A DNA stretch of 64,000 bases from the NCBI RefSeq assembly GCF_004365915.1, contig NZ_SODI01000001.1:1674001-1738000 (forward strand). The letters are read 5' to 3'. The position numbers were made by a program, and so were the translations under genes. Positions 1 to 64,000 of this stretch are shown here, piece by piece. Source of the DNA: Cryobacterium psychrophilum. GTDB taxonomy: Bacteria; Actinomycetota; Actinomycetes; Actinomycetales; Microbacteriaceae. Numbering within the stretch: the stretch's first letter is position 1; every line of letters starts with the position of its first letter. The notes under the pieces are model-generated. The model saw only the letters and a program-made list of their open reading frames with translations, was not told the DNA's origin and searched no databases.

Positions 1-225
1 GGTGGGCTGCTGCTGCCCCTGACCGATAATGTCCTGAACCTGCTCGCGCACGGCATCCAGCGAGATGCCGAGGCTCTCCAGAGCCTTCGCAGCGACGCCT
101 TCACCCTCGTGAATCAGCCCGAGCAGAATGTGCTCCGTACCGATGTAGTTGTGGTTGAGCATCTTGGCCTCTTCCTGGGCCAAAACGACGACGCGACGAG
201 CTCGGTCGGTAAATCTCTCAAACAT
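1..225 (-). CDS. clpC: ClpC-type Clp ATPase, N-terminal part (runs off the window start)
   Basis: This is the first 75 codons of a Clp/HSP100 ATPase. The protein begins [20 protein letters not shown] and continues with the first Clp-N repeat ([13 protein letters not shown], then [13 protein letters not shown]), which binds adaptors and substrates. The ATPase modules lie beyond base 1. ClpC unfolds proteins for the ClpP protease in the cytosol. The ATG at 223-225 is preceded on the minus strand by a GGGAG ribosome-binding site. In mycobacteria clpC also lies downstream of lysS in the same gene order. Identification is firm from the N-terminal sequence alone. Confidence 0.95.
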
Positions 226-379
226 ATGATCGCTCCCTTGGCGCCAGGGCAGTTGGTGCCGTTACATCGAGAATAACGAGACTGCGCGGGCAATGGGCCG
301 ATGTTCGCCCTAGGCGTGACGGATGCTTATCCCGCCCCCTCTTGCGGGGCCCCACCGACGACGTAAATCGACGACGTCG

Positions 380-1843
380 CTACTGCACGGCGGAGGTCAG
401 CCGGGCGAGATTGTCGAGCACGGTGGAACGCAGCGACTGCTTCATCCACGCCTCGAGGGTGAGCTCACGACTGTTCGCCCGGTAACCGTCCTCGACCGCA
501 CGCAGCTCCTGCACGAACGACTCCCCGCGCACCATGAGCGACACCTCCATGTTCAGGCTGAAGGAACGCTGGTCCATGTTGCTCGAGCCGATCACGGCAA
601 CGTCGTCGTCGATCGTGAAGTGCTTGGCATGCAGGATGTACGGTGCCTTGTACATGTAGATCTTCACCCCGGCCCGCAGCAGTTCCTCATAGTACGAACG
701 CTGCGCGTGGTAGACGAGCGCCTGGTCGCCGATCTCCGACACGAACAGTTCCACGTGCAGGCCCCGCTGGGTGGCGGTCGTGATTGCGTACATCATGGCC
801 TCGTCCGGAACGAAGTAGGGGCTCGTGATGACGATGCGGTTCTGGGCGTAGTACAGCAGAGCCAGGAACAGTCGTAGGTTGTTTTCGCCTGTGAACCCGG
901 GGCCGCTCGGCACCACCTGGCAATCGAGGGCAGCGCTGCCAATCTGCGGGTGTACCGGTTCCACATCGCGCGTGAGCAACTCGTTGGTCTCGCTGTACCA
1001 GTCGGTGATGAAGATGGCGTTGAGCCCTGCCACGATCGGGCCCTCGACCCGGGTCATGAGGTCTTTCCATTGCAGGCCCCGGCGAATGTTGCGGCGAATG
1101 TTGTAGGACCGGTCAATGATGTTCTGCGAGCCCATGAAGCCCACGATGCCGTCCACGATGAGGAGTTTGCGATGGTTGCGCAGGTCTGGGCGCTGCCATT
1201 TTCCTTTGAGGGGCTGCAACGGCAACATGAGTTCCCAGTGCACCCCGGACGCGGTCATCCGCTTCTTGGTGCGCCCGAACCCCGGCTTGCGCAGGCATTG
1301 CAGGTGGTCCATGAGCACGCGTACGGTCACGCCGCGCGCGACGGCCCGTTCCATGGCGTCGAAGAACGGGGCCGTGGTGTCGTCGAGGGAGAGGATGTAG
1401 AACTCCACGTGCACGTACTTCGTCGCCGCATCGATGTCCGCGATCATTGCGTCGAACGCGTCCTGGTACCCGCCGATCAGGCTCGCGCTGTTGTCACCCA
1501 CGAGCGGCATCGCCCCGAGGTTGCGGTTGAGTTCCACCACGGATTCCAGCCAGGTCGGCCACGGATGGTCGCGCTGCACGCGTTCCACTCCCTCGGTGCT
1601 TTCGAGGATGAACTGGTTGATCTCGGCCTGCATCGCGAGCCGCTTCTTCGGCAGGGTGCGGTAACCGATGAGCAGGAACAGCAGCACTCCCACATAGGGA
1701 ATGAAGAAGATCGTCAGCAGCCAGGCCATGCCCGACATGGGCCGCCGATTGCGCGGCACGACGATGATCGCCACCACCCTGACAGCGAAGTCAACGACGA
1801 AGGCCAGAAGAACGACGATGGTCGTTCCATCGATGCCGAACAT
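380..1843 (-). CDS. cls: Cardiolipin synthase, phospholipase D superfamily
   Basis: A 487-residue membrane enzyme that joins two phosphatidylglycerol molecules into cardiolipin and glycerol. Two hydrophobic segments lie at about residues 7-30 and 38-60, as in the bacterial Cls N-terminal domain. Two PLD catalytic HxKxxxxD motifs follow: HRKLLIVD at about 224 and HAKHFTID at about 405, each with a GS(Q/S)N tail. Length matches the family. The ATG start lies 5 nt after the stop of the small membrane protein gene upstream, so it is probably the last gene of the lysS-side operon. A phosphatidyl-alcohol variant specificity cannot be excluded. Confidence 0.93.
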   Translation of the reverse strand: MFGIDGTTIVVLLAFVVDFAVRVVAIIVVPRNRRPMSGMAWLLTIFFIPYVGVLLFLLIGYRTLPKKRLAMQAEINQFILESTEGVERVQRDHPWPTWLESVVELNRNLGAMPLVGDNSASLIGGYQDAFDAMIADIDAATKYVHVEFYILSLDDTTAPFFDAMERAVARGVTVRVLMDHLQCLRKPGFGRTKKRMTASGVHWELMLPLQPLKGKWQRPDLRNHRKLLIVDGIVGFMGSQNIIDRSYNIRRNIRRGLQWKDLMTRVEGPIVAGLNAIFITDWYSETNELLTRDVEPVHPQIGSAALDCQVVPSGPGFTGENNLRLFLALLYYAQNRIVITSPYFVPDEAMMYAITTATQRGLHVELFVSEIGDQALVYHAQRSYYEELLRAGVKIYMYKAPYILHAKHFTIDDDVAVIGSSNMDQRSFSLNMEVSLMVRGESFVQELRAVEDGYRANSRELTLEAWMKQSLRSTVLDNLARLTSAVQ

Positions 1844-1848
1844 TCGAA

Positions 1849-2028
1849 TCAGGTGACGGGCTTGTCGAGACCGAGGCGCGCACGCTCTTCGGCCTCGATC
1901 TGGGCATAAACCTTACGTTCGGTGCGGTCGGCGTGGAGAATCGAGCGCAGCAGCATCCAGAACAGCAGCCCCAGAAAAATGGTGGGGATTACTGAAAAGA
2001 GTGCGTTGGCCCAGAAGTTCTCGATCAC
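1849..2028 (-). CDS. Small single-span membrane protein (59 aa), function unknown
   Basis: A GTG-started ORF translating to a 59-residue protein beginning MIENFWANALFSVIPTIFLG, with one transmembrane segment (about residues 9-28) and a charged C-terminal tail (RTERKVYAQIEAEERARLG). It fills the gap between cls and the next small gene with only 5 nt before the cls start, and no alternative frame looks coding. The packing and amphipathic charged tail support a real gene. I do not recognise a function. Similar short membrane proteins are common between lysS and cls-like genes in Microbacteriaceae, but I could not check this. Confidence 0.6.
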   Translation of the reverse strand: MIENFWANALFSVIPTIFLGLLFWMLLRSILHADRTERKVYAQIEAEERARLGLDKPVT

Positions 2029-2044
2029 GCATTCAGACTACCCG

Positions 2045-2188
2045 TTATTTATCGATGAGTCCCATGATGCCGGAGAGTAGGGAATACGCGCCGATGCCGC
2101 CGACGACCACCCAGATGACGATCCGGTTCATCGACGGCGTCTTCGGATCTTTGTCCGGTTGAAGATCGCCCGGCGGCAGAAACGTCAT
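2045..2188 (-). CDS. Small membrane protein (47 aa), function unknown
   Basis: An ATG-started ORF of 47 residues, beginning MTFLPPGDLQPDKDPKTPSM with one hydrophobic helix (about residues 22-44, IVIWVVVGGIGAYSLLSGIM). It starts 2 nt after the lysS stop codon, so it is almost certainly co-transcribed with lysS and perhaps translationally coupled. The short N-terminal cytosolic stretch and single span suggest a small membrane-anchored protein. No function can be assigned. Confidence 0.6.
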   Translation of the reverse strand: MTFLPPGDLQPDKDPKTPSMNRIVIWVVVGGIGAYSLLSGIMGLIDK

Positions 2189-2190
2189 GA

Positions 2191-3711
2191 CTACTTCACC
2201 AGTGGGAAGAGGATGGTCTCACGGATACCGAGGCCGGTGAGGGCCATGAGCATGCGATCGATTCCCATGCCCATTCCACCGGTCGGCGGCATCCCGTGCT
2301 CAAGTGCACGCAGGAACTCCTCGTCCAGGCGCATCGCCTCCGGGTCACCGTCCGCAGCGAGCCGGGCCTGCTCTGCGAAGCGTTCACGCTGCACGACGGG
2401 GTCAACGAGCTCAGAGTACCCGGTGGCGAGTTCGAAACCACGAACGTAGAGGTCCCACTTCTCGACGACTCCCGCAATGGAGCGGTGTCCGCGTACCAGG
2501 GGGCTCGTGTCCACGGGAAAGTCCATCACGAAGGTGGGGCGCGTGAGAGCGCCCTTCACGAAGTGCTCCCACAGCTCTTCGACATACTTTCCGTGGATGG
2601 GGTGATCGATCTCGAGGTCTTCGCGGGCGGCGAGCGCCTTGAGCTCCGCGATCGGGGTGTCGGGCGTGATGACGACACCCGCCGCCGCCGACAGGCTGTC
2701 GTACATGCTGATGCGCGCCCAGTCACCGCCGAGGTCGAATTCGGTGCCATCTGCCCAGGTCACGACGTGCGATCCGGCAATCGCGAACGCGGCGTTCTGA
2801 ATGAGATTCTGCGTCAGGTCGGCGATGGAGTTGTAATCGCCGTAGGCCTCATAGGCCTCGAGCATCGCGAATTCGGGCGAGTGCGTCGAGTCCGCACCCT
2901 CGTTGCGAAAGTTGCGGTTGATCTCGTAGACGCGGTCGATGCCGCCCACGACGGCGCGCTTGAGAAAGAGCTCCGGCGCGATGCGCAGGAACAGTTCGGT
3001 GTCGAACGCGTTGCTGTGCGTGGCGAACGGGCGAGCGGATGCCCCGCCGTGCATGACCTGCAGCATCGGCGTCTCGATCTCGAGAAACTCGAGGTCGGTG
3101 AACGTCTTGCGCAGGCTCGCGACGGCCGTGGACCTCGCGACGACGTTGCGGCGGGCCTGGTCACGGTTGATCAGGTCGAGATAGCGGCTGCGCACGCGGG
3201 TCTCTTCACTGAGTTCGGTGTGCAGGTTGGGGAGGGGCAGCAGCGCCTTCGCGGCGATCTGCCAGTCGCTCACCATGATCGACAGCTCCCCACGGCGGCT
3301 GGAGATGACCTGGCCGGACACGAAGACATGGTCGCCGAGGTCGACGAGGTCTTTCCACTTGGCGAGGGAATCCTCGCCCACCTCACCGAGGGACACCATC
3401 ACCTGGATGCGGGTGCCGTCTCCGGACTGCAGGCTCGCGAAGCACAGCTTGCCGGTGTTGCGGGAGTGGACCACACGGCCGGCGAGGCCGGCGACAACGC
3501 CGGTGACGGCATCCGCTTCAAGACCGCCGAAGCGCGCCCGCACGGCCGGGATCGTGTCGGTCACGGGAACCGAAACCGGGTAGGCACCGCCGGCCGGGGA
3601 CGTCGCCGCAGCGTTCAGGCGCTCGCGCTTACCCAGGCGCACGGCCTTCTGCTCGTTCATCTCAGCGGGGGTGAGCTCTGCGGGATTGAGCTCTGCGGGA
3701 TTGGTGCTCAT
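2191..3711 (-). CDS. lysS: Lysyl-tRNA synthetase, class II
   Basis: The enzyme charges tRNA-Lys with lysine (ATP-dependent, cytosolic). The N-terminal OB-fold anticodon-binding domain is visible (RVVHSRNTGKLCFASLQ, about residues 85-100). The class II catalytic core has motif 2 (FRNEGADSTHSPEFAMLEAY) and motif 3 near the C-terminus (GGMGMGIDRMLM). I chose the ATG at 3709-3711 (506 aa) because GGAG lies 6 nt upstream. The in-frame ATG at 3723 would add METR but has no Shine-Dalgarno sequence. The N-terminus carries a short PAEL/PAEM repeat. In mycobacteria panD and coaX lie between panC and lysS; here the spacing to panC is only about 55 nt and neither is present. Confidence 0.96.
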   Translation of the reverse strand: MSTNPAELNPAELTPAEMNEQKAVRLGKRERLNAAATSPAGGAYPVSVPVTDTIPAVRARFGGLEADAVTGVVAGLAGRVVHSRNTGKLCFASLQSGDGTRIQVMVSLGEVGEDSLAKWKDLVDLGDHVFVSGQVISSRRGELSIMVSDWQIAAKALLPLPNLHTELSEETRVRSRYLDLINRDQARRNVVARSTAVASLRKTFTDLEFLEIETPMLQVMHGGASARPFATHSNAFDTELFLRIAPELFLKRAVVGGIDRVYEINRNFRNEGADSTHSPEFAMLEAYEAYGDYNSIADLTQNLIQNAAFAIAGSHVVTWADGTEFDLGGDWARISMYDSLSAAAGVVITPDTPIAELKALAAREDLEIDHPIHGKYVEELWEHFVKGALTRPTFVMDFPVDTSPLVRGHRSIAGVVEKWDLYVRGFELATGYSELVDPVVQRERFAEQARLAADGDPEAMRLDEEFLRALEHGMPPTGGMGMGIDRMLMALTGLGIRETILFPLVK

Positions 3712-3765
3712 GCGGGTCTCCATTGCGGTGCGGGCTGTGTCTGGTGCGGTGTCTGGTGGGGGTCG

Positions 3766-4647
3766 TTACGCCACGTCGAGTGACACGTTGTCGATGAGCC
3801 TCGTGCCGCCCACGAGAGCGGCCACGAGCATCCGGGCCGGCCCGACATGCTCTGCCCCAACGGGAAGGAACGTGTGCGGGTGAACGACAACGAGATAGTC
3901 CAGCTTAACCAGCGGCTGGGGGTCGATGAGCGCATGGGCCGCGGCGAGTGCGGCGACGGAGCCTCCGGCCGCCGCCGACTGGGCGCTCGTCAGGCCCGCA
4001 TAGAGCGCGGCGGCGGCGTGGAGCTGGGCTTCGTTCAGGTTGCGGTTGCGGCTCGACAGGGCCAGTCCGCTCGCCTCGCGAACGGTGGGGACGACGTCAA
4101 TCGCCACGCGTACGTTCAGGTCGGTCACCATGCTCTGCGCGAGGAACACCTGCTGGGCGTCCTTCTGGCCGAACACCGCCGTGTCGGGGGTCACAATATT
4201 GAGGAGCTTCGCGACCACGGTGAGCATGCCATCGAAGTGCCCGGGGCGGGACGCGCCCTCGAGGAGCGAAGCGATGGGACCGGCCGTGACCCGGGTGCCG
4301 TTGCTCGGCTCCGGGTACATCTCGTGGGCGCTCGGTGCGAAGACGAAGGTCACGTCCTCCGCTGCGAGGGCCTGCAGGTCGGCCGCGAACGTGCGCGGGT
4401 AGCGGTCGAGGTCCTCGTTCACACCGAACTGAAGCGGGTTGACGAAGATGGAGACGACGACGATGTCGCCGAGCTGCCTGGCGCGCCGAATGAGCGCGAG
4501 GTGCCCCTCGTGCAGGGCGCCCATCGTGGGAACGAGCACCACGCGCGTATCGCCGCCGACCATGGCCGCCGAGTCCCGGGTCTCGCCCACTCGATTGCGC
4601 AGTTCGTCAATGGTGCCAATGACTTCTGGCATGGTGAGCACAGTCAC
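3766..4647 (-). CDS. panC: Pantothenate synthetase
   Basis: It condenses pantoate and beta-alanine with ATP to give pantothenate, the coenzyme A precursor. Family motifs are all present in 293 residues: VPTMGALHEGHLALIRRAR (HxGH nucleotide-binding site, about residue 40), VSIFVNPLQFG, FGQKDAQQVFL and the KxSSRN-type LALSSRNRNL. The GTG start overlaps the stop of the DUF2520 gene by 4 nt (GTGA), so the two are probably translationally coupled. Length is normal for the family. A panD gene, often next to panC, is not in this cluster. Confidence 0.95.
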   Translation of the reverse strand: MTVLTMPEVIGTIDELRNRVGETRDSAAMVGGDTRVVLVPTMGALHEGHLALIRRARQLGDIVVVSIFVNPLQFGVNEDLDRYPRTFAADLQALAAEDVTFVFAPSAHEMYPEPSNGTRVTAGPIASLLEGASRPGHFDGMLTVVAKLLNIVTPDTAVFGQKDAQQVFLAQSMVTDLNVRVAIDVVPTVREASGLALSSRNRNLNEAQLHAAAALYAGLTSAQSAAAGGSVAALAAAHALIDPQPLVKLDYLVVVHPHTFLPVGAEHVGPARMLVAALVGGTRLIDNVSLDVA

Positions 4648-5438
4648 TCGTCCTCCGGGTCGTGGTCGTCGAATGGTTCGCGTGGGCCGTCGTCAAGCCT
4701 GTCACGAAGCACACTCTCCTGCAGACCGTCGAGGCCCGACAGATCGACCGAATCGGCGCCGATCCGACCGAGGGCATTCTCCATGGCCGAGCGCACGAGC
4801 GGGCCGATGACGGCACCCGGCTGCTCGATGCCGATGTCAGCGAGCAGCCGGGTGGCCTGCTCCACGATCGACGTGGAGAAGGCTGTGGCCGTCTCCACTG
4901 CTTCGGCGTAGCTCTCCCGATCGCCCTCGGACACGACGATGGGTTCCCCACCCATCTCCACCACGAGGGCCTGCCCGATGGGCAACACCGGAGTGGGCGC
5001 CGTCACGGCAAAGTAGCTGTCCGAGAGCCGCGTGAGGTCGAGGCTCGTGCCGGTGAACGCCATCGCCGGATGAATGGCCAGCGGGATGGCGCCGCCGGCG
5101 AGGGCGGGAGCGAGCACCGCCGTACCGAACCTGGCCGAGGTGTGGAGTACCAGCTGTCCGGGCTGCCAGGTCTTGGTGGCCGCGAGGCCCGCCACCAGGC
5201 CCGCCAACTCGGCATCCGGCACCGCGAGGATGACGAGCTCGCTTCGTTCCACAATCTGCGGCACCGTGAGGATAGGCACGAGCGGCAGGATCGCTTCGGC
5301 TCGATCACGGCTCGACTGGGAAATGGCGTTGATGCCGACGATGGCGTGTCCTGCGCCGGCGAGAGCAGCGCCGAGGATCGGGCCGACCCGGCCAGCGCCG
5401 ATGATGCCGACGCCGAGCCGTCCTGGTCGTTGAATCAT
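4644..5438 (-). CDS. Rossmann-fold protein with DUF2520 C-terminal domain
   Basis: A 264-residue protein with an N-terminal NAD(P)-binding Rossmann domain (LGVGIIGAGRVGPILGAALA at residues 8-27, matching GxGxxG) and a helical C-terminal half as in 6-phosphogluconate-dehydrogenase-like and DUF2520 proteins. The same gene type precedes panC in mycobacteria, so a reductase role near pantothenate synthesis is often suspected, but no substrate is established. It is coupled on both sides: its ATG overlaps the PH-protein stop and its stop overlaps the panC start. Ketopantoate reductase activity is possible but unproven. Confidence 0.8.
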   Translation of the reverse strand: MIQRPGRLGVGIIGAGRVGPILGAALAGAGHAIVGINAISQSSRDRAEAILPLVPILTVPQIVERSELVILAVPDAELAGLVAGLAATKTWQPGQLVLHTSARFGTAVLAPALAGGAIPLAIHPAMAFTGTSLDLTRLSDSYFAVTAPTPVLPIGQALVVEMGGEPIVVSEGDRESYAEAVETATAFSTSIVEQATRLLADIGIEQPGAVIGPLVRSAMENALGRIGADSVDLSGLDGLQESVLRDRLDDGPREPFDDHDPEDE

Positions 5439-7096
5439 GCGGCTGGTCCTGTCATGTCGTTGGTGTCGTTGGTGTCGTTGGTGTCGTTGGTGTCGTTGGT
5501 GTCGTTGGTGTCGTTGGTGTCGATTTCCGCCGCAGCGATGGCGCCGCTGGAGACGAGTTCGAACAGGCGCACGGCCTCGAGCCGGTCCATAACACTAACC
5601 GTGGCCGACACCGGGCCGCTCACGGTGTGCAGCGCGGCCGTGGCGAGGCGCAATCGCCGCTGGAGCGGACCCTGCGAGATACGCACGCTCTGCAATCGCG
5701 CGAGCGGTACGAGCACCAGTTCACGGGACAGCACTCCTCGACGCAGCAGCGCGACGCCCCGGCTCATCGCGTATCCCGTGCGTCGCCAGGAGAATGGTCG
5801 CAGCCAGGCGGCCGCCCGCGGAGCGTTGACGAAGCCGTCACAGCCGCCCTTTGAGCGCAGGCCCCGTTCAATCAGGTCCCTCTGCTGCCCGCCGGCGAAG
5901 CCTGGCACGAGCAGTTCCAGTACCTGGGACACGTCGTCGATGGTGCCGACCGGCAACGTGACCGTGTTCGCCGTGCCGGCCGCGCCCGCGTTGGAGGAAT
6001 GCCCGGCCTTGTTGACCTGCACCTGCCACCAGCCGAACGGCCGCCACAGCAACGGCTGCGACACGCCAATGGCATGGATGCGACCACTGGGCAGGGTCTC
6101 GCTGCTCGTGGACAACAGGCCGAAACCAACTCGAACTCCCTCGTTCGTCGCCGCGATGCTGTAGCGCAGGGACCTCGTGAAGCGGGAGTAGTAGAAACCG
6201 AAGCTGCCGATGAGGCCGGGCAGAATGGCGAACAGCAACCACTCGGGGCCGCCGACCACCGCACTCACAATCACGGCCGCGATCGCCAGCAGCACAAACA
6301 CCGTGAATCCGCTGCAGACGACGGAGCCGATGAGCCGGCCGGGAGGAATGCGCACGACCGACTCCGGCGGTGCGGCGTTGGGATCGAGTTCGGGGGCCAA
6401 AAACTCGTTCACCCGCGAGTGGGCCAGATCACCAAACGTGGCGCCGGCGCCCGCAGGAACAGCGGATGCCGGGAGGCCGGGCACCGAGGCATCCGCCAGG
6501 CCGGACTGACGCAGCCCGGAGGCGAGTCGCAGGATGTCGCGGCGCAGGCCGTCGGCGAGGGAGGAGCCGAGGTACGCGAGCTGCACGTTGCCGTCCTGTC
6601 CCGCCACGCTCACCTCGAGGCGCGCCGCACCGAACAGGCGCGGAATGAACGGGCGCACCAGGTTGACGCCCTGCACACGGTCGAGGCGGGCGCGGCGGCT
6701 ACTGCGGAAGACGACGCCACTGCGCACCTCCACGACCTCCGAGGTCACCCGGAAAGTGTGCATGCGCCACGAGAGCGTGAACACAATGAGGATGACGATG
6801 AGCGCAACCGCGACGCCGAGCAGCGCCCAGCCCACCGCGCCGTTGTCGACGATGGCATCGATGGGGTCATTGCCGTAGGTCGGCTCGTTGAAAAAGATGG
6901 CGAGCAGGCGTTCGCGCAGGTTGGCGATGACGAAACCGAGAACGGCCAAAATGAAGATTCCGCCGCGCAGCAGCGGGGTCGCCGGGTGCAGCCGATGCCA
7001 CTGGCCGTCGGTGACCCCGGGCACCGTGAGCGACACGCCAAGGTCGGTCGGCGGCCCGGCCACCGGCTCCGCCTCCGGAGGCTCGTCGGGCGTCAC
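5435..7096 (-). CDS. Membrane protein with repeated bacterial PH (bPH2/DUF304) domains, YdbT-like
   Basis: A 553-residue membrane protein. It has an N-terminal hydrophobic hairpin (about residues 45-115), a first bPH2 domain (about 115-185, with RLDRVQGVNLVRPFIPRLFG), a second pair of membrane segments (about 245-300), and further bPH2-like modules (about 310-400 and 440-525). The architecture resembles Bacillus YdbT, which pairs with a smaller YdbS-like partner. The gene just upstream is that partner. The C-terminus ends in an (Asn-Asp-Thr)n tract encoded by seven perfect 9-bp repeats, which is unlike the rest of the gene. GTG start, overlapping the upstream stop by 4 nt. Function is unknown beyond membrane association. 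Confidence 0.8.
   Translation of the reverse strand: MTPDEPPEAEPVAGPPTDLGVSLTVPGVTDGQWHRLHPATPLLRGGIFILAVLGFVIANLRERLLAIFFNEPTYGNDPIDAIVDNGAVGWALLGVAVALIVILIVFTLSWRMHTFRVTSEVVEVRSGVVFRSSRRARLDRVQGVNLVRPFIPRLFGAARLEVSVAGQDGNVQLAYLGSSLADGLRRDILRLASGLRQSGLADASVPGLPASAVPAGAGATFGDLAHSRVNEFLAPELDPNAAPPESVVRIPPGRLIGSVVCSGFTVFVLLAIAAVIVSAVVGGPEWLLFAILPGLIGSFGFYYSRFTRSLRYSIAATNEGVRVGFGLLSTSSETLPSGRIHAIGVSQPLLWRPFGWWQVQVNKAGHSSNAGAAGTANTVTLPVGTIDDVSQVLELLVPGFAGGQQRDLIERGLRSKGGCDGFVNAPRAAAWLRPFSWRRTGYAMSRGVALLRRGVLSRELVLVPLARLQSVRISQGPLQRRLRLATAALHTVSGPVSATVSVMDRLEAVRLFELVSSGAIAAAEIDTNDTNDTNDTNDTNDTNDTNDMTGPAA
5456..5518. repeat. 9-bp microsatellite, seven perfect units
   Basis: The plus-strand unit GTCGTTGGT is repeated seven times without mismatch, followed by a partial unit. 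On the minus strand it encodes a Thr-Asn-Asp tract at the C-terminus of the PH-domain protein. Because the unit is a multiple of three, gain or loss of units changes only tail length and leaves the frame intact. Confidence 0.97.
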
Positions 7097-7620
7097 AGTC
7101 CAGCCCGGCGACTCTCGGCGAGTTGTACGAGGCGATCACGCAGGCTCTCGGCGTCGGCGTCGTCGAGTCCGGGGATCTCAACGCCCGTGGCGGCAGCGGC
7201 CGTGACGAACTTGAGGTCAGCGAGCCCGAGCCAGCGCGCCACGGGGCCACGGGTGATGTCGACAAGCTGCATGCGCCCGTAGGGAACCGCGACGAAGCGC
7301 TGGAACATGATCCCGCGGCGAAACAGCAGGTCGTCGTCGCGCAGCTGGTAGCCGATGGAACGCACACGGCGCGGCTCAAACGCCACGCTCACGATGGTGA
7401 TGACCGCAATGGCCAGCCCCACGTACAGCGCCCACGTCTGGTTAGCGAGAAGCCAGACCAGCGTGGCAGCGCCGCAGAGCACGAGGCCGAAGAGAATGCT
7501 GCCGACGATCTCCACCACGACGTAGCGCGGGGCCACCCGCTGCCACTCCCCCACGTGTGGCACGTCGAACCGCACAGACCCGTTCGGTTCAGACTCGTTG
7601 GCCACCCGGAACATCTCCAC
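7093..7620 (-). CDS. bPH2/DUF304 membrane protein, YdbS-like
   Basis: A 175-residue protein with two membrane helices (about residues 28-70) followed by one bPH2 domain (about 80-150; YQLRDDDLLFRRGIMFQRF, then VPYGRMQLVDITRGP, a typical DUF304 signature). It is the small partner of the larger PH protein downstream, with which it overlaps by 4 nt. The GTG at 7620 gives the longest form. An ATG two codons later (7614) is equally possible. Either start overlaps the end of the DUF3180 gene by about 30 nt. In the mycobacterial gene order a similar small membrane protein occupies this place. No biochemical role is established. Confidence 0.78.
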   Translation of the reverse strand: MEMFRVANESEPNGSVRFDVPHVGEWQRVAPRYVVVEIVGSILFGLVLCGAATLVWLLANQTWALYVGLAIAVITIVSVAFEPRRVRSIGYQLRDDDLLFRRGIMFQRFVAVPYGRMQLVDITRGPVARWLGLADLKFVTAAAATGVEIPGLDDADAESLRDRLVQLAESRRAGL

Positions 7621-8083
7621 TCAGTTTGTCTCTGTTTTGCTCGTCATCGTCGGGAGGCAGCGTGCAGAAATATTCGGCCACCAGCCCTCCCACCAGCAGC
7701 AGAAGGGCACCGATCCCCGCTGTGATCGTGAGCCACAACGATGGTAGCGCCGCGACAACCGTGCGGGTGAGAATGTAGGTGACAATGCCGAGCGCCGTGC
7801 CGAGCAGCACCGCGCCGCTCAGGCTAGACGCCTTCGACAGCACGGCCACGCGCATGGCCCAGAACGGGTCCACGCGGCGGGTGCCGCGGCGTCTGATCGA
7901 CCGGCGCACCCGCCAGGCCAGGCTCACCACAATGACCGCCATCACGGCGAGGGTGAGCGGCAGGCTCGCGGGCGGCACGATGATGGCCGAACCGGATGCC
8001 ACGGCACCGATTTCCAGCAGAAATCCGATAACGAGACCCAGCAGTCCGAGCCCGATGAGCGGTGTCGCGTGCGTGCGCTTCAT
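7589..8083 (-). CDS. DUF3180 family membrane protein
   Basis: A 164-residue integral membrane protein beginning MKRTHATPLIGLGLLGLVIG. Four hydrophobic segments are visible: about residues 8-30, 37-57, 83-108 and 118-143. Position directly after folK matches DUF3180 proteins in actinobacterial folate clusters. The ATG at 8081-8083 overlaps the folK stop (ATGA), which fixes the start. A longer reading from 8194 would run antiparallel to no known domain and lies inside folK. Function is unknown; a structural or transport role in the membrane is only a guess. Confidence 0.75.
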   Translation of the reverse strand: MKRTHATPLIGLGLLGLVIGFLLEIGAVASGSAIIVPPASLPLTLAVMAVIVVSLAWRVRRSIRRRGTRRVDPFWAMRVAVLSKASSLSGAVLLGTALGIVTYILTRTVVAALPSLWLTITAGIGALLLLVGGLVAEYFCTLPPDDDEQNRDKLSGDVPGGQRV

Positions 8084-8619
8084 AGCGTTGCCCCCGTTGC
8101 ACGGGCCGGCACGACAGTGTTGTCCGTGGCGGCGAGCAGGTCGCGCACAAGTCCACGGCCGGGGACGGCGGCATCCGCGTCGAGGCGCAGCCACGGCGCG
8201 AGCACGAAGTCACGCTCCCAGGCGCGGGGGTGAGGCAGGGTGAGGCGAGCAGTGTCGAGTTCAAGATCGTCAACGGCAATGATGTCGATGTCGAGCGTGC
8301 GATCGCCCCACCGTTCCGCGCGTACGCGCCCATGGCGCGCCTCGATGTCGTTCACGGCATCGAGCAGGTCGACCGCCTCACCGGCATACCGGCCCGTCAC
8401 CACGGAGTTCAGGTAGCGCGGAGCGGTGTCATCGACACCGTCAGGTTTGACCGCGACCGATTCGAACGCGGGTGAGACGCCGGTCAGATCGAAGCCGGTC
8501 AGGTCGGCGAGGTCATGTGCGGCCGAGGCAAGTGTCGCGGCCCGGTCTCCGAGATTGCTGCCGAGCGCCAGAACGACGTGCGCCCGCCCTGGAACCGGCG
8601 GCACGGGGAGAGCGCTCAT
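8080..8619 (-). CDS. folK: 2-amino-4-hydroxy-6-hydroxymethyldihydropteridine pyrophosphokinase
   Basis: This enzyme transfers pyrophosphate from ATP to 6-hydroxymethyl-7,8-dihydropterin, the step before FolP in folate synthesis. HPPK motifs are clear in 179 residues: VVLALGSNLGDRAATL near residue 16, the WGDRTLDIDIIAVDDLEL block at about 103-120 and LPHPRAWERDFVLAPW at about 128-143. The start overlaps the folB stop by 4 nt and the stop overlaps the DUF3180 start, so it is translated within the fol operon. Confidence 0.95.
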   Translation of the reverse strand: MSALPVPPVPGRAHVVLALGSNLGDRAATLASAAHDLADLTGFDLTGVSPAFESVAVKPDGVDDTAPRYLNSVVTGRYAGEAVDLLDAVNDIEARHGRVRAERWGDRTLDIDIIAVDDLELDTARLTLPHPRAWERDFVLAPWLRLDADAAVPGRGLVRDLLAATDNTVVPARATGATL

Positions 8620-8978
8620 GCGCGCGTCCGCTCGATGCGCACCGCGACATCCGTGAACGGCACCTCGATCGGCGCCTGCGGCTTGTGCACGGTCACCTGC
8701 ACGCGCTCGGCGGCCTCATGCAGCAGCACGACGGCGGCGATACGCTCGGCGACCGTCTCGATGAGGTCAACCGGGTTGTGCTGCGCGGCCACGGTGACCT
8801 CATTCGCGAGCTCGCCGTAATGGATCGTGCGCGACACGTCGTCGCTCACAGCAGCCGTGCGCAGGTCGAGCCACACGGTGACATCGATCACGAAATCCTG
8901 CCCGTTCTCTCGCTCAAAGTCGTAGACGCCGTGGTGGGCATTGACCCGCAGCCCGGTAAGAATGATCGAGTCGGTCAT
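8616..8978 (-). CDS. folB: Dihydroneopterin aldolase
   Basis: It cleaves 7,8-dihydroneopterin to 6-hydroxymethyl-dihydropterin and glycolaldehyde. The sequence starting MTDSIILTGLRVNAHHGVYD matches the FolB N-terminus, with the conserved GVxDFE segment. The C-terminal VTVHKPQAPIEVPFTDVAVR is also typical. I prefer the ATG at 8978 (120 aa) because it matches family N-termini. An in-frame ATG at 8996 overlaps the folP stop (ATGA), would add MSHNGV, and may be used through coupling. Confidence 0.94.
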   Translation of the reverse strand: MTDSIILTGLRVNAHHGVYDFERENGQDFVIDVTVWLDLRTAAVSDDVSRTIHYGELANEVTVAAQHNPVDLIETVAERIAAVVLLHEAAERVQVTVHKPQAPIEVPFTDVAVRIERTRA

Positions 8979-8992
8979 GACCCCATTGTGGC

Positions 8993-9808
8993 TCATGCTG
9001 CGGGTCCCGACGCGACGGCCGCCGCGACGCGCTCCAGAACGTTGAGTGCGGTGCGTGTCGCCGACACGTCGTGCACCCGAACGGCCCACGCTCCGGCCTG
9101 CGCGGCCAGCACGCTGATGACGGCCGTGGGCAGATCGCGAGCCAGAACGGATGCCTGCGCTGGCAACACCGCAGCAACGAAGCGTTTACGAGACGCCCCC
9201 ACCATCATCGGGAGGTTCAACTCGTCGAAAGCAGAGAGGTTCGCGAGCAACTCCCAGTCGTGTTCGGCGAGCTTGGCGAATCCAAGTCCCGGGTCGAGCA
9301 CAAGGTTGGACCGCTTGATGCCGGCCCGTTCCAGCTCGACAACGCGGAGAGCCAGTTCGCCCCGCACCTCGGCGACCACGTCACCGTAGCGGGCGCGCGC
9401 GCCCATCTCCTGGGCGTGACCACGCCAGTGCATCGCCACATAGGTGCGCCCGCTGCGAGCGGCAACGCCCGCCATGAGCGGATCGGCGAGGCCGCCGGAG
9501 ACGTCGTTGATGATCTCCGCGCCGGCGGCGACGGCCGCTTCGGCGGTGTCCGCGTTGAAGGTGTCAACGCTGACGCGCACGCCGTTTTGCGCGAGGGCCG
9601 TGATGACCGGGATGACCCGTGACCGTTCGTCGGCCGGCGCCACCCGGGTCGCGCCCGGACGCGTGGACTCACCACCCACGTCGACCACATCGGCTCCCTG
9701 CGCGACGAGTTCGAGACCGTGCTTGATTGCGACATCCGTGGACGCCCATCGCCCGCCGTCGCTGAAGGAATCGGGGGTGACATTGAGCACCCCCATCACG
9801 AGCGTCAT
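8993..9808 (-). CDS. folP: Dihydropteroate synthase
   Basis: It condenses the pterin pyrophosphate with p-aminobenzoate; it is the sulfonamide target. Signature 1 (MGVLNVTPDSFSDGG) is at residues 5-19 and signature 2 (VDVGGESTRPGA) at about 41-52, with the later DPGLGFAKLAEHDWELL block containing the pABA-site region. Length (271 aa) is normal. The ATG overlaps the folE stop by 4 nt, and the gene lies between folE and folB as in mycobacteria. Confidence 0.96.
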   Translation of the reverse strand: MTLVMGVLNVTPDSFSDGGRWASTDVAIKHGLELVAQGADVVDVGGESTRPGATRVAPADERSRVIPVITALAQNGVRVSVDTFNADTAEAAVAAGAEIINDVSGGLADPLMAGVAARSGRTYVAMHWRGHAQEMGARARYGDVVAEVRGELALRVVELERAGIKRSNLVLDPGLGFAKLAEHDWELLANLSAFDELNLPMMVGASRKRFVAAVLPAQASVLARDLPTAVISVLAAQAGAWAVRVHDVSATRTALNVLERVAAAVASGPAA

Positions 9809-10374
9809 GATCCGGACGCGATCAGGGAGATGATCTCGGCCCGCGCCACCGGGGAGGACAGGCTGCCGCGACTGGCCAGGGTGACCGTGGAGCTGCGGGT
9901 CTGGCGGGGGCCCCGCGTACCGACGCAGCCGTGCACCGCGTCGAGCACCACAAGAACCCCGAGGGGGTCGAGACCGTCTTGCAGCACCTCGGCGATCTCC
10001 TCGGTCAGCCGCTCCTGCAGCTGCGGGCGCGCCGCGATCGTCTCGATCACGGCCGGCAGGCGGCCGAGTCCAACGACCCGTTCCCGCGGCAGGTACGCGA
10101 TGTGTGCCGTTCCGAGGAACGGGAGCAGGTGGTGTTCACAGATGGATCGGAACGAGACGTCGCGCAGCAGCACCAGTTCGCCCGTGTGCGGGCCCACCGG
10201 CAGGAAGTCGCGGAGGTGATCGAGTGGATCCCGGCCGATCCCACCGAAGAACTCCGCGTAGGCATCCGCCACCCGGGTGGGAGTCGACTCCAGGCCCTCG
10301 CGATCGGGGTCTTCCCCGATCGCGACCAGAATCTCCGCAACAGCCGCCTGAATGCGCGCCTTATCGACCCCCAC
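9805..10374 (-). CDS. folE: GTP cyclohydrolase I
   Basis: It converts GTP to 7,8-dihydroneopterin triphosphate, the first step of folate synthesis. The zinc-site motif CEHHLLPFLGTAHIAYLP (about residues 79-96), the LGRLPAVIET segment and the C-terminal zinc cysteine in HGCVGTRG are all present in 189 residues. The start is GTG at 10374, 6 nt after the ftsH stop, with no strong Shine-Dalgarno sequence, so translation probably relies on coupling to ftsH. Confidence 0.95.
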   Translation of the reverse strand: MGVDKARIQAAVAEILVAIGEDPDREGLESTPTRVADAYAEFFGGIGRDPLDHLRDFLPVGPHTGELVLLRDVSFRSICEHHLLPFLGTAHIAYLPRERVVGLGRLPAVIETIAARPQLQERLTEEIAEVLQDGLDPLGVLVVLDAVHGCVGTRGPRQTRSSTVTLASRGSLSSPVARAEIISLIASGS

Positions 10375-10380
10375 GGCGAC

Positions 10381-12393
10381 CTAGGCCGTTGCGGGACGCG
10401 GGTTGCGGTTCGGTGTGCGCTTCGGCTTGGCGGTGGCGTGGTCCTCGCTCGAAACGCCACCGTCGACGACACCCTCATCGATGGGCGCCTTGGGCACCGG
10501 CATATTGATGGGCGGCACGTCCGAGACCGGGCGCTTATCGCTGGAAAGCCACTGCGCACGCGGCGCCAACTTCTCCACGTTCGTGAAGATCTCGGCGAGG
10601 GCGTGCTGGTCGAGTGTTTCGTTCTCGAGCAGTGCGGCGGCGAGCTCGTCGAGGACGCCGCGGTTGCTGACCAGCACCGTGTAGGCCTCGTCGTGGGCGT
10701 CTTCGAGCAGCTGGCGCACCTCGTCGTCGACCTGTGCGGCGACGCGCTCTGAGTAGTCGCGTTGGTGGCCCATGTCACGACCGAGGAAGACCTCGCCGGA
10801 ACCCTGGCCAAGCTTGAGCGGGCCAACGGAGGCGCTCATCCCGAACTCGGTGACCATCTTGCGGGCGGTCGCCGTGGCCTTCTCGATGTCGTTTGAGGCG
10901 CCCGTGGTGGGGTCGTGGAAAATAAGCTCCTCGGCCACCCGGCCGCCCATGGCGTAGGCGAGCTGGTCGAGCAGTTCGTTGCGCGTCACGGAGTAGCGGT
11001 CTTCGAGCGGCATGACCATCGTGTAGCCGAGGGCACGGCCGCGCGGCAGGATCGTGATCTTGGTCACGGGGTCGGTGTTGCGCATCGCCGTGGCGACGAG
11101 GGCGTGTCCGCCCTCGTGGTACGCGGTGATGAGCTTCTCCTGGTCGCGCATCACGCGGGACCGACGCTGCGGACCGGCCATGACCCGATCAACGGCCTCG
11201 TCGAGGGCACGGTTGTCGATCAGCTGCGCGTTGGAGCGAGCGGTCAACAGTGCGGCCTCGTTCAGCACGTTGGCCAGATCGGCGCCGGTGAAACCGGGGG
11301 TCTTGCGGGCGAGCACCTCAAGGTCGACGCCGGGAGCCATGGGTTTGCCCTTCGAGTGCACCTCGAGAATGTGCTTGCGTCCGAGCATGTCGGGCGCATC
11401 CACACCGATCTGACGGTCGAATCGGCCGGGGCGCAGCAGCGCGGGGTCGAGAATGTCAGGGCGGTTGGTGGCGGCGATGAGGATGACGTTCGCCTTGACG
11501 TCGAAGCCGTCCATCTCGACGAGCAACTGGTTGAGGGTCTGCTCACGCTCGTCGTGCCCGCCACCCATGCCGGCGCCGCGGTGGCGGCCGACGGCATCGA
11601 TCTCATCGATGAAGATGATGGCCGGGGCGTTCTCCTTCGCCTGCTGGAACAGGTCGCGCACGCGGCTGGCGCCGACGCCCACGAACATCTCCACAAAGTC
11701 TGATCCGGAGATGGCGTAGAACGGAACGTTTGCCTCGCCGGCGACGGCGCGGGCCAGCAGGGTCTTACCCGTGCCGGGAGGGCCGTAGAGCAGCACGCCC
11801 TTGGGAATGCGAGCCCCGACGGCCTGGAACTTCGCGGGTTCCTTGAGGAATTCTTTGATCTCTTCAAGTTCTTCGATGGCTTCGGTGGCACCGGCGACGT
11901 CAGCGAAGGTCACCTGAGGGCTCTCTTTGGAGACGAGCTTGGCCTTCGACTTGCCGAACTGCATCACCTTGTTGCCGCCGCCCTGCATGCCCGAGAGCAT
12001 GAGCCAGAAGAACGCACCGATCAGCAGCACGGGAAGCAGGAACCCCAGGATGGAGAGAAGAGCGTTGGGCTGCGGCACCTCGTCGGTGAAGCCATTCTTC
12101 GGGTTCGCGTTGCTGACGGCGGTGACGACCTCTTCGCCACGCTGCGACACGTAGTTGAACTGCACCTGGGTGCCGAGGTCACCGGACGCCTTCGACAGCG
12201 TGAGGTCGACACGCTGTTCGCCGTCGACGATCTTGGCCTCGGCCACCTGTCCGTTCTTCAGGAACTCGAGCCCCTGCTGGGTGGTGATCTCGCGGAATCC
12301 GGACATGGTGATCAGGCTCGACCCCACCCAGACAGCGATGACGGCGAGCACGATGTAGAGAATAGGACCGCGAAGCAGCTTCTTGACGTTCAT
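10381..12393 (-). CDS. ftsH: ATP-dependent zinc metalloprotease FtsH
   Basis: A membrane-anchored AAA+ protease for quality control of membrane and short-lived proteins. The 670 residues show two membrane helices (about 9-30 and 111-133) flanking an extracytoplasmic domain, Walker [11 protein letters not shown] (about 203), Walker B IIFIDEID (about 260), the second region of homology ([20 protein letters not shown]) and the zinc site HEGGH (about 425). The C-terminal 60 residues are Pro/Lys-rich and variable, as usual in actinobacterial FtsH. It heads the ftsH-fol gene order after hpt. Confidence 0.97.
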
Positions 12394-12491
12394 AGTGCTC
12401 CTAAGCTAGCGTGCCCGCACTGGGGGAAAGGTGTGTGTTCGCCTCAAGGAAAATCGGAAGTGTTGACCCGGGGGCGAGATCAGACCGTGGC

Positions 12492-13067
12492 TCAGCTGGC
12501 AGCAGCGCCGCCGGTCGGCGCGTACACGTGCGGGGCGAGCACTCCCACCGAACGCAGGTTGCGGTACTTTTCGTCGTAGTCGAGACCGTAGCCGACGACG
12601 AACTGGTTCGGAATGTCGAAACCGGCGTACTTCACGTTGATCTCCACCCGTGCGGCATCGGGCTTGCGCAGCAGGGCACAAATTTCAACGGATGTCGGTC
12701 CGCGCGAATTCAGGTTGGCGAGCAGCCACGACAGGGTCAGGCCGGAGTCGATGATGTCTTCGACGATGAGCACGTGACGGCCGGTGAGGTCGGTGTCGAG
12801 GTCCTTGAGGATGCGCACGACGCCGCTCGAGGTTGTTCCGGAACCGTAGGAGCTCACGGCCATCCAGTCCATCGAGATGGGATGGTGCAGTTCGCGGGCA
12901 AGGTCTGCCATCACCATGACGGCGCCCTTGAGCACACCGACGAGCAGGAGGTCCTTGCCGGCGTAGTCCGCCTCGATTTGCCGAGACATCTCCGCGAGGC
13001 GGGTGTGGATCTGCTCTTCGCTGATCAGAATTTCGGTGAGGTCGCCGTCAATGTCGCGAGGTTCCAT
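12492..13067 (-). CDS. hpt: Hypoxanthine-guanine phosphoribosyltransferase
   Basis: A 191-residue purine salvage enzyme that makes IMP/GMP from the base and PRPP. The PRPP-binding motif [18 protein letters not shown] (about residues 98-115) is intact, as are the N-terminal [20 protein letters not shown] and the C-terminal base-recognition region ([20 protein letters not shown]). The ATG lies inside the end of tilS (20 nt overlap), the common tilS-hpt-ftsH order of Gram-positive bacteria. A 98-nt gap separates it from ftsH and may hold a promoter. Confidence 0.95.
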
Positions 13068-14088
13068 GGGAGCGGGGCAGTCCTTTACTGGGGTGTGTGT
13101 CCAGAACGGTGAATGTCAGCACACCGTCCTGCCGTTCAACTCTAATGCCTGGCAGGTTGAGCGCTTCCTGTCCGTGCCAATCCGTCACTAAACGGCCCAC
13201 CGCGAGGGTGTGGCTACGGGTCAGCAGCGCCCCGAACGTCTCCTCCGCCGCGAAGCGAATCACCCGCTGCCGCACGGCCGCAGACGAGGGGGCGAGGGCC
13301 GCGACCGGGATCTGTCCGCCGTGTTCGGTACGTGACCACGCGCCCTGCAGCAGAGCGCGTGCGAGTTCGTCGAGCGCGTCGGAGTCCTCACGCAGCGCGT
13401 CGGCCGTGCGCGCGAGCGCCTCGCTGATTCCGGGACCGAGTTCGCGCTCAAGCAGGGGCAGCACGGTCTGCCGCACCCGTACCCTCGCGTAGCGCGCGTC
13501 GTCGTTCTGCGGGTCGTGCCAGGGCGTGAGCCCGCTGTCGATGCAGAACTGGCGGGTCTGCTCCCGGCGGATGCCGAGGATCGGGCGCAGGTACGGGCCG
13601 TTGCGCACGCTCATACCGCGCAGGCTCGTCGGGCCGGAGCCGCGGGCGAGGCCGAGCAGCACCGTCTCGGCCTGGTCGTCGAGGGTATGGCCGAGCAGCA
13701 CGGCACTCGCTCCGGTTTCGGCGAGAGCGCGCTCGAAGGCGGCATAACGGGCCGCACGGGCGGCGGCTTCCGGGCCGCCGCCCGTACCAACGTCAACCGT
13801 GAGCACGAGTACGGGCGTGAGGCCCAACTGGCGGGCCTGGTCGGCCGCCGTCGCCGCGACATCCGCTGACCCGGCCTGAAGGCGGTGGTCGACGATGACG
13901 GCGCCGGCGCGCACGCCGGCGCGGCGCGCTTCGAATGACGTCGCGGCGGCGAGGGCGAGCGAATCCGCTCCCCCACTGAGGCCCACGAGCACGAATTCGG
14001 GAACGGGCGCGGCGCGGAGAATCTCACGCACGGACCGGCGCACATCGGCAATGGCCGGGGTGAGACGGCGGCGGCGTTCAGACTGCAT
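13048..14088 (-). CDS. tilS: tRNA(Ile)-lysidine synthetase
   Basis: It adds lysine to C34 of the tRNA-Ile with CAU anticodon so that it reads AUA. The N-type ATP pyrophosphatase P-loop [14 protein letters not shown] lies at about residues 36-49. Further motifs are [20 protein letters not shown] (about 133-152) and the [15 protein letters not shown] segment. Length of 346 aa is typical of the short actinobacterial form. The gene is divergent from ppa with about 45 nt between starts, and its end overlaps the hpt start. Confidence 0.95.
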
Positions 14089-14133
14089 CCAGTAACGTTA
14101 GCCGCAGACTTAGATCAAGGGAGAAAAAAGGCC

Positions 14134-14625
14134 ATGGCCGAATACGACGCAGTCATCGAAATCCCCCGTGGGAGCCGCAACAAATACGAGGTCGATCACA
14201 AGACCGGACGGGTCTACCTCGACCGCGTTCTCTACACAAGCTTCATGTACCCCACCGACTACGGTTACTTCGAGAACACGCTCGGACTCGACGGCGACCC
14301 CGTCGACGTTCTCGTACTGCTCGACTACCCGCTGTTCCCCGGCGTTGGCGTCTCGGTTCGCCCCGTGGCCGTGTTCAACATGACGGATGACGGCGGTTCA
14401 GACGCCAAGGTGATCGCCGTTCCTGCGGGCGACCCGCGCTGGAACCACATTCAGGACGTGCTCGACATTCCCGAGTACACCCGCAAGGAGATCGAGCACT
14501 TCTTCGAGCACTACAAGGACCTGGAGCCCGGCAAATGGGTGAAGACCGAAGGCTGGGGTGACGCCGCCGAAGCAGACCAGATCGTACGTGACGGCATCAC
14601 CAAGCTTGCCGCAGAGGGTCACTGA
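14134..14625 (+). CDS. ppa: Inorganic pyrophosphatase
   Basis: A 163-residue family I soluble pyrophosphatase, which hydrolyses PPi to phosphate and drives biosynthetic reactions forward. The metal-binding signature DGDPVDVLVLLDYP (about residues 55-68) is intact, as are the N-terminal IEIPRGSRNKYEVD and the FFEHYKDLEPGKWVK region. The ATG follows a strong purine-rich ribosome-binding site (AAGGGAGAAAAAAGG). Stand-alone transcription unit, followed by a hairpin terminator. Confidence 0.97.
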   Translation: MAEYDAVIEIPRGSRNKYEVDHKTGRVYLDRVLYTSFMYPTDYGYFENTLGLDGDPVDVLVLLDYPLFPGVGVSVRPVAVFNMTDDGGSDAKVIAVPAGDPRWNHIQDVLDIPEYTRKEIEHFFEHYKDLEPGKWVKTEGWGDAAEADQIVRDGITKLAAEGH

Positions 14626-14652
14626 CCCCCCGTCGCACGCCGCGCAACGAGG

Positions 14653-14680
14653 AAGGCCCCGAGCACATGCTCGGGGCCTT
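14653..14680. terminator. Hairpin terminator between convergent ppa and NlpC/P60 gene
   Basis: A perfect 12-bp stem (AAGGCCCCGAGC / GCTCGGGGCCTT) with a 4-nt loop lies 28 nt after the ppa stop. The A- and T-containing stem base would give short U-rich ends on both strands, so it can serve both convergent genes. Confidence 0.85.
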
Positions 14681-14682
14681 CA

Positions 14683-14750
14683 TCTGTGCGGGGTCAGGCT
14701 CTGTGCGGGGTCAGGCTGTGTGCCCGGTCAGGCTGTGTGCGCGGTCAGGC
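14683..14750. repeat. 17-bp tandem repeat, four units
   Basis: Four adjacent 17-bp units of the type TSTGTGCSSGGTCAGGC (two identical, two with 2-3 changes) occupy the 3' untranslated region of the NlpC/P60 gene. The last unit includes that gene's stop codon. No coding role is apparent. Confidence 0.9.
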
Positions 14751-16208
14751 CGGGCGGCCCACGTACGGCGCCACCTGGCTGATGGACCAAATACTGTGGA
14801 TCCGCACGGGCGAGGAGGGGTTGGGGGCCTCCAGAATCTGACCGCCCCCCATGTAAATGGCCACGTGATAGTAGTTCCCGGGGCTGCCCCAGAACACGAG
14901 GTCACCAACGGCCACGTTCGCGAACGACACGAGTCGCCCCCGCGCCGACATGGTGTTGTACTGGTTGGTCGCGGAATGCGAGCCGATGTAGATTCCCGCT
15001 GCTGAGTACGCCGCCCTGGTGAGACCCGAGCAGTCCCACACGTCGGGGCCGGCGCCGCCAAGCAGGTACCGGTCGCCGAGCTGCGCCCTGGCGAAAGAAA
15101 TCGCCGTGCTCACAGCGTTCGCGTTGGGGATGGGTGCAGGGGTTCCGGTTGTCGCGCCGGAGCTGCTGCCGTTGCCCGATGAGGCGGGAGGTGCCACCCG
15201 GGGCGCTACCGGAGGCGCTATCGGAGGCGCTACCGGTGCCGCAACGGGTGCCGCGACCTGTGCCGCAACCGGTGTTCGCACCGGTGCGGCAACGGGCGCC
15301 GACACGGGTGCGGCTACAGGCGCCGACACGGGCACGGTTACGGGTGCCGCAGCGCCCGCCTTGGCCGCGGCGGCTGCCGCGATCCGGGCCGCCGAAGCCT
15401 GGGCCGCGGCGAACGCCTTGGCGGTAGCCGCAGCATCCACGCCGGCCTGGTAGCTGCGTTCTTCCTCGGCCGTCGTGTCCTTGAGCAGGGCGAGCTGCTC
15501 GAAGAGCTCACTCGACTTCTTCTGCTGAAGGTCGAAGGCGGCCTGCGTCACGGTCGCCGCCCGGCTGGCCGCGTCAAGCGTGGTCTTGGACTCCTCGGTG
15601 AGACGCGTGCGCTCCGCGCTGGCGGATGCCGCCTGGTCGCCCAGCGACTCGGCCGTGTTCTTGTCCTGGAGCGCCTGGTCGTAAATGGCCGCGGACTGTT
15701 CGCTGAGCTTGCTCGCGGTACCGAGCTGGTGCAGCAGGTCGTCGGCGGTGTTGCCGTTGAGGAAGAGATTGAGCGAGAGCCCGCCGGCGCCGGCCTTGCC
15801 CAGGTGCGCGGCAATGAGGCCGGCCCGCATCTTGGAGGTGGCGGCGGCGGCCTCGGCGGCGGACGCCTGCCGGGTGAGGCTCGCTTCGCGCGCCGTCGCG
15901 GCGTCGAGCGCATCCAGCGTCACCCGATAGGCCTCGGCGGCCACCTGGGATGATGTGGCGGCGTCTTCGGCACTCGCCCGCAGGGCACCGAGCAATCCGG
16001 AGATCTTCTCGATCTCGGCGCTCTTGGTGGCCTCGTTCCCTTTGGCCTTCTGTACGTCGTCCCAGCTCGGGTATCCCGGGGCGGCGAAAGCGGCCGGTGC
16101 GGCGAGGCCGCCCGAAACACCCACTGCTCCGACGAGTCCGATGGTCACGGCCGAGAGCAGCCGATTGGGTCGCAGTCGTGCATGCGTGCGAGCGTTGATT
16201 TTAGCCAA
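14745..16208 (-). CDS. Secreted NlpC/P60 peptidoglycan endopeptidase, RipA-like
   Basis: A 487-residue secreted hydrolase that likely cleaves peptidoglycan stem peptides. A signal peptide (hydrophobic core SAVTIGLVGAVGVSG, cleavage near AAFAAP) is followed by a coiled-coil region (about 55-285), an Ala/Pro/Val-rich linker (about 300-360, APVAAPV-like repeats) and a C-terminal NlpC/P60 domain with catalytic Cys in WDCSGLTRAAY, His in HVAIYMGGG and Glu 12 residues later, the same triad type as mycobacterial RipA. I chose TTG at 16206-16208 because GGGGAG lies 6 nt upstream and it opens directly before the signal peptide. It overlaps the end of the M23 gene by 8 nt, so the pair is probably coupled. 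Confidence 0.88.
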   Translation of the reverse strand: MAKINARTHARLRPNRLLSAVTIGLVGAVGVSGGLAAPAAFAAPGYPSWDDVQKAKGNEATKSAEIEKISGLLGALRASAEDAATSSQVAAEAYRVTLDALDAATAREASLTRQASAAEAAAATSKMRAGLIAAHLGKAGAGGLSLNLFLNGNTADDLLHQLGTASKLSEQSAAIYDQALQDKNTAESLGDQAASASAERTRLTEESKTTLDAASRAATVTQAAFDLQQKKSSELFEQLALLKDTTAEEERSYQAGVDAAATAKAFAAAQASAARIAAAAAAKAGAAAPVTVPVSAPVAAPVSAPVAAPVRTPVAAQVAAPVAAPVAPPIAPPVAPRVAPPASSGNGSSSGATTGTPAPIPNANAVSTAISFARAQLGDRYLLGGAGPDVWDCSGLTRAAYSAAGIYIGSHSATNQYNTMSARGRLVSFANVAVGDLVFWGSPGNYYHVAIYMGGGQILEAPNPSSPVRIHSIWSISQVAPYVGRPA

Positions 16209-17604
16209 GTGGAGCTCCCCTGTCGGCCATGAACGGTGCGGCGTTGATGCGGTTCCCGTTGATCCACACCTCGAAGTGCAGGTGGCACGCGGTCGAGGCG
16301 CCCGTTTCACCGGAACTCGCGATGTTCTGCCCGACCGACACTCTCTGGCCTGCCTGAACAAAGATTCCCCCATCGCGGATGTGCGCGTAGCCGGTGGAGA
16401 CTCCGTCGCCATGGTCGATCTTCACGAAGTTTCCGTATGTTCCGAGCCGTCCGGCCCAGGTGACGGTGCCGGATTTCGCGGCGTATATGGGTGCGTAGCA
16501 GCCCGTGCCGAGGTCGGTGCCGTAGTGGAAGGTTCCACTGCAGTAGCCGCCGCCGCTGCTGCACAGCGATGTTCGGGAGCCGTAGCCGCCGGTGATGCGG
16601 CCGCTGGCGGGAACGCCCCAACCGGTTGAGCTGACCGAGCTACTTGTTCCGCCCGAACTGCCTGAGCTGGCGGGGGCCCGCGCGGCAGCTGCGGCTGCCG
16701 CGGCCGCCTGAGCTGCCGCGCGTGCTGCTGCCGCCTGACGTGCGACCTCGGCCACCCGGATCGCCTCGAGGCGGGCGCGTTCAACCACGCCGGCTTCATA
16801 GCCGGCGGATGTCGTCGCCTCCGCGTCGCGCATGAACGCGAGCTGCGAGTCGAGTTCGACGCTCTTCTCCTGCGATTCCACGAGAGCGGCGGCGGCGACT
16901 TCGGCCGCGGACTGGGCGGCCTTGAGGGCGGCTTCCGCCGCCACACGGAGGGTTTCGCGTTCGGTCTGGGCGATCCTGGCCTGGTCACCGAGCGCCTGCG
17001 CGCTGTTGTTGGCCGATTGCGCCACATCGTAGATGTCGGTGCTGCGCTCTACGAGCTTGCTCATGTTGCCGAGCTTGGAGAGCAGGGCGTCGGCTTCTCC
17101 GCCGCTGCTGCCCTCGATGAACAGGTTGACGCTCAGGTCGGTTCCACCCGTGCGGTAGAGCTGGGCGGCGAGTTGACCGGCCTGGCGCGTGGCGGCATCC
17201 GCTGTCGCTTTGCTGGCGTCGGCCTGCTCCTGGAGGTCACTCGCGCGTCGAGCCGCGTCGTCAAATTTCTGCTGGGCCTCTTCGAGTGCGGCGGCGCGAG
17301 CATCAGCCTCGGCCTGGGTCTGCTCGACCTGCGTTTGCAGGCCCACGAGCAACTCCTGGATTCTGGTGACCTGCTCCGCGGCGGCCACGGTGTTGGACTT
17401 GGCGTTCTGCAGATCTTGCCAGGTGGGGTAGTCGAGGGCCTGGGCTGACCCAACCGGGCTGACCAGCGTCACCAGCAGTGTCAGCGTGGCTGTGACGCTG
17501 GTGACCGCGAGGGCTCGACGACGGGCAGGGCCGCGATTGTGGCTGAGGCGCCGCCAGGCACCCGCCAGCTCGCGGCCGATCACGGTTGTCGTGCGATTCA
17601 TCAT
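16201..17604 (-). CDS. Secreted M23 (LytM) peptidase with coiled-coil domain
   Basis: A 467-residue secreted protein with signal peptide (about residues 28-55, ending GSAQA), a long coiled-coil region (about 60-290) and a C-terminal LytM/M23 domain (about 330-467). The zinc ligands are visible: HYGTDLG and HLHFEVW, with the additional GYAHIRDGG. Either an active glycyl-glycine/D-Ala endopeptidase or an activator of another hydrolase is possible. The mature N-terminus (YPTWQDLQNAKSNT) is clearly related to that of the NlpC/P60 protein downstream (YPSWDDVQKAKGNE), so the two share an ancestral module. It is the first gene of a two-gene unit. Confidence 0.88.
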   Translation of the reverse strand: MMNRTTTVIGRELAGAWRRLSHNRGPARRRALAVTSVTATLTLLVTLVSPVGSAQALDYPTWQDLQNAKSNTVAAAEQVTRIQELLVGLQTQVEQTQAEADARAAALEEAQQKFDDAARRASDLQEQADASKATADAATRQAGQLAAQLYRTGGTDLSVNLFIEGSSGGEADALLSKLGNMSKLVERSTDIYDVAQSANNSAQALGDQARIAQTERETLRVAAEAALKAAQSAAEVAAAALVESQEKSVELDSQLAFMRDAEATTSAGYEAGVVERARLEAIRVAEVARQAAAARAAAQAAAAAAAAARAPASSGSSGGTSSSVSSTGWGVPASGRITGGYGSRTSLCSSGGGYCSGTFHYGTDLGTGCYAPIYAAKSGTVTWAGRLGTYGNFVKIDHGDGVSTGYAHIRDGGIFVQAGQRVSVGQNIASSGETGASTACHLHFEVWINGNRINAAPFMADRGAPLG

Positions 17605-17835
17605 TCCCCGATCGGGCGCTCATTAGTCACATTTATCACGGTGATCACGTACTTAACATTGTTCACAGTAACAAGGCAGATAAGTATTACCCAGTGGTGG
17701 GCTTGAATCTGACCCAGATGACCCCCAAAACAGCGGTCATTTGCGGGCGCGGCGGACGACCCCCACCCTCGATTTGAGCTTTTGAGATTTAGACCGTATG
17801 CTTACCTCTCGTTGGTCATGCACGCTGTGACACAC
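17605..17835. promoter_or_regulatory. AT-richer control region upstream of the M23/NlpC pair
   Basis: About 230 nt without a convincing gene between the M23 start and tRNA-Glu. It is distinctly AT-richer than the surroundings near 17620-17690 and contains the inverted repeat ATCAC-G-GTGAT at 17635-17645, a reasonable operator candidate for the M23 promoter reading leftwards. Two ACCCCC tracts occur at 17721 and 17759. Confidence 0.45.
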
Positions 17836-17908
17836 GGCCCCATCGTTTAGTGGCCTAGGACGGCGCCCTTTCACGGCGTTAACACGGGTTCGAATCCCGT
17901 TGGGGTCA
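17836..17908 (+). tRNA. tRNA-Glu (TTC)
   Basis: A 73-nt cloverleaf: acceptor GGCCCCA pairs with TGGGGTC (one G-T), anticodon loop CTTTCAC gives anticodon TTC, T-arm CGGGTTCGAATCCCG is canonical, discriminator A. CCA is not encoded. Confidence 0.96.
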
Positions 17909-17945
17909 CGTAAGTGAAGGCAAGGAAAATAGAATAGTATTGCAA

Positions 17946-18010
17946 GCAGTTACATTTACAGCAGTTGATTTATCGCAGTTCAGTTCCACCGCAGTTAGAT
18001 TTACAGCAGT
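17946..18010. repeat. Five GCAGT repeats at about 15-bp spacing between tRNA genes
   Basis: GCAGT(T) occurs at 17946, 17961, 17975, 17991 and 18006 within AT-rich sequence (ATTTACAGCAGTTGATTTA-like). The array fills most of the tRNA-Glu to tRNA-Asp spacer. Confidence 0.7.
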
Positions 18011-18027
18011 CACAGTTTCACCAGTAA

Positions 18028-18101
18028 GGCCCTGTAGCGCAGTTGGTTAGCGCGCCGCCCTGTCACGGCGGAGGTCGCCGGTTCAAGTCCGGTCAGGGTC
18101 G
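18028..18101 (+). tRNA. tRNA-Asp (GTC)
   Basis: A 74-nt cloverleaf: acceptor GGCCCTG pairs with CAGGGTC, anticodon loop CTGTCAC gives anticodon GTC, T-arm CCGGTTCAAGTCCGG, discriminator G as expected for Asp. CCA is not encoded. Confidence 0.96.
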
Positions 18102-18111
18102 CAAAAGCAGG

Positions 18112-18140
18112 AACCCTTTCGAAAGAGAGGGTTTTTGTTT
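18112..18140 (+). terminator. Rho-independent terminator after tRNA-Asp
   Basis: A 9-bp stem (AACCCTTTC / GAGAGGGTT, one G-T pair) with GAAA tetraloop is followed by TTTGTTT. It lies 10 nt after the tRNA. Confidence 0.85.
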
Positions 18141-18167
18141 GAGAAGGCATCGTTCACGAGGCCTTCT

Positions 18168-18240
18168 GGCCCTGTAGCTCAGTTGGTAGAGCGTTCGACT
18201 GAAAATCGAAAGGTCACCGGATCGACGCCGGTCGGGGCCA
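18168..18240 (+). tRNA. tRNA-Phe (GAA)
   Basis: A 73-nt cloverleaf: acceptor GGCCCTG pairs with CGGGGCC (one T-G), anticodon loop CTGAAAA gives anticodon GAA, variable loop AGGTC. The T-stem is ACCGG/CCGGT but the T-loop reads ATCGACG, so position 54 is A instead of the near-universal T. Discriminator A, CCA not encoded. Confidence 0.94.
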
Positions 18241-18246
18241 CCGCAG

Positions 18247-18286
18247 CCACTCCCTTGGAAACACAGGGATGTGGCCTTTTTTGTTT
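18247..18286 (+). terminator. Rho-independent terminator after tRNA-Phe
   Basis: The stem CCACTCCCT / AGGGA-T-GTGG (one bulged T) is followed by CCTTTTTTGTTT, just 6 nt after the tRNA 3' end. Confidence 0.8.
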
Positions 18287-18678
18287 AACCGCCGCGGTGA
18301 CGATCCCGGCTGGTTGTTCTTCTTCAATGACGGGCGTAATGGAGAACCCCGCCGTTCACCTTTCGGCTTCTGCTACTCCAACGACGCCGAGCACAGCGTG
18401 CGGCGTTCACGCGTGCGACCAGGCGTTGCCCCCCTAACTGGCCGCAGCGACGCTCGTAGCAACGGCGGTACTGTCTCTTCGTGCCTAGCTGAGGATGATT
18501 CACCTACCCGAATACGACCTTGGTGGCTCTCTGTTCCGTCACGGCACTATCCACCCTTCGACCTGTAACCCCTAGATGCAGGGATAGACATAGTGAAACA
18601 GTCCGCTCCGGGGCGACTCCACCGTCGCGCCCAACTCTCCCACCCCGTTCGCACCGACGCTGCGCAGGTGGTTCCTCG
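18287..18678. other. Intergenic region upstream of the first glycan block
   Basis: About 390 nt with no convincing gene. Short open frames cross it but have no ribosome-binding site, no family resemblance and weak codon bias. It probably holds the promoter and leader of the sugar-1-phosphate transferase gene. An imperfect inverted motif AACCCCTAGATGCAGGG lies at about 18567-18583 and resembles motifs in front of other units of the glycan locus. Confidence 0.4.
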
Positions 18679-20232
18679 ATGAGCGATCCCACCCCGAAGG
18701 TTAACCTAGCCCCCGCCGCTGCGACAGCTCCCCGCCTGACCCTTGTGGGCAGCCCCGAGACGGTGCGCTCCGACGTCGAGATTGACTCCCCCGCCTCCGG
18801 CGCGGTGTGGGCACGCCGCTACCGCGCCAAGCTCGTAATGAGCGATGGCGCCGTCATCGCGGCAGCCCTCACCGCGGCGATGCTCGCAAGATTCGGCATC
18901 GACAGCGCGGCCGCTCCTGTCGGCGTGCTGTACCTGGACTACTGGTTCATCACCGCGGTCATTGGCGGCACGTGGATCTGTGCCCTCTCCGCGCTACGCA
19001 CCCGTGATCCCCGTGTCATGGGCATGGGTGCGACCGAATACAAACGGGTCATCAATGCGAGCGCGATCACGTTCGGTCTGTTGGCGATCGCTTTTCTCGT
19101 GTTCCAGGTAGACATTGCTCGCAGCTACTTCGTTCTCTCCTTCCCGGCGGGGGCCGCAGCTCTTACCCTCGAGCGTTGGTTGTGGCGCAAGTGGCTCTCT
19201 CGTCAGCGCCGATTTGGCCATTACCTCTTGCGTGCACTCGTGGTGGGGCAGCGTGACGACGTGGAGTACGTGATCACCCAGCTGCATGCCAAGTCGGCGA
19301 TCGCCTACTACGTGGTTGGCGTGGCGCTCGACGCCGTCGATGAGTTTGCCCGGCCGGCGGAGATCGCGGTGGACGACCAGGTCGTGCCTATTGTGACCGA
19401 CTTGGAGAACGTCGCCGAAACCGTCTCCACGCTCGGTGTAGACACCGTTATCGTTGCCGGCAGCCCGAGGGGCGGCGCACAGTACATTCGCTCGTTGGGG
19501 TGGGACCTTGAGCACACGAACGCGGAGCTTGTGCTATCCAGCCGGCTCACCGATGTCGCTGGGCCTCGCATCCATTTCCGACCGGTCGATGGTCTCCCAC
19601 TGATTCACGTGGAAATTCCGCGCTTCGACGGGTTCAAACATGCCCTCAAGCGCGGCCTCGATGTCGTGGCATCCGCTGTCGCACTGCTGGTGCTCTTCCC
19701 CGGTTTGCTCATCGTCGCGGGACTCATTCGACTCGATAGCCCCGGTCCGGTGCTGTTTCGACAGGAACGCTGCGGACGTAACGGCGAGACCTTTCGTATG
19801 GTCAAGTTTCGTTCCATGGTGCAGAACGCGGAGGACACTCTGACGGGGCTACTCGATCAGAACCAGGCGTCCGGCAACCTGTTCAAGATTCGCAACGACC
19901 CGCGAATCACCCGCATCGGCGGGTTTCTGCGCAAGCACTCCATAGACGAATTGCCCCAGATCTGGAACATCCTGGTGGGCAACATGAGCATCGTGGGCCC
20001 GCGGCCCTCCCTCCCCCGTGAAGTCCTCAACTATGAGACCCACGTGCACCGTCGCCTGTACATCAAGCCGGGCCTCACCGGCATGTGGCAGATCAGCGGC
20101 CGTTCCGACCTGACCTGGGAGGAAAGCGTTCGACTCGACCTGTATTACGTCGAGAACTGGTCCCTGGCTGGCGACCTGATGATCATCTGGCGCACGATTA
20201 AAGTCGTCATTCACCCCGTAGGAGCGTATTGA
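18679..20232 (+). CDS. Polyprenyl-phosphate sugar-1-phosphate transferase (initiating enzyme)
   Basis: A 517-residue WbaP/CpsE-type protein that loads the first sugar-1-phosphate onto undecaprenyl phosphate at the membrane and so starts the repeat unit. Four N-terminal membrane helices (about residues 50-165) are followed by a CoA-binding-like domain (about 185-305) and the C-terminal bacterial sugar transferase domain (about 317-517), opening with KRGLDVVASAVALLVLFPG and carrying SPGPVLFRQERCGRNG, KFRSM, DELPQIWNILVGNMSIVGPR and KPGLTGMWQISGRS. The ATG at 18679 follows AGGTGG; longer in-frame readings lack a ribosome-binding site. First gene of an eight-gene overlapping block. The sugar (Glc, Gal or other) cannot be read from sequence. 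Confidence 0.93.
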   Translation: MSDPTPKVNLAPAAATAPRLTLVGSPETVRSDVEIDSPASGAVWARRYRAKLVMSDGAVIAAALTAAMLARFGIDSAAAPVGVLYLDYWFITAVIGGTWICALSALRTRDPRVMGMGATEYKRVINASAITFGLLAIAFLVFQVDIARSYFVLSFPAGAAALTLERWLWRKWLSRQRRFGHYLLRALVVGQRDDVEYVITQLHAKSAIAYYVVGVALDAVDEFARPAEIAVDDQVVPIVTDLENVAETVSTLGVDTVIVAGSPRGGAQYIRSLGWDLEHTNAELVLSSRLTDVAGPRIHFRPVDGLPLIHVEIPRFDGFKHALKRGLDVVASAVALLVLFPGLLIVAGLIRLDSPGPVLFRQERCGRNGETFRMVKFRSMVQNAEDTLTGLLDQNQASGNLFKIRNDPRITRIGGFLRKHSIDELPQIWNILVGNMSIVGPRPSLPREVLNYETHVHRRLYIKPGLTGMWQISGRSDLTWEESVRLDLYYVENWSLAGDLMIIWRTIKVVIHPVGAY

Positions 20233-20876
20233 TGATTCCCACCCCTGTCCCGTCCCCGGCCACACCCTCGGCTGCAGGCGTCGACGTCCCGGCGCAGGTC
20301 TCCGAGACCGCCGACATCGATGCGACGGCCATCCTCGGTGTCGGAAGCCAGATCTGGCACCTCGCGCAGGTGCGGGAACACGCGCGCGTTGGCCCGGGCT
20401 GCATCATCGGCCGCGGAGCCTACATCGGCCCTGGCGTCATCCTCGGCCGCAACTGCAAGGTGCAGAACTACGCCCTGGTCTACGAGCCGGCCGTGTTGGA
20501 AGACGGTGTCTTCGTTGGCCCCGGCGTTGTGTTCACCAATGACGTATTTCCGCGCGCGATCAACGTGGATGGCTCGCGTAAGAGCGCCGCCGACTGGCCC
20601 ATCGTCGGTGTCATCGTTCGCACCGGCGCATCCATCGGCGCCCGCGCGGTGTGCATCGCACCGGTCACGGTCGGGCGCTGGTCCATGGTCGCCGCCGGAT
20701 CTGTCGTCACCACCGACGTACCGGAATTCGCCCTGGTGGTCGGCGTTCCTGCCCGGCGCATCGGCTGGGTCGGCCGCAGCGGTGTTGCCCTGCACGAAGA
20801 CGAACCCGGGCGGTTCACCTGCCCGGCAACCGGGGAAAAGTACACGGAGACCGAAGGGATCCTCACCCTCTCATGA
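20232..20876 (+). CDS. Left-handed beta-helix N-acetyltransferase, WbpD-like
   Basis: A 214-residue hexapeptide-repeat acetyltransferase resembling WbpD, which acetylates the 3-amino group of UDP-2-acetamido-3-amino-glucuronate. The family pattern is clear: SQIWHLAQVREHARVGPG, then GRNCKVQNYALVYEPAVLE, DGVFVGPGVVFTNDVFPRAI, and the C-terminal PEFALVVGVPARRIGWVGRS. The ATG overlaps the previous stop by one base (TGATG). Candidate partner enzymes (Gfo/Idh dehydrogenase and DegT aminotransferase) lie in the opposite-strand operon some 20 kb away. Another amino-sugar substrate is possible. Confidence 0.85.
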   Translation: MIPTPVPSPATPSAAGVDVPAQVSETADIDATAILGVGSQIWHLAQVREHARVGPGCIIGRGAYIGPGVILGRNCKVQNYALVYEPAVLEDGVFVGPGVVFTNDVFPRAINVDGSRKSAADWPIVGVIVRTGASIGARAVCIAPVTVGRWSMVAAGSVVTTDVPEFALVVGVPARRIGWVGRSGVALHEDEPGRFTCPATGEKYTETEGILTLS

Positions 20877-22276
20877 CCACGACAACCCGCCTGGAGGCTC
20901 CCGCACGACCGGGCACGCGAGTGCTGATCATCGTGCAGAACCTCCCCGTTCCCCTCGACCGCCGCGTCTGGCTGGAGTGTCAGGCCCTGCGTGCGCAGGG
21001 CTACTCTGTCTCGGTCATCTGTCCCAAAGGCCCCGGGGACCCGGCCCGCGAGGTCATCGACGGGATCGGAATCTACAAGTATCGCCCGGCGCCCGAGGCG
21101 CGCGGCGCAACCGGCTTCGCGATCGAATTCGCGCTCTCCTGGATCCGCACGGCCGCCCTCTCCCTCACGGTGCGGCGCGAACGCGGGTTCGACGTGATCC
21201 AGGCGTGCAATCCGCCGGACACCTACTGGCTCCTCGGCCTGCTCTGGCGTCGCAAGGGTGTTCGCTTCATTTTCGACCACCATGATCTCAACCCCGAACT
21301 GTTCCTGTCCCGATTCGGTCGGCCCCGCGGGCTTGCCGCACGATTCGAGTACAAGACCCTGCTGTGGCTTGAGCGTATGACGTTCCGCGTGGCCGACCAC
21401 GTAATTTCGACCAATAATTCGTATCGCGCCATCGCCCTGCGTCGCGGGCATCTGCGCACCGATCAGGTCACCGTGGTGCGCAGCGGGCCGGATACCCGGG
21501 TGATGCGGCCGATCCAGCCTGCCGCCGATGTGGCGAAGATGCAGGATTACCTCCTCGTGTACCTCGGCATCATGGGCCCCCAGGACAACGTCGACAAGGT
21601 TCTCGAGGTCGTCAGTGAGCTCGTGCAGACTCGAGGCAGAACGGATGTCCGGGCCGTGCTGATGGGTTTCGGTGACTGCCTCGAAGCGCTCAAGGCGCAA
21701 TCCATCGCAATGGGTCTTGGCGACCGGGTGCACTTCACCGGCCGGGTGGGACCCGAAACCATTGCGAATTACCTCAGCGCTGCCAACATCGGCGTTGGAC
21801 CGGACGAGAAGACCCCGCTCAACGACCTGTCGACCATGAACAAGACCATGGAGTACATGGCGTATGCGCTTCCCTCCGTGTCCTTCGATCTGACCGAGAC
21901 CCGGGTGTCCGGCGGTGACAGCGCCATCTACGTGCCCTCGGGTGACATCGGCGCCTTTGCCGATGCCGTTGAGCTTCTGCTCGACGATCCGGAGGCCCGT
22001 GCGAACCTGGGTCGCGCGGCTCGCACGCGGGTTGCGAGCGAGCTCGACTGGCAGCACCAGGCCCAGGCGTATATTCGCGTCTTCGACACCGTGCTCCAGC
22101 GCGACCAGAACGACCTTCGTGCCGCCGCGTGGCCATTCTCCAACGCCGGCCTGCCGGCCCGCCCCGAACACATCAATCTCGACGACGCGGTCGCGTACGA
22201 GAAGTTCCTGGTGAGCAGGGGCCGCCACTTCCAGGCACCGGAGGCCGAGTACATTCAGCATTCGACCGGGGCATAG
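20873..22276 (+). CDS. Glycosyltransferase family 4, WbuB-like
   Basis: A 467-residue cytosolic GT-B glycosyltransferase. The N-terminal acceptor domain begins RVLIIVQNLPVPLDRRVWLE, followed by FDVIQACNPPDTYW and FDHHDLNPELF, as in WbuB-type fucosyl/N-acetylfucosaminyl transferases. The donor domain contains VTVVRSGPD, YLGIMGPQDNVD and MNKTMEYMAYALPSVSFD. A roughly 40-residue extra tail (EHINLDDAVAYEKFLVSRG) follows the GT domain and recurs in the 69-residue protein at 34189-34398. The ATG overlaps the previous stop (ATGA). Confidence 0.9.
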   Translation: MTTTTRLEAPARPGTRVLIIVQNLPVPLDRRVWLECQALRAQGYSVSVICPKGPGDPAREVIDGIGIYKYRPAPEARGATGFAIEFALSWIRTAALSLTVRRERGFDVIQACNPPDTYWLLGLLWRRKGVRFIFDHHDLNPELFLSRFGRPRGLAARFEYKTLLWLERMTFRVADHVISTNNSYRAIALRRGHLRTDQVTVVRSGPDTRVMRPIQPAADVAKMQDYLLVYLGIMGPQDNVDKVLEVVSELVQTRGRTDVRAVLMGFGDCLEALKAQSIAMGLGDRVHFTGRVGPETIANYLSAANIGVGPDEKTPLNDLSTMNKTMEYMAYALPSVSFDLTETRVSGGDSAIYVPSGDIGAFADAVELLLDDPEARANLGRAARTRVASELDWQHQAQAYIRVFDTVLQRDQNDLRAAAWPFSNAGLPARPEHINLDDAVAYEKFLVSRGRHFQAPEAEYIQHSTGA

Positions 22277-22282
22277 CGACAT

Positions 22283-22507
22283 ATGTGCGGAATAATGGGC
22301 ATCCAACACCTCGACGGCACCGCCGGCGACGAGCCCGTGACCGAGGCCGTGAACGCCGCGCTCGTGGCCGACGTTCCCCGGGGCGCCTGTCTCAGCGGCG
22401 GGGTAGACAGCAGCCTGATCGGCCAGCATGCACCCGCGGTCCCCCAACTCCACGTTGCGCGGCGCGGTGCACAGGTGAGCCCTGTCAGTTCGGGCGCCCG
22501 CCGATGA
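22283..22507 (+). pseudogene. Collapsed asparagine synthase (glutamine-hydrolysing) remnant
   Basis: A 74-codon ORF that joins two conserved pieces of an AsnB-type amidotransferase which are normally more than 200 residues apart. MCGIMGIQHLDG is the N-terminus with the catalytic Cys2 of the glutaminase domain. VADVPRGACLSGGVDSSLIG is the ATP pyrophosphatase loop of the synthetase domain. Everything between has been deleted, and little related sequence follows. It starts 6 nt after the GT stop and its stop overlaps the next gene by 4 nt, so the deletion kept operon spacing. It cannot be an active synthase. Confidence 0.85.
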
Positions 22508-23214
22508 CCGTTCGCGAGCTCATGTCCACGATGCTTCGTCGCTGGTACATCCCGATCGGGTTGCTCGTCTGCGCCGCACTGGTCACAGGGATTCTGGCGC
22601 GTGACGGGGGTATCTACACCACCAAGACGGTGGTGTCGTTCATGCGACCTGCCTCGACGAGCTTGTCGCCAACGAATGGAGCCAACGACACGAGCGTCAT
22701 CGCGTTCGCGGGCGTTGTCGTTCGGGAGACGAACAACGGGCGGCCCCCCGCACGGTACTCGACGAGCGATTCTCCCTATTACGGCGCGGGGGTGCGCGAG
22801 GGCGTACTCGTCGATTTGGCGAACTCGGGTAGTCAATGGGCGTCGACGTTCAGCAAATCAGACATCGAGATTCAGATCGTGGGACGCACGTTCGACTGGG
22901 TCAAGACGAGGCAGAAAGAAGTGGTAGACCGGGTCCTGAGCATCTCCGACGCTGAACAGGCCGCTCTGGAAATTCCATCGGATGACCGGATCACGGCAAC
23001 CGTGGCCCCCATCACCATGCAGATCGACTATGTCTCCCCCTCCCGAAAGAGTCAGGTGGCCACTGGCGCGGCGATGCTCGCCGTCGCCCTGATAGTCGGC
23101 GCATGGGGTTCGATCACGGTTGACCGACTGCGTGTGCGGCGACGATTTGCCGCGGGCAGTCAGACACAGGTTTCATCACAGCGCAATTCGAAAGGAACGT
23201 CGTCATGTATTTGA
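22504..23214 (+). CDS. Wzz-like polysaccharide chain-length/co-polymerase membrane protein
   Basis: A 236-residue protein with an N-terminal membrane helix (about residues 14-32, preceded by TMLRRWYIPIG) and a C-terminal helix (about 182-204), enclosing an extracytoplasmic domain. This two-helix topology and the short N-terminal start suit actinobacterial Wzz/capsule co-polymerase proteins without kinase domain. The ATG overlaps the asnB-remnant stop (ATGA). The next gene has the same design, so both may form one complex with the polymerase. Family membership is inferred mainly from topology and context. Confidence 0.7.
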   Translation: MTVRELMSTMLRRWYIPIGLLVCAALVTGILARDGGIYTTKTVVSFMRPASTSLSPTNGANDTSVIAFAGVVVRETNNGRPPARYSTSDSPYYGAGVREGVLVDLANSGSQWASTFSKSDIEIQIVGRTFDWVKTRQKEVVDRVLSISDAEQAALEIPSDDRITATVAPITMQIDYVSPSRKSQVATGAAMLAVALIVGAWGSITVDRLRVRRRFAAGSQTQVSSQRNSKGTSSCI

Positions 23215-24044
23215 CCGATACACTCCGCGGGCTCTGGCGCCGCTGGTACATAGTCATGCCGGGGATACTCATCGCGGCGTCGCTAGCCATCGGCGCGTGG
23301 TACCTGATTCCCCCGGGCTACGAGCGTTCCTCAACACAGCTCCTTGTCCCCGGGGCCGGTAGCATACCGGATGGGGCGAACCCCTACCTGTTCCTGGGGG
23401 GGCTGACGCCCGCGGCCGATGTCATCGTGCGTGCGGTTGGCTCAGAGAATCTCCTCAACGAAGTGGTTGCAGAGTACCCGGGAGTTAAGATCGAGGTCTC
23501 TCGCGACACGACGACAGCAGGACCGGTCATCCTCATCGTCGTTACGGCGCCGAGCAACGCCGCCGCAGGTGAAGTGCTGGGGCTGCTCGTCGAGCGAACC
23601 GCGATGGTGGTCGACGACATCCAGAAGACGGAAGGCATCGCTGCGCCGAATCGCATGAACGTGTTGCCCGTCACCGTCGATAGCCGCAGTGTCCTCCAAG
23701 AGCGGAACCGATTCATCGCGGCCGGTGCCGCCGGTTTCATCGGACTGGCGCTGACGCTGCTGCTTGCGAGCCTCGTCGACGGATTCAGCCTGCAACGAAA
23801 GCGGGACGGGGACGGGGCGGGCAGCACAGCGGAGGCCACCCGCCCCCCGAACGGGGCCCCGGACATCGTGAACGGGACCAACCCGGCCTCAACAGCGTTG
23901 AGTCCCAAGCCGGCACGGGCGTCCGTGGCTTCCGGGCCGTCCGGGCCGCCCAGGAGGTCATCCAAGACATCCGCAGTGCGGGGCCAGCCGCGCGACGACA
24001 GCGAGGAGCACGCGACCGCATCCACTCTCCGCAATCCGCGGTGA
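23205..24044 (+). CDS. Second Wzz-like chain-length/co-polymerase protein
   Basis: A 279-residue protein opening TLRGLWRRWYIVMPGILIAA, very similar in design to the start of the preceding protein (MLRRWYIPIGLLV). It has one N-terminal helix (about 15-35), an extracytoplasmic domain with VTAPSNAAAGEVLGLLVER (typical of Wzz, where subunit names cycle through N-acetyl contacts), a second helix (about 168-190) and a cytosolic Ser/Pro-rich tail of about 80 residues. It overlaps the upstream gene by 10 nt and the polymerase gene by 4 nt. Confidence 0.72.
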   Translation: MYLTDTLRGLWRRWYIVMPGILIAASLAIGAWYLIPPGYERSSTQLLVPGAGSIPDGANPYLFLGGLTPAADVIVRAVGSENLLNEVVAEYPGVKIEVSRDTTTAGPVILIVVTAPSNAAAGEVLGLLVERTAMVVDDIQKTEGIAAPNRMNVLPVTVDSRSVLQERNRFIAAGAAGFIGLALTLLLASLVDGFSLQRKRDGDGAGSTAEATRPPNGAPDIVNGTNPASTALSPKPARASVASGPSGPPRRSSKTSAVRGQPRDDSEEHATASTLRNPR

Positions 24045-25417
24045 GCAGAATGCCCACTCTCCACTTGTCGTCACGAATCGTATCCGCCTCGAGCGGCGTC
24101 ACCGCTCGTCGAGGAGTCGATGCCGTAACGATGCTCACGGTGTACCTGGTACTGCTCCTGGCGATCCCCTCGGGGGTGGTGATCACCGCGCTCGGCGCGC
24201 TCGGTCGCCCGTCCCTAATCTGGGGGCTTGTCCTGCTGGGCTGGTGGGCTGTCGCCCGGTTGCAAATGCGAACCTCCGACGCGAGGCCAGTTTTCCAGCC
24301 GGTTCGATTCACCGTCGTCGCATTCCTCGTGATCATTCTCGTGAGTTACGCCGTGGCCATGCTGCGAGGTCAGCCGGACGATCAGGTCAGCCCCGCCTTT
24401 ACCGCGCTGATCCGGATGCTGTCCTGGGCGGGAGTGCTGCTCGTCGCGGTTGATGGCATCCGTACGGTGACGGATCTCGCGAGCATGGTGCGTCGGATTG
24501 GAATCGGCGCCGGATTGCTCGCGGCACTCGGCCTCTTGCAGTTCTTGACAGGGCAGGGAATCGTCGATTTCTTCGGCACGATTCCGGGGCTGAGCATGGA
24601 GGGGGGCATCCAGGAGCGTGCTGGTGTAATCCGCTCGTCTGGAACAGCAATCCATCCGCTCGAGTATGCGACCGTGATCACCGCCGCCCTCCCGCTCGTC
24701 ATCGCCGCGGCGATTTCGCGCGGATTTCGGTCGAATCGCTCCCACGGGGGACTGTGGTACTGGCTGCCCGCCGGTCTCATCTCGATTTCGGCACTGGTTG
24801 CCGTCTCCCGTTCGGCCATCATCGGCTTCGCGGTGGCGGTGATTTCGATGATTCCGGCGGTTCCGGCTCGGTTTCGCGCCACCGTCATCGGCACCGGCTC
24901 TGGTATCGCCCTGGTGATCTTCGCGGCGACACCCGGATTGCTCTCGGCGACCATGCGGCTGTTCTCGGGTGCGGCGTTGGATCCGAGTACTCAGTCTCGA
25001 ACGAGGGGACTGGAACGGATTCCCGAGTTCATGTCCACGTCGCCACTGATCGGTTCCGGGTTCGGCATATTCCTGCCCAGATATTACGTTTTCGACAACC
25101 AATGGGTGCTGATCATAATCGAGTTGGGCGTCCTCGGTCTCCTGAGCTTCCTCGCATTTTTCGTGGCGGGCATCTGGAGCGCCCGCCAGTCGCGGCGCTC
25201 CAGCAATTCCAACATCCGGCTGCTGGGTCACGCCTTGTCCGCATCGCTGTTCACCGTCGCCGTTCTCTTCGCCTTCTTTGATGGGCTTTCCTTCCCGATC
25301 GCGGGCGGCATGCTGTTTCTCCTGGCGGGGTTGTGCGGAAGCGTCCATACCGTCGTCGCTGCGAATATAGTTTCCGACGCGCCACCAACGGGCCGACATA
25401 AAGGGGTCATCCGATGA
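24041..25417 (+). CDS. O-antigen polymerase/ligase-like membrane protein (Wzy-like)
   Basis: A 458-residue polytopic membrane protein with about ten to twelve hydrophobic segments and one larger loop near residues 180-220 (QERAGVIRSSGTAIHPLEYA), the pattern of Wzy_C/O-antigen ligase proteins. In a Wzx/Wzy-type system this enzyme polymerises repeat units outside the membrane. GTG at 24041 overlaps the previous stop (GTGA); an ATG at 24050 is an alternative. A second protein of this kind lies at 61611-62909. Confidence 0.8.
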   Translation: MSRMPTLHLSSRIVSASSGVTARRGVDAVTMLTVYLVLLLAIPSGVVITALGALGRPSLIWGLVLLGWWAVARLQMRTSDARPVFQPVRFTVVAFLVIILVSYAVAMLRGQPDDQVSPAFTALIRMLSWAGVLLVAVDGIRTVTDLASMVRRIGIGAGLLAALGLLQFLTGQGIVDFFGTIPGLSMEGGIQERAGVIRSSGTAIHPLEYATVITAALPLVIAAAISRGFRSNRSHGGLWYWLPAGLISISALVAVSRSAIIGFAVAVISMIPAVPARFRATVIGTGSGIALVIFAATPGLLSATMRLFSGAALDPSTQSRTRGLERIPEFMSTSPLIGSGFGIFLPRYYVFDNQWVLIIIELGVLGLLSFLAFFVAGIWSARQSRRSSNSNIRLLGHALSASLFTVAVLFAFFDGLSFPIAGGMLFLLAGLCGSVHTVVAANIVSDAPPTGRHKGVIR

Positions 25418-26385
25418 CGATTGTCTCGAACGTCTCGAACACCGAGGAGACCCCGGGCGAGACGCCCCAAATGGTCGAGCCCCCACCACTTGACGTTGCT
25501 GCCGTCGTCGTCACGTACAACAGCACACGCCACGTGGGCGCCCTCCTCGACAGCCTGCCTGCTGCGTTCGGCGGCCTGACCTATTCCGTTTTGGTCGTCG
25601 ACAATGATTCGACCGACGGGACGCCAGAGCTGCTCGCTCGTCGGTCCGACTGCACTGTTGTACGGGCCTCGAACGATGGATACGCGGCCGGAATCAATCG
25701 AGCCGTACTAGCCTCACCCGGAGCGTCGACGGTCCTCATCCTCAACCCCGATGCCACGCTCGACCCCGACGCTGTGCCACGGATGCTCGAGGTTCTCCAA
25801 CGACGGCCCGGTGCCGGCATCATCGCACCGCGCGTGCGCGAGGAAGATGGCCGTCTCTCCCCCACACTGCGGCGGGGACCGACGCTCGGACGCGTCGGCG
25901 GGTTGAGCTTCACGGGTCTGCCGGTCTTCACGGAGCGGATCGAGATCCTGGGCGAGTATAAGAGCGAGCACGAGGTCGACTGGGCCGTGGGCGCGATCCT
26001 GCTCGTCGACCGACGGTGTTTCGATGCGTTGGAGGGCCTCGACCAGTCCTTCTTCCTGTACTCGGAAGAGACGGATTTCAGTCTCAGGGCTCGTGATGCC
26101 GGCTGGGCGACCGTCTACACCCCGCGCGCCGGCGCGATGCATGTCGGCGGGGGCTCAGGTGAGAGCGCCACAACGCACACGATGCAGATGCTCAACCGAA
26201 TACGCATCTATCGCCGTCGCACGGGCGACGTGCGCGCATGGCTCTACTTCGCCATGACGGTCGTCGTCGAAGTGCGGCGTGCGGTCCTCGGAGACCGCAA
26301 GTCCTGGACGACCGTACGGGCGCTGCTGAGGCCCTCGATCCGTCCCCCGCAGCTGGGCGCGAGCGCCGCGTTCTTGCCCGAGTAA
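25414..26385 (+). CDS. Glycosyltransferase family 2, rhamnosyltransferase-like
   Basis: A 323-residue GT-A enzyme. VAAVVVTYNSTRHVGALLDS opens the nucleotide-binding fold; VVDNDSTDGTPEL and LILNPDATLDPDA (DxD-like) follow, then the acceptor-region signature FFLYSEETDFSLRARDAGW, typical of WbbL-type rhamnosyltransferases. No clear membrane anchor. The ATG overlaps the polymerase stop by 4 nt and the gene ends the plus-strand block, 6 nt from the convergent deacetylase gene. Donor sugar is uncertain. Confidence 0.88.
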   Translation: MTIVSNVSNTEETPGETPQMVEPPPLDVAAVVVTYNSTRHVGALLDSLPAAFGGLTYSVLVVDNDSTDGTPELLARRSDCTVVRASNDGYAAGINRAVLASPGASTVLILNPDATLDPDAVPRMLEVLQRRPGAGIIAPRVREEDGRLSPTLRRGPTLGRVGGLSFTGLPVFTERIEILGEYKSEHEVDWAVGAILLVDRRCFDALEGLDQSFFLYSEETDFSLRARDAGWATVYTPRAGAMHVGGGSGESATTHTMQMLNRIRIYRRRTGDVRAWLYFAMTVVVEVRRAVLGDRKSWTTVRALLRPSIRPPQLGASAAFLPE

Positions 26386-26391
26386 CGGCGG

Positions 26392-27045
26392 TCAGCGGAT
26401 CCGTTTGACCCTGCTTGCCAGCAGGTTGCGCACATCCCGCACACCTGGACGGTGCGTGATCACCGAGCGGATCGACTCCACAGTGTCGTTCGCGGTCACG
26501 CTGTAACGCGCCTGAATCCACGCGGACGAACGCGCGGGGAGCCGATCACTCGTGTACACCGTTCGGTAGCCGACCCGTGCCAGCCGCCCAAGCAGCTGAC
26601 GATCGTACCGCCCGAGCGGGAGTGCAACATCATCAATCTCCCCTCCGCTGGCCTCGGCGAGGGCAGTGCGGGCATCCACGAGCTCCCGGCGTGCCTCCTC
26701 CTCACCGAGCCCGCGCCAGGGAACGTGCGTCCAGCCGTGGCTGCCGATCGCCATGCCGGCACTGCGGAGATCCCTGAGATCGGACGATGACAGGCTCGCC
26801 GGATCATCCAAGCGGCCGGCGAGCGCGAAGAACGAGGCGCGCAACTCACGCTCACGCAGTGCGGGGAACGCAATCGAGACGTCTGAACGGTTGCCATCGT
26901 CAAAACTCAGCCTCACCTGGGGGCTCTCTCGCACCTCATCCAGGATGCGAAGGAAGCAGTCCTCCGTCACCCAGTACCGGGACTCTCCTGATTCCCGCTC
27001 GTGAACGATGGTTCCGATACCGTGGAAGCAGAGGTTGGTGATCAC
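26392..27045 (-). CDS. Polysaccharide deacetylase family protein
   Basis: A 217-residue NodB-fold protein. The metal-site motifs are LSFDDGNRSD (about residues 45-54) and GSHGWTHVPW (about 103-112), and an N-terminal CFHGIG replaces the usual YHGV. There is no signal peptide, so it would act in the cytosol, or on a lipid-linked or nucleotide-linked substrate, rather than on exported polymer. The GTG at 27045 overlaps the stop of the GT2 gene upstream (GTGA), which links the two in one unit. Confidence 0.85.
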   Translation of the reverse strand: MITNLCFHGIGTIVHERESGESRYWVTEDCFLRILDEVRESPQVRLSFDDGNRSDVSIAFPALRERELRASFFALAGRLDDPASLSSSDLRDLRSAGMAIGSHGWTHVPWRGLGEEEARRELVDARTALAEASGGEIDDVALPLGRYDRQLLGRLARVGYRTVYTSDRLPARSSAWIQARYSVTANDTVESIRSVITHRPGVRDVRNLLASRVKRIR

Positions 27046-27917
27046 GCCTCTGCGCCATTCGCCGTTGACGGTCGCGTTCGACGAGTACTGTCATCGCGCC
27101 CCCAACCTTCGCCCGAACTCACCCTGCGGCGTGCGAGGAGGCCCGCGATCAGCGAGATCAGCACGTACGGAACCGCCGCGGGCAACAATCGGGGATTGGG
27201 CAGCACTACGTCGTGCAGCCAGGCCCAGCGGTCGGCTGCTCGGACGGTCACATCGATCGTTCCCTCCGCGGCCGCGGCCCTCATCTCGGCGTTGCCCCGC
27301 CGCACTCGGACCAGTCGGCGCACCAGGTCACGGGTTGTGAACGGGGCTCCCACCACGACCTCGACGAGGCGCACCTCCCTCTTCTCGGCAACGGTGAATT
27401 GAGAATCGAGGAAGAGGTCGTCCGCGATCATGGACGGAAATGCGTCGAAGCGTGCGCGGCCCTCTTCAGACAGGGCGATTAACCCCCGTCCGAACAATCC
27501 GGTCCGGAACGCGGGCAATCTTTCGTTGATCGAGAAGTAGGCTCGGACGGTCCAGGGCCGTCCCATCGTGTCCAGACGACGCCGAGGCACCACGGCGAGT
27601 ACGTGCGGGGTCTCAGCAAAACATCTGACCAACGCGGCGAGCCCACCGGGAGGCACGAGGATGTCAGCGTCTAGGTAGATCCGGGGGAAACCGGTAGCAG
27701 CTCGGTCGCCCACGTTGAGCGCTGCGGCTTTGCCCGGTTCCGGGCGATCGATCACGATGACGCCCGCACGCGTCGCCATGGCGACCGTCCGGTCAGTGCA
27801 CCCGTTGGCGCTGACGACGACCTCGATGGCGTCGTGCGTCTCCTGGGCGAGCAGCGCGTCGAGGCTGTGCCCGATCACGTTCTCCTCGTTGTGGGCGGCG
27901 ATCACGATGCTCGGCAT
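27042..27917 (-). CDS. Glycosyltransferase family 2 with C-terminal membrane segment
   Basis: A 291-residue GT-A enzyme beginning MPSIVIAAHNEENVIGHSLD, with VVSANGCTDRTVAMATRAGV, a RPEPGKAAALNVGD element and the metal-binding IYLDADILVPPGG. One hydrophobic helix (about residues 250-268) near the C-terminus anchors it to the membrane. It is coupled to the deacetylase gene, so the pair may add and then deacetylate an N-acetylated sugar (inference). It is divergent from the GNAT gene with about 100 nt between starts. Confidence 0.86.
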   Translation of the reverse strand: MPSIVIAAHNEENVIGHSLDALLAQETHDAIEVVVSANGCTDRTVAMATRAGVIVIDRPEPGKAAALNVGDRAATGFPRIYLDADILVPPGGLAALVRCFAETPHVLAVVPRRRLDTMGRPWTVRAYFSINERLPAFRTGLFGRGLIALSEEGRARFDAFPSMIADDLFLDSQFTVAEKREVRLVEVVVGAPFTTRDLVRRLVRVRRGNAEMRAAAAEGTIDVTVRAADRWAWLHDVVLPNPRLLPAAVPYVLISLIAGLLARRRVSSGEGWGRDDSTRRTRPSTANGAEA

Positions 27918-28015
27918 GGGATTCCTTTCGGCGGGACATTAAAAGACCAGACAACGAACACCTTCGTCGAGAATAGTACCGGCGCATGCGCCCTGTGTGC
28001 CGTAGCATTCGGCTC

Positions 28016-28882
28016 ATGAACCGCAAGAAGATCGACGTTCGACCGATCATGGCTGATGACACCGATGTGGTCTCCTGGTTCCTCCACAATCACCTGAACT
28101 CGAGGGTAGGTCCTTCGGCATGGGGGGCACTTCTGGCTCCCCCGTGGAGTGCCGATCCACCCAACCACGGGTTCCAACTCGTCGCGGACGACACGATCGT
28201 CGGCGCCTATATCGCGGTGTACTCCGAACGCGACGTCGACGGCGAACCGCGCAGGTTTTGTAATCTCGCGGCGTTCTGCGTGCTCGAGGAATTCCGAGGC
28301 CACAGCCTTCGCCTGATGCGAGCGATCCTCGCACAACAGGGGTTCGAGTTCACCGACTTTTCGCCGAGCGGGAACGTCGTGGCGCTGAACCAGAGGCTCG
28401 GCTTCGCTGTGCTCGACACCGCAACCCGGTTGACGCCGAACCTGCCTCGCCTCCCGCGACGCGGGCTCACCATATCGGATGATCCGACCGTGGTGGCGGG
28501 GGTCCTGTCGGGGCGGGACGCTCGCGTGCACGCAGAGCACCGGGACGCCACTGCGGCTCGCCACATCGTCGCGATCAGGGAGGGCGAGTATGGCTATCTC
28601 GTCGTCCGCAAGGACCGCCGCAAACGACTTCCACTTTTCGCATCACCGCTGTACGTCGGAGGAAGCCAGGACCTGCTCCGAGCGGCGTGGCCACAAATCA
28701 GCTCCCACCTGCTGTTGCGACACGCTGCCCTGGCAACACTGGCCGAGCGGCGTGTGCTCGGATTCAGCCCCACGCTCGGTTTCGACCTTGCTGCACCTCG
28801 GGCGAAGATGCTACGCAGCAAGAATGTGCGAGCTGAGGCCGTCGACTACCTCTATAGCGAGCTGACCTTGCTCGAGTGGTAG
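28016..28882 (+). CDS. GNAT-family N-acyltransferase
   Basis: A 288-residue protein. The first 145 residues look like a GNAT domain: beta strand RFCNLAAFCVLEEFRGHSLR carries the motif A acyl-CoA loop region, and VALNQRLGFAVLDTATRL is a motif B-like end. The C-terminal half (about 150-288) is not recognised. I chose the ATG at 28016; ten further codons upstream are in frame but lack support. It stands alone between the deacetylase/GT2 pair and the beta-helix protein, and could modify a sugar amine or use the acyl-ACP made elsewhere in the locus (inference only). Confidence 0.7.
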   Translation: MNRKKIDVRPIMADDTDVVSWFLHNHLNSRVGPSAWGALLAPPWSADPPNHGFQLVADDTIVGAYIAVYSERDVDGEPRRFCNLAAFCVLEEFRGHSLRLMRAILAQQGFEFTDFSPSGNVVALNQRLGFAVLDTATRLTPNLPRLPRRGLTISDDPTVVAGVLSGRDARVHAEHRDATAARHIVAIREGEYGYLVVRKDRRKRLPLFASPLYVGGSQDLLRAAWPQISSHLLLRHAALATLAERRVLGFSPTLGFDLAAPRAKMLRSKNVRAEAVDYLYSELTLLEW

Positions 28883-28896
28883 GCGGCGGATGCCAC

Positions 28897-28954
28897 GAGG
28901 GCCTCCGCGAATCGACCCGAGTCCGTTGACTCAAATCGATTAGCGGAGGCCCTC
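28897..28954. terminator. Strong bidirectional hairpin between convergent genes
   Basis: A perfect 12-bp inverted repeat (GAGGGCCTCCGC ... GCGGAGGCCCTC), extended inward by ATCGA/TCGAT with small mismatches, lies between the GNAT stop and the beta-helix protein stop. Confidence 0.85.
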
Positions 28955-28980
28955 ATGGCGCTCAGTCGCGCCGCTGTGGC

Positions 28981-30525
28981 TCAGAGCGCCGGGGCCACGA
29001 GTGATCCGTCCGCCCAACGGTTGTTGTCCCACTGGTTCCCAGCGCCCGACGAGTCGAACGCTGTCACCGGCCCGTAATAGCCACACTTCTGGTTCACTGA
29101 CGTTCCGAACGTGTTATCCAGGAACCGCATGTCCGAGGAGGGGCGCTCCGCGTTGCCCTTCGTCTCGCCACCCGCATACACGCAGTAGCCGCCACCGTCG
29201 AACAGGTTGCCCTGCACGAGAGTATTCGTGAAGGAGCTGCTCTGATTCAACAGTGAGAGTGCCGCAGTGAAGTTCCCTTGCGGGTCCGGCCCGGTCGTCA
29301 GGCGATTGTTTGTGATCGTGATGTTCGGCCCACCCAGGCTCAAGATTGGCTGGTTGTGCGAGTCGCCAGAAACGGCGAGGTCGTGAATCCACGAGTTCTT
29401 GATCGTCGTGTTTCCGTCAGTCATCACGCCATCCCCCCACCCATGAATGTTGCACGCATCACAGGTGAAGTTGACGTAACCGATAGCGGGATACTTCACA
29501 GTCGATGACCCGGGTCCAGCAATTTCTGTGCTCTGCACGAGCAGACCGGTGTACGGCTGGTCCATTGCAACTCGACCATTCACGATGGAGTTACGGACTG
29601 TAACGTCGTTGGCCTTGATAATCACATCGCCTGAGAACTCGTAGCCGTCGTACACGGCACCTGCGGTAGTGATCGTGATTCCACCGGAAGCCTTCAGCGA
29701 GGTACCCGCGGGGGGTCCCGTCGTGTCCGCGTTCGGGAATGTGCCCGGTGTCGGTGTCGGTGTCGGTTCCGGTGCCGGTGTCGGTTCCGGAGCCGGGGTC
29801 GGTTCCGGAGCCGGGGTCGGTTCCGGAGCCGGGGTCGGTTCCGGAGCCGGGGTCGGTTCCGGTGCCGGGGTGCTTGACGTTGAGGCTGGGCTGAAGACTA
29901 CATCGACGAAGTAATTCGCCGCCTTCCATGTCGACCTCGGCACATCACCCGTCGTCCCATAGCGGTAGCGGCCGCTCCCTGCTGCCGCCGTCAGCGGGCC
30001 GCTGGTCTTTGCCTCGGAGAAGTAGTCGTTCGTGTAGGAGTATCGACCGTTCGGGGCCACATAAGAGACGACGTACGACTTCCCGGCGGTCAACGCAGCG
30101 GGCTCCGCAAGCTCGGCGGTCTGCCATCCTGTTGCGGTCTCGTCAGTGAAGGCCACGCTCTGAAGCTTCGTTCCGGATGCCGTCCAGAGGTTCCCGGTGT
30201 GGGTTCCCCCGTTCCCCGGTCCCTTGTAGAAGCGCAGCGCCGAAACGGTACCCGCCTCGGACGGAGTGAATTCAACACCCAGCTCCACGGCAGCGGTGTC
30301 GTCAGGCGCGGCGGCCACCGCGGGGGTTTCTGTGTTGAAGAGCGAGGATGACGACGTCGTCCCCTGCTTCAGAGCTGTCGGAGGGTCGAGCTGGTCGTTG
30401 TGTGCCCATGCGGCGGAAGAGCCGACCGCGAGGGACATGACGACGGAGGCAGCGATAGCCGTCCCGATCGTTCTGCGGCGTTTAAGCGAGGAGTTTGGTC
30501 CCGCCCGCCGGTTGAGGTTCATCAT
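28981..30525 (-). CDS. Secreted DUF4082 plus right-handed beta-helix protein
   Basis: A 514-residue exported protein. A signal peptide (about residues 20-41, ending AAWA) is followed by a DUF4082-like beta-sandwich (about 55-213; LRFYKGPGNGGTHTGNLW), a Pro/Glu/Thr linker of PTPAPE repeats, and a C-terminal parallel beta-helix (about 260-514; NDVTVRNSIVNGRV, NTTIKNSWIHDLA). The helix part is homologous in layout to the protein at 58988-60682. It may bind or degrade polysaccharide, as beta-helix proteins often do, but no catalytic residues can be named. Monocistronic, with a 300-nt upstream region. Confidence 0.85.
   Translation of the reverse strand: MMNLNRRAGPNSSLKRRRTIGTAIAASVVMSLAVGSSAAWAHNDQLDPPTALKQGTTSSSSLFNTETPAVAAAPDDTAAVELGVEFTPSEAGTVSALRFYKGPGNGGTHTGNLWTASGTKLQSVAFTDETATGWQTAELAEPAALTAGKSYVVSYVAPNGRYSYTNDYFSEAKTSGPLTAAAGSGRYRYGTTGDVPRSTWKAANYFVDVVFSPASTSSTPAPEPTPAPEPTPAPEPTPAPEPTPAPEPTPAPEPTPTPTPGTFPNADTTGPPAGTSLKASGGITITTAGAVYDGYEFSGDVIIKANDVTVRNSIVNGRVAMDQPYTGLLVQSTEIAGPGSSTVKYPAIGYVNFTCDACNIHGWGDGVMTDGNTTIKNSWIHDLAVSGDSHNQPILSLGGPNITITNNRLTTGPDPQGNFTAALSLLNQSSSFTNTLVQGNLFDGGGYCVYAGGETKGNAERPSSDMRFLDNTFGTSVNQKCGYYGPVTAFDSSGAGNQWDNNRWADGSLVAPAL
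29765..29872. repeat. 18-bp repeats encoding a Pro-Glu-Pro linker
   Basis: Six adjacent 18-bp units of the form GGTTCCGGAGCCGGGGTC (four identical, two with one or two changes) encode the PTPAPE linker of the beta-helix protein on the minus strand. Confidence 0.92.
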
Positions 30526-30827
30526 TTACGTTGTGGACCTCTCGTGTGATCTGGACGCGCCGATCACCAATCCGTCCACAGATCTACGACGCGCCAATTC
30601 CAACCGAGTCGTGATCAAAATTCACTTTACTGTAACCCTTTTTGGGGGGCAGAAACCAAGTCCTGCCGCTTATTTGCAGGCGATTCGGAGGAGTCCTCAT
30701 TTTTGTACGTCACTTTATCGCATCACGGCCCTCGAACGCCTCGCCCCATTCGGGCCGCTCGGATCGTGCCAGAAGGCACCGCCGTTCCGGCGTTCCCCTG
30801 AATCGGTAACCGAAAGGCCGACGGCAG
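30526..30827. promoter_or_regulatory. Intergenic region between divergent beta-helix gene and GT remnant
   Basis: About 300 nt, AT-richer than the flanks around 30600-30720, with TTCACTTTACTGTAACCC near 30624. No convincing gene lies here. It must contain the promoter of the beta-helix gene (leftwards) and perhaps an old promoter for the GT remnant (rightwards). Confidence 0.4.
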
Positions 30828-31124
30828 ATGAGAGTCCTGTACAGCTTTCCGCACCCCCTCGATCGCGCCGGGATCGCCTTCACGGCGCGCCAGCAAGTGC
30901 TCGGGTTGGCGGAACACGGCGTGCAGGTCGTATTGTTCTGCACATCCGTCGGCGGCCTCGAGTTGCCACCGTCGGTGAAGTTGCACGAGACACTGACGCT
31001 GGACAAGATCCGCGTTCCTCACCGCACCCTCGGCGTTGAGCAAGCATATTTAGTCCACGACAGTGCAGCCCACCGACCGGTTACCGCCGGTCACCCCTTC
31101 AAGTCAGGCTGCGGCGAGTTTTGA
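30828..31124 (+). pseudogene. Truncated glycosyltransferase family 4, N-terminal remnant
   Basis: A 98-codon ORF. The first about 79 residues (MRVLYSFPHPLDRAGIAFTA, QVLGLAEHGVQVVLFCTSV, DKIRVPHRTLGVEQAYLVHD) are a good GT4 N-terminal domain start. The rest is unrelated, and the frame ends antisense to the acyl carrier protein gene. A functional GT4 needs about 350 residues, so this is a broken gene. The break near 31065 coincides with the end of the long minus-strand operon, which suggests a recombination junction. Confidence 0.75.
31075..31092 (-). terminator. Possible terminator of the long minus-strand operon
   Basis: The inverted repeat GACCGG-TTACCG-CCGGTC lies 12 nt beyond the acyl carrier protein stop. 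No U-tract follows, so it is weak. Confidence 0.35.
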
Positions 31125-31361
31125 ATTGACGAACCCGGTTAGCGTGCCGACGGTCTCAAAGATCTCGGCGCCGAACTCGTCATCGTCGACGGTGATGTCG
31201 AATCGCTCCTCGAGCGATGCCACGAGACTCACAACGCCAAAGGAGTCGAGTTCCGGCAGCGAGCCGAACAACACGGTCTCCTCGCGCAGGTCTTCCGGGC
31301 GGTGGTGCAACTCAAGGGTCTCGATCAGTACGTTGCGAACGGCGTTCAGGGTGTCGGTCAT
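31104..31361 (-). CDS. Acyl carrier protein
   Basis: An 85-residue phosphopantetheine-carrier protein. The attachment serine is Ser40 in PELDSFGVVSLVASLEERF, and helix III (DEFGAEIFETVGTLTGFV) fits the ACP fold. It is the last gene of the long minus-strand operon, 27 nt after the decarboxylase. ACPs paired with an AMP-forming ligase and a PLP decarboxylase occur in exosortase-A loci, and in butirosin synthesis an ACP carries the amino acid that the decarboxylase acts on. A role in fatty-acid synthesis is unlikely in this context. The cargo is unknown. Confidence 0.92.
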   Translation of the reverse strand: MTDTLNAVRNVLIETLELHHRPEDLREETVLFGSLPELDSFGVVSLVASLEERFDITVDDDEFGAEIFETVGTLTGFVNSKLAAA

Positions 31362-31388
31362 GGTTGCTCCTAGGTGGGACGGGGGGGG

Positions 31389-32615
31389 TTAGATGAGGAC
31401 TTCCGCGGGTGCGGGATGTCCAAGGAAGGCGGTCGGACTGGCGGTGAGGCCGTACGCCCCGGCCTGGAAAATTACGATGAGGTCGTCGATGTCGGCGTGG
31501 GGCAGCTGGACATCGTCGGCGAGCAGGTCGAGCGGCGTGCACAGACATCCCACGACGGTGACCGCCTCGTCGGAGGCGACCTCGACGCGGTTTCCGACCA
31601 CGACGGGATAGTTTCGGCGAATGGCCTGGCCGAAGTTCCCTGAGGCTGCGAGCTGGTGGTGCATACCCCCGTCGACGACCAGGAAGGTCTTACCGCGCGA
31701 CACCTTGCGGTCCAGCACCTTCGTGACGTACACACCGCACTCCCCCACAAGGTATCGACCGAGTTCGATGACCGGGCTGGCCTCGGGCATCCGCTCGGCG
31801 AGAGGCCCATCGACCAGATCATGAAGGTTCGCGGCGACCGCCTCCAGGTCGAGGGGTCGGTCCTTCTCGACGTACGGGATGCCGAACCCGCCACCCAGGT
31901 TGAAATAGCGCAGCGGTGTGGTCAGGTGCTCGGCGAGGCCGCTCACCAGGTCGACGGTACGCCGCTGCGCCTCGGCGATGATCTCCGCGTTCAGATTCTG
32001 TGAGCCGGCAAACACATGGAAGCCGAGTACATTCGCTCCCGCAGTGGCGTATTCGCGCAGCACCGCGGGCACCTGCTCCGCATCGATGCCGAACTGCTGC
32101 GGTCCGCCGCCCATCCGCATACCCGACCCTTTCACTGCGAAGTCGGGGTTCACGCGTACGGCGACGTTCGGCGCGAGCCCGAGTTCGTCGCCCGCAGCGA
32201 TGACGCGGCGGAATTCCGTTGTGGACTCGATCTCGATCAGGATGCCAGCGGCGACCGCCTGCCTGATCTCCGCCGGCGTCTTGCCCGGGCCGGCGAAACT
32301 GACCTTGTCAGCCCGGATCGTGGTGTCGAGCGCAGTCTGCAGTTCCAGGCCCGACGCGATGTCGATCCGGTCGAGCCTGCGCGCCAGGTGTTGCACGATG
32401 GCGGGCATGGGATTCGCCTTCATCGCGAAGCTGAGTTCGATCCGGGCGGGCAGGGCCGAACGTAGCCGATCGACACGCTGGTCGAGAAGGGCGCGATCAT
32501 ACGCGAAAAACGGCGTCGACCCAACGCGGGCGGCAAGCCTGCTCAGCGGCATCCCTCCGACCCGGAGTTCGCCATCGACGGTGCCGAAGGCGACGACGTG
32601 CTCGTGCGGCTTCAT
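31389..32615 (-). CDS. PLP-dependent decarboxylase, type III fold, exosortase-A-associated type
   Basis: A 408-residue alanine-racemase/DapDC-fold enzyme. The PLP lysine is Lys66 in LSFAMKANPMPAI. The phosphate-binding GGGFGIPY is at 241-248, ELGRYLVGECGVYV at 284-297 replaces the usual EPGR, and the C-terminal active-site Cys359 lies in GCLCTPLDLL. These variants, with HHQLAASGNFGQ, point to the subgroup found beside acyl ligases in exosortase-A loci (TIGR03099-like) rather than to true diaminopimelate decarboxylase. It overlaps the ligase gene by 4 nt. Substrate probably an amino acid, possibly ACP-bound as for BtrK (inference). Confidence 0.9.
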   Translation of the reverse strand: MKPHEHVVAFGTVDGELRVGGMPLSRLAARVGSTPFFAYDRALLDQRVDRLRSALPARIELSFAMKANPMPAIVQHLARRLDRIDIASGLELQTALDTTIRADKVSFAGPGKTPAEIRQAVAAGILIEIESTTEFRRVIAAGDELGLAPNVAVRVNPDFAVKGSGMRMGGGPQQFGIDAEQVPAVLREYATAGANVLGFHVFAGSQNLNAEIIAEAQRRTVDLVSGLAEHLTTPLRYFNLGGGFGIPYVEKDRPLDLEAVAANLHDLVDGPLAERMPEASPVIELGRYLVGECGVYVTKVLDRKVSRGKTFLVVDGGMHHQLAASGNFGQAIRRNYPVVVGNRVEVASDEAVTVVGCLCTPLDLLADDVQLPHADIDDLIVIFQAGAYGLTASPTAFLGHPAPAEVLI

Positions 32616-34189
32616 TGTGACACCTCCAACATGAGCTCGGACAGAAGACTGCTGCGGTCATACTTGCCGTTAGGCGAACGGGGAAGTTCATCGCGCGCGT
32701 CGATGCGGGACGGCACCATGTAGAGCGGCAGGACCCGTTTCAGCTCGGCAGTCAGCGCGTCGACGTCGAGTGCACCAGCAGCGGGCGTCGCCATCAGCAC
32801 GATGCGCTGGCCAAGCGCGGGGTCGTCAATCCCCATGGCTACGGCGTCGCGTACGAGTCCGGTGCTGTGAGCGGCTTCCTCGATCTCGCTCGGGCTCACT
32901 CGGTATCCGGAAGTCTTGATCATGTCATCGCGACGGCCGACGAAGAAGAGAAAGCCCTCTTCGTCGGCCACGACCCTATCGCCCGACCAGACGGCTCTCT
33001 CCGGAGCCCGCCACGCCTGCTCGGGATGGTGCACCGGTCGGTAGCGTCCTGCGGTTCTCGTCGGATCGTTCCAATAGCCGAGCGCGACAAGTGCGCCACG
33101 GTGCACGAGCTCTCCTTCCTCGCCGGGATCGCAAGGCGCTCCGTCTGGACGGAGGACGAGGATCTCAGCATTGGGGATGGCCTTGCCGATCGAGTCCGGA
33201 TGCCGATCGATCTCAGCGGGATCAAGGTAGGTCGATCTGAACGCCTCCGTCAGGCCATACATGAGGTACGGGTCGGCCTCGGTGAAGATCCCACGCAGAC
33301 GATCGAGGGTCGCACGCGGCATCCGGCCTCCCGTGTTCGCCCAGTACCGCAGGCGACTGGCGGCCGTCTGCGGCCAGCTGAGTTCAGCCAGTTGCAGCCA
33401 CAGCGGAGGCACGCCGGTGAGGCCCGTGACGCCGTACTGCTCGCATAGCCTGGGCACTTCTCGGGGCAACAAGTAGTTCATGAGGATGCAATGAGCGCCG
33501 ACCGAAAAGGCCGTCGTCACCTGGCTCAGGCCGGCGTCGAAGCTGAGGGGCAGCACGCTGAGGATGACGTCGTCGCTCGTGTTCTTCAGGTAGGAGCACA
33601 CGCTCTCGGCGCCTACGATCAGGTTGCGGTGGCTGAGCACGACGCCCTTCGGCCTACCGGTGCTGCCTGAGGTGTACAGGATCGCGGCCGGGTCGATATC
33701 GATGGCCAGCGACCGGCCGCTGTCTCGGGACGCCGCATGCTGGTCGTCCCAGCTGTGGACCTGCCAGGATGCCGGTGCCTCGAGCCCGGTATCGCCGAGG
33801 ACGATCACGTGCGCGACACGTGTCTCCGGCAGCACCGAAGCGAGCTGGGGGAGCCTGTCGGCCGAGGTGATGAGAACCTCTGCGCCGCTGTCGGTGAGGA
33901 TGTGGCGAACCTGTGCCGCCTTGAGCACGTGGTTGATCGGGACGAACACTCCCCCGGCGGCGGACACTGCGAAGATCGACGTGACGGTTTCGAACCGTTT
34001 CTCGAGGTAAATCGCCACGCGGTCGCCACGCTGCAGGCCCACGGCGAGCAGCTGCGCCGCGGCGGTCCGGCACATGCGCCAGGTCTCGGCGTAGCTGATG
34101 GTGATCGCGCGATAGGTCAGCGCCGGAGCATCCGGCGTCTCGGCGGCCGCTTGGCTGAGCAGGTGATGGAGATTCGTTCTGGCTGGCAT
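32612..34189 (-). CDS. AMP-forming acyl/amino-acyl ligase
   Basis: A 525-residue ANL-superfamily enzyme that activates a carboxylate as an acyl-AMP and passes it to a thiol, here probably the neighbouring ACP. The P-loop is AILYTSGSTGRPKGVVLSHR (about residues 170-189), YGLTEAFRSTYL the A5 motif, WRAPERAVWSGDRV the A7 region, GRRDDMIKTSGYRVSP the A8 hinge and PNGKYDR the A10 lysine (about 509). The pattern matches the exosortase-A-associated ligases (TIGR03098-like). ATG overlaps the 69-residue gene by one base, and its stop overlaps the decarboxylase start. Confidence 0.92.
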   Translation of the reverse strand: MPARTNLHHLLSQAAAETPDAPALTYRAITISYAETWRMCRTAAAQLLAVGLQRGDRVAIYLEKRFETVTSIFAVSAAGGVFVPINHVLKAAQVRHILTDSGAEVLITSADRLPQLASVLPETRVAHVIVLGDTGLEAPASWQVHSWDDQHAASRDSGRSLAIDIDPAAILYTSGSTGRPKGVVLSHRNLIVGAESVCSYLKNTSDDVILSVLPLSFDAGLSQVTTAFSVGAHCILMNYLLPREVPRLCEQYGVTGLTGVPPLWLQLAELSWPQTAASRLRYWANTGGRMPRATLDRLRGIFTEADPYLMYGLTEAFRSTYLDPAEIDRHPDSIGKAIPNAEILVLRPDGAPCDPGEEGELVHRGALVALGYWNDPTRTAGRYRPVHHPEQAWRAPERAVWSGDRVVADEEGFLFFVGRRDDMIKTSGYRVSPSEIEEAAHSTGLVRDAVAMGIDDPALGQRIVLMATPAAGALDVDALTAELKRVLPLYMVPSRIDARDELPRSPNGKYDRSSLLSELMLEVSQ

Positions 34190-34398
34190 TAGCGTGGGCT
34201 CCGCTCGGCTTGTGCACTGCGTTCCATAAGATATCGGTTGAACTCCTCGGCATCATTGAGGTTGACATAGCGCCGCCCCTTGGGGCCGGTGTTCTTGGGG
34301 TAGATCGGACGCAGTCGGCGGGCGTCCGGCCCGCTTCGCACGACGGTCACGTCGTCGGAGCGGCGACGCGGCTTTGTTCCCTCGGTGACGGGCGTCAT
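34189..34398 (-). CDS. 69-residue protein built of glycosyltransferase-like segments
   Basis: A small basic protein starting MTPVTEGTKPRRRSDDVTVV. Residues about 15-28 (DDVTVVRSGPDARRLRP) match the donor-domain segment VTVVRSGPDTRVMRP of the GT4 at 20873-22276. Its C-terminal part (RRYVNLNDAEEFNRYLMERS) resembles that protein's tail (EHINLDDAVAYEKFLVSRG). The region between them in the GT (over 200 residues) is absent. It could be a collapsed GT gene kept in frame, or a small functional domain of its own. Overlaps on both sides (ATGA and TAATG) suggest it is still translated. Confidence 0.65.
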   Translation of the reverse strand: MTPVTEGTKPRRRSDDVTVVRSGPDARRLRPIYPKNTGPKGRRYVNLNDAEEFNRYLMERSAQAERSPR

Positions 34399-35639
34399 GA
34401 TCCGTACACCTCGTCCTCGATGATCCGGACGACGTCGGCTTGGGCCCTCGTCCAGCCGAACTGCCGTACCGACTCGGATGCCGCCCGCGCGGCGGCGGCA
34501 CGATCGGAACTCGTCACAACCGCGCTCAGCGCGGCGGCGATCCCGTGGGGCGTTGGGGTGGCCCATTTCACGTGCTCGTTCACGAGATCCGCGCGAGAAT
34601 GCACCGAGTCGTTCACCACGGGGATGGTGCCCGCCGCCAGCATCTCCTCGGCCACGAGGCTGATGTTGGTGAACGACATGGCGAGCCCGGCAATGCTGGA
34701 GTTGTAGAGCTCGTTGAGTTCCGTCGGCGTGAGCCTCCCATGCTGCGTCGCCGGGAACGGGAGGCCCTTGGCCTCTGATCCGTAGAGGTGGACCGCGACC
34801 TCGGGGTGGAGCCCGTGGAACCGCTGGAGCGCCAATCGCGCCAACGGGTAGCCGCGGCGAGGCACCTCGGGCCGTGCGAAGAGGACCACGCCGCTGCGCT
34901 CACGCTCGGGGAGCAACCGGTACACCGAAGTGTCGCAACCGAACTCGGTGATGTCCGGGGAAATGCCGATCTCGGACCGAAGCAGCATGGCAACCATCTC
35001 GCCCAGGGCAATCGCGCGAAACCCGAACCGGTAGGTGTCCTCCGCCAAGGAATACATCGATCCGCGCGCGTAGAAGTACGGCTCATAGTCCTGGATGAAG
35101 TACAGGCGCTGCATCGGCGACGTGCCCCGGCGAGCCAGGACATGGGCAGTTTCCCATCCAGAAGCGACGCAGGCGTCGACGCCGGAGATCCCATCGGTTG
35201 CGTCGTGGACCTCGGCCCGTATGTTCGGCCACCAGTCGCGGATGACCCGCTCATGCGCGCGCAAGTCGCCGCCGTATCTGTCGTAAAGGAACAGCTCACA
35301 TCGATGGCCCGCCCTCTCGAGCGCCTCCACCATACGAAACAGGGTCGTGTGACCTCCCGAACCTGCGCTGGGTGGCACCATCACCCACCCAATTCGAAGT
35401 GGCTGCGACCGCGGTGGACGGTGTTCGGGGAGCGCCAGGTTCAACTGCGTCGAGTCGGCGATGTCGTCATCGAGGAGAGGTTCGCTGAGACTCGCCGCAC
35501 CGAGTCTGTTATAGGAGTACCGCGCGAGTCGCTGGGCGAGCACACGCGGACCCTCGCTGCGCAGAATGCCTGCGGCCCGGGTGGCCCTGGATCCGAGCTG
35601 ACGAGATTTCTCACCGATTGTCGTGCGTGTCAGCGTCAT
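34395..35639 (-). CDS. Glycosyltransferase family 4, WsaF-like
   Basis: A 414-residue GT-B protein resembling WsaF-type rhamnosyltransferases: LRIGWVMVPPSAGSGGHTTL near residue 80, then HRCELFLYDRYGG, LYFIQDYEPYFYARGS, FGCDTSVYRLLPERERSGVV and ISLVAEEMLAAGTIPVVND. About 75 residues precede the GT fold. The ATG at 35639 follows AGAAGGG and overlaps the preceding stop (TGATG); the longer in-frame reading is inside the upstream gene. It probably extends the repeat unit at the cytosolic face. Confidence 0.85.
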   Translation of the reverse strand: MTLTRTTIGEKSRQLGSRATRAAGILRSEGPRVLAQRLARYSYNRLGAASLSEPLLDDDIADSTQLNLALPEHRPPRSQPLRIGWVMVPPSAGSGGHTTLFRMVEALERAGHRCELFLYDRYGGDLRAHERVIRDWWPNIRAEVHDATDGISGVDACVASGWETAHVLARRGTSPMQRLYFIQDYEPYFYARGSMYSLAEDTYRFGFRAIALGEMVAMLLRSEIGISPDITEFGCDTSVYRLLPERERSGVVLFARPEVPRRGYPLARLALQRFHGLHPEVAVHLYGSEAKGLPFPATQHGRLTPTELNELYNSSIAGLAMSFTNISLVAEEMLAAGTIPVVNDSVHSRADLVNEHVKWATPTPHGIAAALSAVVTSSDRAAAARAASESVRQFGWTRAQADVVRIIEDEVYGS

Positions 35640-37105
35640 CAAAATGGCCCTTCTATCGCGGCGAGACGACCCGTCCCTCGTGTTTGGTCCTCTGGGAGTC
35701 GACCCGGTCGGTTCGAGCCGCCGGCAGGGCAACTGCGTGCTGCCTCCCGCAACACGCGTGCGTGCGCATCGATCATGGCGGCCACGCCGTCGGAGGCTTC
35801 GCTTGGTGCGAGCGGCATAGCGCGTTCGCTATGCACCGTGTCTACTACGCGCAGGATGGCCTCCCCGAGTTCGGACGAGTTGCGCTGGTGCCCTGCTCTC
35901 CAACGTGCGTGTTCAACGCGGGTGTCGGTCACCTCGTTTGCTTCGCCCGCCCCGTTGGCGATGAGAACCGAACGACCGGGATCGCGGGCAACGAGCTCAC
36001 GGGCCCCGCCGAAATCGCTCAGGATGAGCGGCAGCCCGGCAGCCCACGCCTCCGTCGCGGCAACCGGCCACCCCTCGAAGAACGAGTTGAGCACGAAGGC
36101 GTCAGCGGCGGCGAGTAGTGTCCGTGCGTCCGATGTGGCGAGCAAATGCACCCGATCAGCATCATGGCTGCCGCGTCGGATCGCCTCGGATCGCCGCAAC
36201 TCGACCCAGTCGGAGGGTTCGCCCGCGATCACCAGCTGAGCCGGTACGCCTGCCGCCACGCACGTCAGGAACGATGCCACCGTTCCGGCGATGTTCTTCT
36301 GTGCGTCATACCGCGCAAGGCACACGAAGACAACGTCATCGGAGAAGCGGCCGCCGACGGCTCGCTCAAGGAGGCCTCGAGCCTCACGGCGCTGCTGAGG
36401 GCCGGGCGCATCAAGCCCTGGCGCGGCGTTGGGAATCACCGCGATCCGCGATCGGAGAAGGGCCGGCAGATGACCCGCGTGGAAAGTGCGCACAAGTTCG
36501 CTGACGGCGACCGCTGAGGACGACTCACTGAGCGCCCGCGAGAATCTGCGCCAACGGGCGCGAGAATAGTGGATCTCAGTATTGTGCATCACGGGCACGA
36601 GCGGTGCCCGACTCTCGTGGGCGGCAGCTTCAAGATAGGCCGGCGCGCCGTGGAGCTGGATGACATCCGGGCGGAGCTCTTCGAGCGCGCGCAGAGCCGA
36701 CGCCTTGTCGCGGACGGAGCGCACCTCTATGCCCAAGTCACGCATACGTTGTGCACGCGCTCCGTCGTCCAGGCAAATCACCGCCGAAGCGACCCCCATC
36801 GCTGGCAGCCGGGTGGCAAGCAACTCGACGACTGAACCGATACCGCCGATGTCCAGTTCGCTCCCGACGAGGACGCACCTGAGATCCCCGGTCCGTGTGA
36901 CGTGCGCAGCCGACCCCGATCTCGGGCCGGCATTGAGTGTGCGCAACACCGGCAGCGGCCTGCGCAGGAGCGCTCCCGTGATTCGGTGAACGTACCCGTA
37001 GCGAATGCGGGGCGGCAGTAGCCCGGTCGCCCCGATGACGACGCCGAGCACGAGCGCACTCACGCGTGCGCTCACCCGGGTGGCCAGGCCACGCCCGGCG
37101 GTCAT
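35639..37105 (-). CDS. Glycosyltransferase family 4
   Basis: A 488-residue GT-B enzyme. The N-terminal domain begins after about 65 residues with LRCVLVGSELDIGGIGSVVE, followed by DVIQLHGAPAYLEAAAHESR and PVMHNTEIHYSRARW. The donor domain has VFVCLARYDAQKNIAG and NSFFEGWPVAATEAWAAGLP, where the conserved Glu-x7-Glu region is recognisable (EGWPVAATE). A hydrophobic N-terminal segment (about residues 12-32) may tether it to the membrane. ATG at 37105 overlaps the flippase stop (ATGA). Confidence 0.87.
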   Translation of the reverse strand: MTAGRGLATRVSARVSALVLGVVIGATGLLPPRIRYGYVHRITGALLRRPLPVLRTLNAGPRSGSAAHVTRTGDLRCVLVGSELDIGGIGSVVELLATRLPAMGVASAVICLDDGARAQRMRDLGIEVRSVRDKASALRALEELRPDVIQLHGAPAYLEAAAHESRAPLVPVMHNTEIHYSRARWRRFSRALSESSSAVAVSELVRTFHAGHLPALLRSRIAVIPNAAPGLDAPGPQQRREARGLLERAVGGRFSDDVVFVCLARYDAQKNIAGTVASFLTCVAAGVPAQLVIAGEPSDWVELRRSEAIRRGSHDADRVHLLATSDARTLLAAADAFVLNSFFEGWPVAATEAWAAGLPLILSDFGGARELVARDPGRSVLIANGAGEANEVTDTRVEHARWRAGHQRNSSELGEAILRVVDTVHSERAMPLAPSEASDGVAAMIDAHARVLREAARSCPAGGSNRPGRLPEDQTRGTGRLAAIEGPF

Positions 37106-38688
37106 GAGCGCTCTCGCATCCGCGCGAGGAACGGAAGTCGTGAGCCGATATTGAACCTGCTCGCGATCCGGAGCGCTTCCCGGATGGCCGGCCGGGCCAT
37201 CAGGAGCGTGATCCCGAGGTGTACCGCGACCATCACGAGCACGATCAGGACGAGGGCCAGCCAGGTGGGAAGCGCGGCGGTCCAGAGCGTGCCGACCCAA
37301 CCGGCAGCTGCCATGCAGCCGACGACGGTGATCAGGTAGACGAACGGCCCCGCGATCACTCGCGGCGAGGTCTGGAGAGCATGTGCGACGAGGAACCAGC
37401 GGACGATGGTCGCGACTGTCGCGACGCAGAGGAACCCGGTGGCGATGGCGACGAGCCCCCAGCGCACTGTGAAGAGGGTGGTGGCGAAGGTCAGGGCGTC
37501 GATGACCACGGCGTAGATGAACCACGTGCCGGGTCTGCCCAAACCATAGAAGAGGCCGTGATCAAGCCACGCACCGACCGACAGGGTTCCGGCGAGCGCG
37601 AGGACCTGCGCCACCTGATAGCTCTGCTCCCACCCGTCGCCGAAGACGATCGGGATCATGAGCGGCGCCGCGACGGCGACGATGGTGAGCGGCAGCGACA
37701 AAGCGGCATACGTCACTTTCAGCGCCCGTCCGTAGGCGTCGCGCAACCGGGGAGCAGAGTCCCGGATCTTCGCGAACGCGACGTTGGTGACGGGGACGAT
37801 CGCGCTCCCCGTGAGGTCCTGCACGATCTGGACGAGGCGCTGCGCGATGTTCATGTAGCCGAGCGCGGCCAGGCCGAGGGTGGCCGAGATGACGGCAGCT
37901 TCCCCCCACGCGCGGAGCATCGCGATGAACTCGACTCCCAGCACCTTCCCGCCGAAGCGAGCCATCCGGACAAATTCCACCCCGGAGAACTCCCAGGTCG
38001 GATGCCACGTGACCGTCCACCACGCCAGCGCGGTCGCGAACACGGCGGCCACGAGCGACTGCGCGACGAGGGCCCAGACCCCCATGCCGGAAAACGCCAT
38101 GATGACCGCGACGACCTGGGCGATGATGGCGGCGGCAGCGCCCTGCGCCGCGATCGTCTTGAACCGCATGTCCCGGCGCAACAGGGCCGTCGGGACGGAG
38201 CCGACCGCGGTGACGATGACCCAGATCGACAGCACCTGCAGGACGGGCACGACGCCGGACGCCGCGAAGATCGCGCCAAGCAGCGGCGCAGCGAGGAACA
38301 GGCTCCCGCAGAGCAGAATCCCCGCCGACATCGAGAACCAGAACGCGGTGCTCAGCATTCGCCGGTCGGTCTTCGCAACCTGGACGATGTAGGCCGCGAA
38401 GCCGAGGTCGGCGAGCAGGAAGAAGAACGGCAGGACCGTGGCGGCCGCCGCCACGGTGCCGAAGTCCTCTGGTTTGAGTAGTCGCGTTAGCACCGCGATC
38501 GTTACAAAGCTGAGCACCCGGATCGCCCACTTTTGAATCGTCAGCCAGACGACTCCCTCGGCCGCGGAACGCCCGACATCCAGCTGGGGCACCGGGTCGA
38601 TCGTTGGCTCGATGTTCCGTATGGCCTCGGCCTCGGGGACGTCGGTGAAGCGGTCGGGTCCGGCGTCTCCCTTCCGCTCGACGTCCAT
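37102..38688 (-). CDS. Polysaccharide repeat-unit flippase (Wzx-like, MATE/PST family)
   Basis: A 528-residue polytopic membrane protein with about 12-14 helices starting near residue 45. The segment IAVLTRLLKPEDFGTVAAAA and LADLGFAAYIVQ are typical of the polysaccharide transporter family (Wzx/RfbX). It would flip undecaprenyl-linked repeat units to the outer face for Wzy polymerisation. The first about 45 residues are acidic and cytosolic. I chose ATG at 38688 (overlap TGATG); a GTG one codon upstream also fits. It is the only flippase in the window, although two polymerases are present. Confidence 0.88.
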   Translation of the reverse strand: MDVERKGDAGPDRFTDVPEAEAIRNIEPTIDPVPQLDVGRSAAEGVVWLTIQKWAIRVLSFVTIAVLTRLLKPEDFGTVAAAATVLPFFFLLADLGFAAYIVQVAKTDRRMLSTAFWFSMSAGILLCGSLFLAAPLLGAIFAASGVVPVLQVLSIWVIVTAVGSVPTALLRRDMRFKTIAAQGAAAAIIAQVVAVIMAFSGMGVWALVAQSLVAAVFATALAWWTVTWHPTWEFSGVEFVRMARFGGKVLGVEFIAMLRAWGEAAVISATLGLAALGYMNIAQRLVQIVQDLTGSAIVPVTNVAFAKIRDSAPRLRDAYGRALKVTYAALSLPLTIVAVAAPLMIPIVFGDGWEQSYQVAQVLALAGTLSVGAWLDHGLFYGLGRPGTWFIYAVVIDALTFATTLFTVRWGLVAIATGFLCVATVATIVRWFLVAHALQTSPRVIAGPFVYLITVVGCMAAAGWVGTLWTAALPTWLALVLIVLVMVAVHLGITLLMARPAIREALRIASRFNIGSRLPFLARMRERS

Positions 38689-39920
38689 CACGCACCCCCC
38701 TCGGGGATCGGCGCGAGGCGCAGCGCGCGTCGAGAGAGGCGAACGAGCTTCGCGGCGAGCGTCCGGCCTTCGAACGGCAGGTCGGCGAGCCAGTCCCGGC
38801 TCGTGTACTCGCCCTGGACGGTTCGATAGAAGTCGAAGAGTTTGTCGGCCATCGTCGTGAGGTCAAAACGCTCCTGGGCGAAGTCACGGCCGAAACGTCC
38901 GAGTTCGGTGCGCAGTTCGGAGTCGGCGAGCAGGGGCGCGATCGTCGCGGCCAGTCGCGCCGCCGGGTCGGGCACTGCGTCGGGACTCCAGTAGCTGGAT
39001 CGCGCCAGGACCTCGGCGGACGCTGGTTCGAACAAAGCCGACCATCCCGCCTCGCCCTGCACGACGAGCGGTTTCGCGAATGCCAGCGTACGCGCGGCGG
39101 ACCCCCCCATCCCGAGCATGATGTCGGCCGCGGCATACGCGGGCCGCGGGTCAGCCATCGGCCCCACGAGGAGGACGGCCTCCCTGCCCAGCTCGTCATT
39201 GACGGCATCCGCCTGGGCTTGGAGTGCTGCCACGTTGTCGCCGGTACCGACGATTGCCAGGTTCGCCCCGGTCGGCGCGAGCACACGCATCGCGTCGATG
39301 GCGGCGCGAATGGGAACGGACTTCATGCTGGAGTCGAGTCGACTGACGATGACCAGGAGCGGGCCGTCATTGATGTTGTGCGCGGTTCGAAATTGCAGGC
39401 GATCGCACACATCCGGGTGATTCGCGCTCAGGTCCACCGGCGGACTGATGAGGATGGTGCGGCCCGGTCGATCCTGCTGTTCATCACGTTGATAGCCGGT
39501 ACCGACGATCATCGGCATGTGCCGGTAGATCTTGGCCGACACGCTCATCTCGTACACCGTCTGGACCCAGGGCGTGCGGCCGAACCGGGAGGGTCCCCAG
39601 TAGGTGGGTCGGGCGCCTCCTCCCCAGGATCCGTACACGTGGACGAGGTCGACCTGGTGTCGGCGGGCGAAGGCTGCCACCTGGCGCGCGCGGGCGAACA
39701 CGGTCGGTGCGGGATCGTACAGATGGATCTCGATATCCCTCGCCGCGGCGATCTCGATCATCGACGGGCCATCCGGAATGGTGTCACGTGCTCCCAAAAG
39801 GATCGACTCGACGCCGCACCCGCGCATCTGGGCGGCGAGATCGACCGCGTTGATCTGCGTTCCACCCAACCCGAGGGAATTCAGATGCACCAGCACCTTG
39901 AGCGACGATGTCTGGGTCAT
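38688..39920 (-). CDS. Glycosyltransferase family 4
   Basis: A 410-residue GT-B enzyme: LKVLVHLNSLGLGGTQINAV opens the acceptor domain, QVDLVHVYGSWGGGARPTYW follows, and the donor domain contains LLVIVSRLDSSMKSVPIRAA and ADIMLGMGGSAARTLAFAKP, in which the usual EGF..SxLEA motif is changed to GMGGSAART. That change may alter donor binding. It overlaps the aminotransferase stop by 4 nt and the flippase start by one base. Confidence 0.85.
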   Translation of the reverse strand: MTQTSSLKVLVHLNSLGLGGTQINAVDLAAQMRGCGVESILLGARDTIPDGPSMIEIAAARDIEIHLYDPAPTVFARARQVAAFARRHQVDLVHVYGSWGGGARPTYWGPSRFGRTPWVQTVYEMSVSAKIYRHMPMIVGTGYQRDEQQDRPGRTILISPPVDLSANHPDVCDRLQFRTAHNINDGPLLVIVSRLDSSMKSVPIRAAIDAMRVLAPTGANLAIVGTGDNVAALQAQADAVNDELGREAVLLVGPMADPRPAYAAADIMLGMGGSAARTLAFAKPLVVQGEAGWSALFEPASAEVLARSSYWSPDAVPDPAARLAATIAPLLADSELRTELGRFGRDFAQERFDLTTMADKLFDFYRTVQGEYTSRDWLADLPFEGRTLAAKLVRLSRRALRLAPIPEGGA

Positions 39921-41044
39921 CGGCTGGTTCCGACCGTGGTCGTCGCCGCGACTACGGCGAGCTCGGCGACGACCAGTGCCTGCAGGTCGGCCGTGAGATG
40001 CGGGTACAGGGGCAGAGAGAGGATGCAGTCGGCAGCCGCTTCCGCGACGGGGAACTCACCAATCCTGTAGTTGAGGCCGGCGTAGGCGGCCGTGAGGTGC
40101 AGCGGCGTCGGGTAGTGGATGGCGGCACCGATGCCCGCGGCGCTGAGCTCCGCGAGCACGCGGTCGCGTTCGGCGACCTGCACGACGTAGAGATGCCAGA
40201 CGTCCTCGTTGCCCTGACGGACGGGCGGTAGGCGCACGCCGGGCACATCGGCGAGCATCTCGGCGTAGCGGGCGGCGGCGGCGCGTCGTGCGCCGTTCCA
40301 CCCGTCGAGGCGACGGAGCTTCGCACGGAGCACCGAGGCTTGCACGGCGTCGAGACGTGAGTTCATGCCCGCCCGGTCGTGCACATACTTGACGGAGCTG
40401 CCGTGGCCGCCGAAGTTTCGTACGAACTCCGCAATGACCGGGTCGTTGGTGAGCACGGCGCCAGCGTCGCCGGCGGCTCCGAGGTTCTTGCCGGGATAGA
40501 AGCTCGTCGCGGCAACGCGGCCGATCGAGCCTGCCCGGCCGACGGTCGATGACGCCCCCTGAGACTGCGCTGCGTCCTCCACGATCACCAACCCGTGCCG
40601 CTCGGCAATCGGGTCGAGCGCCTCCATCGGTGCGGTCTGGCCGTACAGGTGAACCGGGACGATCGCCCGGGTGCGCACGGTGATTGCCGATTCGACGGCG
40701 GCCGGATCGATCAGCAGGAACTCGTCGTCGACGTCGACGAAGACCGGCACGGCGCCGATGCGCGTCGCGGCTTCGGCCGTCGCGATGAACGTGTTGACGG
40801 GGATGATGACCTCATCGCCGGGACGGACGCCGACGGCCCGTAGCGCGAGCTCGACGGCGTCCGTGCCGTTCGCGACCCCGACACAGTGCTCGACGCCGAT
40901 GTAGGCGGCGTACTCGCGCTCGAACGCTGAGATCTCAGGTCCTCCGATGAACGCGGCGGCCCTGAACTGCGCCTGCCAGGTGGGTAACACCTCGTCGGCG
41001 ATCTCCGCTTGCTGGGCGGCCAGATCGATGAACGGTACCTTCAT
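39917..41044 (-). CDS. DegT/DnrJ/EryC1/StrS nucleotide-sugar aminotransferase
   Basis: A 375-residue PLP enzyme that transaminates a 3-keto or 4-keto nucleotide sugar. Opening MKVPFIDLAAQQAEI, substrate/PLP motifs VGVANGTDAVELALRA and IPVNTFIATAEA, EDAAQSQGA and the Schiff-base lysine Lys186 in SFYPGKNLGAAGDAG are all intact. The pattern is closest to the 3-amino-forming group (FdtB/WbpE-like), which fits a WbpB/WbpE/WbpD route with the Gfo/Idh enzyme and the acetyltransferase at 20232. Its ATG overlaps the NeuD-tail ORF stop (ATGA). Confidence 0.9.
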   Translation of the reverse strand: MKVPFIDLAAQQAEIADEVLPTWQAQFRAAAFIGGPEISAFEREYAAYIGVEHCVGVANGTDAVELALRAVGVRPGDEVIIPVNTFIATAEAATRIGAVPVFVDVDDEFLLIDPAAVESAITVRTRAIVPVHLYGQTAPMEALDPIAERHGLVIVEDAAQSQGASSTVGRAGSIGRVAATSFYPGKNLGAAGDAGAVLTNDPVIAEFVRNFGGHGSSVKYVHDRAGMNSRLDAVQASVLRAKLRRLDGWNGARRAAAARYAEMLADVPGVRLPPVRQGNEDVWHLYVVQVAERDRVLAELSAAGIGAAIHYPTPLHLTAAYAGLNYRIGEFPVAEAAADCILSLPLYPHLTADLQALVVAELAVVAATTTVGTSR

Positions 41045-41187
41045 AGTCGCGCTCCCTCAAGACGGCGGGCCGGAACGCCCGCCCACGTTTCTTCCGACGG
41101 CAAATCCTGCGTCAGCACTGCGCTCATTCCCAGCGCTGCGCGCCTCGCGACTCGACGGCTCTCCCGCACGCTCGCGTTCGTGGTCAT
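41041..41187 (-). pseudogene. Duplicated C-terminal fragment of a NeuD-like acyltransferase (48 aa)
   Basis: An ATG-started 48-residue ORF: MTTNASVRESRRVARRAALG, then MSAVLTQDLP and ETWAGVPARRLEGARL. It aligns without gaps to the C-terminus of the complete NeuD-like protein just upstream (NASVRERVRIGQGAVLGM ... ESWVGVPARRL), with roughly half of the 40 positions identical. The hexapeptide core is missing. It overlaps the upstream stop by one base (TGATG) and the aminotransferase start by 4 nt, so the remnant keeps operon coupling. A tandem duplication followed by deletion explains it best. Confidence 0.8.
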
Positions 41188-41849
41188 CACGACGCCCGCG
41201 AGGCAGGAACATGCAGGTCGTCGGCGGTCGCGGCCAGACGGCGCGCGGGCACTCCGACCCAGGATTCACGGTCCGGAACGTCCTGCAGCACGGCGGACCC
41301 CATGCCCAGCACCGCCCCCTGGCCGATTCGGACCCGTTCCCGCACGCTGGCATTCATGCCGAGGTATGCCATCGTGCCGATGAACACGTCGCCGCCGAGC
41401 GTGACACCGGCACACAGCGTGGCGAGGGAGTCCACCCTGTTTCCGTGGGTCATGGTGACATTGGGCATGACCACGACGTGATCACCGATGTGCACGTCAG
41501 TGGTGAGTACGACGCCGGCGAGCAGGATGCTGCCGGCCCCCACCCGGCAGGAGTCGGGGACCTCAACCGACCGATGGATGACGCGGGCGTAGCGCCCGGG
41601 CGTGACCCCGAGCCGTTCGATGAGTGCGGCGCGACCAGCACCCCGCCCGACACAGATCACGATCTGCGCAGTCGGGTGATTTGTCACTTCCGACAAACCG
41701 CCGACAACGGGGGCGCCGTCAATCGTCGTCCCCCACAGCGCCGGGTCGTCGTCAACGAACAGCACGGTGCGCGAATCGGACTGGGTGCGCAGCAGGCTGA
41801 GCACTTCGCGTGCGAGTCCGCTCGCGCCGATGAGCAGGAGCTCAGACAT
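41187..41849 (-). CDS. NeuD/PglD-like sugar O- or N-acyltransferase
   Basis: A 220-residue protein with an N-terminal Rossmann-like domain (MSELLLIGASGLAREVLSLL, then TVLFVDDDPALWG) and a C-terminal left-handed beta-helix (VGAGSILLAGVVLTTDVHIG, MPNVTMTHGNRV, VGVPARRLAAT). This is the NeuD/PglD architecture, which acetylates amino sugars such as UDP-4-amino sugars. It overlaps the second DegT gene by 8 nt, as in PglE-PglD pairs, so N-acetylation of the DegT product is likely. The start ATG at 41849 begins the Rossmann strand directly. Confidence 0.88.
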   Translation of the reverse strand: MSELLLIGASGLAREVLSLLRTQSDSRTVLFVDDDPALWGTTIDGAPVVGGLSEVTNHPTAQIVICVGRGAGRAALIERLGVTPGRYARVIHRSVEVPDSCRVGAGSILLAGVVLTTDVHIGDHVVVMPNVTMTHGNRVDSLATLCAGVTLGGDVFIGTMAYLGMNASVRERVRIGQGAVLGMGSAVLQDVPDRESWVGVPARRLAATADDLHVPASRAS

Positions 41850-42990
41850 GAGCGATCGCGTTCTCCAGCTGCAACACCTTGATGACCCGCTCCTGGTCTT
41901 CGAGGGTGAGCTGGTGATACACGGGCAGGATAAGCGTCGTGTCGTTGAGGTGTTCGGTGACCGATAGCGCCGCGGTTCCGCCGTCGTGGTCGCGGTAGGC
42001 AGGCTGGCGGTGTGCGGCCATGATGCCCCGGCGCGCGGAAATGTCCGCAATCGCCAGTCGCTCGAGCAGCTGCTCGCGATCGAGGGCGTACTCGGGCCCG
42101 ACCTCGATCCAGAAAGATTGGAAGTTCGTCGTCCCCCACGCCGGGTCGGCGACAGCGCGTAGACCGGGGATCCCGGCGAGTGCTTGCGTGTAGCCGGCCG
42201 CGATCTCGCGGCGCCGCTCAACGATGGCGGGCAGTCGACCCAGTTGCACAATGCCGACAGCGGCCTGCAGGTCGGTCATCCGATAGTTGAAGCCGATCTC
42301 GCGGTATTCCTCGGGTGGCGCGAGAACCGAGGAGTGACGGTCCGTGGCGGAGACGCTCATGGAATGCTCACGCAGCTGACGAGCACGCGCCGCCCATTCC
42401 GGACGGGAGGTTGTCAGCATTCCGCCCTCGCCCGTGGTGAGCAGTTTGCGCGGGTGGAACGACCACGCCGACAGTTCCGCGCCCGCACCAACGGGGCGGC
42501 CGCGATAGGTCGAGCCGGCGGCGCACGCCGCATCTTCGATTACGACGATGCCCAGCGGGTCGCAGAGCGCGCGGATGGGATCGAGGTCCACCGGCACGCC
42601 GCCCTGGTCGACGACGATGACCGCGCGAGTGCCTGGGGTCAGGGCGACGCGGATCGTCTCGGCCGTCACATTGCCGGTGAGTGCATCGACGTCAGCGAAG
42701 ACGGCCCGTGCGCCCACATAGGATGCGGCATTGGCGGTCGCGATGAAGGAAAAGGACGGCACGATGACGTCGTCACCACCGCCGATACCGGCCACGGCGA
42801 GCGCCAGGTGCAGGGCTGTCGTGCAATTCGAGGTGGCGACCGCGAACGGAATCTGCATGGTCGCCGCGAACAGCTCCTCGAAGGCTGCCACCCGCGGCCC
42901 CTGAGCGACCCAGCCCGATTCGATGACCGCCGTGACCGCGGCAATTTCTTCGGCGCCCATCCAGGGCTTCATCACATTGATCCGGGTCAT
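41842..42990 (-). CDS. DegT family aminotransferase, PglE/perosamine-synthase-like
   Basis: A 382-residue PLP enzyme. INVMKPWMGAEEIAAVTAVI is the N-terminus, VATSNCTTALHLALAV and PSFSFIATANA follow, IEDAACAAGS precedes the Schiff-base Lys182 in SFHPRKLLTTGEGG, and YNCRM-type EIGFNYRMTDLQAAVG is present. These features match C4-aminotransferases of the PglE/PerA group. It is a different subgroup from the DegT enzyme at 39917, so two distinct amino sugars, or a diamino sugar, may be made. Overlaps both neighbours. Confidence 0.9.
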   Translation of the reverse strand: MTRINVMKPWMGAEEIAAVTAVIESGWVAQGPRVAAFEELFAATMQIPFAVATSNCTTALHLALAVAGIGGGDDVIVPSFSFIATANAASYVGARAVFADVDALTGNVTAETIRVALTPGTRAVIVVDQGGVPVDLDPIRALCDPLGIVVIEDAACAAGSTYRGRPVGAGAELSAWSFHPRKLLTTGEGGMLTTSRPEWAARARQLREHSMSVSATDRHSSVLAPPEEYREIGFNYRMTDLQAAVGIVQLGRLPAIVERRREIAAGYTQALAGIPGLRAVADPAWGTTNFQSFWIEVGPEYALDREQLLERLAIADISARRGIMAAHRQPAYRDHDGGTAALSVTEHLNDTTLILPVYHQLTLEDQERVIKVLQLENAIAHV

Positions 42991-43985
42991 GATGCCACTC
43001 CGACGAAGCGTTCGGCGGCGATCTGCTCACGCAGGGGCCACCACCACTGCACGAGGCGTTTTAGACCTTCGTCGATTGAGGTCTCGGCGACGAAGTCGAG
43101 ATCGCGCCTGGCCGCGTCGATGTCCGCCAGCCGGCGCACGACCCCATTGACGGGGCGGTCGGGGCCGTGCTCCACATCGAGGGTCGATCCCATCACGCGT
43201 AACAGGGCCTGCGCCAGTTCGAGCAGGCTCGTTTCCTCACCGCGCGCCACGTTGTAGACCCCTTCGCGCACGTCGCTCGCGGCGGCAAGCACGTTCGCCC
43301 TGGCGATGTCGGTCGTGTAGACGAAGTCCATCGTCTGTTTGCCGTCTCCGAAGATCAACGGTGATTTGCCGTCGGCGATGCGTTCCATCCACCGCACGAG
43401 AACCTCGGTGTAGAGGCCGTGCACGTCCATGCGCGGTCCGTACACGTTGAAGTAGCGCAGCAAAACGTAGTCGGTGCCGTACATGGCACGGAAACTGCGC
43501 ATCATGCCCTCGTTGAAGGACTTGGCCGCGCCGTAGAAGGTGTCGTTATTGTGGTGATGGTGCCGCTCATCGGTGGGGAAGTGCTCGGCCATGCCGTAAA
43601 CGGATGCGCTCGATGCGGCGATCACCTTGCTCACGCCATGCTCCTGCGCCGCCTCGTACACGTTGAAGGTTCCGTCAACAAGCACCTCCAGCGCCAAACG
43701 AGGTTCCTCCGCGCACTGCGTGATGCGAATAGCAGCCTGGTGGAAGACCAGGTCTTTGCCCCTGGTGACGTCGTGCACGAGATCACGGTCCCGAATATCA
43801 CCCTCGACGAGGGTCACCCGGCCCGTGGCCAGGGCTGGTGCGAGGTTGCTGCGACGACCGCGCACCAGGTTATCGAGAACGTCCACCTGGGCCACCCCGG
43901 CCGCCAGAAGCTGGTCCACGAGAGTGGACCCGATCGTCCCGGCTCCCCCTGTGACCAGCACGTGGGCGCCCTGCAGGGCGGTCAT
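42987..43985 (-). CDS. NAD-dependent sugar epimerase/dehydratase (extended SDR)
   Basis: A 332-residue extended short-chain dehydrogenase. The NAD-binding loop VLVTGGAGTIGSTLVDQLL is at residues 9-27, the catalytic Tyr151-xxx-Lys155 in FYGAAKSFNEG, and LLRYFNVYGPRMDVHG the substrate loop. Nucleotide-sugar 4-epimerase or 4,6-dehydratase-type activity is likely; the absence of a typical dehydratase DxE after the Ser/Thr region leaves the reaction open. An unusual His-rich stretch (ERHHHHNN, about 140-147) lies just before the active-site Tyr. Couples to both neighbours by 4-nt overlaps. Confidence 0.86.
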   Translation of the reverse strand: MTALQGAHVLVTGGAGTIGSTLVDQLLAAGVAQVDVLDNLVRGRRSNLAPALATGRVTLVEGDIRDRDLVHDVTRGKDLVFHQAAIRITQCAEEPRLALEVLVDGTFNVYEAAQEHGVSKVIAASSASVYGMAEHFPTDERHHHHNNDTFYGAAKSFNEGMMRSFRAMYGTDYVLLRYFNVYGPRMDVHGLYTEVLVRWMERIADGKSPLIFGDGKQTMDFVYTTDIARANVLAAASDVREGVYNVARGEETSLLELAQALLRVMGSTLDVEHGPDRPVNGVVRRLADIDAARRDLDFVAETSIDEGLKRLVQWWWPLREQIAAERFVGVAS

Positions 43986-45082
43986 CGGAGGACCGCCGCT
44001 CGCGCGGCATCCGTCACAGCAGCATCATGGCCGGCGAGGCTGCTCAGCAGACCCTGACTGGCGAGGCTGCGGCTCGCCGCTTCGAGCACCGCGAGTACGC
44101 GCAGGCCCGCCTCTCCGTCCGTGCGCGGTGCGCGCCCGTCGCGGATGCTCGCCGCGAATTCCTCCGCCATCGCGCCGAGGGCCTCCCGCTCGGGCAGTGC
44201 CGGCGACCAGGTATCGCCGAGTCGGTACGAAACCATGGAGGCGGCGGCGTTCGCGCCGTCGACGGCCTGTTGGGTGAGGTCGACTCCGCGGTCGTACACG
44301 CTGAGGCGCTGCTGCGGGTTCAGGTCGTCCCACACCAGGGTGCGCAGCGTGCCGCCGATCACCATCTGTCGGATCTTCGTGGGACTCAGCCAGTTGACAT
44401 GCACGTGGGCGATCGCGTCATTCTGCAGCGGGATTGTCAGGTACCCGATGCAGGCCTTTCCGGCGCCCAGCGGGTCTGCGCCTTGGGCAGACACAGCCTG
44501 GGGCCGAAGGCCTTGCGGAAGCACGAAATCGATGATCGACAGGTCGTGGGGCGCGAGGTCCCAGAACACGTTGACGTCCGGCTGGACCAGGCCCAGGTTG
44601 ATGCGCACCGAGTCGATGAACAGGATGTCGCCGAGCGCACCCTCGGCGATGAGTTCGCGAATCTTGATAACGGCTGGCGTGTAGCAGTAGGTGTGGTCGG
44701 CCATCAGGATGAGGCCGCGTTCCGCCGCCTCGCGAACCATCTCGGCGCCGTGTTCCCGGCTGTCGGCGAGCGGCTTCTCCACGAGAATGTGCTTGCCGGC
44801 ACGCAGGGCAGCGAGCACGAGCGTGTGGTGCGTGCGGGCCGGCGTCGCGATGGCGACGGCATCGATGTCGCGCCGCTCGAGGAGGGCGGCAACGTCGCTG
44901 TAGGCGGCAACGTTCGTACCGACGCGATCGGCCAGGGCCTGGGCCCGTGGGCCGTCCAGGTCACAGATAGCGACGAGATCCCAGTCCGGGCTCGAGATGA
45001 AATTGCGGGCCAGATTCGGTCCCCAATAGCCAGCTCCAATCACGGCTACTCGCAGCCGTGCCGGTGTCTTCGAAGCCGTCAT
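43982..45082 (-). CDS. Gfo/Idh/MocA family sugar dehydrogenase, WbpB-like
   Basis: A 366-residue NAD-dependent oxidoreductase: LRVAVIGAGYWGPNLARNFI is the Rossmann start, AIATPARTHHTLVLAALRAG and the catalytic EKP (residues 102-104, HILVEKPLADS) are classical. The C-terminal part contains DLAPHDLSIIDF, typical of the group acting on UDP-sugars. With a DegT aminotransferase and a WbpD-like acetyltransferase in the locus, oxidation at C3 of a UDP-GlcNAc-uronic acid is a plausible role. First gene of the long minus-strand operon. Confidence 0.88.
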   Translation of the reverse strand: MTASKTPARLRVAVIGAGYWGPNLARNFISSPDWDLVAICDLDGPRAQALADRVGTNVAAYSDVAALLERRDIDAVAIATPARTHHTLVLAALRAGKHILVEKPLADSREHGAEMVREAAERGLILMADHTYCYTPAVIKIRELIAEGALGDILFIDSVRINLGLVQPDVNVFWDLAPHDLSIIDFVLPQGLRPQAVSAQGADPLGAGKACIGYLTIPLQNDAIAHVHVNWLSPTKIRQMVIGGTLRTLVWDDLNPQQRLSVYDRGVDLTQQAVDGANAAASMVSYRLGDTWSPALPEREALGAMAEEFAASIRDGRAPRTDGEAGLRVLAVLEAASRSLASQGLLSSLAGHDAAVTDAARAAVLR

Positions 45083-45706
45083 AACCGTCCTTTTGTCTCA
45101 TGTCAGTGCCTGTTTCGAGCGCTGGACCAGATCGAATTCTCAATTTTAGAGAAGCGCATACACCCCCAAATCAAGGGGTCAACGTATGGTGCGCCGCACT
45201 CGTCACAGGTACTGAGGTTGTCTCACGACCATGACTGTGCCACAGGATTCCGCGGTTCGCGTCCCCCCAACATGGGTTATTCAGCGTGAAAAGAACCGTC
45301 CGGAGGCGTTTTTCACCCCCAGAGCGGGTGCCGACAGACGGGCTTCCTACCCCCGCGGCCGTCGCCGCCCCTGAGCGGCGCCACGAGCGCCGTCCCTGGC
45401 TCGCTGATAGGGGGAAGCACGACCCCCGATTTGGACGAGATACACCGATCGAAAGAGCGGTATTGTCTCACCAGTGTTTTCAAAGAAAGCCAAATACCCG
45501 ACATTTAGAGAGATTCTCGTGACGATTCTTCCGAGAGCGCGAGCGCGCTCCAGCGTGATGGAGTCCGGACATCCCGGACCCATCACCTGGTGCGCGCTCG
45601 CCGAAACGGTCGTCACTCGTGAGCACTCCAACGGCATCGCACTCGTCTCTCCCCTCGACATCGAGAATATTGACGTCGATCACGCCAACCACGGGGGCGC
45701 ACTGAC
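45083..45706. promoter_or_regulatory. Divergent control region between the two main glycan operons
   Basis: About 620 nt between the Gfo/Idh gene (leftwards) and the DUF1972-type GT (rightwards). The middle part is AT-richer and rich in G/C-run inverted repeats: ACCCCC-AAATCAA-GGGGT at 45162-45179, CCCCCC-AACAT-GGG at 45263-45276, CACCCCC-AGAGC-GGGTG at 45314-45330 and GGGGG-AAGCACGA-CCCCC at 45410-45427. These are candidate operators or small hairpins. A possible short coding ORF occupies the right end. Confidence 0.55.
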
Positions 45707-45710
45707 ATGA
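45474..45710 (+). other. Possible short ORF coupled to the DUF1972-type GT
   Basis: A GTG-started frame of 78 codons (MFSKKAKYPTFREILVTILP...) ends with a 4-nt overlap on the GT start (ATGA). The last 50 codons, from an in-frame ATG at 45558, have the high GC third positions of real genes in this window; the first part does not. It could be a short leader protein, a gene remnant or chance. I do not recognise any family. Confidence 0.3.
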
Positions 45711-46936
45711 AGGTTCCACCAAGACGCCTGCGCATCGCGCTCCTGGGCACGAGAGGGGTGCCCGCAACCTACGGGGGCTTCGAGACTGCCATCGAAGAGA
45801 TCGGCCGTCGGCTCGTGGAGCGCGGTCACGAGGTCACCGTGTACTGCCGTCGCAACGGCAAACCCGAGCTCTCGGAGCACCTGGGCATGAAGCTCGTCTT
45901 TTTGCCGGCCCTTCACCATCGCGTGCTGGAGACGCTCAGTCACACGGCATGTTCTGTGCTGCACGCGACGCTCCATTCACGACCCGACGTCGCCTTCGTG
46001 TTCAATGCTGCAAACGCACCCTTCGTGCCGCTGCTCCGCGCACGCGGCATACCCACAGCGGTGCACGTGGATGGCCTTGAGTGGAAACGCGATAAGTGGG
46101 GCGGCATGGCGCGACGCTACTACCGCTGGGCCGAACAGTTCTCCGTCCTTCAGGCCGACGCGCTCATTGCCGATGCGCAGGGCATCGCGGATTATTACCA
46201 ACAGGAATTCGACATTCCCACCGAGCTCATCACCTACGGCACGCATATATTGACCGACACAGCGTTGGACAAACTTGCCACACAGGGACTCGAATCCGGA
46301 AAATTCCACCTCGTTGTCGCGCGGTTTGAACCCGAGAACCACGTCGACGTCATCATTCGCGGATTCCTCGCCAGCCAGGCCGCCCTTCCCCTCGTCGTCG
46401 TTGGATCGGCGCCGTATGCGCTCGAGCACACGCGTCAGATCAAGGAGCTTGCCGGTTCTGATGCGCGTGTGCGGCTGATGGGCGCCGTCTGGGACCAGGA
46501 ACTGCTCGACCAGCTTTATGCGCACGCGGCAACGTACCTCCACGGGCATTCCGTGGGTGGCACCAACCCCTCGCTGCTGCGAGCCATGGGTGCCGGGACG
46601 GCGGCGATCGCCTGGGATGTGGTGTTCAACCGAGAAGTCCTCGGCGCCGCCAGTACGTGTTTCCGCGACCCCGCGACGCTCGCCAACCTCATCGAGGCCG
46701 CGGAACGCTCACCGGAAAACACCCAGACCGTCGGCCGCGACCTTCAATCCCGCGCCAGGGAACTCTACGACTGGGACAAGGTGACGCTCGCTTATGAGGC
46801 CCTCGCGGTCCGCCTACAGGCGGGGTACAGCACCCACGGCATGAGCCAAGGTCGCACGACCGATCCGGCGGGGGACAGGCCAGAGGCGCTCCAGCGAGGC
46901 CCGTCGCCCATTCACATCAGAGGATCCGAGTCATGA
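45707..46936 (+). CDS. Glycosyltransferase family 4 with DUF1972-type N-terminus
   Basis: A 409-residue GT-B enzyme. RIALLGTRGVPATYGGFETA is the signature of the DUF1972/rhamnosyltransferase group, followed by VDGLEWKRDKWGGMARRYYR and VARFEPENHVDVIIRGF in the donor domain. GTNPSLLRAMGAGTAAIAWD replaces the usual EGF loop, normal for this group. ATG start; the gene opens the second plus-strand block and overlaps the CDP-alcohol transferase by 4 nt. Confidence 0.9.
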   Translation: MKVPPRRLRIALLGTRGVPATYGGFETAIEEIGRRLVERGHEVTVYCRRNGKPELSEHLGMKLVFLPALHHRVLETLSHTACSVLHATLHSRPDVAFVFNAANAPFVPLLRARGIPTAVHVDGLEWKRDKWGGMARRYYRWAEQFSVLQADALIADAQGIADYYQQEFDIPTELITYGTHILTDTALDKLATQGLESGKFHLVVARFEPENHVDVIIRGFLASQAALPLVVVGSAPYALEHTRQIKELAGSDARVRLMGAVWDQELLDQLYAHAATYLHGHSVGGTNPSLLRAMGAGTAAIAWDVVFNREVLGAASTCFRDPATLANLIEAAERSPENTQTVGRDLQSRARELYDWDKVTLAYEALAVRLQAGYSTHGMSQGRTTDPAGDRPEALQRGPSPIHIRGSES

Positions 46937-47733
46937 ACCGTCCGACCGCACACACCACCACCCGTGAGACCGGCCCGCCTGCGTCTGAGACCTACCGACA
47001 AACGGTGCAGCGGTTGTCGTCGGCGCAGAAGTCAGCGGCCCGGGGCGCCCCGGCCTACTCGATCTATGTCAACCGCCGGGTGGGGCGGTACCTCGCAGCG
47101 GGCGCGTACCGTCTGGGTCTGACCCCGAACATGGTGACCGCGGTCAGCGCGGTCTTCACCTTCGCCGGGATTGCCCTGCTTGCCGTCGGGCAACCGAGCT
47201 GGGTGCTGGGAATCTCGGTCTGGCTGTTGCTCGCGCTTGGATACGCCTTCGACTCGGCCGATGGCCAGGTGGCTCGGCTTCGCGGTGGCGGCTCAGCATC
47301 GGGCGAGTGGCTCGATCACGTGGTGGATTCGGTCAAGATCTCGACCCTCCACCTCGCCGTCCTCGTGACCGCCTTCACCCATTTCTCCCTGTCGAGTCCC
47401 GTCTGGCTCCTCGTGCCGATCGGCTTCACCGTGGTCGCGGCGGTGTCATTCTTCGCCATGATCCTCAACGATCTACTCAAGGCCAAGCACGGTTCCGGAG
47501 CGGCGCCGACCGGGCACAGCACCGTCTGGCGTGCATTGCTTGGAGCGCCGACGGACTACGGACTCCTCTGCTTCGCGTTCGTTTTGCTCGGGGCCCCCTG
47601 GCTGTTCTTCCTGGTCTACGCGCTGCTCTTCGTCGCCAATCTTGGCTACCTCGTTCTGGCACTCATCAAGTGGTTCAGGGACATGAACGCCCTCGGCTCC
47701 GTCCCCGCCCGTTCGGCAGCGGAGGACTCGTGA
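46933..47733 (+). CDS. CDP-alcohol phosphotransferase
   Basis: A 266-residue membrane protein with about six helices. The CDP-alcohol motif is complete: Asp107, Asp110-Gly111, Ala114-Arg115, Gly124, Asp128, Asp132 (DSADGQVAR, then GEWLDHVVD). Such enzymes transfer a phospho-alcohol or phosphatidyl group from a CDP-linked donor. In a glycan block, coupled to glycosyltransferases on both sides, it probably makes a phosphoalcohol-linked lipid or glycan intermediate rather than a housekeeping phospholipid (inference). The TagD-like cytidylyltransferase at 61163 could supply the donor. Confidence 0.88.
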   Translation: MNRPTAHTTTRETGPPASETYRQTVQRLSSAQKSAARGAPAYSIYVNRRVGRYLAAGAYRLGLTPNMVTAVSAVFTFAGIALLAVGQPSWVLGISVWLLLALGYAFDSADGQVARLRGGGSASGEWLDHVVDSVKISTLHLAVLVTAFTHFSLSSPVWLLVPIGFTVVAAVSFFAMILNDLLKAKHGSGAAPTGHSTVWRALLGAPTDYGLLCFAFVLLGAPWLFFLVYALLFVANLGYLVLALIKWFRDMNALGSVPARSAAEDS

Positions 47734-48647
47734 CCCTCTCCCCCGACATCGCCCTCGTGATCGTCAACTACGGCTCCGACGCCCTGCTCGACGAGAACCT
47801 TCACGGCCTCGACCGTGAAATCGACCCCGCACACGTTGTGGTCGTCGACAACTTCCGCAGCGCAGCCGACAGCGAACGGATGTCCACCCTCGCGACCCGG
47901 CGCGGCTGGAGCCTGGTCTGCCTTCCACAGAACCAGGGCTTCGGATCAGGAACGAACGCCGGCGTGGCGCGAGCACAGGAGCTCGGCTGCCGCCGGTTCC
48001 TGCTCATCAACCCGGACGCTCGTATCGACGCGGTCGGCGTCGCGGCGCTGGCCGAGGAATGCGCGGCGCGGCCGCAGAACATCGTGGGCGCACGGATCCG
48101 GCGACCCGACGGATCCGTCTGGTTTCACGGAGGCACCATCCTGCTCGATCGCGGGCGCACGAGCACCGGTCCGGCTGCGCGGAGTTCGGCGCCGGGCGGC
48201 TGGATCACCGGGGCGTGCCTCATGATCCACACCGACCTCTGGGATCGTCTTGGCGGATTCGACGACGAGTATTTCTTGTATTGGGAGGACGTCGACCTGT
48301 CCTGGCGGTGTACAGAGTCGGGCGGGCGCCTCACCGTCCTGCCCGATCTCAAGGTGGAACACAGCGTCGGCGGCACCCAGGTCGGCGGAGGAAAATCGAC
48401 CACGTACGTGTACTACAACTGCCGCAATCGGCTGTTGTTCGCGTCGAGGCATCTCAGTCGGAAACGGTTGCTGTCATGGCTGCTCACCAGCCCGGGCTAT
48501 GCTTCAGCCGTCATGCAGCACGGTGGACGCCGGGCCCTGGCCCGCCACCCGGTCAGCATGATCGGCGCCGCTCTCTTCGGAACGGCAGCGGGTGGCACCC
48601 AGGCCCTGATCCGGCCAGTGGCACGACCAACGCAAACGAACGGCTGA
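47730..48647 (+). CDS. Glycosyltransferase family 2, rhamnosyltransferase-like
   Basis: A 305-residue GT-A enzyme: IALVIVNYGSDALLDENLHG, then VVVDNFRSAADSERM, LLINPDARIDAVGVAALAEE and FDDEYFLYWEDVDLSWRCTE, the WbbL-type acceptor signature. HSVGGTQVGGGKSTTYVYYN follows. GTG at 47730 overlaps the CDP-alcohol transferase stop (GTGA); a longer reading in this frame lies within that gene and is rejected. The sequence pattern parallels the GT2 at 25414. Confidence 0.88.
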   Translation: MTLSPDIALVIVNYGSDALLDENLHGLDREIDPAHVVVVDNFRSAADSERMSTLATRRGWSLVCLPQNQGFGSGTNAGVARAQELGCRRFLLINPDARIDAVGVAALAEECAARPQNIVGARIRRPDGSVWFHGGTILLDRGRTSTGPAARSSAPGGWITGACLMIHTDLWDRLGGFDDEYFLYWEDVDLSWRCTESGGRLTVLPDLKVEHSVGGTQVGGGKSTTYVYYNCRNRLLFASRHLSRKRLLSWLLTSPGYASAVMQHGGRRALARHPVSMIGAALFGTAAGGTQALIRPVARPTQTNG

Positions 48648-48673
48648 GAGACGTGACTCAAAGGGGAAGCACA

Positions 48674-50119
48674 ATGGAACCGATCGAATACCTGCGCGCC
48701 GTGGCCAAGCAGTGGTTGGTCATCGTGCTGCTCGGCGCCCTCGGGTTCGGAGCAGCGTGGGCGTATGTGTCCAACGAGACGCCGTTGTACAAGTCGACGA
48801 GCAGCGTCTTCGTGTCCTCTGAGCGCGGCGAAACCACGAGCGAGCTCGTGCAGGCCTCCACCTTCAGCCAGAATCTCGTGCAGTCCTACGCGCAGCTCGC
48901 CAGCATGCCCGCGGTGCTCAACCCGGTGATTGCCGAACTCAACCTCGACACCTCGGCGCCCGTCCTTGCCACTTCCGTCGTTGCCGCGACGCCCCTGAAC
49001 ACGGTCATCATTGAGATCACCGTGTCCAACGATTCACCCGCCCGGGCGGCCGCGATCGCGAATTCCATCACGCGCTCACTGGCGACGGTCGTGCAGAAAC
49101 TCGCACCGAGGGGACCGAACAACACGCCGTCGATCACACTCAGCACCGTCTCCACCGCTCAGGCCGCAACCGTGCCGTACTCGCCCAACACGCGGCTCTG
49201 GCTGATCACCGGGGTGGCGGGCGGACTCGCGCTCGGGGTCCTGTTCGCCCTCGCTCGCGAGCTTCTTGATACCCGGGTACGCGGCGAAAAGGGTCTTCTG
49301 CGAGTGACGGATGCCCCACTTCTTGGCAAGGTCGGCGAGAAGCGCCGCGGAGACCCGGCTGGCCTGGTCATGCGATCCATGCCGCGAAGCGTGCTGGCGG
49401 AAGGCTACCGCCGCATTCGCGCGAATCTTGAATTCATCGATGTGGACAGCCGTCCCCGTTGCGTTGTCGTCACCTCTCCCGTCGTCGCCGACGGCAAGTC
49501 CACGAGCGCGCTCAACCTCGCCCTCGCCATGGCCGAAAGAGCCCCCCGTGTGCTCCTCATTGACGCGGATCTGCGCCGACCGTCGATCGCCGGGATGTGC
49601 GACATTGAGGGCGAGGTTGGCCTGACCACCGTACTGGTGGGCACGGTGGCGCTCGAAGACGCCGTCACCCTGTGGGCCGGCGTGCTCCATGTGCTCCCCT
49701 CCGGCGCCATTCCCCCCAACCCCGGCCAGCTGCTCGGTTCCACCGCCATGAGCGACCTCGTGTCGAGGCTGCGCAGGGAGTACGACTTCATCGTGATCGA
49801 TTCACCTCCCCTGCTTCCGGCATCCGATGCCCTCGGACTCGCTCACCTGGCCGATGGGGCCATTGTGGTCGCCCGGGACAAGTCCACCCGGCGAGCCCAG
49901 CTCGCGCACACCCTGGAGTCGCTCGATGCCGTGAAGGCCAGGCTGCTCGGGGTCGTGCTCAACCGCGTGAACGAGCGCCACTCAGACGCCTACGACTACG
50001 TGGAATCACCTTCTGCCAAGGTGCGCCATTCCTCCGGGGAACAGCCGGCAAACGAGGTCGACCCGGACATTTCCGGGTCCCCCGCACACGCGAAAGAAGT
50101 GAGTCGCACTCGCTCATGA
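48674..50119 (+). CDS. Chain-length regulator fused to bacterial tyrosine kinase (Wzz/BY-kinase)
   Basis: A 481-residue protein. The N-terminal Wzz domain has helices at about residues 14-32 and 176-194; the cytosolic BY-kinase follows with Walker A VADGKSTSALNLALAMA (about 271-287), Walker A' VLLIDADLRRPS (about 293-304) and Walker B YDFIVIDSPPLLPASDA (about 374). It would control chain length and polymerisation by autophosphorylation on Tyr; only a DAYDYV pair is visible near the tail, so the Tyr cluster is short. AAGGGGAA precedes the ATG. No matching low-molecular-weight phosphatase gene is in the window. Confidence 0.92.
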   Translation: MEPIEYLRAVAKQWLVIVLLGALGFGAAWAYVSNETPLYKSTSSVFVSSERGETTSELVQASTFSQNLVQSYAQLASMPAVLNPVIAELNLDTSAPVLATSVVAATPLNTVIIEITVSNDSPARAAAIANSITRSLATVVQKLAPRGPNNTPSITLSTVSTAQAATVPYSPNTRLWLITGVAGGLALGVLFALARELLDTRVRGEKGLLRVTDAPLLGKVGEKRRGDPAGLVMRSMPRSVLAEGYRRIRANLEFIDVDSRPRCVVVTSPVVADGKSTSALNLALAMAERAPRVLLIDADLRRPSIAGMCDIEGEVGLTTVLVGTVALEDAVTLWAGVLHVLPSGAIPPNPGQLLGSTAMSDLVSRLRREYDFIVIDSPPLLPASDALGLAHLADGAIVVARDKSTRRAQLAHTLESLDAVKARLLGVVLNRVNERHSDAYDYVESPSAKVRHSSGEQPANEVDPDISGSPAHAKEVSRTRS

Positions 50120-51240
50120 CCACCGAGGCGACACCACGAATGTTGCGGGTCATGCAGTCCTTCCCCGAGGGCCGCACCACGACAAACCCCTACCTCCTGC
50201 AGCTCCTCGCGGGACTCGCCCCCTACACGGAGGTCTCTGGGCTGTCGTGGCGGCGCGGCCTCACGCACCGCGTCGACGTGTTTCACGTGCACTGGCCCGA
50301 GCTGCTCCTGCGGGCGCGATCGCCCGGCCGCCGCTGGACCCGTCGGGTTCTGGTGCGCACCCTGCTGCTCAAGTGGCGATTGCAGCACACCGCGATCGTG
50401 CGGACCGTGCACAACACCGAGAGTCACGAAGCGCTGCCGCCCCGCGACAAGAAGCTGCTCGCCCGTCTGGACAGGCAAACGTCGCTGTGGATTCGCCTCA
50501 ACCTCACCACTGACATTGCCGGTATCGATGCGATGGCACCGGACGCACCCGTGCGTACGATCACCCACGGTGACTATCGCACGTGGTTTGCGGGGTCGGT
50601 CGTGCCGCCGCCCGTGAGCGGTCGGCTGTTGCACTTCGGACTACTGCGCCCGTACAAGGGAATCCCCGCACTAATCGACGCTTTCGCGGGCTGTTCCGAT
50701 TCCGCCGCGGCAGGCACCGTCCCCCTCACACTGCACATCTGCGGGGCGCCCGTTACGCCGGCATTTGGCGCGGAAGTCGTGCACGCCGCCGGTGACGACC
50801 CGCGCATCACCGTTGCGCTCGGGCATGCGACCGACGCGGCGCTCGCCCACGAGATCGGGCAGGCAGAGCTCGTGGTGTTGCCCTACCGGGAAATGCATAA
50901 TTCGGGCGCGGCGTTGCTCGCCCTGTCCCTGGCACGCCCGGTGCTCGTACCGTCGAATGCAGTGACCCGGGCGCTGCGCGAAGAGGTCGGTGCCGGATGG
51001 GTGTTCGCCTACGATGGCGCGTTGTCGGCGGAGCTGCTTCGCGAGGCGGTAGCCCGCACCCGGGAGCACAACGCCGGCAGCCAACCCAACCTCGCGGGGC
51101 GTGACTGGCCCCGGGTGGTGGCCGAGCACCTGGAAGCGTACCGGGCGGCCGTGGGACGTGTGGCTTCGCTAGCCCTCGAACAGCCAGGCGTCGGCGGCGA
51201 GCCGACCGTCACCATCCGGAAGGCTGGCCGTCACGCTTGA
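50116..51240 (+). CDS. Glycosyltransferase (GT-B, GT4-like)
   Basis: A 374-residue enzyme. RMLRVMQSFPEGRTTTNPYL starts the fold, VDVFHVHWPELLLRARSPGR and AIVRTVHNTESHEALPPRDK are typical of GT4/GT94-like enzymes in actinobacterial glycan clusters, and LLHFGLLRPYKGIPALIDAF with VVLPYREMHNSGAALLALSL form the donor site. The ATG overlaps the kinase stop by 4 nt. The last about 70 nt overlap the 3' end of the convergent GT gene. Confidence 0.82.
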   Translation: MTTEATPRMLRVMQSFPEGRTTTNPYLLQLLAGLAPYTEVSGLSWRRGLTHRVDVFHVHWPELLLRARSPGRRWTRRVLVRTLLLKWRLQHTAIVRTVHNTESHEALPPRDKKLLARLDRQTSLWIRLNLTTDIAGIDAMAPDAPVRTITHGDYRTWFAGSVVPPPVSGRLLHFGLLRPYKGIPALIDAFAGCSDSAAAGTVPLTLHICGAPVTPAFGAEVVHAAGDDPRITVALGHATDAALAHEIGQAELVVLPYREMHNSGAALLALSLARPVLVPSNAVTRALREEVGAGWVFAYDGALSAELLREAVARTREHNAGSQPNLAGRDWPRVVAEHLEAYRAAVGRVASLALEQPGVGGEPTVTIRKAGRHA

Positions 51241-52317
51241 GGCGGGGCGACCCTTCAGCACGGTCATGATGATGGCATCCGCGAGCAGCTGTGGCGCCCC
51301 GTTCGCTTCCACGACCGCGTGACCGTTTTGCTCAAGCCACGCCGCGAGCCCGGTCTGGCTCGTGGTCACCACAGAACACCCGTGCGCGAGACCCTCCACA
51401 ATGGGCAGCCCCACCTGCTCCCTCCAGGTTCGGGTGGGCTGGGACGGCAGGGTGAGAACCGCGCTGCGTCGCAGAAGCCGATGAATGTTCTCCCTACTGG
51501 GATCGACAACGACCTCGATCGTGGGATCCGCCGCGGCCGCCTGGCGCACCACGCTCTCAAGTTCGCCTTTTCCGACAATGGTGAGTCGCGCTGCCGGAAG
51601 TCGTGCCACGACGAGGGGCCAGGCCAGAAGCAACTCGGGCACGCCCTTACGCGCAGCGAGGGCCCCGAGAAAGATCACTCCTTCGGAGCGCTCCTCAGGC
51701 GGGTCGGTCCCGGCGCAGGTGCACGGCGCAGGGAGCGCTGGTATCAGCGTTGATCGGGTGAGACCGCGCGGAACGCCCCACGCCGACTCGTAGGTGAGGC
51801 GCGCGGCATCCGTTCCGAACACCACTCGATCAAGGTTTTTCCAGATGTATCGGGCGAGCGCCGCCGTGACGGCGCGGCGCGGGATTTCCCTGACCGCGAC
51901 CTGACCGGCCAGGGCGTTGGCGTTTTCAATCAGGTAGCTCACGACCCGGGTGCGCGGCCCGCCCACGAGGGCGCGAAGTCGAAGCCCGGTAATGGCGAGG
52001 GCGGTGGCCGCCACGTTGGACAGCATGAGCGGCTCAGTGACCTCAAGCTCGCGCACCGGCGAGCGGACGAGAAGCCAGGCGGCCCGAACCGGGCCGGCCT
52101 GCACGAGATTGAGCCCGTCTGCGAGGGAATCTTCGAAGTCGTAGCGAACAGTGCGGTACACGATCGTGGCTGGCGCCAGCTCGTGGGCGCGTTCGAGGTG
52201 TGCGCTGCGCACGGTTCGGTACAAACGGGCACGCGTTCCGATGCGCTGCGGGCCGGTCCGTCGGGGCCCCGCGAACGCGGACGCCATATCGCTGGACTGG
52301 AGCGCACTGCGGCTCAC
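51169..52317 (-). CDS. Glycosyltransferase family 4
   Basis: A 382-residue GT-B enzyme. The donor domain is clear (VIFLGALAARKGVPELLLAW, LTIVGKGELESVV, PSQPTRTWREQVGLPIVEGL with the conserved Glu in VEGLAHGCSVV). The N-terminal part is divergent but contains TRVVSYLIENANALAG and WKNLDRVVFGTDAA, as in GTs of this size. GTG start overlapping the GT2 stop (GTGA). Its 3' end overlaps the convergent GT by 72 nt. Confidence 0.83.
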   Translation of the reverse strand: MSRSALQSSDMASAFAGPRRTGPQRIGTRARLYRTVRSAHLERAHELAPATIVYRTVRYDFEDSLADGLNLVQAGPVRAAWLLVRSPVRELEVTEPLMLSNVAATALAITGLRLRALVGGPRTRVVSYLIENANALAGQVAVREIPRRAVTAALARYIWKNLDRVVFGTDAARLTYESAWGVPRGLTRSTLIPALPAPCTCAGTDPPEERSEGVIFLGALAARKGVPELLLAWPLVVARLPAARLTIVGKGELESVVRQAAAADPTIEVVVDPSRENIHRLLRRSAVLTLPSQPTRTWREQVGLPIVEGLAHGCSVVTTSQTGLAAWLEQNGHAVVEANGAPQLLADAIIMTVLKGRPASSVTASLPDGDGRLAADAWLFEG

Positions 52318-53312
52318 GACGGGTGGCTCATCGACGCGTCTGGCGCGGGATCCGGCATGCTGCGCTGGTACTCGCTGTAAACCGTCCCCACGGAACCGGT
52401 CAGCATACCGGCGCCTCGTGCCGCGGTGCGGAGCCCCTTGGCGCGCTGCCCGATCTGCCCCGTGAGCAGGCCAACGCAGAAGCGGGCGCTGCCCCCGACA
52501 AGCCGGGCGAGACCCCGCACGACGAGTGAAGCGCGCACGGTCAGGCGATGAAGAGACTGAGTTCCGTCGAGGTGTATTCGACTCCAGGTGTTGCCGATCC
52601 GAAAGGCACGGCGCAGCACCCAGTCCCTGGTGAGGCGTTCCGCCGGCACCACATCGATCACGACGGCGTCATCACACCAGACCATGCTCCCGCCGCGCGC
52701 GTGCAGCTGACGGGTGAAGAGGGAGTCGGAACCACCGCTCAGCCCGAACCGTTCGTCAAAGCGCACCCCGAGTCCGCGCACCTGTTCGACGTCGAGGAGC
52801 AGGTTGTTGGTGGCGGCCAGCGAAACCCGCGTTCCCGTGGGCATGCGCCGTCGATCGAAGAAACGGCCGGCGCGAATCCACTCACTGGGTTCCGTGTCGT
52901 AGCGGGAGACCACCGGCCCCACGACGGCGGCGGGGTGTGAGGTCCGGTAGGTCTCCAGCAACAGGGCCAGCCAGTGGGCGGAGGGGCGTTCGTCGTCGTC
53001 GATGAAGACCAGAAGGTCGAAAGTGGATGCCTCAGTGAGGGCCAGGTTTCTCGCCGCGGCAATTCCAGGGGTGGCTTCGTGCGCGTAACGCACCAGTCCA
53101 CCTTCCCCGAACTCGCCCACGAGGTCGCGTGCGCCGCCCGCCGGGTCGTTGTCGACCACCAGGATCTCGCCGCGGGGCGAGGCTCCGGCGGTTTGCCCCG
53201 GCAGCGCGGTGATCTGGTCGACGAGCTCCGGCAGGAGTTCCCGCAAATCGTCCGCCCGTTGGTAGGTCAGCACGGCGATGAGCACTCGTGGCGCCCTGAT
53301 GCTCGTGGTCAT
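52314..53312 (-). CDS. Glycosyltransferase family 2
   Basis: A 332-residue GT-A enzyme: VLIAVLTYQRADDLRELLPE, then EILVVDNDPAGGARDLVGE, TPGIAAARNLALTEAS and the metal site LLVFIDDDERPSAHWLALLL. The second half has GLSGGSDSLFTRQLHARGGS and membrane-proximal helices near the C-terminus (about 270-320). ATG overlaps the stop of the 1169-residue protein by 4 nt. Confidence 0.88.
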   Translation of the reverse strand: MTTSIRAPRVLIAVLTYQRADDLRELLPELVDQITALPGQTAGASPRGEILVVDNDPAGGARDLVGEFGEGGLVRYAHEATPGIAAARNLALTEASTFDLLVFIDDDERPSAHWLALLLETYRTSHPAAVVGPVVSRYDTEPSEWIRAGRFFDRRRMPTGTRVSLAATNNLLLDVEQVRGLGVRFDERFGLSGGSDSLFTRQLHARGGSMVWCDDAVVIDVVPAERLTRDWVLRRAFRIGNTWSRIHLDGTQSLHRLTVRASLVVRGLARLVGGSARFCVGLLTGQIGQRAKGLRTAARGAGMLTGSVGTVYSEYQRSMPDPAPDASMSHPS

Positions 53313-56300
53313 TCTGCGGCCCGAGCCACGAGGTTATCGAAGGCTGCCGTCAGGGGAGCGGCCGTTGCCGATCCGCTCAGATACACAGCGAGTCCGATGG
53401 AGCCCGGAGTCTGCAGCGCGGCCGCAGCATCGGTCGCCGTGAGCTGCCAGCCTGTCGGCTCGGTCGTTCCCGCTTTCCATACCTTGGCCCGGAGTGTCGT
53501 CGGCGAGGTGCCGAAGGCCTGCACCCTCACCTGCAGGGCGTCGCCCGTGGCGTAGGTGAGACCGGAGACCGTGGCGGCCGAGAGAGTCGTTCCTCCGCGC
53601 AGTAAGTGAAGCTGAACCACGCCGGTGGAGAGCACCTTCACCCTCGCTCGGTAATCGTCGTTTCCCACCCGTCGGGCAATCACCGACACGTACGTTCCGC
53701 CACCCGTCGTCGCCTGTTGCAGCGCCGTCGTCACGGTGACCTCCGTGTTCGCCGACGACACTCCCGAGAGAAAGGAGTTGACCGTCGCGCCGGGGCCCGG
53801 GGCCGTGAGCCTGCCAACGCCCCCGGAGACCGCATAGTCGGACGTGTTGCCGGTGGCGCTCCAATCTCCCCCGGTGTCTGCCCTGCCGAGGCCGTCGGAG
53901 ACGGTTCGTTCGAAGGCGTCGGCTGCGAATGATGCGTTCGGGTCCGCAGGGGGAGCCGGAACGTTGGCGGTCTGCTCGGTCGTCCCCGTCGCGCCGGCGT
54001 TGTCGGTCACAGTGAGACGGATGGGGTAGTTGCCTGCGGCCGCATAGGCGTGCGTTGCCGTCACGCCGGTTCCCGTTGTTCCATCGCCCCACGACCAGTC
54101 GAAGGACTTGATCGTGCCATCGGCGTCGGTCGACGCTCGGCCGTCAACGGCCACCGAGAGGGGCGCGACTGTCGCGGTGAACGCGGCGGTTGGTGCAGCG
54201 TTCACCGGGGCAACCGTCGTGGTCACCGACCGCGTTGTTGCGTTCGTGCCGCCCGCATTGTCGGTGACGGTGAGCCCAACGGTATAAATGCCTGCGGAGG
54301 CATACCCGTGCGAAGCCGTTTTTCCCGTGCTGGTGGCCCCGTCGCCCCACGACCACGCGTAGCTCGTGATCGTGCCGTCCGGGTCAGTGGATGCCGAGGC
54401 ATCCGTTGTCACAGACAGGTGACCGGCGACCGCCTCGAAAGCTGCGGTCGGCGGCACATTCTGAGGCGTGCCCCCGCGACCGATCGTGGAATGGTACGCG
54501 ATCCGCTCCGTCGTGAGGGGGGCGTCGTAGACGGCAACCTCGTCAATGTCCGCGGCGAGATAGGCGCTCGTGTAAGCACCGGGCCACCCTGCCAACGTGT
54601 CACCTCCGATGCGCCAGTACCCCTCGTACGGACCCTCCCCGGCTGTCGTGCCCGCGAGCGTGCCCACGGATGTCCCATCAACGAAGAGCGCGAGCCCGTT
54701 CGCCCCGAGAGTGGCCACGACATGGTGCCATGCGTTGTCGTTGTAGGACGCCGCTGACGTCACCGTCGTGACCGCCCCGGGATAGACGCCGAACCAGATC
54801 TTGCCGTTGTTGTCCATGTACACGTGGCGGTCGTAGCTCGTGGACTGGCCCGTGGCGTCATTACCGAAACCGATGATTTTGCCACCGGTCTTGCTTGAGG
54901 TCTTCACCCAGGCTTCGAGGCTGAAGCTGTTCATGGCGGTCTCCGGCGTGCTCGTCGCGGCAAAGCCCGTGGACGTGCCGTTGAAGCGCGACGCCGTTCC
55001 GGCCCCGACCGCCCCGGCAACGTTTCGGGTCACCCCTGATCCCGTGCTGACATCGTTCGACGCCGCCCAGTCGAAGCCGGTGGTGCCGTTTGCTTCACCG
55101 AGGGGCCAGTAGTGACGCGGGGAGTCCTGGAGCACGGCACCCGCGTAGGCGCTGACGGCGCCTTGGTTGGTGACGGTCACGGATACGGGTTCACCGGTGA
55201 CCGCGTTCCCGAAGGGGTCTGTTACCCGGATCCGATAGGAGTAGCTGTTTCCAGGGGTCAGCCCGGTGTCGGTGTAGTCGAGAGACGGACGTTTCCAGTA
55301 CACGGATGCCGCGGTGAGCTTCGTGACGGGCACGTTGTCGCGCAGCACCTCGTAGCTCAGGTTCTCGTTGTCCCGGTCGTAGGCGGTCTGCCACGTCACC
55401 CGGGCCTGCCCGGCCACGAACGAGGCAACTGTTGCCTTGTATTCGGAGGGAACGAATGACACATCCGATACCCGTGGCCCCTCCTTGTTGGGGGCGATTG
55501 CCGCAACGGCGAAGCGCACGAGGCCCTGCTGGGACTTGTTGTTCACGATCGTGAATTCGCCACCGTAGAGCACGTATTGCGAGTTGGCCACCACATTCCA
55601 GGGTCCCTGGCCCTGGCCGGTGTACACGCCCGTGTTGATGTCCGAGTAGAAGGCCAGGAGGCTCGGCCGCGGGTTTCCGGCGTAGTTGAAGTAGTTTCCG
55701 ACGGCGTTCGCGGTGACGACGCCGGTTGGCTTCATCGTGAACGTGAGGGTTCGCTGCCAGGAGCGTGGGGAGGTCTCGGGGAAGCCTCCGATGTTGCCGC
55801 AGTAGTGCACATGACCGGTCGTGTAGACCACATTCGTGGCCGGGGCTGCCGAGTACGTGTCTCCGTGGCAGTCTTCCACCCAGATGAGCGTTCCATCGGC
55901 CCAGCTGGCCCGGAACGTGCCCTCAAAGTTGCCGCCGCTACCGTAGACGTATCCGGTGCCAAAGAGCCCCTCGGCGGACGCCGTGAGACTCGTGATGCCG
56001 GCGTTGCGGCCGCCGTTGCGAATGAGAGTGTTGACCTTCCAAGGCAGGGATGCGCCGGTGGCGGCGTCGGCGGCGGCCAGGCCGTAGCCGGGGTTGTTAC
56101 CGCCGTTGTAGGCCGTGAAGGTTCCACCGAGGATGACCTTGCCCTCATCCGGAGACACGGCGAGCGAGGTGACCCTGCCACCGGTGGGTTGGCCGGTCCA
56201 CGGCAGCAGGGCGCCGGTGGCGGTGGAAAAGGCCGACATGCCGTTGCGAGTCTGATTACCGGAGTTGGAGAAGGCGCCGGCGAGGTACAGGGTCGAACCG

Positions 56301-56818
56301 GTCACGGCGAGCGCCGACACCCGCGCGTTGGTGCCGGGGTTCCAGGGGCTGACAAGTTCACCGTCCGTGCTGAAGGCCGCGACCCGGTAGCGGTTGACTG
56401 CGCCGACCTTGGTGAACGTACCGCCGACGTAGATTCGGGAGCCGTCGGGCGAGGCGACCAGCGCCTGAACGGCGGCATTGAGGTTCGGGTTGAAGGAGGT
56501 CATCACGCCCGTCGTGAGGTTATAGGCGAGCAGGTTGTTGCGCACCACCTCATTGACGCCCGGCGCGGAACCCGCGGGGCGGGCCCGGGTGAATTCGCCG
56601 CCCACATACACGGTGTTCCCCACGATGAGCTGAGCCCAGACGACGCCGTTGATCTGAACGGTCGGGAGGGCATCGGCGGCAACAGTGGAGGGAACGCCCG
56701 GATCCACCGGTGCGCTGTCGGCCTGGGCCGGGAGGCTAGCCCACGCGAGCGTGGCAAGTAGCGCGAGCGTGGTCGCAACGGCGAGCACGCGCAGTCGTAT
56801 GAAAATAGAAGCACCCAC
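53309..56818 (-). CDS. Large secreted multidomain protein (beta-propeller, FN3, LamG, two PKD, jelly roll)
   Basis: An 1169-residue exported protein. After a signal peptide (about residues 8-33) comes a delta-60-like beta-propeller (about 50-440; repeated YVGGEFT, YVGGTFTKVG, ILGGTFTAYN), a fibronectin III domain (about 448-550), a LamG/concanavalin-like domain (about 560-780; SFSLEAWVKTSSKTGGKIIG, WHHVVATLGANGLALFVDG), two PKD domains (about 790-868 and 873-952; YAWSWGDGATSTG, FDWSWGDGTTGTG) and a C-terminal jelly-roll domain (about 965-1169). It probably binds extracellular glycan. No anchor motif is visible. GTG start at 56818. The neighbouring GT genes follow with 4-nt overlaps, so production is linked to glycan synthesis. 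Confidence 0.88.
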   Translation of the reverse strand: MGASIFIRLRVLAVATTLALLATLAWASLPAQADSAPVDPGVPSTVAADALPTVQINGVVWAQLIVGNTVYVGGEFTRARPAGSAPGVNEVVRNNLLAYNLTTGVMTSFNPNLNAAVQALVASPDGSRIYVGGTFTKVGAVNRYRVAAFSTDGELVSPWNPGTNARVSALAVTGSTLYLAGAFSNSGNQTRNGMSAFSTATGALLPWTGQPTGGRVTSLAVSPDEGKVILGGTFTAYNGGNNPGYGLAAADAATGASLPWKVNTLIRNGGRNAGITSLTASAEGLFGTGYVYGSGGNFEGTFRASWADGTLIWVEDCHGDTYSAAPATNVVYTTGHVHYCGNIGGFPETSPRSWQRTLTFTMKPTGVVTANAVGNYFNYAGNPRPSLLAFYSDINTGVYTGQGQGPWNVVANSQYVLYGGEFTIVNNKSQQGLVRFAVAAIAPNKEGPRVSDVSFVPSEYKATVASFVAGQARVTWQTAYDRDNENLSYEVLRDNVPVTKLTAASVYWKRPSLDYTDTGLTPGNSYSYRIRVTDPFGNAVTGEPVSVTVTNQGAVSAYAGAVLQDSPRHYWPLGEANGTTGFDWAASNDVSTGSGVTRNVAGAVGAGTASRFNGTSTGFAATSTPETAMNSFSLEAWVKTSSKTGGKIIGFGNDATGQSTSYDRHVYMDNNGKIWFGVYPGAVTTVTSAASYNDNAWHHVVATLGANGLALFVDGTSVGTLAGTTAGEGPYEGYWRIGGDTLAGWPGAYTSAYLAADIDEVAVYDAPLTTERIAYHSTIGRGGTPQNVPPTAAFEAVAGHLSVTTDASASTDPDGTITSYAWSWGDGATSTGKTASHGYASAGIYTVGLTVTDNAGGTNATTRSVTTTVAPVNAAPTAAFTATVAPLSVAVDGRASTDADGTIKSFDWSWGDGTTGTGVTATHAYAAAGNYPIRLTVTDNAGATGTTEQTANVPAPPADPNASFAADAFERTVSDGLGRADTGGDWSATGNTSDYAVSGGVGRLTAPGPGATVNSFLSGVSSANTEVTVTTALQQATTGGGTYVSVIARRVGNDDYRARVKVLSTGVVQLHLLRGGTTLSAATVSGLTYATGDALQVRVQAFGTSPTTLRAKVWKAGTTEPTGWQLTATDAAAALQTPGSIGLAVYLSGSATAAPLTAAFDNLVARAAE

Positions 56819-56857
56819 GGCAAGCCCCGGTTCGAGTTAGGACGGTGGCCCTAGGGT

Positions 56858-56875
56858 GGCCACCGTTCTGTGGCC
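56858..56875 (-). terminator. Possible hairpin downstream of the lipoprotein-like gene
   Basis: The inverted repeat GGCCAC-CGTTCT-GTGGCC lies between the stop of the 239-residue protein and the start of the 1169-residue gene. A further GTGGCC copy at about 56845 could form an alternative stem. No U-tract, so confidence is low. Confidence 0.3.
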
Positions 56876-56920
56876 GATCCTAGTAACCACGTGGCCGAAT
56901 CTCTGCCCCCAAATCGGGAA

Positions 56921-57640
56921 TCAGGCGGGTGCGGCTCCCTGGAATACGACGAGGGGGACGCCAACGGAGTAGTCGACCGTGATCTTGACCTGATCTCGAT
57001 CCGACTGCGGAACTACGAAGACGAACGTGCCGGTCGCCGTCTGTCCGGGCTTGACCTCGCGGGGCAGCGGAACCCCACCTGGCTGGAAGACCTGGCCGGC
57101 GGGAGCCTGGTCGGCCCCGGCATAGAAATTGACGATCGTGGCGGCGAGTGAGACGGTCGCCGCGGTGTCATTGCGCACGGTCAGGGTGAAGCGTACGGCA
57201 GGGCCGCCGACCTCTCCGGGACCCTGCGCCACACCGTCCACGGCTTTGAGCGCGCCCAGGCTGAATACAACCTCAGTGACGGCCGCCGCCGAGTCGGTGA
57301 GCGACACGGGCGCCTGCTCGACCGGCGGGGCGGCATCCCCCGGCACTGTCGGCGGGGCGGTCACTGGCGGTGCGGTCTCGGGGTCCGGGGCTACGGGTGT
57401 GGCGGTGTTCGGCGCCTCCGGGCTCGCGGAGGGGGTGGCGCCCGAGGTAGCGGCGGGTGAGGCTCGTCCCGGAGTGGGAGTGGCACTGGCAGCGGGTCGC
57501 AGAGATTCCTGGGCAGCGGTGTTGGCGCGCACGACGGCGGTCGTGAGCACGATGAGGACAATGACAGCGCTGGCGACGGCGATCCAGCCCAGCCGCGTCA
57601 CCCACCGCACACGGCTTGGTGCCGGAGGTTGTACGGTCAT
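56921..57640 (-). CDS. Membrane-anchored DUF4352-like protein
   Basis: A 239-residue protein with one N-terminal membrane helix (about residues 17-38), a Pro/Ala/Thr-rich linker (about 45-110) and a beta-sandwich at the C-terminus (about 115-239; RFTLTVRNDTAATVSLAATI, KPGQTATGTFVFVVPQSDRD), resembling DUF4352 immunoprotective-like domains of Gram-positive surface proteins. It lies just upstream of the 1169-residue secreted protein, in the same direction, with a 100-nt gap. Role unknown. Confidence 0.72.
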   Translation of the reverse strand: MTVQPPAPSRVRWVTRLGWIAVASAVIVLIVLTTAVVRANTAAQESLRPAASATPTPGRASPAATSGATPSASPEAPNTATPVAPDPETAPPVTAPPTVPGDAAPPVEQAPVSLTDSAAAVTEVVFSLGALKAVDGVAQGPGEVGGPAVRFTLTVRNDTAATVSLAATIVNFYAGADQAPAGQVFQPGGVPLPREVKPGQTATGTFVFVVPQSDRDQVKITVDYSVGVPLVVFQGAAPA

Positions 57641-57794
57641 GTTCTTCTCCCCCCTCTGCTCGTGCTGATTCTATGGCCTCGCACTCCGAAATCGGCCGTT
57701 TGCGGCCGGTTTATCCTGCACCCCAAACGGGGCCGCTTCCGGGGGCCACCGCACGCTAGGGTGGGCCTTAAAGCGCACTGCACCTGGAGCCCCG

Positions 57795-58913
57795 ATGAGA
57801 ATTGCCGTCTTGCACGGGAGCAACGACTCGTACGGTGCCACCCGCGTGCTCGCTCAGGAAGCCGAGTGCCTGGTGCGGCTCGGCCACCACCTGACGGTCT
57901 TCGTTCCGCATGACGGCCCCCTCGCGCATGAGCTGGCTCACTTGGGCGACTCCGTGCGAGTGGTGGTCGATCCCGGGCTGAGCGTGCTGCGCCGCAGCCG
58001 CCTCCGCGACGTGTTGCGCCCACCCGCCCTTCGGCCGGAGATGGTCGAGGCTGATCTCGTGGTGTTGTGGACGCTCGCCCTCGCCGTCTACATTCCGGTG
58101 CTGCGGCTACGGCACAAAAGGTTCTACGTGTCGGTACACGAGCTACTTCTGGGCACCATGGGGGGGCTGCTCGTGCGCGCACTTCTCGCGCCGGGAGCAT
58201 TCCCCGTGTGCGCGTGCAGCACGGCGACGGCCGACTGGCTGGGCGCCAACGGCGTGCACCGCCGTCGTCTCACGGTCATCTTCCCCATCTTCGAGCCGGT
58301 GGAACGTCTCCCCGAGCGGGCCGCGCATGAGCCACCAACGATCGCAGTGGTCGGCCGGGTGAATGGTCACAAGGGCCACCTGGAGGTGGTTCGAGCCCTG
58401 CACGAGGGAATACCCGACGGCGTGCCGTGGCGCCTGCTGCTGTGCGGCGCCCCATTCCCGGGCCAGGAGGATGCCCTCACCGACGTTCTCACGGCAGTCG
58501 ACTCGAATCCCCGCATCCAGTATCGCGGCGAGGTTTCTTCGCTCGCGGCGATCGCCCCCGAGATCGACGCCGTACTGTGCTTCCCCACCACGCCAGAGCC
58601 GTTCGGCCTCGTTCCGGTCGAGGCCTGGCGCCTGGGCCTGCGCGCTGTGGGCTACGGCGATGGCGGGGCCGCAGAGGTACTGCGAATCGTCGGCGGTATC
58701 GCCGTGACGCGAACGGATGACGCGGTGTCAGATGTACGCACAGCCCTCGCGGCGCTGGACCACGCGATGCGTCTCGGCGATGAGCTGGCGGCGCCCGCCA
58801 CGGTCAATCCCCAGTTCGGCAGACAGCGGCGCGAGGAGTTACTGCGCGGCGTCATCCGCGCCGCCGTTACCGGTCCCCGGCGCGGCGATAGGGGCAACAG
58901 GAGGAGATTCTGA
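57795..58913 (+). CDS. Glycosyltransferase family 4
   Basis: A 372-residue GT-B enzyme. MRIAVLHGSNDSYGATRVLA opens the fold; IAVVGRVNGHKGHLEVVRAL and FPTTPEPFGLVPVEAWRLGL (conserved Glu-x7-Glu) form the donor site. Monocistronic, divergent from the DUF4352-like gene, with about 150 nt of upstream sequence, and followed by a strong terminator. Sugar and acceptor are unknown. Confidence 0.88.
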   Translation: MRIAVLHGSNDSYGATRVLAQEAECLVRLGHHLTVFVPHDGPLAHELAHLGDSVRVVVDPGLSVLRRSRLRDVLRPPALRPEMVEADLVVLWTLALAVYIPVLRLRHKRFYVSVHELLLGTMGGLLVRALLAPGAFPVCACSTATADWLGANGVHRRRLTVIFPIFEPVERLPERAAHEPPTIAVVGRVNGHKGHLEVVRALHEGIPDGVPWRLLLCGAPFPGQEDALTDVLTAVDSNPRIQYRGEVSSLAAIAPEIDAVLCFPTTPEPFGLVPVEAWRLGLRAVGYGDGGAAEVLRIVGGIAVTRTDDAVSDVRTALAALDHAMRLGDELAAPATVNPQFGRQRREELLRGVIRAAVTGPRRGDRGNRRRF

Positions 58914-58927
58914 TCTTCGGCGCAGTC

Positions 58928-58969
58928 GAGGGAGGGGGCCACACGCCGCGGCATGTGGCCCCCTCCCTC
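58928..58969. terminator. Strong hairpin terminator
   Basis: A perfect 16-bp stem (GAGGGAGGGGGCCACA with its complement) around a 10-nt loop, between the convergent GT4 gene and the beta-helix protein gene. Confidence 0.88.
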
Positions 58970-58987
58970 GGGCGGTGATGCGTGGAG

Positions 58988-60682
58988 TTATGCCCCGCGC
59001 TTCACGGTGACCAGGGTGTTGTCCGGCACGTAGTAGTTACGGGCCAGGTCAATCGGTGTGGTCGGCGCATTGATGATGGCGCAGTCAGCCAGCTTGGTGT
59101 TGCGACCGAACGTGTTGTCGGTGATCTTCACACCGGAGAGCGGGCCATAGGTCTTCTCGGCGATGTTGATCGTGCATGCCCCGTCGTCGGCGAAGTTGTT
59201 GCTGAACGTGAAGTTCGAGACCTTTCCGCGGTCCTGCGTGATCATCACGGCGGCGCTGTGCGAACCGGTGAGGGTGTTGCCCAGAATGCGGATATTGTCG
59301 CCGACCTGAATCTGGATGGTGTCGTCGTGGCTCGGCTTTCCGCCCTGGTTCGGGTCAACGAGGTAGTGCAGGTTGTCGTGGATCCAGGACTTCTGCACCG
59401 TGACGTTGCTGCCGGTGATGTGTACACCGTCAACGATCCCGTGCATGTTGACCCGGGTAAACGTGGCGTTGGAACCGTAGAAGCCCTGCACGTTGGGCGA
59501 GGCCTCCGAGGGGAACATCTCCGTGTCGGTGACGTTCAGGTTGGCGTAGTCGCCCATGTTGCTCAGGAGGGCCTGCGGATGGGTGACGGGCCGTCCACGG
59601 ATAATCGAGTTCTTGATGGTGACGTTGGGAGCGCTGATCTTCACCATGCCGCGGATGTCCATGCCGTCAATGACCGCGCCTGGCGTGGTGATCTCCCAGT
59701 CGCCATTGCGAACCGTGAGGGCCGTTCCTGCGGGAACGCCGGTGTTACTGTCTCCCGGCATGGCGGCCGTGGGAGCAACCGTCGGTTCCGGTTCCGGGGC
59801 CGGGGTCGGGGCCGGGGCCGGGGTGGAGGTCGAGGTCGGGGCCGGAGCCGGGGTCGGAGTCGGGGCCGGGGTCGGGGTCGGGGTGACGGTTGTTCCCGGC
59901 GTGAAGGTCACTCCGGTTGTGGCGATATTGATGCTGGCCCTGCTGCTGGAGAACGTGATGTTTCCGTCAGAGTCAGCCGGAACCTCCAGGCGGACCGTCT
60001 TCGCGGTCGGCTGGTTGGCGACAGCCGTCATCAGGAACGTCTTGGCGCCGCTACCGCCCACGGCCGCACTGACGTCGGTGTCCTGCCACTGGCCGGTGCC
60101 CGTCACGGTGAGCGTGACGTACTTCGTGTCGGCGGGAACCGTGCCAAGTGAAATGGTGGCGGAGGAGCCGGTCTTCACGACGGTCGTCTGCAGCGACGTC
60201 GCGACAGCCGGCGTGAAGGTCACTCCGGTTGTGGCGATATTGATGCTGGCCCTGCTGCTGGAGAACGTGATGTTTCCGTCAGAGTCAGCCGGAACCTCCA
60301 GGCGGACCGTCTTCGCGGTCGGCTGGTTGGCGACAGCCGTCATCAGGAACGTCTTGGCGCCGCTACCGCCCACGGCCGCACTGACATCGGTGTCCTGCCA
60401 CTGGCCGGTGCCCGTCACGGTGAGCGTGACGTACTTCGTGTCGGCGGGAACCGTGCCGAGTGAAATGGTGGCGGAGGAGCCGGTCTTCACGACGGTCGTC
60501 TGCAGCGACGTCGCCGACGTGACGACCATGGAGGGGGAGGCCTGTGCGCCTGCGGCCGCGAAGATACCGACACCGGCAATGGCAATGATTGCGGCGGCCC
60601 TGAGGACCGCGCGATTAATGGAGGATGAGGTGGACGTGGCAGAGGCGCGTCGAATTGTCGAGCGTTTGGCGTTGAAGGACAT
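58988..60682 (-). CDS. Secreted beta-helix protein with duplicated N-terminal domain
   Basis: About 564 residues from the ATG at 60682 (an ATG at 60709 is also possible; neither has a good ribosome-binding site). A signal peptide (core VLRAAAIIAIAGVGIFAAAG, cleavage after GAQA) is followed by two virtually identical domains of about 102 residues (about 56-158 and 160-262; TKYVTLTVTGTGQWQDTDVS), a PTPAPTPAP linker and a right-handed beta-helix (about 316-564; NVTIKNSIIRGRPV, NVTVQKSWIHDNLHY). The helix part is related to the protein at 28981. Probably binds or cleaves the exported polysaccharide; not proven. Confidence 0.84.
   Translation of the reverse strand: MSFNAKRSTIRRASATSTSSSINRAVLRAAAIIAIAGVGIFAAAGAQASPSMVVTSATSLQTTVVKTGSSATISLGTVPADTKYVTLTVTGTGQWQDTDVSAAVGGSGAKTFLMTAVANQPTAKTVRLEVPADSDGNITFSSSRASINIATTGVTFTPAVATSLQTTVVKTGSSATISLGTVPADTKYVTLTVTGTGQWQDTDVSAAVGGSGAKTFLMTAVANQPTAKTVRLEVPADSDGNITFSSSRASINIATTGVTFTPGTTVTPTPTPAPTPTPAPAPTSTSTPAPAPTPAPEPEPTVAPTAAMPGDSNTGVPAGTALTVRNGDWEITTPGAVIDGMDIRGMVKISAPNVTIKNSIIRGRPVTHPQALLSNMGDYANLNVTDTEMFPSEASPNVQGFYGSNATFTRVNMHGIVDGVHITGSNVTVQKSWIHDNLHYLVDPNQGGKPSHDDTIQIQVGDNIRILGNTLTGSHSAAVMITQDRGKVSNFTFSNNFADDGACTINIAEKTYGPLSGVKITDNTFGRNTKLADCAIINAPTTPIDLARNYYVPDNTLVTVKRGA
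59898..60203. repeat. 306-bp direct repeat, copy 2 (protein order)
   Basis: Nearly identical to 60210-60515, offset by exactly 312 bp (104 codons). I see two base differences, both silent or near-silent: GACGTC/GACATC near 60070 and CCAAGT/CCGAGT near 60150. It encodes the second N-terminal domain of the beta-helix protein. Confidence 0.95.
60210..60515. repeat. 306-bp direct repeat, copy 1 (protein order)
   Basis: First encoded copy of the duplicated domain; see the partner at 59898-60203. The very low divergence marks a recent tandem duplication or ongoing gene conversion. Confidence 0.95.
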
Positions 60683-61162
60683 GGAGGGACACGGTTTCGA
60701 AAGCTGCATACGTTCGGCATATGCGGGGTGAGGCAACTGCAGGGGGCCACCGGGGACCGCTGGCCATTTCCATGACACAGCGCAAAACAACGTACGACAC
60801 CGTCACAGGCAGGCCTGATCAGGCGGTAAAGCGGGGATAGGGAGAATGCCGGGCATCGAAGCGCGAAATGATGCGGCGCGCGGGCCGTAAGGAAAAGTCG
60901 CCTACGTCAACAAGCGGCGCGAAATGAATATTGTCTTTCGTTAATCATCGGTGCACGCGCTCGGACATGTGCGGGGTGGACGCGCAGCCCTAGGGAGCCG
61001 CATAACTTAACCAAGCATTGCTCATTTCGAGCCCCTCGTCAACCAAATACCGCAGATCAAGCGAAACCCCCAGTTATAGGGCGACCCGGTCCTGTGCCTA
61101 GACCGCATCTACTCGCACTCAATAGGATCTGGCGTACCCCCTAGAGAGAAAGCGACCAGCCG
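60683..61162. promoter_or_regulatory. Divergent control region between beta-helix gene and cytidylyltransferase
   Basis: About 480 nt without a supported gene, AT-richer from 60900 to 61080. It contains a perfect 12-bp palindrome GCCTGATCAGGC at 60813-60824 and the CCCCC/GGG-type elements AACCCCC-AGTTATA-GGG (61065-61081) and ACCCCCTAGAG (61136-61146). These are candidate operators for one or both genes. Confidence 0.45.
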
Positions 61163-61663
61163 GTGACCCAGAACGCGAGCACTCCGCGCACACGCACCGA
61201 TGCCATGCGTGTCGGCTATGCGGCCGGGGGGTTTGACCTGTTCCACGTGGGACACCTCAATATTTTGCGCCAGGCCAGGAGTCAGTGTGACTACCTGATC
61301 GCCGGCGTCGTCTCTGACGAAATGCTCGAGGTGACCAAGGGCGCCCGGCCCGTCGTTCCCCTGAACGAACGGCTGGAGATCGTGCATCACATCAGCTTCG
61401 TGGACCAGGCCGTGCCCGAAGTTCTCAGGGACAAGATGGATACGTGGGAGCAGCTGCGCTTTGACGTGTTCTTCAAGGGTGACGACTGGCGCGGAACGGA
61501 GCGTGGGCTACGCCTGGAGCGCCAGTTCGCGGCCGTCGGGGTCGAGGTCGTGTATTTTCCATACACCGTGCACACGTCGAGCACGGCGTTGCGCCGGGCA
61601 CTTCAGGCGCTCAGTCGCCCGGAAACGCTTGGGCGAAACGCCCAGGCGGGCGTTCAGGAGTAA
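61163..61663 (+). CDS. Cytidylyltransferase, glycerol-3-phosphate type (TagD-like)
   Basis: A 166-residue nucleotidyltransferase: GYAAGGFDLFHVGHLNILRQ contains the HxGH site, LNERLEIVHHISFVDQAVPE and FFKGDDWRGTERG follow, and YTVHTSSTALRRAL takes the place of the RTxGISTT loop. This is the TagD/GCT layout, which makes CDP-glycerol or another CDP-polyol for phospho-polyol polymers. GTG at 61163 is the longest start. An ATG at 61205 would start MRVGYAAGGFD, closer to family N-termini. The 3' end overlaps the convergent polymerase gene by 53 nt. Confidence 0.85.
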   Translation: MTQNASTPRTRTDAMRVGYAAGGFDLFHVGHLNILRQARSQCDYLIAGVVSDEMLEVTKGARPVVPLNERLEIVHHISFVDQAVPEVLRDKMDTWEQLRFDVFFKGDDWRGTERGLRLERQFAAVGVEVVYFPYTVHTSSTALRRALQALSRPETLGRNAQAGVQE

Positions 61664-62909
61664 CGGGGACCGCACCGCGCCGCACGAGACTGAGTGCCAC
61701 GACAATGATGATCAGACGAGTGGCGCTGTAGAGAGGCCCGAACAGGAGCGCCCAGAGCGCGTTCACGCCCAGAAAGAGCATCACGCCACTCGCGGCTCCC
61801 ACCGAGCTCGACGAGGCCAACCCCCACACCACTACCCCCAGCAGAATGGCCGTGAGCGCGAGACCGGGAATGCCAAAGTGCGCCCAGAGATCGCCGAAGA
61901 CGGAATGCAGCTCAATGTGCCCGCCAAACATGTACTTCTCCACGTATCCGTTGTTGGGCGCGTAATTAATGCTCGCCATGCCCGTCTTCGCCACCTGCAG
62001 GTCTTCGGGGTTCAACAGGGTGCCGGCGCCGAAACCCAGTGGCCGGTCTCGCATGAGACTCAGGGTGGCGGCCAGTTCCGGGCGGCCGCCGAGGATGAGC
62101 GACCCGGCGGCATTGAGCTGGGCTACGGTTCGTTCCCTCGTGGCCTCACCAAAAGAGCCGGCGAGGATTGCCTTCTGCGCAAGATAAAAAACAAGGGTGG
62201 CGAGCGCCGCCATGCCCACGATGATGCCCCCGCCCGACCGCCGCCGCCCGGCTCGCCAGTGCCACGTGGGCAGCATCTGCCAGACGACCAGAATTGCCGT
62301 GATAAACAGAATGGCAAAGGACGAACGGGAGTCGGTGAACATCGACACGACGGTCAGCACGCCGATGACGGCGAACTCGAGCCAGCGGCGGCCCGACAAA
62401 TGAGCCAGCGCAAGGGCAACCACGGTTACGGCGAAGGAATACCCAAACTTCCACGGGTTCTCGGCATACATTCCGCTGGAGGACGTGACCCCGGCGCACA
62501 ACCCGACACCGAACCACAGTGCCAGCCACGACGGTGACATGACTTCCCTGGCCCAGAGCACGAACCCGATGGAGATGAGGATACCTACGAGGCCGATCAG
62601 GACATTGGCGGTTTCACCGAGGCTGATGACGTGCGTTGGTGCGGCCAGCCCGTTGAGCCACACGCCGGAGATAAGGCAGACGAGACCGGTGATGAAGATG
62701 GTCACCGCTCCGCGATAGAGCGGAAGCACGCGCAACCAGACGGGAGCCAGCGCAATGACGGCAAGGTAACCCACCGTGAGGCCCTGCGGCAGGTCGACGC
62801 GCATCCCGAGCAGGATGAGCACGACCGCGACGATGATCCTGCTCGACAGCGCCGCGCGACCGGCCTGCTCGATCGGCCTGGTGGCGAATGTGACCGGGGC
62901 AGCGCTCAC
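61611..62909 (-). CDS. O-antigen polymerase/ligase-like membrane protein (second Wzy-like)
   Basis: A 432-residue polytopic membrane protein with about twelve helices and one large loop (about residues 255-330; AATLSLMRDRPLGFGAGTLL, NNGYVEKYMFGGHIELHSVF), the Wzy_C pattern with its conserved HNxxL-like HIELHS. It polymerises or ligates a surface glycan. GTG start; alone on this strand between the TagD-like gene and a 160-nt gap before the peptidase. It differs clearly from the other Wzy-like protein at 24041. Confidence 0.8.
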   Translation of the reverse strand: MSAAPVTFATRPIEQAGRAALSSRIIVAVVLILLGMRVDLPQGLTVGYLAVIALAPVWLRVLPLYRGAVTIFITGLVCLISGVWLNGLAAPTHVISLGETANVLIGLVGILISIGFVLWAREVMSPSWLALWFGVGLCAGVTSSSGMYAENPWKFGYSFAVTVVALALAHLSGRRWLEFAVIGVLTVVSMFTDSRSSFAILFITAILVVWQMLPTWHWRAGRRRSGGGIIVGMAALATLVFYLAQKAILAGSFGEATRERTVAQLNAAGSLILGGRPELAATLSLMRDRPLGFGAGTLLNPEDLQVAKTGMASINYAPNNGYVEKYMFGGHIELHSVFGDLWAHFGIPGLALTAILLGVVVWGLASSSSVGAASGVMLFLGVNALWALLFGPLYSATRLIIIVVALSLVRRGAVPVTPERPPGRFAQAFPGD

Positions 62910-63072
62910 TCGGCACGATCCTCAGCTGGCGGCCACCGGCGCACGAGGGGTGGGTTCGCCTGGCAAATGATCGCCTCGGACCTAACGATAGGTGCCCGCC
63001 CGGCCCTCATCAAGGCGAGGCGGTCATTCGACCCGGGATGCGCCCTGCAATGGGGGCGTGGCCGGCGTTGGG

Positions 63073-64000
63073 TCAGCCGGCGAAGCGATCCGTGGCGACG
63101 ATAATGGCGTCGAGGATTCCCGGCTGGTCAAAGGCGTGGCCGGCATCCGGGATCATGTGAAAGTCCGCTTCCGGCCAGTTCTTGTGCAGGTCCCAGGCTG
63201 TGAACGCGGGCGTGCACATGTCGTAGCGTCCCTGGATGATGACACCGGGAATGTCGGCGAGGCGGCCAGCATCCCGAATCAGCTGATTCGGCTCGAACCA
63301 GCCCCCGTTTGCAAAGAAATGGTTCTCGATGCGGGCGAAGGCCACCGCGAAGGCCGGCTCGGTGAAGTGCGCGATCTTGTCGGGCTCCTGCAAGAGGGTG
63401 ATCGTCGACGATTCCCACGTGGACCAGGCGATGCCGGCGCGTTCACGCACGAACTCGTCCGGATCATTCAGCATGCGCCCATAGGCGGCGATCAAGTGGC
63501 CGCGCTCGTTTTCGGGAACCGGCGCCAGGAACGCCTCCCACAGGTCGGGGTAGATCGCCGCGGCGCCCCCCTCGTAGAACCAATCAAGTTCCATCGGACG
63601 CAGCGTGAAGATTCCGCGCAGAACAAGCTCGGTGACCTTGGCGGGATGGGTCTCGGCGTAGGCGAGCCCGAGCGTGCTGCCCCAGGATCCACCGCAGACC
63701 AGCCAGCGTTCAATGCCCAGGTGCTCTCGCAGTTTTTCCAGGTCAGCTACGAGATGCCAGGTGGTGTTCGTGGCCAGGTCGGCGTGCGGCGCACTCGCGT
63801 GCGGGGTGCTGAGGCCGCATCCCCGCTGGTCGAAGAGGATGATGCGGTACTTCGCCGGATCGAAGACTCGACGCTGCGGCGCGCTGCTGGCTCCGCCTGG
63901 GCCGCCGTGCAGGTAGACGGCGGGTTTGCCCTCCGGGTTACCGGAGGCCTCCCAATAAATCGTCTGTCCGTCGCCCACGTCGAGCATGCCGGTTTCGTAG
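63073..64000 (-). CDS. pip: Proline iminopeptidase, partial (start beyond the window)
   Basis: An alpha/beta-hydrolase of family S33 that removes N-terminal proline. HGGPGGASSAPQ forms the oxyanion region, FDQRGCGLSTPH follows, the nucleophile serine is in CGGSWGSTLGLAYA, and the C-terminal PDAGHAFDQPG gives the histidine. The frame continues past base 64000 as YETG before an internal Met (63987), and family members have that sequence after about 12 residues, so the true start lies outside the window. Cytosolic; unrelated to the glycan locus. Confidence 0.92.
   Translation of the reverse strand, partial: YETGMLDVGDGQTIYWEASGNPEGKPAVYLHGGPGGASSAPQRRVFDPAKYRIILFDQRGCGLSTPHASAPHADLATNTTWHLVADLEKLREHLGIERWLVCGGSWGSTLGLAYAETHPAKVTELVLRGIFTLRPMELDWFYEGGAAAIYPDLWEAFLAPVPENERGHLIAAYGRMLNDPDEFVRERAGIAWSTWESSTITLLQEPDKIAHFTEPAFAVAFARIENHFFANGGWFEPNQLIRDAGRLADIPGVIIQGRYDMCTPAFTAWDLHKNWPEADFHMIPDAGHAFDQPGILDAIIVATDRFAG

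Follow-up and report, generated by a model that had tools for sequence, protein, structure and literature searches.

What would a ligase, a decarboxylase and an ACP do in an actinobacterial glycan locus, when the two enzyme families are named only after the exosortase A (XrtA) loci where they were first noticed? In the window, the whole 64,000-nucleotide stretch of Cryobacterium psychrophilum DNA analysed here, the three genes are consecutive on the minus strand (31104-34189), as the earlier note had described. They encode a VinN-like adenylating ligase of the TIGR03098 family (32612-34189, 525 aa), a type III PLP decarboxylase of the TIGR03099 family (31389-32615, 408 aa) and a stand-alone ACP (31104-31361, 85 aa). 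The last 4 bases of the ligase gene are shared with the decarboxylase gene, and 27 bases separate the latter from the ACP gene; positions 34190-34398 hold the sequence upstream of the ligase gene and the final bases of a glycosyltransferase (GT) gene. The amino-sugar/GT run reported around the trio is likewise present. It extends upstream of the ligase gene on the same strand, with a WsaF-like GT (34395-35732; PF22772, 36 bits, and PF21374, 35.1 bits), a GT4 glycosyltransferase with an estimated start (35639-37114; PF13692, 57.3 bits), a Wzx/MOP-type flippase (37102-38691; PRK10459, 170 bits, below cut-off) and a probable GT (38688-39920; a weak TIGR03088 match, 23.3 bits). Further on, two DegT-type sugar aminotransferases (39917-41044 and 41842-42990; PseC, 219.4 and 295.4 bits, both below cut-off) flank a NeuD/PglD-type sugar acetyltransferase with an estimated start (41187-41852; TIGR03570, 179.1 bits, cut-off 160.8), followed by an NAD-dependent sugar epimerase/dehydratase of SDR type (42987-43985; TIGR04180, 145.3 bits, below cut-off) and a Gfo/Idh-type sugar dehydrogenase (43982-45082; NF040723, 156.4 bits, below cut-off). 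A polyprenyl glycosylphosphotransferase encoded on the plus strand (18520-20232; TIGR03025, 408 bits, cut-off 295.55) could start the glycan.

Profile searches bore out the proposed family identities: the ligase scored 716.7 bits against TIGR03098 (ligase_PEP_1, curated cut-off 592.35) and the decarboxylase 568.1 bits against TIGR03099 (dCO2ase_PEP1, curated cut-off 478.45). The occurrence of the trio in Gram-positives is not itself new, since NCBI already names many actinobacterial proteins as this exosortase-associated type. The novel element is that a gene for a GNAT-like protein accompanies the trio in 47 of 93 compared loci, from Actinobacteria and Rhizobiales, and that a deacetylase gene is found in 36 of these 47 loci versus 0 of the 46 others. 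In the literature collection searched, we found no paper using the TIGR03098/TIGR03099-type model names and none on the function of the trio; the main text of the 2006 PEP-CTERM paper, in the part available, does not contain the words ligase, decarboxylase or acyl (PMC1569441).

Comparison of the whole ligase with the PDB ranked LgrA (271 bits) above VinN (182.8 bits), with DltA also among the matches. For the pocket fragment, VinN came out on top (66 bits; LgrA, 52.6 bits), and when the comparison was confined to the 61 residues surrounding motif A5, VinN sequences were the sole PDB matches at E <= 10. The VinN residues Asp230, Ser299 and Arg331, which hold the amino group and the free carboxyl according to the available sections of PMC7756342 and PMC11253843, align with D218, T286 and R318 of the ligase. 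Among 79 aligned ligase rows, D218 is present in all 77 that have a letter there, position T286 is Thr or Ser in 79/79 and R318 is kept in 79/79; K509 is conserved as well. The L053 ligase from Burkholderia has its Arg at 324, not at 311 as in AfcQ. At the position of VinN Phe231, a residue whose mutation revealed its importance for Asp binding (PMC11253843, accessible part), the ligase has Ala219, and Ala is found in 39/39 aligned ligases of class A, that is, of loci where the GNAT-like gene is present with a match of at least 100 bits; the pocket therefore differs from that of VinN and a larger acid is possible. For VinN-type enzymes with a free carboxyl, the substrates described are Asp or 3-methyl-Asp (PMC7756342 and PMC12186527, in the portions available), and AfcQ activates L-Asp in vitro (PMC12186527, same portion). 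The substrate of the ligase is thus most likely an amino-dicarboxylic acid, with L-Asp favoured, judging from its pocket residues. It would be loaded by the side-chain carboxyl, because the decarboxylase could not remove an alpha-carboxyl that is tied up in the bond to the ACP. The proposal that an amino acid is loaded onto the ACP stands in this altered form.

Among solved structures, BtrK is closest to the decarboxylase, being its best PDB match (254 bits), which agrees with the comparison drawn previously; the next matches, 6knh (157 bits) and 2p3e (147 bits), are both deposited as diaminopimelate decarboxylases. The protein carries K66, GGGFG, ELGR and CTPLD, with the checked catalytic motifs kept, and the ELGR and CTPLD variants already noticed in it recur in 84/88 and 87/88 aligned decarboxylases, respectively. 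BtrK, which works with the ACP BtrI in butirosin synthesis, shares the CTPxD motif and uses an ACP-bound amino acid, in an aminoglycoside pathway unlike the glycan setting of the trio. Its substrate is glutamyl-ACP and not aspartyl-ACP, as stated in the accessible sections of PMC7756342, which also describe BolN as BtrK-like and its deletion as not rescued by beta-alanine feeding. AfcP converts carrier-bound Asp to beta-Ala in vitro (PMC12186527, part available). By analogy, the decarboxylase is predicted to act on an ACP-bound and not on a free amino acid. The ACP itself passes PF00550 (27.2 bits, gathering score 20.8), its 11 NCBIfam matches being every one below their own cut-offs; it matches PDB 2lki at 2e-19, has DltC among its PDB matches, and can be aligned with the ACPs of XrtA loci. 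Ser40 within PELDS is its presumed phosphopantetheine site. Since AfcQ/AfcP-type enzymes produce carrier-bound beta-alanine from L-Asp, beta-alanyl-ACP would be the likeliest product of the trio.

The same machine could also load L-Glu by its gamma-carboxyl and yield GABA-ACP, as in butirosin synthesis. This would suit the relationship of the decarboxylase to a glutamyl-ACP decarboxylase, and the Ala in place of the bulky Phe231 would give more room. However, the pocket motif is VinN-like, and the described enzymes of that type with a free carboxyl take Asp or 3-methyl-Asp, as far as the available text of the sources goes. Furthermore, the butirosin ligase BtrJ is of another fold and not an adenylating enzyme of the fold of the trio ligase. 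We consider GABA-ACP an unlikely product, yet one to be kept in mind.

If beta-alanyl-ACP is made, a receiving enzyme may be encoded by the GNAT-like gene (28016-28882, plus strand, 288 aa, in a frame open from 27986), a candidate beta-aminoacyl transferase. In a set of 88 trio loci, this gene is found in 43, and in 41 of the 43 it lies within 5 kb of the decarboxylase gene. Its presence in all class A loci is no evidence for a link, because the class is defined by it; the evidence for a tie between this gene and the trio is that it and an over-cut-off decarboxylase occur in the identical 6 of 60 relatives, together with the contrast in other genes. These locus counts (out of 47 and out of 46) were made by tblastn, because quick gene calling missed genes. 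The GNAT-like gene is missing from about 50 trio loci; in some settings the trio can therefore do without this protein. One trio locus, L084 from a 'Melainabacteria' MAG, is probably mis-binned.

The assignment of this protein to the GNAT superfamily is weak. It matches PF00583 at E 0.12 (13.1 bits, below the gathering score of 20.7), and PF00583 matches appear in 8 of 44 members of the group, with a best E of 0.0014. An hhalign alignment with class D proteins (four in all, three of them passing PF00583) spanned 126 columns and gave 56% with E 1.1e-4. No NCBIfam relative was found, the PDB search returned no convincing relative (two matches, E 0.15 and 0.64), and an hhalign comparison of the two halves did not find an internal duplication (E 0.34). 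The search for relatives found 1393, and the 120 of them listed are all without a Pfam domain, their names being mostly none, 'hypothetical' or at most 'GNAT'. Judged by eye, the protein appears soluble. Near the trio, FemAB-like and GNAT proteins are encoded in L054, an XrtA locus, and in L142, L143 and L145, which belong to a second group among the Actinobacteria. Class D is based on five stretches out of 19 such genomes, the sixth stretch (L146) being class A.

A possible acceptor is suggested by the deacetylase, a NodB-type polysaccharide deacetylase (26392-27045, minus strand; PF01522, 70.6 bits) without a visible signal peptide and a candidate unmasker of the acceptor amine. The 11 of 47 loci that have the GNAT-like gene and no deacetylase are so counted within the DNA stretches covered. 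Other neighbours show a similar contrast. A family 2 GT gene (27042-27917, minus strand; PF00535, 77.7 bits) overlaps the deacetylase gene and has relatives in 18/47 loci with the GNAT-like gene versus 1/46 others; for a second family 2 GT (25414-26385, plus strand; PF00535, 59 bits), a relative of the GT that follows the ACP in Sinorhizobium meliloti, the counts are 32/47 versus 3/46. A secreted protein with PT-rich repeats (28981-30525, minus strand; PF13313 (DUF4082), 173.6 bits) has a signal peptide and a C-terminal half resembling a parallel beta-helix, both judged by eye, and this half or its Aureimonas relative is found in 31/47 versus 2/46 loci. Relatives of the DegT enzymes are present in just 15/47 versus 3/46 loci, compared with 36/47 and 0/46 for the deacetylase. 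The DegT-made sugar amine, which the earlier note had taken as the acceptor, was therefore rejected as a core feature, whereas its view that an amino acid is loaded and then decarboxylated on the ACP agrees with the VinN-like pocket and the precedents. The genes for the GNAT-like protein, the deacetylase and the secreted protein had gone unmentioned there.

On balance, we favour with some reserve a reading in which the two enzymes of the trio build a beta-aminoacyl group, most probably beta-alanyl, on the accompanying ACP, from which the GNAT-like protein passes it to the exopolysaccharide of the cell. First, the ligase would adenylate the amino-dicarboxylic acid, preferably L-Asp, at the side-chain carboxyl and load it onto Ser40 of the ACP, as its pocket residues and the precedents suggest. 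The PLP decarboxylase would then strip the acid on the ACP of its free alpha-carboxyl, in keeping with its BtrK likeness and the AfcP precedent. Genome context points to the next step, in which the GNAT-like protein may move the group onto the amine of a sugar that is either lipid-linked or nucleotide-bound, that amine being unmasked by the putatively cytosolic NodB-like deacetylase. Finally, the modified unit would be flipped and polymerised. The outcome would be a glycan with a primary-amine, cationic side group, without involvement of an exosortase.

Such a pathway has partial counterparts. In the Dlt system (DltA/DltC, teichoic acid D-alanylation), an adenylating enzyme and a carrier also decorate a surface glycan with an amino acid. 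That system requires the membrane transferase DltB and is not known to include a decarboxylase, whereas here the candidate transferase, judged by eye, seems soluble, and a beta-amino acid is the predicted group. Closer to the trio are VinN/VinL/VinO (vicenistatin), BolO/BolC/BolN (bolagladins) and AfcQ/AfcK/AfcP (AFC-BC11). In the available parts of their descriptions, these combine a stand-alone adenylating enzyme with an Asp, Ser/Thr and Arg pocket, a stand-alone ACP and a PLP decarboxylase acting on an ACP-bound amino-dicarboxylic acid, as predicted for the trio. The ligase here nevertheless differs from VinN in having Ala at the Phe231 position, and the Vin, Bol and Afc systems feed polyketides or lipopeptides, whereas the trio neighbours GTs, a deacetylase and the GNAT-like protein.

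These precedents raise the alternative that the product of the trio ends up in a small molecule or a lipid, as for bolagladin, AFC-BC11 and the macrolactams. In that case the GNAT-like protein would acylate beta-alanyl-ACP at its free amine, and the position in the glycan locus would be incidental. In the decarboxylase tree, classes A and C share one branch, and the scanned members of class C have PKS or condensation-domain neighbours; the Burkholderia relative L053 lies among KAS III and acyl-CoA dehydrogenase genes. On the other hand, no PKS or KAS III family was found among the window proteins scanned, and class A loci sit with GTs, the deacetylase and the secreted protein in two phyla. We regard a small-molecule or lipid product as rather improbable.

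Extending the preferred reading, transfer of a beta-alanyl group to the exopolysaccharide, we tentatively propose, as an idea that may well fail, that Actinobacteria and Rhizobiales share a so far undescribed, exosortase-free module for glycan aminoacylation. It would comprise beta-alanyl-ACP, a new acyltransferase family and a sugar amine bared by the deacetylase, would yield a positively charged exopolysaccharide, and could have the FemAB-like and GNAT proteins of L054, L142, L143 and L145 doing the same job. The preferred reading, if right, points to a new route by which bacteria could place positive charge on surface polysaccharides. The TIGR03098/TIGR03099 families would then make beta-alanyl- (or GABA-) ACP, so that the riddle of the XrtA loci becomes testable and genes so far known only as protein-sorting companions obtain a testable chemical role.

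That the trio is an exosortase A accessory, left here as a remnant, appears very improbable. The family names suggest it, and in Proteobacteria the trio is situated in XrtA loci, whose ligase and decarboxylase belong to the same curated families and whose ACP is alignable. These loci contain an exosortase, and the ACP, in the 11/27 loci that showed one, is next to hydrolase 1, whereas the present locus has the GNAT-like gene and the deacetylase. The absence of an exosortase, previously claimed for the window, extends to the whole genome: PF09721 gave 0 matches and the positive control, M. jannaschii, was matched. For the PEP-CTERM model TIGR02595 neither this genome nor any control genome gave a match, so that its 0 matches are no evidence of absence. 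An exosortase over the cut-off was found in 0 of 25 actinobacterial genomes (5 genus relatives and 20 others bearing the trio), in 1 of 39 genomes with class A loci, marginally (27.6 bits, cut-off 25.7), and in 21 of 26 genomes of other proteobacterial trio loci, these counts leaving out records L050-L056. Moreover, the checked catalytic motifs are kept, and the branch of classes A and C stands apart from most class B rows (64 rows, SH-aLRT 97). In the family of Massilia genome G507, assumed to be Burkholderiaceae in the wide sense, the decarboxylase was over the cut-off in 187 of 392 genomes among the matches listed. Lastly, an ordinary lysA with a fatty-acyl-CoA ligase, to which the general Pfam domains and the frequent database name diaminopimelate decarboxylase would point, is hardly credible, with the decarboxylase at 240.7 bits against TIGR01048 (cut-off 297.9), a normal CESGD-bearing lysA elsewhere in the genome (L010), the acyl-CoA ligase models shown below their cut-offs, TIGR03098 and TIGR03099 above theirs, and the amino-group-binding Asp present in the ligase.

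The same trio is carried by S. meliloti, in 27 plasmid records; one of its records (L050) holds the trio, the GNAT-like gene and the deacetylase together. This species is a genetically easy symbiont.

The acyl ligase, PLP decarboxylase and stand-alone acyl carrier protein (ACP) pointed out in the earlier note are confirmed on the minus strand of the window, where they close a series of genes for amino-sugar enzymes and glycosyltransferases that extends from 45082 to 34395 on the same strand. The ligase (32612-34189) scores 716.7 bits against TIGR03098 (cut-off 592.35) and the decarboxylase (31389-32615), whose gene overlaps that of the ligase by four bases, 568.1 bits against TIGR03099 (cut-off 478.45); the ACP (31104-31361) comes last. 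Since both curated cut-offs are passed and that of lysA is missed by the decarboxylase (240.7 against 297.9 bits), the family names given in the earlier note hold. In the 3.68 Mb genome, each is the only protein over its cut-off (one of 31 TIGR03098 and one of two TIGR03099 matches), the second TIGR03099 match being an ordinary lysA with CESGD, adjoining a gene that reads as homoserine dehydrogenase. The decarboxylase is 93% identical to a protein from Cryobacterium sp. MLB-32. TIGR03099 is exceeded in 6 of 60 relatives, all of the same genus, and TIGR03098 in 9 of 396 genomes sampled across the phylum (own genome counted in both). The occurrence of the trio in Gram-positives is not new, since 'exosortase A system-associated' is already the NCBI name for many proteins from Microbacteriaceae, Jiangella and elsewhere. 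The exosortase itself (PF09721) has no match in the own genome and gave one in a control genome, which extends to the whole genome the earlier remark that none was visible; the PEP-CTERM model (TIGR02595) gave no match, but none in any control genome either, so that this negative does not count.

An amino acid bound to the ACP through its alpha-carboxyl cannot be decarboxylated, which argues for loading through the side chain. Adenylating enzymes hold the amine of their substrate with a conserved Asp; its counterpart in the ligase, D218, is kept in all 77 rows with a letter at this position (79 aligned), and this conservation points to an amino acid rather than a fatty acid as the predicted substrate. 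Over its full length the ligase matches LgrA better than VinN (271 against 182.8 bits). Over residues 173-345, VinN (3wv4, 3wvn) is the top PDB match with 66 bits, LgrA following with 52.6, and over the 61 residues 285-345 VinN sequences are the only PDB matches at E up to 10. This last segment aligns with VinN without gaps, whereas the LgrA loop is two residues longer, which agrees with the short loop reported for VinN (PMC11253843). Asp230 of VinN is proposed to hold the amino group of 3-methyl-Asp, and Ser299 and Arg331 its free carboxyl (PMC7756342; also PMC11253843). Matching D230 implies a chain offset of 16, with which these positions correspond to D218, T286 and R318 of the ligase; position 286 is Thr in 65 and Ser in 14 of the 79 aligned ligases, and R318 is kept in all 79. 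Against this likeness, F231 of VinN is replaced by A219.

The decarboxylase is nearest to BtrK, which has CTPED where the own lysA has CESGD; among 88 aligned decarboxylases, Lys66 is present in 87 (one gap), ELGR in 84 and CTPLD in 87. According to a review (PMC11284099), VinN loads 3-methyl-Asp onto VinL, VinO decarboxylates it there, and FlvN recognises Asp. BolO is described as VinN-like and BolN as BtrK-like, and beta-alanine does not rescue a bolN deletion (PMC7756342). In PMC12186527, AfcQ, whose Arg311 corresponds to VinN Arg331, activates L-Asp, AfcP converts carrier-bound Asp to beta-Ala in vitro, and AfcK has a conserved Ser40, a position shared with the window ACP (Ser40, in PELDS). 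The product of the trio is probably beta-alanyl-ACP; no paper stating this function for the trio was found in a literature search mostly without subscription papers.

Trio loci were compared by tblastn in the best 80 of 576 loci from a scan of named genomes, seven plasmid loci and the window (88 in total), a set extended to 93 by five stretches from genus relatives, and were sorted by us into four classes. Class A, defined by a relative (at least 100 bits) of the protein encoded at 28016-28882 (plus strand), comprises 43 of the 88 loci and 47 of the 93, the gene being present in four of the five added stretches. Besides many Actinobacteria, it takes in nine loci from rhizobia (S. meliloti, Aureimonas, Mesorhizobium, Rhizobium and others). 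In the 43 loci, this gene lies at most 5 kb from the decarboxylase in 41, the ligase directly upstream in 38 and the ACP at most 300 bases downstream in 38. The gene (E <1e-130) also occurs in exactly the same 6 of 60 relatives as the over-cut-off decarboxylase, for which a blind draw gives a chance of 1 in 50 million, a figure made too good by kinship; outside these six, only one weak partial match appears (G050, 21.3 bits). In one relative (G029, an assembly of about 800 contigs) it lies on a different contig from the decarboxylase.

The frame of this fourth gene opens at 27986 (27986-28882, 298 aa), and its start was placed at 28016 because most of its listed relatives have 288 aa. The family counts 1393 members among 6722 candidates; the 120 listed carry no Pfam domain, and their names are mostly absent or 'hypothetical', a few sources giving a GNAT or N-acetyltransferase domain. 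Of 44 members, eight match PF00583 and eight PF13527, weakly in both cases (best E 0.0014 and 0.0041), hhalign of the family against class D proteins gave 56% (E 1.1e-4, 126 columns), and searches of NCBIfam and PDB returned nothing and nothing convincing, respectively. Judged from these profile matches, the product is likely GNAT-like. That it transfers the beta-alanyl group to the glycan is about as likely as not.

Partner genes were counted as lower bounds, flanks stopping at 10 kb or contig ends. A NodB-type deacetylase (26392-27045; PF01522, 70.6 bits) accompanies 36 of the 47 class A loci against 0 of 46 others; it has the motifs FDDG and HGWTH, and inspection by eye shows no signal peptide. 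DegT enzymes, from which the earlier note derived the acceptor amine, occur in 15 of 47 against 3 of 46, and a Gfo/Idh enzyme in 8 of 47 against 0 of 46. The earlier interpretation is partly supported: decarboxylation on the ACP is retained, while an amine made by the deacetylase is tentatively preferred as acceptor. A secreted protein (28981-30525, minus strand) with DUF4082 and PT-rich repeats may bind or cut the glycan. Its C-terminal half looks like a beta-helix by eye and has no Pfam family, either here or in the Aureimonas relative. This C-terminal part or the Aureimonas relative is present in 31 of 47 class A loci against 2 of 46 others (L106 and L141, the latter a genus relative whose GNAT-like gene sits on another contig).

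Class B groups the other proteobacterial loci (27, including L054, an annotated XrtA locus), without the GNAT-like gene and with Devosia L090 and plasmid loci L053, L055 and L056 set apart; a hydrolase 1 relative is within reach in 11. Among loci other than plasmid loci L050-L056, PF09721 exceeds its cut-off (25.7) in 21 of the 26 class B genomes (at least 220 bits in 20), against one of the 39 class A genomes, that of Jiangella endophytica, where the match is partial and scores 27.6 bits; one further class A genome reaches 22 bits. The cut-off is exceeded in none of the six other genomes searched beside class B, of the nine beside class A (three with weak matches below it) or of 25 further actinobacterial trio genomes, five of them from the same genus.

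Class C contains nine actinobacterial loci without the GNAT-like gene. The five scanned (L091, L093, L098, L100, L127) carry PKS or condensation-domain genes and may be natural-product clusters whose starter unit is a beta-aminoacyl group. Class D is a separate actinobacterial group, represented by five stretches in which ligase, decarboxylase and ACP are all present. A GNAT-domain protein is close to the trio in the three read (L145 4739-7195 and 10468-12834; L142 11821-13191; L143 5808-7652 and 10894-12531), PF00583 reaching 25-27 bits (cut-off 20.7) in three of four such proteins. Near the trio, L145 also carries a pair of FemAB genes (127 and 129 bits) and L143 a VanW gene, so that the trio of this class may contribute to peptidoglycan or some other wall polymer. 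On a Shinella plasmid, locus L055 (6280-10206) combines an ACP, an AMP-binding protein and a type III PLP enzyme with a GNAT-like protein that is only distantly related (102 bits to the profile); it is an outlying member of the module described here. In Burkholderia cenocepacia (L053, 6788-18817), ligase and decarboxylase are surrounded by genes for KAS III, an acyl-CoA dehydrogenase and an autoinducer synthase, a make-up similar to the bolagladin and AFC-BC11 clusters.

A quick decarboxylase tree of 100 rows puts classes A and C, together with seven unsorted rows, on one branch (64 rows, SH-aLRT 97), 24 of 27 class B rows on a separate one (94), and class D on a third (100) that lies outside these two; the deep order is unsure, as L053-L056, lysA and class D have long branches. 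Of the nine rhizobial class A rows, seven group together (98) and join Nakamurella (95), which suggests transfer from Actinobacteria. The decarboxylase of a 'Melainabacteria' MAG contig (L084) groups with Amycolatopsis (98), and the contig is probably mis-binned.

A gene remnant and a possible second one were also observed in the window. At 22283-22507 (plus strand), an asparagine-synthase-like amidotransferase starts with MCGI and passes directly to the PP-loop region (SGGVDSS), its middle being absent (TIGR01536, 31 bits over 32 residues). Upstream of the ligase, the C-terminal part of a small frame (34189-34566, minus strand) resembles two separate pieces of the glycosyltransferase at 20651-22276 (55% over 33 aa for one; for the other, a weak match of 33% over 27 aa with E 0.007), as if such a gene had lost its middle in the same style of decay.
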